Shown piece by piece: positions 1 to 40,137 of a DNA stretch of 40,137 nt. How positions within the stretch are numbered: position 1 is the stretch's first letter; each line of letters begins with the position of its first letter. Under the pieces are notes generated by a model. It searched no databases. It saw only the letters and a list, made by a program, of their open reading frames with translations, and was not told where the DNA came from. This stretch comes from Chitinophagales bacterium (lineage in GTDB: Bacteria > Bacteroidota > Bacteroidia > Chitinophagales > UBA2359): contig JAHDEE010000029.1 in NCBI GenBank assembly GCA_020629005.1, positions 1-40,137 on the forward strand. Reading direction: 5' to 3'. The translations under genes and the position numbers were made by a program.

Positions 1-422
1 AGTTACCAACACCAAGATAGACACAGATCCCACCAGGGTGGGATCACCCACCCACCCCCTTTCCGCCGACCAGCCGGAGCTGGTCGCAATTAATGTTGAG
101 GACAGTCCTTTTCCTGTCCGTTTTAAAAGCGGTTAAAAAATGGGAAACTCCCACCAGGGTCTCCGGAATCAATCTTGGAATTCAGTGCGCACTGAGTTCT
201 TGTACGATTAATAGAGTCCATAAGGCTTGATATTCCACAAAAAAACTTCAGTTTTTTTCTTGCTTCGTCATCGAAACTTGGGGGAAGTGAACTCTGGAGC
301 ACTAATCGATAAAGCGTGATGGTCAAACGAGATGTATTGATTTTGAGCATTAGGCAGTAATCATCGCATAGGGCTATCTTGTGTGCAAATCCAGAACCTG
401 TCACAGTCCCTCGAACTTAGCT
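1..422. other. Noncoding left edge with three stem-loops
   Basis: No convincing gene is seen here. Three short dyads lie close together at the left edge. The first is at 26-45, with 9-bp arms GATCCCACC/GGTGGGATC. The second is at 67-86, an 8-bp stem around a CGGA loop. The third is at 100-119, with arms GGACAG/CTGTCC and a following T-containing stretch. They could be the 3' end or terminators of a gene lying left of the window. Open frames across 123-404 have no recognisable family or sensible start and are not called. Confidence 0.5.
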
Positions 423-586
423 TTAAGGGATAGATATTCAATAACTGTCCATTTTGACTTGCTAGAAATGCTTTATCCATCGTTATTTTTCTCCACCAGC
501 CAACAAGGATGCTGTCAAACAATGCCTCGTATAAATCATTTCCAGCGGCGTCAAAATCGGACAGTTAAATGATTCCCTATCCCTAA
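423..586 (-). mobile_element. MITE-like inverted-repeat element, copy A
   Basis: This is one of four copies of a ~165-bp element; the others are near 19826, 27510 and 34263. The ends are long imperfect terminal inverted repeats of about 55 nt, beginning roughly TTAAGGGATAG. They flank an asymmetric centre of about 50 nt, which on the minus strand reads GAGGCATTGTTTGACAGCAT and then GGCTGGTGGAGAAAAATAAC. In this copy both arms carry AACTGTCC, whereas copy C carries AAAGTCC in both arms. No transposase lies inside, so it would be a non-autonomous element if it is mobile. No clear target-site duplication was found. Confidence 0.75.
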
Positions 587-949
587 GCGATACTACACCC
601 ATCTCCCTAACAGAGGCTCTACACTTCCAGAGGTACTCTTCATCAAGAGTGCCCTCACTCGCATCTGTCGTAATCTGGTGATTGAGCTTTCCAAGATGCA
701 AAGATCGAATGCTTGAGTGTCGAATGCCTGCTGTATCAATGGCTGCCTTCACAGCTGATCGCTTTGGTCTTGGATCTTATAGATTTTAGCGCGTGGAGCA
801 GGAAATGCGCCTGTTTGACCCCGACAAACAGAGACTGGTGATCTCACATTCGCGAGGTGTATACCACCATCAAGTATTGGAAACTGCTGTATCTGCCTCC
901 ATTTGAAGATATAAGCAAGGTGAATCAGCTGCCACTGTGGGATCTAGTT
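587..949. other. Noncoding stretch between repeats
   Basis: About 360 bp without a supportable gene. A minus-strand open frame starting at 752 runs leftward into MITE copy A and ends inside it. Its roughly 60 residues outside the element match nothing I recognise. It could be the remnant of a gene interrupted by the element, but the sequence alone does not show this. Confidence 0.4.
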
Positions 950-1165
950 TCACTTTGATTGGTGCTGCGTGGGAGAGGTGTGGCAGAATAGCCTCGGGTG
1001 CAGCGGTACGAAGCGCCTGACTGCGCCAGTGACTGCCAGCGCATGGTAGCTCGACCTCTGGGAGAGATGCCATGCGCTGTGCAGGAACCAGCAGGCAGGT
1101 GGAGAGTACAAGCGGAACACGAGACGGGTGCATGAGCGCTGGTGTCCGCTTCGCTCCAAATATTT
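950..1165 (-). repeat. GC-rich dispersed repeat, copy 1
   Basis: Read on the minus strand, this segment aligns with a plus-strand segment at 30905-31112. Shared blocks occur in the same order: GGAGCGAA, then a CGCTTGTA/CACTTGTA block, GTTCCTGC, TCTCTCC, GGCAGTCAC, and finally a block reading ACCGCTGC[AG]CCC, then GGCTATT and TGCCACAC. Identity is patchy, which suggests old divergence. Overlapping open frames run across it in several phases, as expected for GC-rich noncoding DNA, and none is credible as a gene. Its function is unknown. The remaining bases up to the next gene at 1291 show nothing further. Confidence 0.6.
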
Positions 1166-1290
1166 TTAGGAATTGCTTCAGTTAGTCTGTGATTTTTGCG
1201 TAGTGCCAGGGGAATATAATGGGAGGCGATACAACTGATTGGCAGGGTCGACTGGCATACGATATCAGGATGCATGGCTATCTTTAGGCT

Positions 1291-1830
1291 ATGAAAACGT
1301 TTGCAGCATTTTTACGAGGCATTAATGTTGGTGGGCATCGGAAAATCAAGATGGCGGATTTGCGTCGGGAACTTTTGGAAATGGGATTGGTTCAGGTGCA
1401 GACTTATGTGCAAAGCGGGAACATTGTCTTTGCTTCGGATGAAGAAGATCCACGGAAGTTGGAGGGCATGATTAGCGAAATGATTTTGGATCGGTTTGGG
1501 CATGAAGTGCCTGTGCTTGTGAAGGAAGGTGAGGAATTGAGTGCAATTGTGGATGGATTGCCTTTTGTAAATCGGGAAGATTTTGAGCGTGCTGCTGTTT
1601 ACTTTGTGATGCTAGCAGCGGAGCCGCAGCGAGAATTAATCTCGACGATCGATGCGACAAAGTATGCACCGGATGAGTTTGTGCTGGTGGGCAAGAATGT
1701 GTACTTGTATGTGGTGAGTGGCTATGGTAAGTCTAAACTGAGCAACAATTTATTTGAGTCGAAATGGAAAGTTGCTGCTACTACGCGCAACCTTAAGACG
1801 ATGCTTAAAATGCTTGATCTGCTCAGCTAG
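1291..1830 (+). CDS. DUF1697 family protein
   Basis: This 179-aa protein is recognised by the N-terminal signature FLRGINVGG (residues 7-15), the YVQSGNIVF segment (39-47) and the C-terminal KLSNNLFESKW region. These are typical of DUF1697, a family of small cytosolic proteins of about 175-185 aa without an established biochemical role. The length fits the family and the ATG start sits directly before the conserved MKTFAAFLRG block. It is transcribed toward pdxA (convergent, 31 bp between the stops) and away from the repeats at the left edge, so it is probably a single-gene unit. The sequence gives no clue to its function here. Confidence 0.9.
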   Translation: MKTFAAFLRGINVGGHRKIKMADLRRELLEMGLVQVQTYVQSGNIVFASDEEDPRKLEGMISEMILDRFGHEVPVLVKEGEELSAIVDGLPFVNREDFERAAVYFVMLAAEPQRELISTIDATKYAPDEFVLVGKNVYLYVVSGYGKSKLSNNLFESKWKVAATTRNLKTMLKMLDLLS

Positions 1831-1861
1831 TATTTAAATGGTTGGGCTGGAGGATTTCGAA

Positions 1862-2983
1862 TCAGTCCTGTTCGGCATTGTTGTTTTCTCTGGAGATCTT
1901 TACCTCGCCGCTTTCGGTCACTACTTCTTCTTTTTGTTCAAAGTTTCGTTTCAGCAGGGGATTCGCATACATTTCGGAATAATCTGCTCTGTTGCGCAGG
2001 ATATCGAGTGCCATGTATAAGGCGGATCGCATGGAGGCTTCGGAGGCTTTGCCCTTTCCTGCAATATCATATGCGGTGCCGTGATCAGGTGAAGTTCGAA
2101 CGATAGGCAGTCCTGCCGTGAAATTAACTCCGTTGCCAAAGGAGAGTGCTTTGAAGGCTACGAGTCCCTGGTCATGAAACATGGCCAGTACGCCGTCGAA
2201 TTTGTTGTAAGTGCGATTTCCAAAGAAGCCATCAGCAGGATAAGGGCCAAAGACCATCTTGTTTTTCTTTCTGTACTTTTCGATTACCGGCTTTATGATA
2301 TCGGCTTCCTCATTGCCAAACAATCCGCCGTCTCCGGCATGTGGATTGAGGCCGAGCACAGCCAGCTTGGGATTTTGAATGGCAAAGTCCTGTTGCAGTG
2401 ATTCCAGCATCACTTCAATTTTCTTTTCGACCAGCTCGGATGTGATGGTTTGCGCGACTTTGCTTATTGCGACATGATTGGTAACCAAACCTACCCTTAA
2501 ACCTTCGCTGACCAGCATCATGAGGCTGGTTTTGCCGCTGAATTTGTCTGCAAGGTATTCAGTTTGTCCGTGAAAGGGGGTTTCAGGGCTGCTGACCAGC
2601 TTTTTATTTAGCGGTGCTGTGACGAGGCCGTGAATTGATTGATTGAACAGGTCCAGAATCGCTGCATCAAAGGCGTCGAGGGCGAGTTTTCCCACTTTTG
2701 CTTCTGGCTTTCCGATGTTCAGTTGCACCGGTTCGAACCAGGCGTCGATGATATTGCAGACACCGTCTTTGACGTCTGTTGCGTCCATTGCATCGTGAAA
2801 CTTGATGTCTTTTAGCTCATGCCTGTTAAGCTTTTTTCTATATTCACGAATGCTTTCGGAAGAACCGTAAATCACAGGTGTGAAAAAGTTGAGCATGCGT
2901 TTGTCGGCGACGGCTTTGAGTGTGACTTCGGCCCCGACTCCATTGAGGTCGCCAATACTGATTCCGATGCGTGGTTTTTTCAT
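1862..2983 (-). CDS. pdxA: 4-hydroxythreonine-4-phosphate dehydrogenase PdxA
   Basis: PdxA oxidises 4-phosphooxy-threonine with NAD(P)+ in DXP-dependent pyridoxal phosphate synthesis. The metal-ligand histidines of the family fall at H170 (TNHVAIS), H215 (NPHAGDGG) and H270 (HDQG). K278, N287 and R296 match the substrate-binding positions of E. coli PdxA with a constant offset of +4. One position differs: the GHTE motif of the E. coli enzyme reads GQTEYLA here, so Q140 stands where the substrate-contacting His136 would be. The protein is 373 aa against about 330 for E. coli; the extra length is mostly a charged C-terminal tail. It starts 37 bp downstream of the leucyl aminopeptidase gene on the same strand, so the two are likely co-transcribed. 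Confidence 0.95.
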   Translation of the reverse strand: MKKPRIGISIGDLNGVGAEVTLKAVADKRMLNFFTPVIYGSSESIREYRKKLNRHELKDIKFHDAMDATDVKDGVCNIIDAWFEPVQLNIGKPEAKVGKLALDAFDAAILDLFNQSIHGLVTAPLNKKLVSSPETPFHGQTEYLADKFSGKTSLMMLVSEGLRVGLVTNHVAISKVAQTITSELVEKKIEVMLESLQQDFAIQNPKLAVLGLNPHAGDGGLFGNEEADIIKPVIEKYRKKNKMVFGPYPADGFFGNRTYNKFDGVLAMFHDQGLVAFKALSFGNGVNFTAGLPIVRTSPDHGTAYDIAGKGKASEASMRSALYMALDILRNRADYSEMYANPLLKRNFEQKEEVVTESGEVKISRENNNAEQD

Positions 2984-3020
2984 TGCGGTTTATTATAAGC
3001 TGAAGGTAAGCAAATACCCG

Positions 3021-4472
3021 CTATTTACCCTTGAGTTGGAATTTTCTCTCGATGAACTCATAGAGCAGCCGAACTCCAAAGCCGGTTCCGTTTTTTAGCC
3101 GGTATGCATCTTGTCCGTAGGCCCAGGCTACGGGAGCGATGTCCAGGTGAATGTGCGGATAATCCGTGAAGTGTTCGAGGAATTTGCCAGCAGTAATGGC
3201 GCTGGCTAGCTTACCACCGATGTTTTTCAGGTCAGCAATGTCGGACCGGAGCAATTTCTTGTAATCGTCCCAGAAAGGTAGTTCAGCTACACGTTCATGT
3301 ACCTGGTAGCCAGCTTCAATCAATGTTTCTTTATCTGCCTTGGCGGCATTTCCCATCATTGCACATCCTAGCTGAGCCAAAGTCCTCAGTGCTCCACCTG
3401 TAAGTGTAGCGACGTCTATGACTAATTCTGGTTTCCAGGACTTGGCATGGCTGAGCGCATCAGCGAGCAGCATTCGTCCTTCAGCGTCAGTGTTCATTAC
3501 TTCAACTGTTGTACCGTCGTGCATCGTGACGATGTCTCCAGGCACGTAAGCATTCAATCCTGGTCTATTGTCAGTAGCGGGTATCAATGCGATTACATGT
3601 ACGGGCAACTTGTTTAGTGCGATACATCTCATGGTGCCAGCTACTGCCGCAGCTCCTCCCATGTCGCACTTCATGTGATCCATGCCATCTGTTGGCTTGA
3701 GGCTGAGTCCACCAGTGTCGTACACAACGCCCTTACCTACGAGAATCAGCGGCTTTTTGTTGACCGTTTTTGCCGGTTTCCATTCGATGATGGAATAAGT
3801 TGGAGGGTCGATACTTCCGAAGTTAACAGCTAGCAGGCCACCGAATTTCATTTTTTCAATGGCTTTTTTGTTAAGTACTTTGATCTTGAGGCTGACTTGT
3901 TTGGCCATCTTTTTAAATTCGTTGGCCATCTGCTCCGCAGTCAGGAAGCTTAGCGGTTCGTTGATCAAATCTCTTGCGAAGGCCACACTTCCGAGCACAT
4001 TACTGAGCGACGTGAGCTCTTTTTGGGAACATACGCTGCCATCAACTTTCAAGATCTTCAGGCTGTTTTGCAGCTTAGCATCTGCCTTGTACTTTAGAAA
4101 TTGATAATTGCTAAGGTACAGACCCTCAAGGATCTCCATGGCCGATTGCTCTGCATGGCTGTCAATGCTGCAGGAACTAATTTTGTTTTTGTTTAGCAGT
4201 GAGCATAGCTCAACCCCCAATAGTCGATTCTCCTCCTTACGACGATGCTCCGAATCTGTTTCGGATAACTTAACGGCGAACTGTGTCGCTAGCTTTTTGT
4301 CCTGTGGGTCGACGTATTGAACGACTGATTGTTCCTTTTTGAATCGGGACTTGATATGGTCTTGCAAGCCCTTTGGAATGTGAATGCTTTGCCAGTCTGT
4401 TTTGGAGTCAATCAGGTGTATTTGAGGTCCTGAGGAAGAGCCCCGCTTTGAAAAGCGAAGGAATTGGTCCAT
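3021..4472 (-). CDS. Leucyl aminopeptidase, M17 family
   Basis: This is a 483-aa cytosolic zinc/manganese aminopeptidase that removes N-terminal residues from peptides and usually forms hexamers. The catalytic C-terminal half shows GKGVVYDTGG and CDMGGAAAV, and the M17 signature NTDAEGR at residues 327-333. Metal ligands D329 and E331 and catalytic R333 correspond to E. coli PepA D352, E354 and R356. By the same offset K247, D252, K259 and D270 complete the active site. The N-terminal half (about 1-170) is divergent, as is common in this family. The gene is divergent from rsmA, with 159 bp between the starts, and lies upstream of pdxA in a probable two-gene unit. Confidence 0.94.
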   Translation of the reverse strand: MDQFLRFSKRGSSSGPQIHLIDSKTDWQSIHIPKGLQDHIKSRFKKEQSVVQYVDPQDKKLATQFAVKLSETDSEHRRKEENRLLGVELCSLLNKNKISSCSIDSHAEQSAMEILEGLYLSNYQFLKYKADAKLQNSLKILKVDGSVCSQKELTSLSNVLGSVAFARDLINEPLSFLTAEQMANEFKKMAKQVSLKIKVLNKKAIEKMKFGGLLAVNFGSIDPPTYSIIEWKPAKTVNKKPLILVGKGVVYDTGGLSLKPTDGMDHMKCDMGGAAAVAGTMRCIALNKLPVHVIALIPATDNRPGLNAYVPGDIVTMHDGTTVEVMNTDAEGRMLLADALSHAKSWKPELVIDVATLTGGALRTLAQLGCAMMGNAAKADKETLIEAGYQVHERVAELPFWDDYKKLLRSDIADLKNIGGKLASAITAGKFLEHFTDYPHIHLDIAPVAWAYGQDAYRLKNGTGFGVRLLYEFIERKFQLKGK

Positions 4473-4631
4473 TGAAGGATTGTTTAGTTGGAAAATTTGT
4501 TATGTAGTGGCCCAATCATCAGTTGGTGGAGGAAAGATGGTGGCGATAGCCTAAGCATGACTGGGCATAATTCGTGGGCATTTTTAAAAGAAACGGCGTA
4601 AAAATACAGATAATATTGCGAAAATTGTCGA

Positions 4632-5399
4632 ATGGTAAAGCCGATAAAGTCATTGGGTCAGCATTTTCTGGTCAATGAAGAAATAGCATTGCGCATCGTC
4701 AAGAGTCTACAATCTGATGGTCAGCATACTAAGGTGGTGGAGGTTGGTCCCGGTCAAGGGGTATTGACAAAATACTTGTTGCAGCGGGAGGAACTTGATC
4801 TTAAAGTCGTAGAACTTGATCGGAGAATGCCGGAGATACTTGTAAGCAGTTTTCCTTTACTTGCGGGCAGGATTATTCAGGGCGATTTTTTGAAGATGGA
4901 TTTGACAGACGTTCATCAAGGGGAAATGTCATTGATTGGTAATTTTCCCTACAACATTTCTACCCAGATAGTATTCAAGGCTATCGAAAACCGTGGCGTA
5001 ATTAAACAAGTGGTTGGAATGTTTCAAAAGGAGGTAGCACATCGTATTTGTGCGAGCCATGGCAGCAAGAAGTTTGGTGTCACTTCGGTGCTCACTCAGC
5101 TGTACTACAAAGCTGAATTACTGTTTGACGTAGGTCCTGAGCACTTTGATCCACCTCCCAAAGTAATCTCTTCAGTCTTGCGATTGCAAAGGGACAAGAG
5201 CAGAGAGAATGTGGTGGAGGAGAAGCGTATGTTTCGTTTGGTGAAGCTTGCCTTTAGCCAGCGGAGGAAGAAGTTAAAGAATGTCTTGAAACCCTTGAAG
5301 CTGGGGCAAGAAGTGTTGGACTCGGGTATTCTTGATAAGCGAGCAGAGCAGCTGAGTGTTGATGATTTCCTTTGGCTGGGATTGCGTGTTGAATGGTAG
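4632..5399 (+). CDS. rsmA: 16S rRNA dimethyladenosine transferase RsmA (KsgA)
   Basis: RsmA dimethylates the two adjacent adenines near the 3' end of 16S rRNA (A1518 and A1519 in E. coli numbering) during small-subunit maturation, using S-adenosylmethionine. The 255-aa protein begins with the typical SLGQHFLVN block (residues 7-15). It has the SAM-binding motif EVGPGQG (37-43) and the catalytic motif as NFPY (104-107), the usual form being N[IL]PY. A basic C-terminal helical region with FSQRRKKLKN follows. The length is normal for the family. The start is the only ATG placed just before the conserved block. A possible -7 element, TAATATTG (4611-4618), lies close upstream. Confidence 0.96.
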   Translation: MVKPIKSLGQHFLVNEEIALRIVKSLQSDGQHTKVVEVGPGQGVLTKYLLQREELDLKVVELDRRMPEILVSSFPLLAGRIIQGDFLKMDLTDVHQGEMSLIGNFPYNISTQIVFKAIENRGVIKQVVGMFQKEVAHRICASHGSKKFGVTSVLTQLYYKAELLFDVGPEHFDPPPKVISSVLRLQRDKSRENVVEEKRMFRLVKLAFSQRRKKLKNVLKPLKLGQEVLDSGILDKRAEQLSVDDFLWLGLRVEW

Positions 5400-5493
5400 C
5401 AGCAAAAATTGGTTTGTGATTACTAAAGACTGTTGGGATTGTTTATTGGTGCGGTCAGGCTTATGCTGATTATTTTGTATTTTAAAATGGTTT

Positions 5494-6450
5494 ATGGGAC
5501 TAAAGAAGGCTTTGATTGTTGATAATTTTCATCAAGTGTTGGAAGATGGATTGCGAGACATTGGATATTCCTGTACTTGTAGGCCGGGTATGAGTGATGC
5601 GGAAATCAAGGCCGAGATTGCGGATTACGAAGTTTTGATAGTCCGCTCCAAGACCGTTGTTGATCGGGAGATGCTGGATGCAGCGAAGAAGCTTAAGTAC
5701 ATAGGAAGAGCGGGATCTGGTATGGAGAACATCGATTTCGATTATGCCAGTTCTTTAGGGGTGAAATGCTACAATTCTCCGGAGGGAAATTGTGATGCAG
5801 TGGGAGAGCAGGTGGTGGGCTTCATGTTGTGTTTGTTGAACAATATTGTGAAGGCAAATTCAGAAATGAAATCACACAGTTGGGTACGCAAGCCCAATAC
5901 CGGTTTGGAGTTGGGTGATATGACAGTAGGGATCTACGGTTTCGGCAATACCGGATCTGCCGTTGCGGCGAAGCTTTCGGGTTTTGGCTGTCGCATCAAT
6001 GCCTACGACAAGTACCGCAAGGGATTTGGTAATCAATTGGTTAACGAGGTTTCTGAGGAGAAGATATATTCAGATTCAGATATTGTGACTTTCCATGCTC
6101 CGTTGACTGAAGAGACCAGGGGCATGGTAAATTCTTCCATGTTGTCGCGTTTTGCCAAACCCATCTTTTTGATCAATGCATCCCGAGGGCCAGTTGCTGT
6201 TACGAGCGACTTACTTTTGGCCCTAAAGAAGGGGCAAATTAAAGGTCTTGCATTAGACGTTTTTGAGAATGAAAATTTCGATTCTTATACCAGTGATGAA
6301 TGGCGACAATTTGATGAGCTGGCGGCCCATTCTTCGGTCATTTTTACGCCGCACATTGCCGGATGGACGACATCTTCCGAGTACAAAATTGCATACTTTC
6401 TGCTTCTAAAAATTAAGGGTGAATCGTTCAATGTCAACAAACTGTCATAA
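5494..6450 (+). CDS. D-2-hydroxyacid dehydrogenase, phosphoglycerate dehydrogenase-like
   Basis: This 318-aa NAD-dependent dehydrogenase belongs to the D-isomer-specific 2-hydroxyacid family. The Rossmann motif GIYGFGNTG is at residues 146-154. The catalytic triad is visible as R231 (NASRGP), E260 (in the DVFENE segment, 29 residues after the Arg) and H287 (PHIAGWT). It resembles the catalytic core of SerA, which oxidises 3-phosphoglycerate in serine synthesis. It has no C-terminal ACT domain, so feedback control by serine would not be expected. No serC or serB lies nearby, so the substrate is an inference and another 2-hydroxyacid remains possible. It follows rsmA by 94 bp. Confidence 0.88.
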   Translation: MGLKKALIVDNFHQVLEDGLRDIGYSCTCRPGMSDAEIKAEIADYEVLIVRSKTVVDREMLDAAKKLKYIGRAGSGMENIDFDYASSLGVKCYNSPEGNCDAVGEQVVGFMLCLLNNIVKANSEMKSHSWVRKPNTGLELGDMTVGIYGFGNTGSAVAAKLSGFGCRINAYDKYRKGFGNQLVNEVSEEKIYSDSDIVTFHAPLTEETRGMVNSSMLSRFAKPIFLINASRGPVAVTSDLLLALKKGQIKGLALDVFENENFDSYTSDEWRQFDELAAHSSVIFTPHIAGWTTSSEYKIAYFLLLKIKGESFNVNKLS

Positions 6451-6497
6451 ATAGAGCTTGCAGACTCAAATCCCTAGCGCCTTCTTGGATTATTGCA

Positions 6498-6505
6498 TAT
6501 ATTTG
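6498..6505 (+). promoter_or_regulatory. Putative -7 element upstream of the TonB receptor
   Basis: TATATTTG matches the Bacteroidota -7 consensus TAnnTTTG exactly and lies 66 bp upstream of the receptor's ATG. No well-placed TTG box is seen at the expected distance, so the call rests on the -7 match and its position in the gap after the preceding stop codon. Confidence 0.4.
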
Positions 6506-6571
6506 CCAGAACCCTTCCCCTGAAATTCTTCGTTTAAAAATCATTTATCAAAAAATACCAAACCACATCTT

Positions 6572-9500
6572 ATGGGAAAATTTTTACAATTGGTATTCAT
6601 CATGCTGTTCGCATCTCTTGCGACTTTCGCCCAGGTGGGTGAAATCCAGGGTCGGGTGACGGACTCCATGACTGGTGAGGGGATTCCCTTTGCCAATGTA
6701 ACTACCACGGTGGGAGGAGCTCTTACTGGAGCGCAAACAGACTTCGATGGCTTCTACTCCATCAAGCCTGTGACACCGGGTCAGTACGATGTTGAGATAT
6801 CGTACGTGGGGTACCAAAAAAATATAACACAGGGTGTGCTTGCATCAGCCGACCAGATTACTTTCCTCAATATCGAACTGGTAGAGGAATCTCAAGTTCT
6901 TGAAGAGGTAGTGGTGAAAGCATACAAAGTTCCGTTGTTGAAGGCGGATGAGACCTCTACAGGTTCCACGGTAACCAAGGAGGACATCGAAAACCTCCCA
7001 ACACGGAATGTGCAATCTATCGCATCGACTAGTTCTGGTGTTTATCAGGCAGATGAAGGTGATGATGTGAACGTGAAGGGGTCGCGGGACGATGCCACTG
7101 TTTATTTCATCGACGGAATCAAGGTTCGTGGTCTTAAAGCACTACCTGCCTCTGCAATCGAGCAGATGAACGTGGTGACCGGTGGGGTTCCAGCTAGGTA
7201 CGGTGATGCTACCGGAGGAATTATTAATATCACGACCAGAGGGCCGCAGAATCAGTTTACTGGTGGTCTTGAGTTGATTAGCTCGGTATTTGAGCCGTAC
7301 GGTTACTTGTTGGCTGGAGCAAACCTTTCTGGTCCACTTGTAAGAATCAAGAAAGGAACCCCTGAGGAGCGTCCTTTACTCGGTTTCTTTGCTTCATTGG
7401 AGTACCAAAGAGAGAAAGATGATGACCCATCTGCAATTGGAACCTGGACTTTGACAGACGAAGCTCTTGAGTCAATTCGCACTGAGCCTTTACGCCGTGC
7501 AGGAAATTCAGCAGGTTTCCTAAGAAATGCAGAGTTTCTAACTAAAGATGATATGCAGTTGGTGGATGTGAAGCCGGACATAGAATCAGAAACGATCAGA
7601 TCTACCTTGAAGTTGGATTTTCAGCCGGCTACAAACATCACTGTTCAGGTAGGGGGATCGGCAGTATTTGATGATCGTCAGAACTGGGACGGTAATGGTG
7701 CTGCCTGGGATGATCGTCGAAGCATGCTTTCTTCTACTAACAATACGCACAGAGGTCGACAAAACGTAAGAGGTTTCGTTCGTTTTGTACAGCGATTCAA
7801 TAGTCGAGTCCCTTCAGAAGGAGAGGAGGAGACGGCATCATGGTTGTCAAATGCATTTTATACCGTACAGTTGGATTATACCAACTACCAGAGGCAGCAG
7901 GAAGACCCTTTCCATGAAGATAGAATTTTCGACTATGGGTATGTTGGTAAATTTATCACGGAGCGGGGACCAAACTATGGAAATGTATCTCTGAAGCCGG
8001 ACTATAACCTGGAGGGTATTGCTTATCTGGGTGACTCGGATCAAAGAGTAAGATATGAGCCGGGAGATGTGAACCCATATCTGGTCAATCATAATAATCA
8101 ATATTTCGAGCTTGCTGGTGATGACTTAAGTCTGCAGTCAAATGTGTTCCAGATTCAGGCAAATCAGGGTTTGTTGAATGGACAGCAGCCTGCGCACGTA
8201 TATAGTATGTACTATTCACCTGGATTCCGCTACGATTTGCTGTTTAAAGAGTACCAGGATCAGTACCGCGTATCCTTTAACAGTTCTGTGGATATTAAAA
8301 AGCCGGGTTCTACTGATCGAAACAAGCACGCGCTTGAGTTTGGATTTGAGTATGAGCAGCGTGTAGACCGTGAGTACCGAGTGGAGCCAGTGGAGATTTG
8401 GAATCTGATGCGACAAACTGTTAATGACCATATTGTTTTGGATGAAGACAATCCGAGACTGTTGATTGATGGGAATCTTTACACAATTCCTGAGTATGAA
8501 TCTAGTGGTCTCACCTTCGGTGTTAATGATACTATCATGTACGAATATGAATCCGTTGGTGATCAGCGGTTCTTCGATAAGAATTTGAGAGACAAGCTTG
8601 GCTTGGGCATGACTGATTGGATTGATGTAGAAGCGCTTGATCGTTCCTTGTTTAGCCTGGACATGTTCAGTGTTGATGAGTTGTTCCGGGATGGAAACAA
8701 TGAATTGACCCGTTATTTTGGTTATGATTACCTTGGAAACAGAATCACAGACGAGCCTGCTTTCGCAGACTTCTGGACTGAGAAAGATGAGTTCGGCAAC
8801 TTCACACGTCCGATTGGATCTTTCCGTCCAATATACGTGGCTGGATACATCCAGGATAAGTTTGCGTTCAAGGATTTGATCTTCAATGTTGGAGTTCGTG
8901 TTGACCGATTTGATGCAAACCAAAAGGTATTGAGAGATCCATACTCACTTTATGCAGTAAGAACTGTAGAGGAAGTAGATGGCTCTAAGAATCCTGCTTT
9001 AGGCCAGCATCCGAGTACTGTTGCAAATGATGCGGTGGTATATGTTGATGATGAAGTGAATGGAAATGTGATCAAGGGTTATCGTGACGGTGACCAGTGG
9101 TATAATGCTGAAGGAACTGCAATCGCTGATCCCACAATTATTGCTTCTTCTGGTGCGGTACTGCCATACTTGAAGAACCCTCTCACTGATAATCCTAAGA
9201 ATGACATTAAGAGTGAAAACTTTGACCCTGACACTGCTTTTGAGGATTACTCGCCACAGCTTTCAGTAATGCCAAGAATTGCATTCTCGTTCAACATTTC
9301 AGATGAGGCTATCTTCTTTGCTCATTACGATGTATTGACGCAGCGTCCAACTGACAGACTGGAAAGTACTCCTTTCTTCTACTACTTCTTCCAGGAACGA
9401 GCCATTGACCGAGTATTTAACAATCCAAATCTGAAGCCGGCAAGAACTGTTGACTACCAGGTTGGGTTCAAGCAAAAACTGACAAGAACATCGGCTTTGA

Positions 9501-10327
9501 CCATTTCTGCCTTTTATCGGGAGCTAAAAGACATGGTCCAGGTAACAAATATTGCCAATGCTTATCCTCGTTCCTACCTGACTTTTGGAAATGAAGATTT
9601 TGGAACAGTGAAGGGTTTTGAATTTGCCTATGACTTGAGAAGAACAGGAAATATCAAGCTTACAGCGAACTATACCTTGCAGTTTGCCGAGGGAACAGGA
9701 TCTGCTGATGATGGCGCATTTGATGCCATTCGATTCGGTCAGCCGAACCTGAAGAACATAGTACCATTTAACTATGACTCACGCCACTTGTTGAGCGTTG
9801 TGATGGACTACCGCTATGGTGAGGGAAATAAATACAATGGACCAAGAATCGGAAACCTTGATTTGCTTGCCAATGCAGGTCTAAACATCATTATGCGTGC
9901 AAGATCAGGGGAGCCATACTCTCGACAAGCAAATCCGGCTCCTGAAGCTGTATTTGGTTTGAACAGAGGCCCAACTCTTGAAGGTGCAATCAACGGATCA
10001 CGATTGCCTTGGAATCTAAAGTTTGATGCGAGAATAGATAAAGACTTTAAGCTTGCTTTTGGTAAGAACAAAGGAAAGTCAGCTAAGTATTTGAACGTGT
10101 ATCTGCAAGTATTGAATGTACTTGATACGGATAATATTATTAACGTGTATACCTATACTGGAAGCCCATCGGACGACGGATATGTATCTTCAGCTCTGGG
10201 GCAGGAAGAAGTGTCCGCTCAGGTTTCACCGGAATCCTACCTGGATTACTATAATGCGAAGATCGCCGATCCCGATAACTTTAGCTTGCCGAGAAGAATG
10301 CGACTAGGTGCCTTGCTTAACTTCTAA
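6572..10327 (+). CDS. TonB-dependent receptor with carboxypeptidase-regulatory-like domain
   Basis: This is a 1251-aa outer-membrane receptor. A signal peptide covers residues 1-20 (ending FASLATFAQ). It is followed by a carboxypeptidase-regulatory-like beta-sandwich at about 24-105 (IQGRVTDSMTGEGIPFANV, GYQKNIT). The plug domain is at about 120-225 (TKEDIENLPTRNVQ, YFIDGIKVRG, GGIINITTRG). A long beta-barrel fills the rest and ends in aromatic Phe (RLGALLNF), as expected for BAM recognition. The architecture is SusC/RagA-like, but no SusD partner follows. Instead a large secreted protein starts 19 bp downstream and a PorV-like barrel comes after it, suggesting a surface unit working together. 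The ligand cannot be told from the sequence. Confidence 0.92.
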   Translation: MGKFLQLVFIMLFASLATFAQVGEIQGRVTDSMTGEGIPFANVTTTVGGALTGAQTDFDGFYSIKPVTPGQYDVEISYVGYQKNITQGVLASADQITFLNIELVEESQVLEEVVVKAYKVPLLKADETSTGSTVTKEDIENLPTRNVQSIASTSSGVYQADEGDDVNVKGSRDDATVYFIDGIKVRGLKALPASAIEQMNVVTGGVPARYGDATGGIINITTRGPQNQFTGGLELISSVFEPYGYLLAGANLSGPLVRIKKGTPEERPLLGFFASLEYQREKDDDPSAIGTWTLTDEALESIRTEPLRRAGNSAGFLRNAEFLTKDDMQLVDVKPDIESETIRSTLKLDFQPATNITVQVGGSAVFDDRQNWDGNGAAWDDRRSMLSSTNNTHRGRQNVRGFVRFVQRFNSRVPSEGEEETASWLSNAFYTVQLDYTNYQRQQEDPFHEDRIFDYGYVGKFITERGPNYGNVSLKPDYNLEGIAYLGDSDQRVRYEPGDVNPYLVNHNNQYFELAGDDLSLQSNVFQIQANQGLLNGQQPAHVYSMYYSPGFRYDLLFKEYQDQYRVSFNSSVDIKKPGSTDRNKHALEFGFEYEQRVDREYRVEPVEIWNLMRQTVNDHIVLDEDNPRLLIDGNLYTIPEYESSGLTFGVNDTIMYEYESVGDQRFFDKNLRDKLGLGMTDWIDVEALDRSLFSLDMFSVDELFRDGNNELTRYFGYDYLGNRITDEPAFADFWTEKDEFGNFTRPIGSFRPIYVAGYIQDKFAFKDLIFNVGVRVDRFDANQKVLRDPYSLYAVRTVEEVDGSKNPALGQHPSTVANDAVVYVDDEVNGNVIKGYRDGDQWYNAEGTAIADPTIIASSGAVLPYLKNPLTDNPKNDIKSENFDPDTAFEDYSPQLSVMPRIAFSFNISDEAIFFAHYDVLTQRPTDRLESTPFFYYFFQERAIDRVFNNPNLKPARTVDYQVGFKQKLTRTSALTISAFYRELKDMVQVTNIANAYPRSYLTFGNEDFGTVKGFEFAYDLRRTGNIKLTANYTLQFAEGTGSADDGAFDAIRFGQPNLKNIVPFNYDSRHLLSVVMDYRYGEGNKYNGPRIGNLDLLANAGLNIIMRARSGEPYSRQANPAPEAVFGLNRGPTLEGAINGSRLPWNLKFDARIDKDFKLAFGKNKGKSAKYLNVYLQVLNVLDTDNIINVYTYTGSPSDDGYVSSALGQEEVSAQVSPESYLDYYNAKIADPDNFSLPRRMRLGALLNF

Positions 10328-10346
10328 TTCAAAAATTCTTTGATCT

Positions 10347-13300
10347 ATGTTTAATTTTTTAAGAAACTCTTTTTGTTTGCTGATAGTGCTTGCACTACTT
10401 GGCAGCACAGGGCAGGCACGTGAGATACAGGGTTTACCAGGTAAGACTAATTCTTCTGGTAAGACGGCTGCTGGTTGTCAGTCTGCATCGGCGTTTACCG
10501 AGCTAAACGTCAACAATATCCGAGCTGGTCTTATGACTGGTGGAGATCTATGGTGGGATTTATCTGATGCTAAATATGAAGTACCAAAGGTGGAGCCAGG
10601 ATCAGGGGAAGTATCCGTGAGCTCAATTTTTGCCGGTGCTCTTTGGATTGGAGGTATTGATCAATTGGGGCAGCTGAAGATTGCTGCGCAGACATATCGA
10701 CAAACTGGTAATGATTTTTGGGCAGGTCCATTGGATGATGATGGGCAGGTTGATGAAAGAACTTGTAATGAATTCGATCGATTTTGGGAGGTAAGTGGTA
10801 CAGATATTACCAACTTCCTGGCTGCCTGGGAAGAGGAGACAGCAGCAACGCTTTCTCCTGCTGCAGTTCCCCAAAGCCTGCAAGAATGGCCAGCTAGAAA
10901 CAATGTAAACGCAGCCATCGAGCTGCCGGACGATAAAGATCTTGCTCCATTTTATGATTACGATGAAAATGGAATTTATGACCCCACGAGAGGAGATTAC
11001 CCGGTGATTGACCCGGAAAACGAGGGCGTTTACGCGGATCAAATGATCTGGTGGGTGTTCAATGATAAAGGAGATATACACTCCGAGACCGGTGGTGAGG
11101 CTATCGGAGTGGAAGTTGGAGCTTTGGCATTTGCCTATGCTACCAACGATGAGGTAAACAACATGAGTTTCTACAAGTATGTAGTCGATAATCGATCAAC
11201 TGCTGCGCTAGACTCTGTTTATTTTGGACAATGGGTAGATCCGGATTTGGGAGAATATGATGATGACTACGTTGGTTGTAATGTGGAAAATTCTCTAGGG
11301 GTGGTTTATAATGGTCAGGCCAATGATGGACAATATGGTTCTGAGCCACCAATGCTAGGGGTAGATTTCTTCCAGGGTCCAAGAGATGAAAATGGAAATG
11401 AGCTGGGCATGTCTGCCTTTGTATACTATGATAATGACAGAACAGACTTTGGAAATCCGGATGCGGCATCACACTTTTACGGATACCTTGCAGGTCATTG
11501 GAAGAATGGTCGACCCTTGGTTAATGATGGTGTAGATGGTCGTGGAGACGGGGAGCCATTTCCTTATGTATTCCCTGGAGATCCTGCAGATCCTGAAGCG
11601 TGGTCTGAGTGTTCAGCAGGCAATACTGCTGCAGATAGAAGATTCTTGCAGGTATCTGGTCCATTCCGTTTGCTTCCTGGGGCTGTGAATGAAGTTATTG
11701 TGGGTGTGGTATGGGTTCAGGAAGGTGTTAACTATCCTTGTCCATCTTTCAAGCCGCTGCTAAAAGCTGATGCGAAGGCACAAGCATTGTTCGATAGTAA
11801 CTTCGCAATTCCTAATGGTCCGGATGCTCCGGATATGGTGATCAACGAATCGGATCGAAAGTTGATTTTGACACTCTCTAATAGTCCAGCTAGTAATAAC
11901 TTTAATGAAGAGTATATGGAGTCAGACGCGGTTCTTGCCGGGCAGGGAGAGCGAGATTCAACTTATAACTTCCAAGGATACATTTTGTATCAACTAAAGG
12001 ATTCGAAAGTGTCTTCGGCTGAGTACCGAGATGTTGACAAGGCTAGAATCTTGTCTGTTGTGGATGTAAAGGATGGCGTTAACAAGATTGTTAATTGGGA
12101 TCTTGATGCTGATGCTGGTTTCCTTAGTCCTCAATTGATGGTGTCTTCTCCTGACCAGGGTATCAGACACACTTTTGAGGTGACTACGGATCTGTTTGCA
12201 ACTGGCGATACAAAACTGAAAAACAATACTCGATACTACTATTCAGTAGTGGCTTATGGCTATAATGCATTTGCTGCCTACAATCCAGATGATCCATCAT
12301 TGGGTGGTCAACAGATACCTTATCTGGAAGGACGTCGAAACATTGGCGTATACGTGGGTATCCCACATCGCAATGCGGCTGAGAATGGTGGAACAACGCT
12401 GCAATCAGATTACGGGGATTCTCCAGATGTAAAACAAATACAAGGATATGGCAGTGGAGGCAACGAGCTACAGCTTACAGATGAAACAATTGCAGAAATA
12501 CTAGCCAATGGATCAAGTGACAATCTTGTGTACAAGGGAGGTTCTGCACCAATTGATGTAAAAGTTTACGATCCGTCGAAAATTCCAGCAGAGACCTTTA
12601 GAGTTGAAATCTCGAATTCGACGATAGCATCATTTGAATCTACTTCGCAAGAAGGTGGTAAAGTGGAATTGATGCCTGACGGAACTTTCAAGTACACTCC
12701 TCCTAGCGGCTTTGAGGGTATCGACCAATTCCTGTACTTCGTTTCTGACGAATTTGGTAATACAGATCCAGGTAATGTGGTTATTGAAGTTGGTGATATC
12801 ACTGGCATTGTAAAAGCCTGTGATGACACGGCGATCGCAGAGCCTTCGAATAATCCATCTGTAACTGTAGGAAGAGTCGAAATTTCTGTTACTACAAATG
12901 ATTATGGTGTAGACACTTTAGCAAGAATTGATACAGAGAGTCCTGGATCGACCAATGCTGCCTTTACTGAGATTTTCAGTGGTAACACAAAGATTCAGTA
13001 TAAGCCTAACGTAGCTGCCGTCGATGAGCTGGATCGCCTACACTATTTCTCAGATCCGAATGATAAGATTCGTGCGGCTTGCTGGATCAATGTAACGTTC
13101 AATGAAGTGGATGCAGTGGATGACGTGATTGCTGTAGAGAAAGACGGTTCAATAACCTTTGATCCAAAGGAAAACGATATTGGAATTAGCAATGCTTCGG
13201 CTCCTGATGGATGGGTAACCCCCTACTCCAGCTGGACAATTTACAGTGTGAGCAATCCTGATAGAGAATTGAATCATGTAGTCAGTCTCATTAAAGAGAA

Positions 13301-14735
13301 CGAAGAGGCAATTGGTGGTTGGTCCTATGATGGAGGCGATGAGCCTCTAGGGTTTACTGTGAAGTTGAGACAGCCATTTAGTCCAAGAATTGCAGATGGA
13401 TATATCTCAGATATCATCACTTTTGAAGAGGGCAAACCTCGTTGGATGGTTGGAATGGCTGATGGAGAGGCTACCAGTCACCTAAATTGGATTCGATCTG
13501 GTGATCTGGCTGGAACTGAGTTTAACGATTACCCGCACGACAGGAATGCTTACTATGAAAATATAGCTGGCGGAACGATCGCCCCATATTGCTTAACGGC
13601 ATTCAATCCTGGCCCTCCTTCTACAGCTGATGCTCCTCCAACGGTGGTTGCAGCTCCGGCTTGTCGTACTTGTGAGCCAGGTGGTGTTCCAAAGAATAAC
13701 TTAGATGAACTGGCTTGCGTGAGAATTGTTTTATCAGACAATCCAGAGGACTGGTCACAGTGTGTGGTGGTTGAAATGGCAAGAGATGCCGCAATTGCTG
13801 AAGGCCAGGCCAGACGAAATTCACTTCGTAATGCTGCCTCAGTAAATCTTGATGGAACACGCAGCTCCAGCGAAACGGGACGCTCCTGGTTCCCTGGTTA
13901 TGCGATCAATACGGAGACTGGAAAGCGACTCAATGTGATGTTTGGAGAGAATTCCTTCATCGGTAGTGATAATGGTAAGGACATGATCTGGAACCCAACT
14001 GATACTGATATTATCGAATTTGGTTTTGGTGTTTCACAGAACAGGTTCAAGTGGGCTGGTGAGCATTACTTATACGTGATGAACACGGAGTATGACAATG
14101 GTGCCCGCTACCACGAGATGCTTGGCCAAGATGATGATGATCTGATGACAGAAGTATATCGTGAGGCGATGTGGGTGATGGCTCCACAGTTGGAGCAAGG
14201 CTTCACCATGAAGTCCTGGGAAGAAGGTCTAGTACCTTCAGATATGACCATTGACATAAATGTTGCTTCTCCATATCGACAAAACCCGATTGGTGAGAAG
14301 CTGATTTACGAGTTTAGCTTCGACGAGCTTGCAGCTATTACAGGAACTTCTGCTGACATGGACGATCCGTTGGAGGCTGTTCAAGCGGTGCCGAATCCGT
14401 ACTACGCTTACTCTGATTATGAAAACAATCAGCTGGATAATCGAATCAAGATTACAAACTTGCCAGAAAGATGTACTGTGAGAATTTTGCAGCTGGACGG
14501 AACAATGATACGTCAGTTGAAAGTAGATAATAGTGCTGTAATTGGTGGAACCAGCTATGGTGGAAGAGTTGGAACTGAGATTGTAAATACCCTTGAGTGG
14601 GATTTGAAGAATGAGAGAAATGTGCCTATCGCAGGCGGTATGTACCTAATACAAATCGAGGCTCCAGATTTAGGAGTTTCCAAGACTATCAAGTGGTTTG
14701 CAGTTGTTAGACCTGTTGACCTAGATAGATTCTAG
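10347..14735 (+). CDS. Large secreted protein with cadherin-like domain and T9SS-type C-terminus
   Basis: This 1462-aa protein has a signal peptide at residues 1-24 (LLIVLALLGSTGQA). The N-terminal half has many Asp-rich, calcium-type loops such as YDYDENGIYDPTRGDYP and NGRPLVNDGVDGRGDGEP. A bacterial cadherin/Ig-like domain lies at about 745-815 (MPDGTFKYTPPSGFEG). The last ~120 residues (from QAVPNPYYAYSDYE, about 1345) form a FlgD-Ig/T9SS-like C-terminal domain with GGMYLIQIEAP. The protein ends in an extra tail, WFAVVRPVDLDRF, that typical type A sorting domains lack. It is tightly coupled to the receptor upstream (19 bp) and separated from the PorV-like gene by a terminator-like hairpin. 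I infer a surface-anchored partner of those two. No catalytic motif was recognised. Confidence 0.83.
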   Translation: MFNFLRNSFCLLIVLALLGSTGQAREIQGLPGKTNSSGKTAAGCQSASAFTELNVNNIRAGLMTGGDLWWDLSDAKYEVPKVEPGSGEVSVSSIFAGALWIGGIDQLGQLKIAAQTYRQTGNDFWAGPLDDDGQVDERTCNEFDRFWEVSGTDITNFLAAWEEETAATLSPAAVPQSLQEWPARNNVNAAIELPDDKDLAPFYDYDENGIYDPTRGDYPVIDPENEGVYADQMIWWVFNDKGDIHSETGGEAIGVEVGALAFAYATNDEVNNMSFYKYVVDNRSTAALDSVYFGQWVDPDLGEYDDDYVGCNVENSLGVVYNGQANDGQYGSEPPMLGVDFFQGPRDENGNELGMSAFVYYDNDRTDFGNPDAASHFYGYLAGHWKNGRPLVNDGVDGRGDGEPFPYVFPGDPADPEAWSECSAGNTAADRRFLQVSGPFRLLPGAVNEVIVGVVWVQEGVNYPCPSFKPLLKADAKAQALFDSNFAIPNGPDAPDMVINESDRKLILTLSNSPASNNFNEEYMESDAVLAGQGERDSTYNFQGYILYQLKDSKVSSAEYRDVDKARILSVVDVKDGVNKIVNWDLDADAGFLSPQLMVSSPDQGIRHTFEVTTDLFATGDTKLKNNTRYYYSVVAYGYNAFAAYNPDDPSLGGQQIPYLEGRRNIGVYVGIPHRNAAENGGTTLQSDYGDSPDVKQIQGYGSGGNELQLTDETIAEILANGSSDNLVYKGGSAPIDVKVYDPSKIPAETFRVEISNSTIASFESTSQEGGKVELMPDGTFKYTPPSGFEGIDQFLYFVSDEFGNTDPGNVVIEVGDITGIVKACDDTAIAEPSNNPSVTVGRVEISVTTNDYGVDTLARIDTESPGSTNAAFTEIFSGNTKIQYKPNVAAVDELDRLHYFSDPNDKIRAACWINVTFNEVDAVDDVIAVEKDGSITFDPKENDIGISNASAPDGWVTPYSSWTIYSVSNPDRELNHVVSLIKENEEAIGGWSYDGGDEPLGFTVKLRQPFSPRIADGYISDIITFEEGKPRWMVGMADGEATSHLNWIRSGDLAGTEFNDYPHDRNAYYENIAGGTIAPYCLTAFNPGPPSTADAPPTVVAAPACRTCEPGGVPKNNLDELACVRIVLSDNPEDWSQCVVVEMARDAAIAEGQARRNSLRNAASVNLDGTRSSSETGRSWFPGYAINTETGKRLNVMFGENSFIGSDNGKDMIWNPTDTDIIEFGFGVSQNRFKWAGEHYLYVMNTEYDNGARYHEMLGQDDDDLMTEVYREAMWVMAPQLEQGFTMKSWEEGLVPSDMTIDINVASPYRQNPIGEKLIYEFSFDELAAITGTSADMDDPLEAVQAVPNPYYAYSDYENNQLDNRIKITNLPERCTVRILQLDGTMIRQLKVDNSAVIGGTSYGGRVGTEIVNTLEWDLKNERNVPIAGGMYLIQIEAPDLGVSKTIKWFAVVRPVDLDRF

Positions 14736-14740
14736 ATGGT

Positions 14741-14778
14741 TGCGACTCCGGTAGCAGTACCGGAGTCGCAGCTTTTTC
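14741..14778 (+). terminator. Intrinsic terminator or attenuator after the secreted-protein gene
   Basis: A perfect 13-bp stem, TGCGACTCCGGTA (14741-14753) pairing with 14758-14770, surrounds a 4-nt loop and is followed by GCTTTTTCTC. It begins 5 bp after the stop codon. Because the PorV-like gene follows in the same direction only 29 bp later, it may lower expression of that gene rather than end the transcript completely. Confidence 0.75.
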
Positions 14779-14806
14779 TCTTTCTTCACTGCGTAAATTC
14801 AATCAT

Positions 14807-15871
14807 ATGAAAAATATATTTACTTTTGTTTTTGCTTGTGCGCTCCTGCTAGGCTTTGGCACTGGTCTTGAGGCCGGTAATAAAGACAGAGTAGGTCAGG
14901 CGGGAGCCTCAGAGCTGCTAATAAATCCCTGGGCTCGTAGTTCCGGGATGCATGGTGCCCACACTGCTGGCGTGAGAGGCATCGAGGCAATGCGCTTCAA
15001 TGTGGCAGGTCTTGCTTTTGTTAATAAGACAGATATACAATTTGCCCGTACCGAATGGTTGCGAGGCTCAGGCGTGAACGTGAGCGCCTTTGGTTTTGCT
15101 CAGAGAATGGGTGAGACCAGCGTACTGGGTGTGAATGTGATGGCCCTGGGCATGGGCGAAATTCCGATCACCACGGTTGATCAGCCTGATGCTGATGGTG
15201 GCGCGACTTATAAGCCGCAGTTTATACAATTAGGGATAGGATACGGAAGATCATTTTCGGAGAGCATCCACGGTGGTTTTGTATTGCGAGTGATCAACGA
15301 AGCAATTGCTGATGTGCGTGCTTCAGGGGTAGCAGTGGATGCAGGATTGCAGTATGTGACTGGGCCAAGAAAGCAGGTTAAGTTTGGAATCTCTCTACGA
15401 AACGTGGGTACACCTATGAGAATGAGTGGAGATGGTTTGACTGTTAAGCTGGCAGATGAACAGAACAATGTAAATGCTAATCAGAGAGCCGAGAAGTTTG
15501 AGCTTCCATCGCTGTTGAACATTGGTGCGTCCTATGACTTCTTGTTTGCTGATCATCACAGATTGACTGTTGCCGGTAATTTCACTTCGAACTCCTTTAG
15601 AAATGACTTTTTGGGTGCTGGTCTTGAGTACGGCTTCAATGAAAAGTTCATGCTTAGAGCTGGATATCGATATGAAGATGAAAATCTAGATGATGAGCTG
15701 TCCATCTATACCTATAACGGTCTTGCTTTTGGTGCGACGATAGATGTACCTATCAAGAAAGACGGTCCAAGATTTGGTATCGATTATAGCTATAGAACCA
15801 CTCGTTGGTATGAAGGTACACACACAATCGGTGTGCGAATTTCATTGGCCGGTGGAGGCGATGAAGAGTAG
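14807..15871 (+). CDS. PorV/PorQ family outer-membrane protein
   Basis: This is a 354-aa outer-membrane beta-barrel with an N-terminal signal peptide (residues 1-23, ending GTGLEAG). The mature N-terminus, RVGQAGASELLINPWARSSG, and the following segment with EAMRFNVAGLAF are typical of the PorV/PorQ family, FadL-like barrels. In this family PorV carries T9SS cargo from the translocon to the attachment complex, and PorQ belongs to the same secretion system. Repeated barrel strands run to a C-terminus ending RISLAGGGDEE. It lies behind a TonB receptor and a large T9SS-like protein, which suggests a dedicated shuttle or assembly partner for that cargo rather than the main PorV. That role is an inference. 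A hairpin terminator upstream of greA closes the group. Confidence 0.87.
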   Translation: MKNIFTFVFACALLLGFGTGLEAGNKDRVGQAGASELLINPWARSSGMHGAHTAGVRGIEAMRFNVAGLAFVNKTDIQFARTEWLRGSGVNVSAFGFAQRMGETSVLGVNVMALGMGEIPITTVDQPDADGGATYKPQFIQLGIGYGRSFSESIHGGFVLRVINEAIADVRASGVAVDAGLQYVTGPRKQVKFGISLRNVGTPMRMSGDGLTVKLADEQNNVNANQRAEKFELPSLLNIGASYDFLFADHHRLTVAGNFTSNSFRNDFLGAGLEYGFNEKFMLRAGYRYEDENLDDELSIYTYNGLAFGATIDVPIKKDGPRFGIDYSYRTTRWYEGTHTIGVRISLAGGGDEE

Positions 15872-15965
15872 AAGCGCAAATTCATTTTGATTTTCGTTAA
15901 ATATTACAGAACTTTGGATCGTTAGAGGTTGTTCATACAACTGATCCAAAAATGCTAAAAACAGG

Positions 15966-16001
15966 GAGAAACGCTACAGGCAGTAGCGTTTCTCTCTTTT
16001 T
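15966..16001 (+). terminator. Intrinsic terminator between the PorV-like gene and greA
   Basis: A perfect 12-bp stem GAGAAACGCTAC/GTAGCGTTTCTC (15966-15977 with 15983-15994) and a 5-nt loop AGGCA are followed by a T-rich run. It lies 95 bp after the PorV-like stop codon and 24 bp before greA, so it should separate the two transcripts. A weaker dyad (GTTGT/ACAAC, near 15930) precedes it. Confidence 0.75.
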
Positions 16002-16024
16002 GTATTGTAATCAACTCAACGTAT

Positions 16025-16504
16025 ATGGCACAGAAGTTCATTTATGTTACCCAGGAAGGGTACGACAAAATGGTGGAAGAGCTGGCTTTCATGAAGTCAA
16101 AGGAGCGACCACGTATTTCCAATGCGATCGCAGAGGCCAGAGAAAAGGGAGATCTTTCGGAAAATGCCGAGTATGATGCTGCCAAGGAAGCACAGGGATT
16201 GTTGGAAATGAAGATTGCCAAGCTCGAAGGCGATCTTGGTAATGCCAGAGTGCTCGATGCTACGACCGTAGATACTTCGAGAGCACAGATATTGACCTCG
16301 GTAAAGGTGAAGAATCTAAAATTGAACAAAGAATTCGTTTACCAACTTGTATCGGAGAACGAAGCTGATTTGAAGTCTGGACGAATCTCTGTGAAATCGC
16401 CTATCGGTAAAGGTATTTTAGGAAAGACGATTGGCGATCGGGTAGTGATCAATGTTCCGGCCGGAAAGATTGAGATAGAGATCCTTGATATCTTTGTGTC
16501 CTAG
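16025..16504 (+). CDS. greA: Transcription elongation factor GreA
   Basis: GreA binds the RNA polymerase secondary channel and stimulates cleavage of backtracked transcripts. The 159-aa protein has the N-terminal antiparallel coiled coil (about 10-75). Its tip motif GDLSENAEYDAAKE carries the acidic residues that position magnesium. The C-terminal FKBP-like domain includes SPIGKGILGKTIGD and ends IEILDI. Length and domain order are standard. The start ATG lies just after a terminator hairpin, so greA probably has its own promoter or relies on read-through. Its stop codon TAG is part of the left arm of a long inverted repeat at 16500-16626, which may form the 3' end of its mRNA. Confidence 0.96.
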   Translation: MAQKFIYVTQEGYDKMVEELAFMKSKERPRISNAIAEAREKGDLSENAEYDAAKEAQGLLEMKIAKLEGDLGNARVLDATTVDTSRAQILTSVKVKNLKLNKEFVYQLVSENEADLKSGRISVKSPIGKGILGKTIGDRVVINVPAGKIEIEILDIFVS

Positions 16505-16626
16505 TGCTACGCAAACGAAATTCGCACCACCTTTAAGGGCTTCTATTTCTGTCATACTTCGTTGCTCGTCTGACAAAAAGATAAGCTCCTAAAAGGTGTC
16601 ACGAACTTTGTTTACGCAGCACTAGG
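16500..16626. repeat. Long imperfect inverted repeat at the 3' end of greA
   Basis: The left arm at 16500-16542 (CCTAGTGCTACGCAAAC and on) pairs with the right arm at 16583-16626 over about 43 nt. Several mismatches are transitions that would be G-U pairs in RNA. The roughly 40-nt loop contains a further TGTCA/TGACA dyad. A transcript would fold into a single ~127-nt hairpin that includes the greA stop codon. It lacks the run of T residues of a simple terminator. It could be a terminator with processed end, a 3' mRNA stabiliser, or a remnant palindromic mobile element. Confidence 0.7.
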
Positions 16627-16743
16627 AAAAATGTTGCCCTAGACCTAAACTGCGGGGCTGTTCATATATGAGGATTGGTGGTTTGTATTCGAGGTGCGTG
16701 TTGCATTCTTTGCCAGCGCGTATCACTGCAGTTTGCAAAATAG

Positions 16744-16872
16744 CCCTGATAGAAATGGAAATGGCGCTGCTACACAGGAACTGAGCGCCCAGCATCTGAG
16801 GCTGCCTTAAAGCAGACTCAGATGCTGGTGCAGCGAAGCCCTGTGTAGTAGTGACATTGCAATGGATAGCAG
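16744..16872. repeat. Second long inverted repeat upstream of the HIT-family gene
   Basis: The inner arms are 16790-16805 and 16812-16827 (CAGCATCTGAG...; one mismatch in 16). The outer arms contain CTACACAGG on the left and CCTGTGTAG on the right, and weaker pairing extends to about 16744 and 16872. The whole unit is about 129 nt and nearly symmetric. It sits 50 bp upstream of the next start codon. Between this and the repeat at 16500-16626 lies a 117-bp spacer (16627-16743) in which I see nothing else. Confidence 0.7.
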
Positions 16873-16922
16873 GCAAGACCTTTGCGCGAATTTTATGCAG
16901 TTGCGCTTCAAAAAATTAATCT

Positions 16923-17315
16923 ATGTCTAGCATTTTTACGAAAATCATTGAGGGAGAAATTCCTTGTCACAAGGTAGCTGAGAATGAGTATTGCCTTGCC
17001 TTTATGGATATAAATCCGGTGGCTGAGGGCCATGTATTGGTGGTGCCCAAGATTGAGGTGGACTATTTTTTTGATTTGAGTGATGAGACGCTTGCTCGGC
17101 TGATGCAATTTGCGAAGCCGATTGCGAAAGCGATAGAGGCGGAGGTGCCTTGCCAGCGAATTGGTGTAACGGTGCTGGGTTTGGAAGTGCCACATGCGCA
17201 TGTGCATCTTGTTCCTTTGGATGAGCGTGGCTTGATTAGTTTTCGCAAGAAGTTCAAGACGGATCATGAGCAACTAGCTGCCCTGGCGGCTAAAATAGCT
17301 GCACGGCTTGAGTAG
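16923..17315 (+). CDS. HIT family protein (HinT-like nucleotide hydrolase)
   Basis: A 130-aa member of the histidine-triad family. The catalytic triad reads HAHVHLVPL (H-x-H-x-H) near residues 96-104, with the N-terminal block IFTKIIEGEIPCHKVAE typical of HinT and PKCI-type proteins. These enzymes hydrolyse nucleoside phosphoramidates and related adenylated compounds in the cytosol. Length and motif spacing are normal. The start ATG is followed at once by the conserved block. It is convergent with ruvC, with only 4 bp between the stop codons, and sits downstream of two large stem-loops, so its mRNA leader may be structured if transcription comes from greA. Confidence 0.93.
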   Translation: MSSIFTKIIEGEIPCHKVAENEYCLAFMDINPVAEGHVLVVPKIEVDYFFDLSDETLARLMQFAKPIAKAIEAEVPCQRIGVTVLGLEVPHAHVHLVPLDERGLISFRKKFKTDHEQLAALAAKIAARLE

Positions 17316-17319
17316 GGTG

Positions 17320-17892
17320 TTACTTTCTGATTTTGGAAGGGTTGGAGGCCAGATAGGATTTCCAGTCTTTATGTTTGCCAGTTGCTTTGGCGGCTAGAGG
17401 CGAGCTTTCTTGTAGATAGTGGCAAACGGCTACTCCGAGGGCATCACTGGCATCCATATACTTGGGCATTGTTTCCAGCTTCATCATGCGTTGTAGCATT
17501 ACAGAGAGTTGTTCTTTGGAGCAGTTGCCGTTTCCTGTTATTGATTGCTTGATTTTTCGTGGGGCATATTCCGTTACGGATAGGCCTAGTAGCTTTGCTG
17601 CGACTACTGCTGCACCTTGTGCACGGCCCAATTTCAGCATTGACTGTGGATTTTTGCCATAAAATGGGGCTTCGATAGCCAATTGTGTAGGGCGGTAATT
17701 TTTGATTAGAAAGGCAATCTTCTCGTGTATTACCTGCAATTTTGTGTAATGATCTTGATACTTTTGCAGGTGAACGACACCCAGTGCTTCGAGCAGGAAA
17801 TGCTCGTTTTTATCAACTTTGATTAGGGCATAGCCTAATAGATTGGTACCGGGGTCAACGCCAATAATATGAAAATCTTTCTTCTCCGCCAC
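17320..17892 (-). CDS. ruvC: Crossover junction endodeoxyribonuclease RuvC
   Basis: RuvC resolves Holliday junctions as a dimer with RuvAB. The 190-aa protein carries the acidic active site: the Asp of IGVDPGTNLLGYAL near the N-terminus, the Glu of LAIEAPFYGKNPQS, and the C-terminal MDASDALGVAVCHY segment. I chose the GTG at 17890-17892 because it places 8 residues before IGVDPG, as in the family. A matching -7 element, TACCTTTG, lies 29 bp upstream. The frame stays open to a TTG at 17943, but that start would put the promoter inside the gene and overlap the divergent neighbour. It is convergent with the HIT gene. Confidence 0.93.
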   Translation of the reverse strand: MAEKKDFHIIGVDPGTNLLGYALIKVDKNEHFLLEALGVVHLQKYQDHYTKLQVIHEKIAFLIKNYRPTQLAIEAPFYGKNPQSMLKLGRAQGAAVVAAKLLGLSVTEYAPRKIKQSITGNGNCSKEQLSVMLQRMMKLETMPKYMDASDALGVAVCHYLQESSPLAAKATGKHKDWKSYLASNPSKIRK

Positions 17893-17920
17893 AATGCTTT
17901 CTTTCGTGATACCCAATACC

Positions 17921-17928
17921 CAAAGGTA
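17921..17928 (-). promoter_or_regulatory. Putative -7 element of ruvC
   Basis: On the minus strand the bases read TACCTTTG, an exact match to TAnnTTTG. The expected start of transcription, about 7 nt downstream, leaves a leader of roughly 20 nt before the GTG at 17892 and supports that start codon. No correctly spaced TTG box was found. Confidence 0.45.
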
Positions 17929-17974
17929 GCAAATCGTGGTCAAGCAGTCTGAGATTTATTTTCGCCAACCAAAT

Positions 17975-18946
17975 ATGCTCAGCAAAGCCAGTAAACGGGT
18001 CTTATCGGTGGTAGTAAAGCTTAGTGTTTCTTTGCTGCTGTTTTACGCCATCTACAAACAGTTGTTTGCCAAAACTGGTGGCGCTCAATTGCTGGAAGTC
18101 TTTCGTGCTTCGATCCAGGAGCAGAGTCTTGTGTACTTCTTTTTGGCTCTTGTTTTGATGCCTTTCAATTGGATTTTGGAGGCGCACAAATGGAGAAAAT
18201 TGCTGTTGCAACTCGCTAATTACTCTTTTGCCAGCGCCATGAAAGGGGTTTTGCTGGGGATTAGCGTGTCTTTGATGACGCCAAATCGTGTGGGAGAGTT
18301 TGGAGGTAGAATTTTGGTGCTGGAGGCTGCGCATCGAATTCAAGGAATTGCTTTGACCCTGACTTCGAGTCTGAGTCAGATGTTAGCTACTTTGACGATG
18401 GGACTCATTGGATTAGCGGCGTTTATTCATCAGCAGGAACCGGGGAATTTGTGGTTGATGTATACCTGGGTATTCGCAGCCATATGTGCCGGGATTGGTC
18501 TCTTTGCATTTTTCAACATTGGTCGGGTTGTTCCCATTTTAAGGCGGATCAAGCGGCTGGAAAAGCATGCGGATAAGCTGCAATCAGTCGAACGATTACG
18601 CAGATCACTTTTGGCCCAGATTCTGGGTATTGCCATCAGTCGATATGTGCTTTTTGCCTGCCAGTTTTGGCTGCTCTTGATGGCCCTGGGTGTGCCACTT
18701 AGTTTCTTTGAGGCTGCTATCTCGATTAGCAGTATTTATCTGTTTCAAACGCTGGTTCCCTCCATAGCAATCACGCATTTGTCAATTAGGGGTAGTATCG
18801 TTTTATACTTTTTAAGTTATTTTTCAGCAAACCAATTGGGGATTCTCGCATCTATACTTTCCATCTGGGTATTGAACCTGGGTATACCGGCGCTTTCGGG
18901 GCTGCTGGTGCTTATGCAAATTAATATTTTCAAGAATGGAGACTAA
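17975..18946 (+). CDS. Flippase-like membrane protein (lysylphosphatidylglycerol synthase TM family)
   Basis: This is an integral inner-membrane protein of 323 aa from the ATG at 17975; an upstream GTG at 17936 would add 13 residues. About eight hydrophobic segments are visible, for example LSVSLLLFYAIYKQL, LGISVSLMTPNRVGE and LFACQFWLLLMALGV. The motif LMTPNRVGEFGGR is the hallmark of the UPF0104/LPG_synthase_TM family, seen as the membrane half of MprF and in stand-alone proteins of unknown substrate. The soluble aminoacyl-transferase half of MprF is absent, so lipid translocation is the likelier role, but this is inferred. It is divergent from ruvC, and its end overlaps the next gene by 11 bp, implying co-translation. 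Confidence 0.85.
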   Translation: MLSKASKRVLSVVVKLSVSLLLFYAIYKQLFAKTGGAQLLEVFRASIQEQSLVYFFLALVLMPFNWILEAHKWRKLLLQLANYSFASAMKGVLLGISVSLMTPNRVGEFGGRILVLEAAHRIQGIALTLTSSLSQMLATLTMGLIGLAAFIHQQEPGNLWLMYTWVFAAICAGIGLFAFFNIGRVVPILRRIKRLEKHADKLQSVERLRRSLLAQILGIAISRYVLFACQFWLLLMALGVPLSFFEAAISISSIYLFQTLVPSIAITHLSIRGSIVLYFLSYFSANQLGILASILSIWVLNLGIPALSGLLVLMQINIFKNGD

Positions 18947-19781
18947 GTTCCTTTTCCTCAGCGGCCTTTTGGTCATTTTATTTTCTCAGACCTTTGGGCG
19001 CCCATCTCCAGATGCACAGCAATATCAAGAATCCTGCGATCGTCAGAACATTACTTTTCAAGAGGGGGAATCCTTAAAATACAGTGTTTACTACAATTGG
19101 ACGGCCGTTTGGATTAAGGCGGGAGTGGCCACTTTTGATATAGCATCTGCAGAGGTGGATGGGAAAACTGCTTATCACTTTATAGGCAAAGGGCGTACTT
19201 CTTATTCCTATGACTGGGTTTACAAAGTCCGGGATACCTACGAGTCTTTTGTGGATCCGGAAACGATGAAGCCTTTGTATTTTCTGAGAGATATTCAAGA
19301 GGGCGGATATAAGCAGCGCAATAAGTATGCTTTTGATCACCTGAATGAGCAAGGTACTATTGAATATCGCTATGTGAAGGATAAATTGAAAAAGGAAAAT
19401 GAGCCGATGAATATCACCCGATGCACTCAGGATGTAATTTCGGCAGTATACAATATGCGATGTGTGGACCATACTCAAATGGAAGTTGGCGAAACGGTGC
19501 CAATTGAGATGGTTTTAGATGGGAAGATTTATGATGTGCACTTGCGGTTTATCGGCCTTGACACTTTGAATACGGATTTGGGTACCTTTCGCTGTGCTAA
19601 ATTCAGTCCACTGCTATTGGAGGGAGACTATTTTAGTGGCGGAGAAGAGATGATTATCTGGGCTACAGATGATGAGAACCGACTTCCGATCATGATCGAA
19701 TCTCCTATAGTGGTGGGACATATTAAGGCCTATCTAACGGATTTCAGCGGGCTTAGACATGATCTCAGCTCTAAGCTTTGA
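18936..19781 (+). CDS. DUF3108 domain-containing exported protein
   Basis: This 281-aa protein has an N-terminal signal peptide (residues 1-21, LFLSGLLVILFSQTFG). The mature part matches DUF3108: ITFQEGESLKYSVYYNWT near residue 40, then WIKAGVATFDI, DTYESFVDPETMKPLYFLRD and a C-terminal LTDFSGLRHDL. DUF3108 proteins are periplasmic beta-rich proteins without an established function. The gene overlaps the preceding flippase-like gene by 11 bp, so they are very likely one transcription unit and may act on the same envelope component. It is followed 45 bp later by MITE copy B. Confidence 0.9.
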   Translation: METKFLFLSGLLVILFSQTFGRPSPDAQQYQESCDRQNITFQEGESLKYSVYYNWTAVWIKAGVATFDIASAEVDGKTAYHFIGKGRTSYSYDWVYKVRDTYESFVDPETMKPLYFLRDIQEGGYKQRNKYAFDHLNEQGTIEYRYVKDKLKKENEPMNITRCTQDVISAVYNMRCVDHTQMEVGETVPIEMVLDGKIYDVHLRFIGLDTLNTDLGTFRCAKFSPLLLEGDYFSGGEEMIIWATDDENRLPIMIESPIVVGHIKAYLTDFSGLRHDLSSKL

Positions 19782-19825
19782 TGTAGAGACTGCCGCAGAC
19801 AGAATGAGCTTATCATGAATTTGTC

Positions 19826-19988
19826 TTTAAGGGATTGAGAATCAATAATTGTCCATTTTGACTTGCTAGAAATGATTTATCCTTCGTTATTTTTCTCCAC
19901 CAGCCAGCAAGGATGCTGTCAAAAAATGCCTCGTCTAAATCATTTCTGGCAGCGTCAAAATCAGACTTTATTAATTCCCACTCACTAA
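19826..19988 (-). mobile_element. MITE-like inverted-repeat element, copy B
   Basis: Second copy of the ~165-bp family, lying in the same orientation as copy A. The central block TGACAGCATCCTTGCTGGCT is present on the minus strand. The 3' arm (left on the plus strand) is well preserved; the other arm has drifted (GGGAATTAATAAAGTCTG). A flanking AAAGACAA is shared with copy C just beyond CCCTTA, hinting that the true boundary lies a few bases further out. The frame reading DEAFFDSILAGWWRK is open through the element, as in the other copies. The remaining bases 19989-20193 show no gene. Confidence 0.75.
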
Positions 19989-20193
19989 AATGACTATGAA
20001 AGCTGGTTTGAACTAGTGCGATACCTGCCATTTCTCTTTCATATTTACAATTAAATCATTAACTTGACTACTGGAGAGCATTAAAAGCGATTCCTTTCAG
20101 TCAAGCTGCTGACGCTAAGTCTTTTACGCCCCTTGAAGAGACTCTGCGACCGGAAATTGCGATTCATTGTTCCACCGCTCCAAAACTGTGAAT

Positions 20194-20613
20194 ATGCAAA
20201 GAAAGTTATTGATTGGGTATGTCTTTGCCAACCGCCGGTATCTTCGTAAGGTACAGCAGTGGTCAGAAAGAGGAAAGATTGGTGATTTTCAGGTTGATAT
20301 CATTCCGATGGATGCTGAAGATTACCTGGACGAGAATGGCCATATTGACCCTGCAAATTTGATTGCTGCAATGCCATCAATGGATTTGACCCTTATTCTG
20401 GTTGGAGATGATAACACCACACATCCCTGGCTGGCCTTCGAGAGCGCTGCAGAGAAACTGAGCTGCAAACGCTATGTGATGCGTATCCCCTATACCACGG
20501 GCCCAATTCCAACAGAGTTTAACTCGCTTCGTACTGTGGCTTATAATCCCAATGCGATTGATAAGTTGTTGCGGATTCAGGACGAGATTTCTACGCCTAC
20601 CGAGGTTGGATAA
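20194..20613 (+). CDS. Small TIR-like (ThsB/MTH538-type) domain protein, tentative
   Basis: This is a 139-aa protein from the ATG at 20194; an upstream TTG at 20167 is less likely. The pattern is a Rossmann-like alternation: KLLIGYVFANRRYLRKVQQW, then MDLTLILVGDDNTTHPWLAFE and YVMRIPYTTG. The strand-then-polar-then-W..E arrangement resembles the ThsB/MTH538 TIR-like family (formerly DUF1863), which includes the sensor component of Thoeris defence. No ThsA-like effector, NAD-consuming partner or transposase adjoins it. It lies immediately beside MITE copy B, in a setting that suggests an accessory gene, and ends overlapping the converging barrel gene by 17 bp. The family call is from pattern only. 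Confidence 0.5.
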   Translation: MQRKLLIGYVFANRRYLRKVQQWSERGKIGDFQVDIIPMDAEDYLDENGHIDPANLIAAMPSMDLTLILVGDDNTTHPWLAFESAAEKLSCKRYVMRIPYTTGPIPTEFNSLRTVAYNPNAIDKLLRIQDEISTPTEVG

Positions 20614-21418
20614 GGGTTGCATCCGCTTCTTCGTGGCTGCGTTTGATCAACTTCATTTGATACACTATGCTGAAGCTGGTATAGCTGTTTCGCGCAAGAA
20701 TTCCGTAGATGTCATTGGGGAAGAACTGGTCTTGTTGGACATTATTGATGATGAACAATGCGTCTTCCTCTGAGACACCTTTGTAATAGTTGGCAGTGCC
20801 TTCAAAGGCTTTTCCAAATCCCTGCATGTACCTTGCTTCGATGGCTACGGCCCCCCTTTCAGAAACCTCATTTACCAGACCGAGACTGAGGCCCGCCGAG
20901 TAGCTGGGTTTATCGTTTGCTTTCAGTTTTAGCAGCACCAAATGAGAAGGGTCAGCATTGGGGGAGCTGCTATAACCGTAGGTCTGCGTAGACAGCAATT
21001 TACTAAAAGACAGTTCTCCGTGTAAAGCACAAAACAACTCCAGTGCTTTGAAAAGGTAAATGGGTCTGTGGTATTCCAGTCTTACGGGAATGCTGAGAGA
21101 TTTTGATTTTAATGAAGTAGGGATGAAGTGTTCTGGTCTGCCGTTTACCCAATTGGCATAACTATAGTTGAGCAGTTCCTTTCTCAGCTGAATGCCAGTA
21201 CTTAGAGCAAAGGAAGAGTACCTGTATCCAAAATGCAGCGCAACCGGAACGCTGAAGCCATATGCTCCGGACATTGGATTGATGATCACTTCTTTCTGAT
21301 CCGCCACAAGAGTCTTGTTTTGTCCAAAACCCAGGTCTGCTTTTAAAAAAGCATAACTTTGGGCGCTAGCGCCAAATATTGGCACAAAGAAAAGGCAGAG
21401 GGCGACGAAAATTCTCAT
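20597..21418 (-). CDS. Outer-membrane beta-barrel protein (porin-like)
   Basis: A 273-aa protein with a clear signal peptide (residues 1-19, ALCLFFVPIFGASAQS). Alternating amphipathic strands follow, such as ALHFGYRYSSFALSTGIQLR, LSIPVRLEYHRPIYLF and SYSAGLSLGLV. Size and pattern fit the small outer-membrane beta-barrel families (PF13568/OmpA-barrel-like) that are frequent in Bacteroidota. The last strand, SYTSFSIVYQMKLIKR, is followed by a short charged tail. No ligand or enzyme motif is visible. It overlaps the TIR-like gene tail to tail by 17 bp and is divergent from the Nif3-like gene, with 182 bp between them. Confidence 0.75.
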   Translation of the reverse strand: MRIFVALCLFFVPIFGASAQSYAFLKADLGFGQNKTLVADQKEVIINPMSGAYGFSVPVALHFGYRYSSFALSTGIQLRKELLNYSYANWVNGRPEHFIPTSLKSKSLSIPVRLEYHRPIYLFKALELFCALHGELSFSKLLSTQTYGYSSSPNADPSHLVLLKLKANDKPSYSAGLSLGLVNEVSERGAVAIEARYMQGFGKAFEGTANYYKGVSEEDALFIINNVQQDQFFPNDIYGILARNSYTSFSIVYQMKLIKRSHEEADATLIQPR

Positions 21419-21587
21419 GGGTCAATTGGGTGCATTTAGTACTGTCAATAACAGTTTTTTGCAGGGCTCTATTGTTTATTAGACGCTGTTTGTCCGGCTT
21501 AAGCTGCATTATGTTGGCTACTTTATCTTGAAAACATTGGACAGTCGATTTAGATGTAATTCGACAGACCAAATCTTGACAAAAACA

Positions 21588-21593
21588 GGGAGG
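21588..21593 (+). promoter_or_regulatory. Shine-Dalgarno-like site before the Nif3-like gene
   Basis: GGGAGG lies 7 nt before the ATG at 21601, a near-canonical ribosome binding site. This is unusual for the phylum, where most starts in this window have none. It confirms the start of the Nif3-like gene. Confidence 0.6.
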
Positions 21594-21600
21594 AATTAGC

Positions 21601-22701
21601 ATGAAAATTCGCGAAATAATAGGGTATCTCGAATCACTGGCACCGCCTCGATATCAGGAAAGTTATGACAATAGTGGATTGATCGTTGGCGATCCCAATC
21701 GGGAAGTTAGTAGAGCGCTCGTTTGTCTGGATTCAATTGAAAGTGTGATTGATGAAGCGATTGAAAAAGGTTGTGGATTGGTAATCGCCCATCATCCGAT
21801 TGTATTCAAGGGACTAAAGCGATTAAATGGGAAAAACTATGTTGAGCGGGTGGTGATTAAAGCGATCAAGCATGATATAGCCATCTATGCTATCCACACG
21901 AATTTAGACAATGTGGCTCATGGTGTTAACAAGAAATTTGCTGATCGTCTTGGCTTACAGAACCAACGCATACTGTCCCCTAAATCCGGATTGTTGAAGA
22001 AACTATATACATACTGTCCAGTGGAGAAAGCTGCTGATGTTCGTGCAGCCTTGTTTGAGGTTGGGGCTGGCCAGATCGGCAAGTACGATCATTGCAGCTT
22101 TAACACTGCGGGTAAGGGTACATTTCGAGCGGGCCAAGCAGCGGATCCCTATGTGGGAGAAAAGGGCAAAGAGCATAGTGAGCAAGAAGAGAAGATCGAA
22201 GTGATTTTTGAATCTCCAAAGCAGTCTGCGGTCCTTAGAACGCTGATAGCAGCGCACCCTTATGAAGAGGTAGCCTACGATATCGTAGGCCTTGAAAATC
22301 AACATCATCAAGTTGGCTCAGGAATGATTGGTAGTCTGCCTGAAGGGCTGAGTGAACAGGCCTTTTTCGAATTGCTGCTAGATCGCATGGGCGCTTCTTG
22401 TATAAAGCATACTGCTTTGTTAGACAAGGATATCTCGACTGTAGCGCTATGTGGAGGAACCGGAAGCTTTCTTTTGCCCAAAGCCAAGTCAGCAGGAGCT
22501 GATGTCTTTGTGACCGCAGACTACAAGTATCACGAGTTTTTTGATGCTGAAGATCAGATAATAATAGCGGATATTGGACATTTTGAGAGTGAGCAGTTTA
22601 CGATGGAATTGCTGCAGGAGCTTTTGAGGGAAAAATTTAGTACCTTTGCGGTGCTTTTGACCGAAAAAAATACTAATCCCGTTAAATATTTCCATAGATG
22701 A
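21601..22701 (+). CDS. Nif3-like dinuclear metal centre hexameric protein (GTP cyclohydrolase 1 type 2 family)
   Basis: This 366-aa cytosolic protein belongs to the NIF3/YbgI family, which form hexameric rings with a two-metal site. The metal ligands lie in IAHHPIVFKGLKRLNG, AIHTNLDNVAHGVN and the C-terminal IADIGHFESEQFTMELL. A central insertion (about residues 130-235, LYTYCPVEKAADVRAALFEV ... AHPYEEVAYDI) is the PII/CutA-like domain found in the long form of the family. The biochemical role is not settled in general. Its stop overlaps the start of the zinc-ribbon gene as ATGA. These two genes are neighbours in many Bacteroidota, suggesting a shared function. Confidence 0.93.
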   Translation: MKIREIIGYLESLAPPRYQESYDNSGLIVGDPNREVSRALVCLDSIESVIDEAIEKGCGLVIAHHPIVFKGLKRLNGKNYVERVVIKAIKHDIAIYAIHTNLDNVAHGVNKKFADRLGLQNQRILSPKSGLLKKLYTYCPVEKAADVRAALFEVGAGQIGKYDHCSFNTAGKGTFRAGQAADPYVGEKGKEHSEQEEKIEVIFESPKQSAVLRTLIAAHPYEEVAYDIVGLENQHHQVGSGMIGSLPEGLSEQAFFELLLDRMGASCIKHTALLDKDISTVALCGGTGSFLLPKAKSAGADVFVTADYKYHEFFDAEDQIIIADIGHFESEQFTMELLQELLREKFSTFAVLLTEKNTNPVKYFHR

Positions 22702-23459
22702 GCGCAAAAGACGATCTGACAGTAGAAGAGAAGTTACAGGCACTTTATACTTTGCAGAAGATCGACTCCAAAATCGACGAGATACGGAGACTGCAGGGAG
22801 AATTGCCGGAAGAGGTGAAGGATTTGGAGGATGAGATTGAGGGTATGAATACCCGGATCAAGAATCTGACGGCCGAGATCGACGAGAAGAAAAAACAGAT
22901 TTCTGACTTTGTTAACAAGGGAATAGCTGCCACTCAGCTCATGGAGAAATATGAGAAGCAGCAAATGAACGTGAAGAACAACCGGGAGTATGATGCTTTG
23001 ACTAAGGAGTTGGAAAATCAGACCTTGGAATTGGAGCTTTCAAAAAAGAAGGGAAAAGACGCAGAGCGAGAATTGGCTTCTATCGAGGAGTACATGGAAG
23101 AGACTAAAAGTAAGCTCGAAGCGTTAAAAGTAAATCTGGAGCTAAAAAAAGAGGAGCTCACCACAATCACTGCTGAGACAGCCAAAGAAGAAGAGACGCT
23201 ACTCAAGAAGTCTACAACCGCCAGTAAGAAGATAGAGGATCGACTATCAACAGCTTATAAACGAGTCCGCGGTAATTACAAGAATGGATTGGCTGTGGTG
23301 ACTTTCGAGCGAAATTCCTGCGGGGGCTGCTATGGAAAAATTCCGCCGCAGAGACAATTAGAAGTACGTCAACGCAAAAAGGTAATCGTGTGCGAGCATT
23401 GCGGAAGAATTTTAGTAGATCCGGAGATCGAAACGCCACGCAAAGTTTTGGATGCCTAA
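22698..23459 (+). CDS. Coiled-coil protein with C4 zinc ribbon (DUF164-like)
   Basis: A 253-aa protein. Residues 10-185 are a long coiled coil rich in Glu and Lys (LEDEIEGMNTRIKNLTAEID and following). The C-terminus is a four-cysteine zinc ribbon, with CGGC near residue 210 and CEHCGRI near 235. This is the zf-RING_7/C4-type zinc ribbon family, whose members may bind nucleic acid; the function is not established. It is translationally coupled to the Nif3-like gene by a 4-bp ATGA overlap. The next gene's reading frame begins inside its last 70 nt, so three genes are packed together. Confidence 0.92.
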   Translation: MSAKDDLTVEEKLQALYTLQKIDSKIDEIRRLQGELPEEVKDLEDEIEGMNTRIKNLTAEIDEKKKQISDFVNKGIAATQLMEKYEKQQMNVKNNREYDALTKELENQTLELELSKKKGKDAERELASIEEYMEETKSKLEALKVNLELKKEELTTITAETAKEEETLLKKSTTASKKIEDRLSTAYKRVRGNYKNGLAVVTFERNSCGGCYGKIPPQRQLEVRQRKKVIVCEHCGRILVDPEIETPRKVLDA

Positions 23460-24919
23460 TCCTGGGCTTAGTCCTGCTGACCTGCCGGGTCAGTGCCGGT
23501 CAATTTTCATACAGCGATCATATTAGTGCTGCCTATCAAAGCACTATTGCCCTAAATTTTCAGGATGCCGATTTTTTCCTGGAAAAAGAGCGCCTTGAAC
23601 AGCCTGACAATCCACTCATCATCTGGTTGGAGAGTTACCAGGACTTTCTATACATATTTCTATCCGAAGAGCAAGACAAGCTGGAAGCTTTCGACAATAA
23701 GAAAGGCGAACGTATTGACGCAATCGAAGCGGGAGACCAGAACTCACCCTGGCTTCGCTACTGTAAAGCGGATATGCTGCTGCATTCGGCTCTTGCGAGA
23801 ATCAAGTTTGAGGAATACAAGCTGGCCGCCTGGGAAATTCGCAAGGCATTTAAGGTGCTCGAAGAGAATCAAAGGAAATTTCCGGATTTTGGACCAAATC
23901 TGAAAGGGCTTGGTCTGCTGCATGCTTTGATCGGAACCATACCGGACTCCTATCAGTGGGTGGTACGGCTGTTGGGTTTGAGTGGGGAGGTAGATCAGGG
24001 AATTAATGAGCTGCGGGCATTCCTGGATTACAGTCGGGAGCACGAATATATGCTGTACGATGAAGGCATATTGATGTATGCTTTTCTTCTTGTCTATGTG
24101 GGTAATGATCGCTTGAAGGCTACGGAGATCACTGACGGTTTGGCCACAGATGAGAGCCTGATGAATGTCTTTGTTGTTGCCGATGTGGCCATGCGTTGCG
24201 GCAGAAATGACAAAGCCATTGAAGTGCTCTCTCAAAGGCCAAGCGGCGAGTCTTATTTTGATTTCGTTTTTCTCGACTTTCTGCTTGGAGCAGCCAAGTT
24301 GTCGAGACTGGATGAAGACAGTGGCCAATACCTGGAGCGATTTATCAATGAATTCAAGGGCCTGCATTATGTAAAACAGGCTTGTCAGCGCCTTGCCTGG
24401 TCCCGATTGATTGTGGATGATTCTGAAGGCTATCAGCAAATAATGAAGCAGACGAAGCAGCTGGGAACTACGCTAATGGATGCGGATAAACAAGCCTTGC
24501 AAGAAGCCAATAGCGGTATCGCTCCCAATGCCTCACTATTAAAGGCCGAACTGCTATTCAATGGAGGCTATTATGCAAAGGCGAATGAGGTGCTGGAATC
24601 TGTAGACCTGGTTCAACTGAAAACGGACAAAGATCAGCTCGAATTCACTTACCGACGAGCTAGGGTTTTGGAGGGATTGGCAAGAGAAGAAGAGGCGGCT
24701 CTCTTGTATGAAGAAACCATTGAACATGGCCTGGATCAAAGCTATTACTTTGCAGCAAAGGCCTCACTTCAACTGGCCTTGATGTACGAACGGAAAGGGA
24801 AAAGTCAGCTTGCGAAACAGTATTTTGAAACCTGTCTTGAGGCTGAAAATCACAGCTACAAAGACAGTATCGATCAGCAGGCAAAAGCAGGACTGAACCG
24901 ATTAAAAAATCGACAATAA
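23390..24919 (+). CDS. Exported TPR-repeat protein with non-ATG start
   Basis: A protein of about 509 aa with tetratricopeptide-like helical repeats through the C-terminal two thirds, for example KAEELF-type pairs such as LKAELLFNGGYYAKANEVL and SLQLALMYERKGKSQLAKQY. A hydrophobic stretch at about 20-35 (CLILGLVLLTCRVSAG) looks like a signal peptide. No ATG is available in frame before it. The candidates are GTG at 23390 or TTG at 23399, both inside the end of the zinc-ribbon gene. The long polar stretch before the signal-like segment is unusual, so the true start is uncertain. Its function is probably protein-protein interaction in the periplasm. Confidence 0.78.
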   Translation: MRALRKNFSRSGDRNATQSFGCLILGLVLLTCRVSAGQFSYSDHISAAYQSTIALNFQDADFFLEKERLEQPDNPLIIWLESYQDFLYIFLSEEQDKLEAFDNKKGERIDAIEAGDQNSPWLRYCKADMLLHSALARIKFEEYKLAAWEIRKAFKVLEENQRKFPDFGPNLKGLGLLHALIGTIPDSYQWVVRLLGLSGEVDQGINELRAFLDYSREHEYMLYDEGILMYAFLLVYVGNDRLKATEITDGLATDESLMNVFVVADVAMRCGRNDKAIEVLSQRPSGESYFDFVFLDFLLGAAKLSRLDEDSGQYLERFINEFKGLHYVKQACQRLAWSRLIVDDSEGYQQIMKQTKQLGTTLMDADKQALQEANSGIAPNASLLKAELLFNGGYYAKANEVLESVDLVQLKTDKDQLEFTYRRARVLEGLAREEEAALLYEETIEHGLDQSYYFAAKASLQLALMYERKGKSQLAKQYFETCLEAENHSYKDSIDQQAKAGLNRLKNRQ

Positions 24920-24960
24920 GCATCCACAAAATTGCTTTTCAATCTTCAAGCATTTTCTAT

Positions 24961-25977
24961 ATGCAGATTCAGGAAAATTACTCGCTTGGCCATCTCAATA
25001 CTTTCAACATCGAAGCTAAAGCGTCCTATTACTTTGCTGCCAATGATATTCGCAGTACGCAAAAGCTCTTCAAGCAGCAGCAAGAAACTCCCTACCCTAT
25101 GTTTATCCTCGGAGGTGGTAGCAATATCCTACTGCTGGGAGACTATGCAGGACTTGTCGTACACAATCAATTTAAAGGCATTGAGATCGTAGCAGAAGAT
25201 GAACAACATGTGTATGTGGAGGCTTATGGAGGTGAGGAATGGCATGATTTGGTGCTGTACACCGTAGACCGTGGTCTCTGGGGCATCGAAAATCTATCCT
25301 TGATTCCAGGCTCCGTTGGAGCTGCGCCGATTCAGAATATTGGTGCTTATGGGGTTGAACTCATGAATGTATTTGTGACAGCAATTGCTATCAACACCAG
25401 CACAGGACGAATAGCGGAATTTACCCTCGATGACTGCGCCTTTGCCTACAGAGAGAGTATTTTTAAGTCTGAACTAAAGGGACAGTACCTGATCGTTTCT
25501 GTGACCCTGCGACTAAACAAGGAACCTAGGCCAAGGCTTGGCTACGGTGCCATCACTCGCGAACTAGAACTTGCAGGAATTACCGATCCAAGCGTAAAAC
25601 AGATCAGCGATGTAATCTGCAAAATCCGTCGTTCTAAACTGCCGGATCCCAAGGAGCTGGGCAATTCCGGAAGCTTCTTCAAGAATGTCATTGTGGACAA
25701 AGCAAAGCTGGAAGAGCTGCAAAGCGAGTTTGAGAATGTACCCAGCTATCCCGTCGATGATCAGCGCGTTAAGCTACCAACCGGATGGCTCATAGAGCAG
25801 TGTGGATGGAAAGGCAAAAAGGTCGGCAACACCGGCGCATTTGCCAATCAGGCACTGGTACTGGTAAACTATGGTGGAGCAAGTGGAGAGGAAATTTATC
25901 GGCTTTCGGAAGACATTAAAGACTCGGTCTATAATCACTTTGGGATTGAGATTTCACGAGAAGTCACGCTTGTATGA
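24961..25977 (+). CDS. murB: UDP-N-acetylenolpyruvoylglucosamine reductase MurB
   Basis: MurB reduces UDP-GlcNAc-enolpyruvate to UDP-MurNAc with NADPH and FAD in peptidoglycan synthesis. The 338-aa protein shows the FAD-binding blocks LGGGSNILL (near 48-56) and LSLIPGSVGAAPIQNIGAYG (near 114-133), and the catalytic YRESIFK region. The conserved GNSGSFFKNVI contains the proton-donor Ser, and a C-terminal Glu segment follows. It resembles the E. coli-like type I enzyme in length and C-terminal domain. The start ATG gives MQIQENYSLGHLNTF, typical of the family. It ends with an ATGA overlap into the pseudouridine synthase gene and starts 41 bp after the TPR gene. Confidence 0.96.
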   Translation: MQIQENYSLGHLNTFNIEAKASYYFAANDIRSTQKLFKQQQETPYPMFILGGGSNILLLGDYAGLVVHNQFKGIEIVAEDEQHVYVEAYGGEEWHDLVLYTVDRGLWGIENLSLIPGSVGAAPIQNIGAYGVELMNVFVTAIAINTSTGRIAEFTLDDCAFAYRESIFKSELKGQYLIVSVTLRLNKEPRPRLGYGAITRELELAGITDPSVKQISDVICKIRRSKLPDPKELGNSGSFFKNVIVDKAKLEELQSEFENVPSYPVDDQRVKLPTGWLIEQCGWKGKKVGNTGAFANQALVLVNYGGASGEEIYRLSEDIKDSVYNHFGIEISREVTLV

Positions 25978-26873
25978 AGCCCAAAGTAATAGCCAGGCAT
26001 CTTGTTGCTGAGGTAGCGCCAGGCACGCGAATCTACGATTATGCAAGGGGACTGTTTATACAATTACCAACAAGGGCTAGTCTCAAGAAAGCACTGAGCA
26101 AGGGACGACTGATACTCAATGCAACAACTGCCAAATCAGCCACCCATGTAAATCAAGGCGACCTTATAGAGCTGCTGGAAGGCACGGAGAAAATCACTCC
26201 ATACCATCTCGATTTGCCAATCATCTATCAGGATCAATCCCTTGCAGTGATCCACAAGCCGGCAGGCATTCCTGTTTCGGGAAACCAGTTCCGCTGCATT
26301 CAAAATGCCTTGCCTCATGTCCTGGCTAAGTCAGCATTTCCAGATGCATTGCGTATGCCCAGGCCTGTCCACAGACTGGACGCAGCTACCCAGGGTTTGC
26401 TTCTGGTGGGTCGCAGTGCCTCGGCATTGGTCGAGCTGTCGCAACAGTTTGAACAAGGGCAAATAAAGAAGCTTTATGCTGCAATTGTCAATGGCAAGAT
26501 GGAGGGCGAACAGGTGATAGACAAGCCGCTGGATGGCAAAGTTGCCATCACCGGCTATAAGACAATTCAAGTGGTACCTTCCCTCAGAAACGGACATCTC
26601 AGTCTGCTGGAACTAAGTCCTCAAACAGGTCGAACGCACCAACTGCGAAAGCATTTGTCAGGAATCGGGCACCCGATCGTAGGGGATAAGCGCTACGGAA
26701 TTGCCGGCTCGGTGATGCTGCATAAAGGTTTGTTTCTGGCAGCAGTGGGATTGAGTTTCCTTCATCCCGAAACCGGAGCACAGATGAGCTTCAACATTCC
26801 GATACCCCCAAAGTTTGGGAAGCTAATGGAAAGGGAAACTCGCCGCTGGAAAGCTTATCAAAACAATAGCTAA
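25974..26873 (+). CDS. RluA family pseudouridine synthase
   Basis: A 299-aa RNA pseudouridine synthase. The catalytic motif HRLDAATQGLLLV lies near residues 132-144, with the invariant Asp of HRLD present. A second conserved block, LSPQTGRTHQLRKHL, precedes IVGDKRYG, and the KPAGIPV block is near 99-105. The N-terminal ~75 residues resemble an S4-like RNA-binding domain (KKALSKGRLILNATTA ... VNQGDLIELL). The exact uridine modified cannot be told from the sequence. The gene starts inside the murB stop codon (ATGA) and converges on pth, with 3 bp of overlap including the stop codon region. Confidence 0.93.
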   Translation: MKPKVIARHLVAEVAPGTRIYDYARGLFIQLPTRASLKKALSKGRLILNATTAKSATHVNQGDLIELLEGTEKITPYHLDLPIIYQDQSLAVIHKPAGIPVSGNQFRCIQNALPHVLAKSAFPDALRMPRPVHRLDAATQGLLLVGRSASALVELSQQFEQGQIKKLYAAIVNGKMEGEQVIDKPLDGKVAITGYKTIQVVPSLRNGHLSLLELSPQTGRTHQLRKHLSGIGHPIVGDKRYGIAGSVMLHKGLFLAAVGLSFLHPETGAQMSFNIPIPPKFGKLMERETRRWKAYQNNS

Positions 26874-27487
26874 CCCCGATTGAAATTACTCATCGTATTA
26901 TTCAACCCATGGCCGATAAAACTCTTCACCGCATCGGCCGCTTTGTCGATAATAAAGGGCAGTTCCTCCTGTTCTTGCTTTGTCCATTGGCCAAGCACAT
27001 AATCCACCTGCTGTCCTTTTCTGTAATTATCACCTATGCCGATACGAAGCCTCGCGTAGCTACTATTGCCGAGTAGTTGGTCGATATTTTTGAGTCCATT
27101 ATGCCCGCCCGGGCTGCCCTTACCCTTGATTCTTATCGTGCCAAAAGGCAATGCCAGGTCATCAACGATCACCAACAGATTTTCTTGTTTTACCTTGCCC
27201 TCTGTCAGCCAGTAGCGAACTGCTTTACCGCTGAGGTTCATGTAGGTACTGGGCTTGATCATGCCCACGGGCTTGCCTTTAAATTTAAACTCGGCCAACC
27301 AGGCTTGTTTTGCCAGGTCGAATTCTGTAGCAAAATCGCTGGCAAGCTTGTCTACCACCTCGAAGCCAATATTGTGGCGGGTGTTTTTATATTCTGCCCC
27401 CTTGTTTCCAAGTCCGGCGATGAGAAATTGCATGGGTTCTTTTGTCGGAAATAAAATCTGTCTTATTCTCTGATACAATGAGGCCAT
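26870..27487 (-). CDS. pth: Peptidyl-tRNA hydrolase
   Basis: Pth releases tRNA from peptidyl-tRNA that drops off ribosomes. The catalytic and binding motifs are all present: GLGNKGAEYKNTRHNIGF with the catalytic His, MIKPSTYMNLSGKAV, VDDLALPFG and GSPGGHNGLKNI. The ATG at 27487 gives 205 aa with an 18-residue basic leader (MASLYQRIRQILFPTKEP), a type of extension known in Bacteroidota. A second ATG at 27433 (MQFLIAGLGNKG) gives the classic 187 aa. The frame stays open upstream to an ATG at 27538, but those codons are the terminal repeat of MITE copy C and should not be counted. The gene overlaps the RluA-type gene tail to tail. Confidence 0.95.
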   Translation of the reverse strand: MASLYQRIRQILFPTKEPMQFLIAGLGNKGAEYKNTRHNIGFEVVDKLASDFATEFDLAKQAWLAEFKFKGKPVGMIKPSTYMNLSGKAVRYWLTEGKVKQENLLVIVDDLALPFGTIRIKGKGSPGGHNGLKNIDQLLGNSSYARLRIGIGDNYRKGQQVDYVLGQWTKQEQEELPFIIDKAADAVKSFIGHGLNNTMSNFNRG

Positions 27488-27509
27488 ATGGTTTAATTTG
27501 ATGCGTCTC

Positions 27510-27669
27510 TTAAGGGATAGGGAATCAATAAAGTCCATTTTGACGCCGCTGGAAATGATTTAGACGAGGCATTTTTTGACAGCATCCTTGTTGGCTGGTG
27601 GAGAAAAATAACGATGGATAAAGCATTTCTAGCAAGTCAAAATGGACTTTATTGATTCGCCGTCCCTAA
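27510..27669 (+). mobile_element. MITE-like inverted-repeat element, copy C
   Basis: Third copy of the family, and the one with the most symmetric arms: 27522-27544 and 27636-27658 are perfect 23-nt inverted complements. Both arms have AAAGTCC where copy A has AACTGTCC in both. The centre reads GAGGCATTTTTTGACAGCAT, then GGCTGGTGGAGAAAAATAAC. It sits between rplY and pth, both read from the minus strand, just past the rplY terminator. Its left terminal repeat extends the pth reading frame upstream by 17 codons. Confidence 0.8.
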
Positions 27670-27678
27670 AGACAAGAA

Positions 27679-27708
27679 ACCGCGAGCCGACCTAAGTCAG
27701 CTCGCGGT
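27679..27708 (-). terminator. Intrinsic terminator of rplY
   Basis: A 13-bp stem (minus-strand ACCGCGAGCTGAC with GTCGGCTCGCGGT, one G-U pair) surrounds a TTAG loop and is followed on the minus strand by TTTCTTGTCTTT. It lies 28 bp after the rplY stop codon and should isolate rplY from pth. Confidence 0.75.
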
Positions 27709-27735
27709 ATTTTCAGTTGTATCAATTTGGAAGAA

Positions 27736-28356
27736 TTATCCTTCTGCAGATTCTGCACCCTCTTCACCACCTGCGCCGGCTTCAGCATCAGCTTTAGAGG
27801 CAGCACTCTTCAATGCTCTTGGTATCTCCACACCTGCAATCGGTATACCAGGACCATCCAAAAGTTCTATCCCAGTCGCTTCAACTGAGGCTACCTTGAT
27901 CGATTTACCCAGTTCTAGCTCGGTTACATCCAGTTCAATATAATCTACCAGATTTTCGGGAGTTGCCTTCACTTTTAGAGTACGCTTCTTTAGCAGCAAC
28001 TTACCACCAGCTTTTACTCCTACAGAGCTTCCAACCAATCGCACAGGTAAGTCCGTGACAAACGGCTTTCCAGGTACCAGCTCCAAAAAGTCCAAATGCA
28101 TCACCTGATCCGTTAGCGGGTGAAACTGCATGTCTTTCAAGATGGCTTGCTTTCTGGTTCCACCAATGTTCAAGTCGACTTTCATAAAGTCGGGAGTATA
28201 CACCAAATTCTTGATCGCATTCTGGCTGGTAATAAAGTGGATATTCTCTTCACCACCATAAAGTACACAAGGAAGCATCGAGTGCTTTCTCATATGCTTA
28301 CTTTCCTTCTTACCAAGCACTTCACGCTTTTCTCCTTCAATCGTTATTGTCTTCAT
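27736..28356 (-). CDS. rplY: Ribosomal protein L25, general stress protein Ctc type
   Basis: L25 binds 5S rRNA in the central protuberance of the large subunit. The 206-aa protein is the long Ctc form: an N-terminal 5S-rRNA-binding domain (about 1-95, MKTITIEGEKREVLGKKESK, LPCVLYGG) and a C-terminal beta domain (about 96-185, LVGSSVGVKAGGKLLLKKRT). An acidic, Ala/Gly-rich tail ends it (AEAGAGGEEGAESAEG). The start 32 bp downstream of prs on the same strand suggests a prs-rplY unit, a common arrangement in bacteria. A strong terminator hairpin follows, and MITE copy C lies beyond it. Confidence 0.95.
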   Translation of the reverse strand: MKTITIEGEKREVLGKKESKHMRKHSMLPCVLYGGEENIHFITSQNAIKNLVYTPDFMKVDLNIGGTRKQAILKDMQFHPLTDQVMHLDFLELVPGKPFVTDLPVRLVGSSVGVKAGGKLLLKKRTLKVKATPENLVDYIELDVTELELGKSIKVASVEATGIELLDGPGIPIAGVEIPRALKSAASKADAEAGAGGEEGAESAEG

Positions 28357-28388
28357 AGCTATCTGTATCTAAATTTTTAATTTCTTTT

Positions 28389-29318
28389 CTAAATAAACAA
28401 GGACGAAATGGAGCGATGCTCGTGCACATTTCGAATCGCGGTTGCAAATAATCCCGCCACTGATAATATCTTTATCTTGGCAGATTGCTTTCGCATCGGA
28501 ATGGTGTCGCAAACGACCAATTCACTTAGAGCCGATTGATCGATTTTGGCATGCGCTTCTCCCGACAATACAGGATGTGTGCAAAATGCTCTTACACTTT
28601 TTGCACCCTCTTCCATAATCTTTTGTGCCACCATACAAAGCGTATTTGCCGTGTCACAAATATCGTCAATAATGATCACGTCCTTATCTGTCACATCTCC
28701 AATCAAATTGATATGTGCAATCTGATTGGCCTTCTGTCTGTACTTATCACAGATCACCATATCCTTTTTAAAGTACTTCGCATAGGTTCGCACCCTGCTT
28801 GTACTGCCCATGTCAGGAGCAGCAAATACTACATCATCCAGCTTTAGCTTTTTGATATAAGGAATAAAGACAGCCGAACTGTCCAGATGATCCAAAGGGA
28901 TATCAAAAAATCCCTGTATCTGCGGAGCATGCAAATCCATCGTAATGACTCTGTTTGCCCCAGCAGTGGTCAAGATATTGGCCACCAATTTTGAGCCGAT
29001 TGAAACCCTGGGTCGGTGTTTGCGATCTTGCCGCGCAAATCCAAAGTAAGGAATGACAGCAACAATATATGATGCTGAAGCACGACGCGCCGCATCCATC
29101 ATCATCATCAACTCCATAAGGTTGTCCGTTGGAGGAAAAGTCGACTGCACAAAAAATACAGAGGCCCCTCTCACAGATTCCAAAATCACCGTCTGGAATT
29201 CGCCATCACTAAACTGCTCGAAATCAATCTTGCTCAGCGGCTTCTCATATTCATGAGCGATCTTTTCAGCTAGATATTGAGAAGCTGAGCCTGAAAACAA
29301 TTTGATTTCCGTATTCAC
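28389..29318 (-). CDS. prs: Ribose-phosphate pyrophosphokinase
   Basis: Prs makes PRPP from ribose 5-phosphate and ATP, for purine, pyrimidine, His and Trp synthesis. The 309-aa protein has the flexible-loop/ATP block ARQDRKHRPRVSIGSKL, the metal-binding DLHAPQIQGFFDIPLDHL, and the PRPP-binding loop IIIDDICDTANTL. The GTG at 29318 was chosen because it yields the family length and places the expected IKLFSGSASQYLAEKIA just after the start. It also lies ~30 nt after a -7 element. The frame is open to another GTG at 29393, which would add 25 residues unlike the family. It is divergent from icd and upstream of rplY. Confidence 0.94.
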   Translation of the reverse strand: MNTEIKLFSGSASQYLAEKIAHEYEKPLSKIDFEQFSDGEFQTVILESVRGASVFFVQSTFPPTDNLMELMMMMDAARRASASYIVAVIPYFGFARQDRKHRPRVSIGSKLVANILTTAGANRVITMDLHAPQIQGFFDIPLDHLDSSAVFIPYIKKLKLDDVVFAAPDMGSTSRVRTYAKYFKKDMVICDKYRQKANQIAHINLIGDVTDKDVIIIDDICDTANTLCMVAQKIMEEGAKSVRAFCTHPVLSGEAHAKIDQSALSELVVCDTIPMRKQSAKIKILSVAGLFATAIRNVHEHRSISSLFI

Positions 29319-29347
29319 CTTGATACAGGTTTTGCCCAAAATTGCTG

Positions 29348-29355
29348 CAAAGTTA
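29348..29355 (-). promoter_or_regulatory. Putative -7 element of prs
   Basis: The minus strand reads TAACTTTG, an exact TAnnTTTG match, leaving a leader of about 23 nt to the GTG at 29318. No TTG box is seen at a typical distance. Confidence 0.45.
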
Positions 29356-29445
29356 CGAAAAAAAAGCTTGCACTGCTTGATTTTGTCTATCACTACTATT
29401 GGTCAATGCTATCGCTTTTGAGACCTTTTAAAGCGTTTTTATGCA

Positions 29446-29453
29446 TATCTTTG
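29446..29453 (+). promoter_or_regulatory. Putative -7 element of icd
   Basis: TATCTTTG matches TAnnTTTG. TTTG at 29417-29420 lies 25 nt upstream, at the long end of the spacing reported for Bacteroides -33/-7 promoters. The leader to the icd ATG would be about 85 nt. Confidence 0.5.
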
Positions 29454-29481
29454 TGCTCCATTCAAAATTGGCTTAGCCTTA

Positions 29482-29498
29482 CAGGGCATAAAGCCCTG
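29482..29498 (+). promoter_or_regulatory. Small hairpin in the icd leader
   Basis: CAGGGC (29482-29487) and GCCCTG (29493-29498) pair around the loop ATAAA. It lies between the putative promoter and the start codon, so it would be in the 5' leader. It is short and has no T-tract; a regulatory role is only possible. Confidence 0.3.
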
Positions 29499-29543
29499 AT
29501 ATTGAGTAGATTTTATTGTTGATATTATAAACTGGAGACGATT

Positions 29544-30812
29544 ATGCAAGGCGAAAAAATAACCATAAAAGACGGTGTGCTCAGTGTACCTAATAATCCA
29601 ATTATCCCCTTCATTGAAGGCGATGGGATTGGCGTTGACATCTGGCCACCTGCCCAGTTGGTGCTGGATGCAGCTGTAGAAAAAGCCTACGGTGGCGAGC
29701 GCAAAATTGAATGGCTGGAGGTACTGGCAGGACAAAAAGCATTCGACCAAACCGGCGAATGGCTTCCCCAGGCTACACTGGATGCGATTGGCGAATATCT
29801 GGTTTCCATAAAAGGCCCTCTGACCACTCCGGTAGGCGGAGGTATCCGCTCCCTCAATGTGGCCCTGCGTCAAAAACTAGACCTCTACACCTGCCTGCGT
29901 CCTGTGCGCTACTTCGAAGGTACACCTTCCCCAATGAAGGCACCAGAGCTGGTTAACATGGCCATTTTTAGAGAAAATACTGAAGATATCTACGCCGGAA
30001 TCGAGTACTACGCCGGTACGCCAGAAGTCAAAAAGCTCCTGGATTTCCTCCAGTCAGAAATGGGAGTTACCGAGATTCGTTTCCCGGCAACCACATCTCT
30101 CGGCATCAAGCCTGTCTCTATGGAAGGCTCTGAGCGTCTGATCCGTGCTGCTATCAAATACTGCATTCAATACAAAATGAAAAGCGTTGCCCTGGTACAC
30201 AAAGGCAACATCATGAAGTTTACCGAAGGCGGATTCAAGAAGTGGGGCTACGACCTTGCTGAGCGCGAATTCGGCGACAAGGTATTCACCTGGCAACAAT
30301 GGGATCGACTCCTGGAATCAGAAGGTAAAGATGCGGCTAACAAAGCACAAGCAGATGCGGTAGCAGCGGGTAAAATCATCATCAAAGATGTCATAGCAGA
30401 TAACTTCCTACAGCAGATTCAGCTAAGACCACAGGAGTATGATGTTATCGCAACAATGAATCTCAACGGCGATTATATCTCAGATGCCCTTGCCGCAAGC
30501 GTAGGAGGTATCGGAATCGCTCCAGGTGCCAACATCAACTATGTCACCGGAAAATCCATCTTCGAAGCCACACATGGTACAGCACCAAAGTACGCAGGTC
30601 TCGACAATGTAAATCCAAGTTCTGTGATACTTTCAGGCGCCATGATGTTTGAATACATGGGCTGGCCGGAAGCTGCCGAAATGGTCTACAAAGGAATTGC
30701 GGGCGCCATCAAAGGCAAGCGCGTCACCTACGATTTCGCCCGTCTAATGCCAGATGCCACCGAGCTAAAGTGTAGCGAGTTTGGAGAGGAAGTGGTCGCC
30801 CACATGGCCTAA
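29544..30812 (+). CDS. icd: NADP-dependent isocitrate dehydrogenase
   Basis: Icd oxidises isocitrate to 2-oxoglutarate in the TCA cycle. The 422-aa protein resembles the E. coli homodimeric enzyme in length and blocks: [14 protein letters not shown] near residue 22, the isocitrate-binding [16 protein letters not shown] with S103, and [30 protein letters not shown], the metal-binding Asp segment near [10 protein letters not shown], and the nucleotide loop [14 protein letters not shown] follow. S103 matches the serine phosphorylated by AceK in enterobacteria, though no aceK is visible here. It is divergent from prs, with a good -7 element and a small leader hairpin, and ends in a terminator-like hairpin at 30846. 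Confidence 0.96.
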
Positions 30813-30845
30813 TTGCTGATGTTCATCTTCAAAAATTGAAATTTG

Positions 30846-30890
30846 AAAAGGCGTGTCGCTGCAGTGCAGTGTCGCGCCTTTTGTCATTTT
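30846..30890 (+). terminator. Terminator-like hairpin after icd
   Basis: The outer stem AAAAGGCG (30846-30853) pairs with CGCCTTTT (30875-30882), and an inner CTGC/GCAG stem lies within. The T-rich TTTTGTCATTTT follows. It starts 33 bp after the icd stop codon. Confidence 0.6.
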
Positions 30891-30904
30891 GCCTGTATCT
30901 AATT

Positions 30905-31112
30905 TAAGGAGCGAAACCAAATCCCCACGCGGAAACTGCCTCCCTGTGCTCCACTTGTAGTCGGCACCCGGCAGGCTGTTCCTGCTCGCCGCGCCAGGTC
31001 TCTCCGGCAGGCTCCGAGCCCCGCCGCGGCGGCAGTCACCACGCCTGCCGGGCACCGCCTACCGCTGCGCCCAGGGCTATTTTGCCACACCCGTCCACCG
31101 CGCAAGCTAAGC
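30905..31112 (+). repeat. GC-rich dispersed repeat, copy 2
   Basis: This ~208-bp GC-rich island aligns block by block with the minus strand of 950-1165 (GGAGCGAA, CACTTGTA, GTTCCTGC, TCTCTCC, GGCAGTCAC, CTACCGCTGCGCCC, TTTTGCCACAC). Base composition is far above that of the flanks. Overlapping open frames exist in several phases and none resembles a protein family. Bases 31113-31206, up to the ATP-grasp gene, hold only a small inverted repeat. Confidence 0.6.
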
Positions 31113-31176
31113 CCATGAACTGATTTCCCGAATTGAAACGATGGTCTCGCTAAATATTGTTTTCTTGCAGCACCAC

Positions 31177-31194
31177 CATTGGCAATTACCAATG
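31177..31194 (+). promoter_or_regulatory. Inverted repeat just upstream of the ATP-grasp gene
   Basis: CATTGG and CCAATG flank CAATTA, ending 12 bp before the ATG at 31207. It could be an operator or a small leader hairpin. No regulator gene adjoins it. Confidence 0.3.
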
Positions 31195-31206
31195 CAATAA
31201 TTCAAA

Positions 31207-32169
31207 ATGAAAATTGCCATTCTCCATGCAAGCTATCAAGACTCAAACTCCCCTACAAAGCAGTTTGACATTTCCTACGATCCCACTCCTTATCTGGATG
31301 GACATGAAATCAGCCACCACCACATCCACTTTAGGAACATCAGCCAGCAACTAACAGAAATTGTAAAGCAGGATCACGACTTCTACTTCAATCTCTGTGA
31401 CGGAGCTGCCGATGAACAAAGAGCCGGTATTGAGGTGATCGAATTCCTGCAGCGCAATCGCAAAGCTTTTAGCGGAGCAAGGTCCGACTTTTACGAGCCG
31501 AATTGCAGGCAGATGAAGCAGATCTGCAAGGCCTGTAATTGTCTATATCCGGCATCACACTTCGCTGCTTCTCTCAAAGATCTGGAAGGACTTCAATTGC
31601 CTTATCCCCTGCTAGTCAAACATCCATCTTCCTACAACAGCATTGGCATGTACAAGCACAACAAAGTACAAGACTTGCCGGCGCTCGAACAAGTATGTCA
31701 GCAAATGATTGACCGCTACGGCGAAGCATTGATCGAGCGTTTTATTACGGGTCCGGAGTATACCGTTTTGCTTTCCGGACGGCGCAATGAGGAGCAGGAC
31801 ATCAAAGTCTATCCACCTATGGAAGTCCTTTTTCCAGAAGGGGAGGAGTTCAAGCACTTTGATCTCAAGTGGAAAGACTATGCCGACATGGGTGAGCAGA
31901 TCGTAAGCGACGCTTCTTTAGCAGATCGGCTGAGCGAACTAAGCAAGCAGTATTATCTTCACTCCGGTGCCAACGGCTACGCCCGACTCGACTGGCGAAT
32001 GGATCGCAACACCGAAGACTTGTACTTTTTGGAGATCAACCCCAACTGTAGCGTCTTCTACCCCAAAGGCTCATTTGGCAGTGCCGATATAATTCTGGAT
32101 CATTTGGAAAATGGACACCGGCATTTTGCTGAACATTTGATTGAGATTGGAATGAAGGAAATGCTTTAG
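31207..32169 (+). CDS. ATP-grasp protein, D-Ala-D-Ala ligase-like
   Basis: A 320-aa protein with an ATP-grasp fold. The N-terminal domain opens KIAILHASYQDSNSP. The central lysine strand is LPYPLLVKHPSSYNSIGM (near 138-155), ALIERFITGPEYTVLLSG binds nucleotide, and the magnesium-binding tail is FLEINPNCSVFYPKGSFG. This matches D-alanine-D-alanine ligase-like carboxylate-amine ligases, but overall it is divergent from Ddl and no cell-wall gene adjoins it. The real substrates may be other amino acids or a small peptide. It is followed 3 bp later by a possible GTG for the AlbA_2 gene frame, but that gene probably starts 147 bp downstream. A small inverted repeat lies just before its start. Confidence 0.83.
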   Translation: MKIAILHASYQDSNSPTKQFDISYDPTPYLDGHEISHHHIHFRNISQQLTEIVKQDHDFYFNLCDGAADEQRAGIEVIEFLQRNRKAFSGARSDFYEPNCRQMKQICKACNCLYPASHFAASLKDLEGLQLPYPLLVKHPSSYNSIGMYKHNKVQDLPALEQVCQQMIDRYGEALIERFITGPEYTVLLSGRRNEEQDIKVYPPMEVLFPEGEEFKHFDLKWKDYADMGEQIVSDASLADRLSELSKQYYLHSGANGYARLDWRMDRNTEDLYFLEINPNCSVFYPKGSFGSADIILDHLENGHRHFAEHLIEIGMKEML

Positions 32170-32228
32170 AGAGTGCCCTTTCTCTTCACTACTTACATCT
32201 TTAATTTCGATTCTTGCTATATTGGCAA

Positions 32229-32248
32229 CATTGAAACTAGTTTCAATG
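32229..32248. promoter_or_regulatory. 20-bp perfect palindrome upstream of the AlbA_2 gene
   Basis: CATTGAAACTAGTTTCAATG is identical to its own reverse complement across all 20 bases. It is 59 bp after the ATP-grasp stop codon and 68 bp before the ATG at 32317. The overlapping TATATTGG (32217-32224) is a near match to a -7 element, so the palindrome would sit at or just after the start of transcription, a good place for a dimeric repressor. This supports the ATG at 32317 and an independent promoter. Confidence 0.5.
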
Positions 32249-32316
32249 AAGAACACAGCAGCTCTAAATTGATAGCTGCCGGCTTACATGTTAGTTGTAC
32301 TTATCCCTTTATCGAG

Positions 32317-34251
32317 ATGAAGATAGACCTCAAAGAATTGGCCCTTCGGGAGAACGAACGAGTGGAGTGGAAGAAATCCGGAGATGACAAAGATGTTGCC
32401 AAGGGTATAGTCAAAACGCTCTCAGCTTTTGCAAATGATATTGCTAATGTAGGGGGAGGATACGTTGTATGTGGAGCTGAGGAAGGCGTAGATCAGTTTG
32501 GATTTCCTACAGTTAACTATTTAGGATTGGAACCTGAAAAAATTAAGAGAATTTCAAATACAGTAACATCTCTTTGCCTTAAGCATGTGCGCCCCTCCAT
32601 AAATCCAATGATTACTGAGCTGGCAAACCCAACTGACCCCAGTACAAAGGTTTTGATTTTTACCCAATACCGAACACCGGACGCGCATGCATACAGTGAT
32701 GGAGAAAAGACTGCTCATTATGTAAGAATTGGAAATTCTACCAGAGAGGCCAGTAATGGAGTGTTGAGGCAATTGCTCATAAAGAAACAAGAATTAGAAT
32801 ACTTTGATGAAAGAATTTGCCAGAAAGCGACGGAATCAGACTTGGATATTCCGCTGTTTCGAGATTATATGAAGGAGATGGGGCTATGGGATTCCAACAA
32901 AGGCATCGAAGCGTACTTCTCCGATAGAGAACAGATTGCGCAATTTATCCCACCGCTGTTCGAAACGGTAAAATTGGAAGGAATCCTGAAACCGAAGAAC
33001 TTTTCGGTCTTGATTTTTGGTAAGAAAGGTAGTATCAGTCGGCTTTTTCCACACGCCTTCATCAACATCTCTTTTTATAATGGAATGGACAGAAGCGAGC
33101 CAACTGCGGAGAGACATCGTCTTGTGGGAACGCTTATCGAACAAGCTCGCAAGGCCATTAGCATTCTGGAGTCAGAAGCTTATGAGTCTTTTGATAAGCT
33201 TCGCGATAAACCAAATCAAGTCAAGTATCCTCATAGGGCAATACAGGAAGCAGTAATCAATGCAATAGTTCATAGAGATTACCAAGTGCCAGAACCCATT
33301 AGAATTACTGTCTTCAGTGACAGGATTGAAATTGTTTCTCCCGGGCCATTGCATTGGGCAGTTGATCAGAGGAAATTTCTTGAAGGCAAAGTCGGGGCGA
33401 GATGGAGGAACAGGAGTTTTGCGTATCTCTTCAACAAGATTCAACTTGCTCAGGGAGAGGGTCAAGGAATCCCGACGATCTTAAGGACGATGAGAGAACA
33501 AGGGTCGCCAAATCCAATTTTTGAACTAGGGGTGGAAAGTGTAGTGTGTACTTTGCCTGCACATCCGAGACATCAGTCGAAAGAACAGCTGCAAAATATA
33601 GAAGAGCATATCATTTTTGGTGAACTTGAAAAGGCACAAGCTAGACTAGAAGCGATTCTGGAGAAAGATCCGTACAATTCACGAGCCCTGGACTTGCTGG
33701 TAGAAATTTCACGTCGAACAGGCGAACCGGAAATTTTACTTTCGTACTTAAAAACGAAACAGCTAAATCTTGAGTTGGTGGATCCAAATACCTTGGTGAA
33801 TATGGCAGCAATTCTTTTGAGCAATAGTGACAAGGGGGAAATGAAACAATTGTCTGAGCAAGCAATCAAAATAGCTATGGGTGGTAATTTGCGACAGGGA
33901 CAAATTTTGAAGACAGCGGCCAGTTTGCAACAATTAGAAATGCAACATGATGCTCAAAGATTTCTCGCGACTGCCGCTACGCGATTCCCAAATCTCACAA
34001 ACCTTGCAGAATTCCAGGAAATGCAGTCAGATCTAAAATTATATTTGGCAATGCTATGCATACAAAGTCTTCAGGATCCGACTAGCTCTGACCAGATCAA
34101 GGATGCTGCCAGGAGCAAACTTAAAGAGCTAACTAAGGAGGCTCGGCAACACCTCACTTTAGCAATGGCAAATGCTAAGGAATCTGATGCACTGAATGAT
34201 TATCAGCAAAAATTGTTGCAAATTGATCAATTAATAGAGCGTTGGGCATAA
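32317..34251 (+). CDS. AlbA_2 (Schlafen-type) ATP-binding protein with C-terminal helical repeats
   Basis: A 644-aa protein from the ATG at 32317; the open frame continues upstream to a GTG at 32173, but that would cover the palindrome. Residues ~10-130 are an AlbA_2/Schlafen domain (LALRENERVEWKKSGDDKDV, LSAFANDIANVGGGYVVCGA). Residues ~285-400 are a HATPase_c_4-type ATP-binding region (YPHRAIQEAVINAIVHRDYQ, VFSDRIEIVSPG, GEGQGIPTILRTM). The remainder (~430-640) is TPR-like helix pairs (AQARLEAILEKDPYNSRAL). Proteins of this type are proposed regulators or DNA-binding proteins and some are linked to defence. The C-terminal repeat fusion is uncommon. It lies between an operator-like palindrome and MITE copy D. 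Confidence 0.82.
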   Translation: MKIDLKELALRENERVEWKKSGDDKDVAKGIVKTLSAFANDIANVGGGYVVCGAEEGVDQFGFPTVNYLGLEPEKIKRISNTVTSLCLKHVRPSINPMITELANPTDPSTKVLIFTQYRTPDAHAYSDGEKTAHYVRIGNSTREASNGVLRQLLIKKQELEYFDERICQKATESDLDIPLFRDYMKEMGLWDSNKGIEAYFSDREQIAQFIPPLFETVKLEGILKPKNFSVLIFGKKGSISRLFPHAFINISFYNGMDRSEPTAERHRLVGTLIEQARKAISILESEAYESFDKLRDKPNQVKYPHRAIQEAVINAIVHRDYQVPEPIRITVFSDRIEIVSPGPLHWAVDQRKFLEGKVGARWRNRSFAYLFNKIQLAQGEGQGIPTILRTMREQGSPNPIFELGVESVVCTLPAHPRHQSKEQLQNIEEHIIFGELEKAQARLEAILEKDPYNSRALDLLVEISRRTGEPEILLSYLKTKQLNLELVDPNTLVNMAAILLSNSDKGEMKQLSEQAIKIAMGGNLRQGQILKTAASLQQLEMQHDAQRFLATAATRFPNLTNLAEFQEMQSDLKLYLAMLCIQSLQDPTSSDQIKDAARSKLKELTKEARQHLTLAMANAKESDALNDYQQKLLQIDQLIERWA

Positions 34252-34262
34252 CGAATGAAACA

Positions 34263-34426
34263 CTAAGGGAATGGGAATCAATAAAGGTCCGATTTTTACG
34301 CCGCTAGAAGTGATTTAGACGAGGCATTTTTTGACAGCATCCTTGTTGGCTGGTGGAGAAAAATAACGAAGGATAAATCATTTCTAGCAAGTCAAAATGG
34401 ACAGTTATTGATTCTCCATCCCTAAA
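34263..34426 (+). mobile_element. MITE-like inverted-repeat element, copy D
   Basis: Fourth copy, in the same orientation as copy C, sitting 12 bp after the AlbA_2 stop codon and 58 bp before the end of the converging PKD gene. The centre is identical over GAGGCATTTTTTGACAGCAT and the following GGCTGGTGGAGAAAAATAAC. The arms are slightly diverged from each other (AAAGGTCCG left, AACTGTCC right). In this position its folded transcript could serve both converging genes as a 3' end. Confidence 0.78.
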
Positions 34427-34484
34427 TAAGCCGCATTCAAGCAAGCCAACATGGATGGCCTTTTAACTTCTTGCTCCTTCCTTC

Positions 34485-36566
34485 TCACCTAACAATCGCT
34501 ACCGTTCCCGTCTGCACCTGCCCATCAGTAGCACCCGAGACCTGAAACACGTAGCAGCCCAGTGCCCAGTTGTCTGCAGGAATAATATGCTGTGATTGCT
34601 CGCCTGACAGAAGCTGGTCAAGCACCAATTGCCCAGCTGTATTGTAAATCACAAGATGTAAATCTGAAGGATCATCCTCATTGTGTGAAACAAATAATTG
34701 GGCAGACTCAGGATGTAACATGAGTGTAATCGGTTCCTCTGTATTAGGATCGCAGGATATTTGCAGAAGCTGCGTGCTGGTATCCGTATGCGTGTTAATT
34801 GCAACAGAGACAACACTGACTTCATACACTCCGTCAGTCTCAAATTCATGAGAGACCAGGGCCCCTTCGCCCGTAGTGCCGTCACCAAAATCCCAATTAG
34901 CTGTTTCCAAAGGGCAATCACTCCTAAAACGGAACTTTCTACAATTCACAGAATCCGGTATGATCGTAAAGTCGGCCACAAATGGGCATTGTGCGGTGAT
35001 TGTCCGGGTAATGGAGTCCTTTAGTCCCGATTCACTTGTTACGATTTGCGTGACATCATAGTATCCACACTTATTGTAGATGTGAGTATCTTCAGTTACC
35101 AAATGCCCTTCACCACAACGATACAGCACCTCATCAGCGTGCAAGCTGGTATCGATATATTCAACAATGCCACAGGAGGTGATTTCATTGCGATAGTCAA
35201 AGCCTGCCACCGGAGCACAGTCTACCAGGTATGATTTTGTAATGGAAGCCACATCACCACTTGGGCTTGTAGCTTCGAGCGTGACCTCGAATTCTCCAAA
35301 TTCCACTTCATCAATGATTGGATTCTCATCTGTCCTGACCGAATTGTTGAAGGTCCACAAATAAGTCTGTCCATTCTTAGTAAGGTTCCCAAACTCAACT
35401 CTTTTGCAAGAGGTTCTGTAAATAAAGTCTGGTACAGGAATGCACTCAACATTTACTCGGCTACTGTAGCTCTGAGGATATCCTTCCAAATCATAACCGG
35501 TCAAAGTGACAAAGTAGGTGCCGAGTTCATCATAAACATGTCTAGGATGAGTCCCAGTGCCAGTGTTTCCGTCTCCAAAATCCCATTCATAATAAGTCAA
35601 AAGCTCACTTTGATTATCAAATTGTACTGCATAGCAACATTGCTTAGGAACGAAGAAGGCTGACTCTTGCCCAGCCACATCCTGAGCCACACCCTCATAC
35701 TGCACTCTGGTTATCTGCTTGCCTTCCGAGTTGGGAACCGTGTTTATGATCAGCACCGGATATCTGTTTTCTGGACTATAAAATTTGTAGGCAACCGTCG
35801 TGAAAGTACTGTCCCTTACTTCTTCACCGCTGTTCTTTGACACCCTAAAATTATGCACAGTTCGATGGGTCACTCGTAGCACCTCTTTTTCTCCACTAGG
35901 TAAAACCAGAGTTCCGTGTGCATCGGCGCTTAGACTCACTTCCATTTTGTTGGAAACAAAATATTGTGTGATTGGAGATTCTGGGTAAAAGAAGAAGGCC
36001 AACATAGATTCCTTAACTATGGTTTGTCCATAATTGATCGCAGAGGCAGCAAGATATTCACTCAGGATCATGTATTTTAAATCCTGGTCATCGTGTGACT
36101 GGGCTCCAATTGCTGAGAAAATGTTATTTCCTTCCACGCAGCCAGAATTAATGTCGTATGATTGATGACCTTTTACGCTCTCTTCTCGGTTGTGGTCCAA
36201 CAAAAAACCAAACTCTTGTAATAAGGCAACCAGATGTAAGTCTAACAATTCTCTGAGTGGAGCTACTCTTCCAATATCATCAGAACTAATACTTGCGCTG
36301 TTGGCTATGATTGTTTCAGCTGACTCAAACTGGACAAGTTCTGTGCTTTCCGGCTCTAAATGGCTAAAGTCCCACACCTGTGCTTCCTCAGATGCACTTC
36401 CAGGGTCGACTTCCGTACTTAATGCGGTATGCATCAATTGCTTAGTACTTGAATTCGGAAGATTGCTTTCGGTAATCACAGGCTGTGCAGTCAATGAGCT
36501 GCCGCAGATAAAAAGTGCTGACAGGCACATTAATCGTTTCAATAACACAGGGGAGTTAAGCAGCAT
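34485..36566 (-). CDS. Secreted PKD-domain protein with T9SS-type C-terminus
   Basis: A 693-aa protein from the ATG at 36566; the open frame has a TTG 9 bp further up. The signal peptide spans residues 1-28 (MLLNSPVLLKRLMCLSALFI, then CGSSLTAQ). Residues 30-310 are unrecognised. A PKD domain follows at about 315-375 (YYEWDFGDGNTGTGTHPRHV), then Cys-containing PKD-like repeats, and another PKD at about 550-605 (NWDFGDGTTGEGALVSHEFE). The end (about 620-693, LVIYNTAGQLVLDQLLSGEQ ... GCYVFQVSGAT) looks like a T9SS type A sorting domain. Such proteins are usually exported and attached to the cell surface. It is divergent from the metalloprotease gene, with 533 bp between them. Confidence 0.85.
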   Translation of the reverse strand: MLLNSPVLLKRLMCLSALFICGSSLTAQPVITESNLPNSSTKQLMHTALSTEVDPGSASEEAQVWDFSHLEPESTELVQFESAETIIANSASISSDDIGRVAPLRELLDLHLVALLQEFGFLLDHNREESVKGHQSYDINSGCVEGNNIFSAIGAQSHDDQDLKYMILSEYLAASAINYGQTIVKESMLAFFFYPESPITQYFVSNKMEVSLSADAHGTLVLPSGEKEVLRVTHRTVHNFRVSKNSGEEVRDSTFTTVAYKFYSPENRYPVLIINTVPNSEGKQITRVQYEGVAQDVAGQESAFFVPKQCCYAVQFDNQSELLTYYEWDFGDGNTGTGTHPRHVYDELGTYFVTLTGYDLEGYPQSYSSRVNVECIPVPDFIYRTSCKRVEFGNLTKNGQTYLWTFNNSVRTDENPIIDEVEFGEFEVTLEATSPSGDVASITKSYLVDCAPVAGFDYRNEITSCGIVEYIDTSLHADEVLYRCGEGHLVTEDTHIYNKCGYYDVTQIVTSESGLKDSITRTITAQCPFVADFTIIPDSVNCRKFRFRSDCPLETANWDFGDGTTGEGALVSHEFETDGVYEVSVVSVAINTHTDTSTQLLQISCDPNTEEPITLMLHPESAQLFVSHNEDDPSDLHLVIYNTAGQLVLDQLLSGEQSQHIIPADNWALGCYVFQVSGATDGQVQTGTVAIVR

Positions 36567-37099
36567 ATTGCACAATTTTTTCTAGTGGTGAATGGCTAAA
36601 GTAGCGAAGGCGAGGGAAAGTAGAAGGTGTTTTGGTGATCATTACTTAAGCCATGTTCCACTAAGTACCAAGGTACATTAAATTTTGCATATTTCTTTTT
36701 GTTGGGTCGCAGTTTGAGGAATAGAGTTTACTAATAAGTGAATTTTTGATCTAAATATGGAGTGTGGGCCTTTTGTGAGTCAAATTTAATATTTCGGATT
36801 TTAGTAAAAATTATGTCAAGTATGTCATTGTCGTATAGTGTGTTATGTTTTTTACGGTGTTTCTCTGTATTTTCTGTTAACGATTTTATGAAATTTTGGC
36901 ATCTGAATATTTTTCATTTTGAGATTTTTAGGGCTAATTTTCCATGAAAGTTTGGTGCTTGATGTCTGCTTCAATCGTGGTGCTCCCTGCCAGATTGTGG
37001 AGTGCGTCCATTATGCCACGCCCACGCTTGATCATTGGTTGATTTTGAAGATAACTAAATTGTGCGGATATGAATACTATAATAGCCAAAGTGTTGGAT
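36567..37099. other. AT-rich intergenic region between two surface-protein genes
   Basis: About 530 bp with no convincing gene. It is AT-rich, mostly between 36660 and 36960, with short open frames of biased composition. It separates two divergent genes and so should hold both promoters. TACCTTGG on the minus strand (36668-36675) is one mismatch from TAnnTTTG for the PKD gene. Near 37057 AAATTGTG is a poor candidate for the protease gene. Confidence 0.5.
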
Positions 37100-40000
37100 A
37101 TGCGAGTGATACGGCGTACCTGCAAGGGAAGTCTGTCTCTCCTTTTAATGATCATACTGAGCAGCATGTGGCGCTTTTCATGCCTACAGGGTCAAGTCGA
37201 TACAATGGCATGTGGATATGAAAGGGAAATGTACTATGCACTCCAGAACCCTGAATTTGAGCAGATAACTGAAGATTTGCAGGCAACAATTCGTGAAGCT
37301 TTGCAAGGCGAGATGGAGGGGTTTGCAGAATGGAGAAATGGTTGTAGTACTTTTTGTCTCCCTACCGTAGTACACATCTTTCATGAAGAAGATACTCCTA
37401 TGGGTATGTACGAGAATATCTCGGACAAGCAAATCATTGAAGTTTTGGCCGAATTTAATGCGATTCTCCAGGATTCTCCGAGCGCAGGAATGGTTTATGA
37501 GACCACGTCAGGAGTAGGTTTTGATGCTGGAAACTTTGTTGGGATTGATCCGGACATTAGACTGCATTTGAAGGAAATTGTGCGGCATTCAGTCTCAGGA
37601 GATTTTGATAACTTGCTGTTTTCGGCGTCAACTGGTTCGGACAACCTCACATCTACAAATTCTGCCAGTTTAGTAGCTACTGGTTTGTACGCTCCGGATA
37701 ATCATCTAAATATAGTTGTAAACAGACATGCAATTATAAATTCAGAGCCCGAATTCAACCCATGCGGACAAAAACCTGGTTACCGCTCAAGAGCAAGTGG
37801 CCCTGGGGCAGTGGCTGCAGCCGATAGAATTCATACGATTCACGAGAATTTTACTACGCAGAGTATTGGACACGAGCTTGGTCATTGGCTAGGGTTAGAT
37901 CATACCTATGATAACTATTGCCCCAATAGCAACTGCCTGTTGGATGGTGACCGAATTTGCGACACTTCACCACATGGTCAGATAGGTTATTGTTCAGAAA
38001 ATTCTTGCAGTACTGATGGGGATGATACTACTAACGCAGGAAACCCTTTCGTAGGCTTCGATGTTTCAGATCCCTTGGAGAATTTCCTGTCCGGTGACTA
38101 CGATTGCGGAAGCAATGCTTTTACTGCTCAACAGGCAATAGCTATGAGTACTTTATTTATGCCGGGAGCTCCTAGATCTACCTTGCCAGCCTCAAACCTT
38201 TCTGGTGGGCCTTCCGCTTTGAGACCTACCAATCCGATTGGTTGCATTCTAAGCGATTGTGGTGCTGTCGAAATGCCGAGCTACACAACTAACTGGGATG
38301 ATATGTCTTTGGATTACATTCCTTACGGTTTATCCCACTGCAATCAAGATCAGCCGCTTGTGAGCGAACCCAGCTCTGTGATACTTCCTTCTGGAGAGGC
38401 TTTTCCAATTTTTCAAATGGTGGACTACCTATCTGTGAACAATTCATCGTATTCACTTGAAGAAGTTGCTGGTCCAGCTGGGAGGGCTATAACATTGTCT
38501 CATGGCGATTGTGTTCAATGGGCCTCGACTCTCTACAATGGTGAGCAACCTTTGAGTATGGAGGGTGGCATATTGTCTTTTTCGCGCACAACACAACTTG
38601 TCAGCGCAATTGCCACTAGTGATTATCATACTGATGGCGAATTAAGCTTTGAATTTGCTCACTGTAGAAATTGGGGAATGGAGTCTGCGGAAAGTGGTGA
38701 AGATGGTGAATTCTTTTATTATAATATTGTCGAACTCGAAGTCTTGATCTCCCACGATGGTGGCTCCACATATGAAAGTCTCAAATTTTGGAATTCTACT
38801 GGCAATGAGCTGAGAAATGGTGGTGCCAATGACCCAGTTTCGGTCTTGACAACTTGCAACTCTTCTGGTCCCGGCAACGAGGATTGGTTCCCAGGACAAT
38901 GGAGTCCTCCCGTGAGCATACCCATAGGATTGCCTACGGGCTTAGCTCACAAAACTTTGATCAAAATCGAAGTCACTTTCAATGGCGGTTGTCCTCAGAA
39001 TTTGTACATAAGAAATCTTCGTTTTGACGCCTCTAAGGACTGCCCTGATATTCCTGTTGTTCAGCATTGTTTTATAGCTGAGCAAGATACCTGGACGTTC
39101 GATAATGTGCAAGATGTGTTACAGGATACATGGACCCTCTGTTCAAATTACAACCTACAATGGGATGATCCTGACGCTAGTGTAAATGATTGCATTTCCT
39201 TTCAAAATGGAGTTAGCTATACAGCCACTCCTGTTTATCCCAATTGTCTGGACAACCCGGATTGTGCCTCTGACGAAATAATAGAATTTGGGTTTTATAA
39301 CTGCACAATAGTAGATCAGGTGGTTAATTTGGAAGCTGGGGCTTGCCAGTACATCGTCACTGACAGTAATCTAGATCCTTCTTTTCCCTCTGAAGAATTT
39401 TGCCCATCGATCACCTACATTAATAACATTAATAACACCAGTTCGCTTCTCGAAGCTGAGTTTGCCCTGGGAACGACTGAAGTTACATGGAGCTATATGG
39501 ATAGTGCTGACCAAGTACTGGCGGAGTGCAGTTTTAACGTTACGGTCAACTTGAGTGATACACTGTCCTGCGAGACCTATGGAATCTCAAATGAAATTAA
39601 CATTGTAGAAGGCGAATGCTCTTTCCAGGTCCTTGACAACAGTCTTGATCCCAATGTTATATGTTCTTCAGTTGCTGTCTCTAATAGTATTAATAGCACA
39701 GGGACTCTTGAGGGCGACAGTATTGCTGCCGATATACAAGAGATAGTTTGGACATTCTACGAAGAAGGTCAACAAGTGGGTACTTGTATATTTGCGCCTT
39801 CATGGGTCGAGCCAGAATGCGATGATGGGCTATGTACAACAGAAGATACGTATGACGAAGATAGCTGCAACTGTGTCTATACGCCAATAGATCTTCAAGA
39901 ATGTGATGATGGACTATGTACAACAGAAGATACGTATGACGAAGATAGCTGTAACTGTGTCCATACGTCAATAGAACCTCCAGAATGTGATGATTTGAAT

Positions 40001-40137
40001 TGCCAGACATCAGACAGCTACAATTCGGAAACATGTGAATGTGAATATGTGTCAATAGCCATCCCAGAATGCGATGATGAATTATGTACAACAGAAGATA
40101 CGTATGACGAAGATAGCTGTAACTGTGTCCATACGTC
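37100..40137 (+). CDS. Pappalysin-like (M43) metalloprotease with HYR-like domains and Cys-rich repeats, partial
   Basis: The frame is open from 37055 to the window end, so the gene is incomplete on the right (about 1012 codons seen). I chose the ATG at 37100, which gives a signal peptide (MRVIRRTCKGSLSLLLMIIL); an ATG at 37070 is also possible. The zinc site HELGHWLGLDH (residues 258-268) is the full HExxHxxGxxH of metzincins, followed by CDTSPH as in pappalysins. The usual Met-turn, NFM.Y, reads NFLSGDY (328-334), so Leu replaces the Met. From about 765 come HYR-like domains (ALGTTEVTWSYMDSADQVLA). From residue 906 run 28-aa repeats of ECDDGLCTTEDTYDEDSCNC type. Secretion, probably by T9SS, and surface proteolysis are inferred. 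Confidence 0.85.
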   Translation, partial: MRVIRRTCKGSLSLLLMIILSSMWRFSCLQGQVDTMACGYEREMYYALQNPEFEQITEDLQATIREALQGEMEGFAEWRNGCSTFCLPTVVHIFHEEDTPMGMYENISDKQIIEVLAEFNAILQDSPSAGMVYETTSGVGFDAGNFVGIDPDIRLHLKEIVRHSVSGDFDNLLFSASTGSDNLTSTNSASLVATGLYAPDNHLNIVVNRHAIINSEPEFNPCGQKPGYRSRASGPGAVAAADRIHTIHENFTTQSIGHELGHWLGLDHTYDNYCPNSNCLLDGDRICDTSPHGQIGYCSENSCSTDGDDTTNAGNPFVGFDVSDPLENFLSGDYDCGSNAFTAQQAIAMSTLFMPGAPRSTLPASNLSGGPSALRPTNPIGCILSDCGAVEMPSYTTNWDDMSLDYIPYGLSHCNQDQPLVSEPSSVILPSGEAFPIFQMVDYLSVNNSSYSLEEVAGPAGRAITLSHGDCVQWASTLYNGEQPLSMEGGILSFSRTTQLVSAIATSDYHTDGELSFEFAHCRNWGMESAESGEDGEFFYYNIVELEVLISHDGGSTYESLKFWNSTGNELRNGGANDPVSVLTTCNSSGPGNEDWFPGQWSPPVSIPIGLPTGLAHKTLIKIEVTFNGGCPQNLYIRNLRFDASKDCPDIPVVQHCFIAEQDTWTFDNVQDVLQDTWTLCSNYNLQWDDPDASVNDCISFQNGVSYTATPVYPNCLDNPDCASDEIIEFGFYNCTIVDQVVNLEAGACQYIVTDSNLDPSFPSEEFCPSITYINNINNTSSLLEAEFALGTTEVTWSYMDSADQVLAECSFNVTVNLSDTLSCETYGISNEINIVEGECSFQVLDNSLDPNVICSSVAVSNSINSTGTLEGDSIAADIQEIVWTFYEEGQQVGTCIFAPSWVEPECDDGLCTTEDTYDEDSCNCVYTPIDLQECDDGLCTTEDTYDEDSCNCVHTSIEPPECDDLNCQTSDSYNSETCECEYVSIAIPECDDELCTTEDTYDEDSCNCVHT
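39815..40137 (+). repeat. 84-bp tandem repeat coding for Cys/Asp-rich units
   Basis: Four units begin at 39815, 39899, 39983 and 40067, with exact 84-bp (28-codon) spacing; the fourth is cut by the window end. Units 1, 2 and 4 share a nearly identical 66-bp core coding CTTEDTYDEDSCNC. Unit 3 keeps the Cys spacing but differs at most other positions (CQTSDSYNSETCEC). The repeat is similar in style to the calcium-binding-like Cys repeats found in large surface proteins of Bacteroidota. Confidence 0.9.

Follow-up and report, generated by a model that had tools for sequence, protein, structure and literature searches.

The trio and its neighbourhood

Does a TonB-dependent receptor (TBDR) that is followed by a giant secreted protein and an outer-membrane barrel form a functional unit with them, and if so, what might such a unit do at the cell surface? 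The question is raised by three genes in a 40,137-nucleotide stretch of DNA from a Chitinophagales bacterium (contig JAHDEE010000029.1), hereafter the window. An earlier reading of the sequence alone (the sequence-only reading) had picked out this trio, and the ORFs were found exactly where it had placed them, all on the + strand, with intergenic gaps of 19 bp between the TBDR gene and the gene for the T9SS-type secreted protein (the cargo), as it had stated, and of 71 bp between the cargo and barrel genes (Table 1). The trio is bordered on its 5' side by rsmA/ksgA and a 2-hydroxyacid dehydrogenase (PGDH-like) gene and on its 3' side by greA. As the sequence-only reading had noted, no SusD gene adjoins the TBDR, the neighbouring genes being those for KsgA, the PGDH-like protein, the cargo, the barrel and GreA. 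On account of the strong hairpin that precedes the barrel gene, expression of the trio from a single transcript in this genome is uncertain, and its co-expression there is accordingly not certain. Similar hairpins are rare in relatives: two sets of related loci, of 41 and 70, contained 3 each.

Table 1. Coordinates of the trio, its sub-features and adjoining elements in the window
Feature	Position	Strand	Remarks
TBDR ORF	6572-10327	+	1251 aa
Giant T9SS-type secreted protein (cargo) ORF	10347-14735	+	1462 aa
Cargo N-terminal domain (approx. residues 42-489)	10470-11813	+	predicted beta-supersandwich
Big_9 Ig-like match in cargo (residues 759-813)	12621-12785	+	absent from many relatives' matches
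Type-A-like CTD of cargo (residues 1339-1451)	14361-14699	+	
Conserved C-terminal extension of CTD (residues 1452-1462)	14700-14732	+	AVVRPVDLDRF
Terminator-like hairpin between cargo and barrel genes	14738-14773	+	16 pairs plus T-run
PorV/PorQ-family outer-membrane barrel ORF	14807-15871	+	354 aa
Terminator-like hairpin 3' of barrel gene	15963-15997	+	
greA	16025-16504	+	conserved downstream neighbour, context rather than unit member

Identity of the three proteins

The TBDR begins with a signal peptide and a CarboxypepD_reg domain (residues 25-115), which are followed by a Plug domain (residues 126-217; 44.6 bits against a cut-off of 23.9) and then by the barrel; it additionally carries the sequence VLEEVVVKAY, which we take to resemble a TonB box. 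Its orthologues are 34-91% identical, and its profile recovered solved TBDRs from the PDB, with the matches lying over the plug. The earlier description of the protein as a SusC-like receptor thus stands as regards a TonB-dependent receptor but not as regards SusC: against the SusC/RagA model (TIGR04056) it scores 76.6 bits where the cut-off is 368.25, and this match is confined to residues 24-226.

The barrel, in keeping with its earlier assignment, clears the cut-off of the PorV/PorQ family (NF033709; 154.4 against 90 bits), and the barrels of all 104 modules compared match the PorV family at E<=1e-5. Several narrower identities were tried and rejected on the respective cut-offs: PorV (NF033710, 71.1 against 250 bits), PorQ (NF033711, 61.7 against 220), PorV2 (NF052325, 43.2 against 325), PorP/SprF (PF11751, 21.9 against 22.3; TIGR03519, 21.7 against 90.55) and BamG (NF053685, 19 against 250). 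The T9SS set of the host genome comprises SprA, PorU encoded beside PorV, PorQ, and PorV2 directly followed by PorU2, in addition to at least 150 ordinary type-A CTD matches. Since the true PorV, PorQ and PorV2 members are located elsewhere in the genome, the barrel of the window adds one more PorV-family class to this cell. The PorU2 that directly follows PorV2 (L082, G000:C247) is 1695 aa long. In its structure model (pLDDT 93.5) the barrel displays the PorV/FadL fold and is nearest to PorV: its best structural match is PorV in the SprA translocon (8gl6_F; Z 33.8, rmsd 3.9, 299 aligned), with FadL at Z 29.1.

The cargo has a predicted signal peptide, and inspection by eye revealed no lipobox. 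No curated family covers its whole length, the matches being restricted to the Ig-like stretch and a PorZ-like C-terminus; among these there is no sortase, and a search of PDB sequences with its profile gave no match. Structural analysis was based on a model of the orthologue L063, from residue 64 (pLDDT 88.3). The N-terminal domain of this model resembles the beta-supersandwich N-domains of GH15, GH65, GH94 and GH116 enzymes, as in the match to 9ju0 (VIA; Z 16.3, rmsd 3.3, 235 aligned). With regard to the catalytic (alpha/alpha)6 barrel of such enzymes, the matches mainly span residues 1-494 of the L063 model, which shows no long helical run beyond them; a predicted fold of this type by itself says nothing on function. 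Pfam and NCBIfam scans of the paralogous module cargos returned no function-telling domain. Stand-alone paralogues of the N-domain are encoded elsewhere in the genome, where they are coupled to ordinary CTDs without the tail described below.

At the other end of the cargo, residues 1332-1454 match the PorZ model (E 1.7e-7), and a profile-profile comparison (hhalign) against 17 ordinary type-A CTDs from the host genome gives a probability of 96.3% and an E-value of 1.8e-9. By these profile comparisons the cargo CTD is homologous to type-A CTDs. The type A models themselves (TIGR04183/PF18962) do not match the 1462-aa protein at their cut-offs; the homologue L178 reaches 19.7 bits where the type A model demands 23. 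Identity with PorZ itself was rejected, the PorZ family model (NF052228) yielding 30.1 bits, over the C-terminus only, against a cut-off of 260. PorZ is also the top PDB match of the L063 model in Foldseek, over 125 columns, which are assigned to the CTD on the strength of the PorZ family match in that region; as modelled, the cargo CTD is closest in fold to that of PorZ.

The CTD is followed by about 10 residues before which the ordinary type-A CTDs of the genome end, confirming the non-standard tail that had been noticed after the sorting-like domain. Most orthologues carry the tail as a ..RPxDLDxF motif and the rest have other letters in its place, and in the L063 monomer model it is of low confidence. 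In most paralogous modules the cargo terminates with its CTD; the motif-based measure of the tail is crude (its motif was found in 19 of 37 paralogues). The tail is thus not a general requirement for pairing with the barrel, and its interpretation as a general pairing signal was rejected.

Conservation within the class and relation to T9SS

A cargo match at E<=1e-3, in some cases weak, was recovered in 56 of 60 relatives within the host's class. The survey of gene order that had been proposed along with the sequence-only reading, and in which a loss of the order would have refuted that reading, found the order kept: among 44 regions taken around the best cargo matches of the relatives, 41 show the order TBDR-cargo-barrel and the other three leave the contig after the cargo. 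The full trio is likewise present in 69 of 80 named loci, a set that overlaps the relatives (e.g., L086 and L036), and the order recurs in other classes (see below). One carrier that is available in culture is Membranihabitans marinus, whose locus L117 contains the trio. The remaining named loci comprise three with the TBDR that end before the barrel, one with the barrel that starts after the TBDR, and seven in which the cargo lacks a TBDR before it and a barrel after it; in two of the latter (L126 and L132) a barrel gene immediately precedes the cargo. GreA lies within three ORFs after the barrel in 58 of the 62 named loci with room for it.

Some loci depart from the standard layout. L126, L132 and L146 show a cargo-barrel-cargo arrangement, with a second cargo gene 3' of the barrel. 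In the assembly JANWJV01, one contig carries a trio (L096) and another a lone cargo with the same C-terminal tail (L103), which is perhaps served by the barrel of L096.

Across the phylum, the cargo profile finds matches in 109 of 296 genomes, some of which cover no more than the CTD or the middle region and so are not full orthologues. All 109 genomes also have SprA, which counts in favour of export of the cargo by T9SS. The reverse does not apply: 119 of 228 SprA-bearing genomes, including many of the host's class, are without a cargo match at 1e-20. This rules out the trio as an essential T9SS part, and, judging from these genome surveys, it is dispensable for that system.

Paralogous modules and co-divergence

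Following up profile hits from other classes gave 32 regions, a small number of which belong to the host's class; most of the 32 contain the same trio. In a set of 16 genomes, those outside the class have 8 to 23 PorV-family matches each, as opposed to 4 to 6 in the class. A sample of 80 PorV-family genes, drawn from 110 such matches in eight genomes, was classified by what lies upstream. The most frequent context (37/80) is a TBDR and then a T9SS CTD protein, directly followed by the PorV-family gene; in a further six the barrel directly follows the TBDR with the CTD gene further upstream, in three the TBDR is slightly further upstream, and three have a CTD protein only (two of them at a contig edge). 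Eight, one per genome, follow a CTD protein of the size of PorU, whose identity as PorU rests on size and CTD. Other contexts account for 22 genes and one received no call. The repetition of the trio within genomes marks it as a module that was copied as a unit. As a control, 30 ordinary type-A loci of the host genome were inspected, with about 1.5 kb of flank, and none had a barrel or TBDR match. A predicted inverse relation between the number of PorV-family proteins and that of SusD proteins is weak and lacks significance (rho -0.34, p 0.20, 16 genomes).

A second conserved cassette was also encountered outside the class (L276, L285, L303, L309, L323 and L339), consisting of a CTD protein, usually a second CTD protein, a protein of about 460-570 aa, a TBDR and a PorV-family barrel.

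The sequence-only reading had further proposed that the histories of the three genes should agree, and this was addressed by comparing distances rather than trees. Between species, once the distance of GreA and PGDH is removed, the pairs within the trio retain partial correlations of 0.74-0.80 (49 loci, after exclusion of six named loci that were considered duplicates of a relative's record), as against 0.27-0.65 when a trio member is paired with a neighbouring gene. Within genomes, the correlations are 0.89 for TBDR-cargo, 0.85 for TBDR-barrel, 0.82 for cargo-barrel, 0.77 for TBDR-CTD and 0.69 for CTD-barrel (36 modules, giving 134 pairs). Shuffling within genomes yields a mean r of about 0.01 with a standard deviation of about 0.15, and in 2000 rounds it never reaches the observed value of any comparison. 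Species descent cannot account for co-divergence within a genome. The distances hence agree at both levels, and comparative evidence of this kind strongly supports a functional coupling of the three genes.

Comparison with known systems

SusCD pairs are present in multiple paralogous copies per genome. The trio resembles SusC-SusD in that a TBDR is encoded next to an extracellular partner and in its many paralogous copies in some classes; it differs in that the TBDR lies under the SusC cut-off, SusD is lacking, and the partner bears a T9SS CTD and has a barrel of its own.

The cargo and barrel in turn recall PorZ-PorQ and PorU-PorV, where, according to a review (PMC10202324), PorU keeps its CTD on PorV and PorZ on PorQ, i.e., a PorV-family barrel is combined with a surface protein that retains its type-A-like CTD. 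The same review proposes that PorV-like barrels shield the CTDs of their cognate partners from cleavage (PMC10202324). Additionally, PorU and PorV are encoded by adjacent genes in the host genome, as are the cargo and its barrel. In contrast to both pairs, the trio has a cargo that is neither PorZ nor PorU, extra residues at its C-terminus, a TBDR, and, outside the class, several modules per genome. In PorV2-PorU2 (NF052325/NF052324), also encoded in the host genome, a PorV-family barrel again adjoins a CTD protein; however, the window barrel is under the PorV2 cut-off and the cargo is without the sortase match. Finally, type B systems are comparable in having a cargo-specific barrel encoded next door and a link to an OmpA-type wall anchor (PorE: PMC10202324, PMC12618676), but the trio has a type-A-like CTD and a PorV-family barrel that falls under the PorP/SprF cut-offs. 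PorV is reported to receive every type A CTD, and type B cargo to have PorP/SprF shuttles of their own (PMC12618676).

A candidate surface complex and its alternatives

A reading with about an even chance of being right is that the trio forms a single outer-membrane surface complex, in which the cargo, uncut, is held by its own barrel over the TBDR for a SusD-like capture function. We infer in this proposal the physical complex, the uncut CTD, the role of the tail, the capture role and the ligand. Sec would carry the cargo across the inner membrane and T9SS (SprA) across the outer one, whereupon its CTD would be taken over by its own PorV-family barrel and not by the general PorV alone. It would then stay attached uncut, as the CTD of PorZ does on PorQ and that of PorU on PorV, with the extra C-terminal residues possibly marking it for its barrel or shielding it from PorU. 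In this position, the cargo could sit over the TBDR and capture for it a large, probably glycan-like ligand, so that a T9SS-exported protein would play the SusD-like role in place of a lipoprotein. That the TBDR is constant, that the copies are many and that the cargo has a fold like that of sugar enzymes together suggest ligand capture for import; this is the weakest step of the proposal. For a TBDR that would power or recycle the complex, as put forward in the sequence-only reading, this analysis gave no support.

Alternatively, the barrel might be a specialised shuttle that extracts the cargo from SprA and passes it on, comparable to PorP/SprF, with the TBDR doing a separate job. Such a role in delivery alone would be consistent with the co-divergence of barrel and CTD and with the genetically linked, cargo-specific PorP/SprF shuttles that have been described (PMC12618676), but it leaves unexplained why the TBDR is a constant third member that co-diverges equally strongly. 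Further, long barrels of 502-722 aa with a C-terminal OmpA-type peptidoglycan-binding sequence are found in the trios of 6 of 41 relatives (L069, L072, L075, L076, L077 and L078), the domain being confirmed by Pfam in L069 and L076 and judged from length or sequence only in L072 and L077-L078. These fusions suggest a static anchor, and the role of a stable acceptor or anchor suits the barrel no less well than that of a shuttle. Delivery alone thus appears unlikely. Of the earlier view of a dedicated delivery or assembly unit, the PorV paralogue coupled to one cargo is borne out by the gene order kept across the phylum and the agreeing distances, while the shuttle role is not favoured.

The same OmpA-type fusions, along with the large, beta-rich, secreted nature of the cargo and its Ig-like insert, would also suit an adhesin or coat protein tied to the cell wall by the barrel, with the TBDR as a sensor or an unrelated passenger. 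Against this explanation, which we consider somewhat less probable still, stand the strong co-divergence of the TBDR and its occurrence in almost all complete modules. Improbable, too, is a part in envelope biogenesis, in which the trio would assemble or quality-control other outer-membrane proteins or lipids in the manner of BamG/BamH: FadL-like barrels do work in the BAM of Bacteroidota (PMC12611786), and the trio lies beside the housekeeping genes rsmA and greA, but at E<=1e-5 the BamG model picks up 2 of the 104 barrels of the modules, the window barrel scores as low against it as given above, and the multi-copy expansion fits uptake better. Chance, or conservation of a neighbourhood without functional coupling, for which the flanking housekeeping genes conserved in the class might argue, is effectively ruled out by the recurrence of the trio at many separate, unrelated places in single genomes outside the class and by its co-divergence there as units.

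Returning to the uncut cargo held over the TBDR by its own barrel, a broader and more tentative possibility, to which we give somewhat less than even weight, is that the trio typifies a class of TonB-dependent importers new to the literature, of ancient standing in Bacteroidota and present in up to a dozen copies per genome in some classes, in which a T9SS-exported protein on its own PorV-family barrel replaces the SusD lipoprotein. The literature searched, with few subscription papers and no preprints, contains no description of the trio. If the proposal is true, PorV-family barrels would act as cargo-specific acceptors and the rule of one PorV for type A CTDs would be broken. The trio would also offer a function for many PorV-family barrels that lack an assignment, link T9SS export with TonB-dependent uptake, both hallmarks of this phylum, and give a handle on how some CTD proteins escape PorU cleavage and remain on the surface.

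Other genes of the window

Elsewhere in the window, positions 32173-34248 encode a protein with Schlafen/AlbA_2 and HATPase_c_4 domains, beside an ATP-grasp protein of the D-Ala-D-Ala ligase type (31207-32166). A 1022-aa open frame (37070-40135), with no Pfam match at 1e-5, runs past the window end, and beside it a PKD-domain protein is encoded on the - strand (34488-36575).
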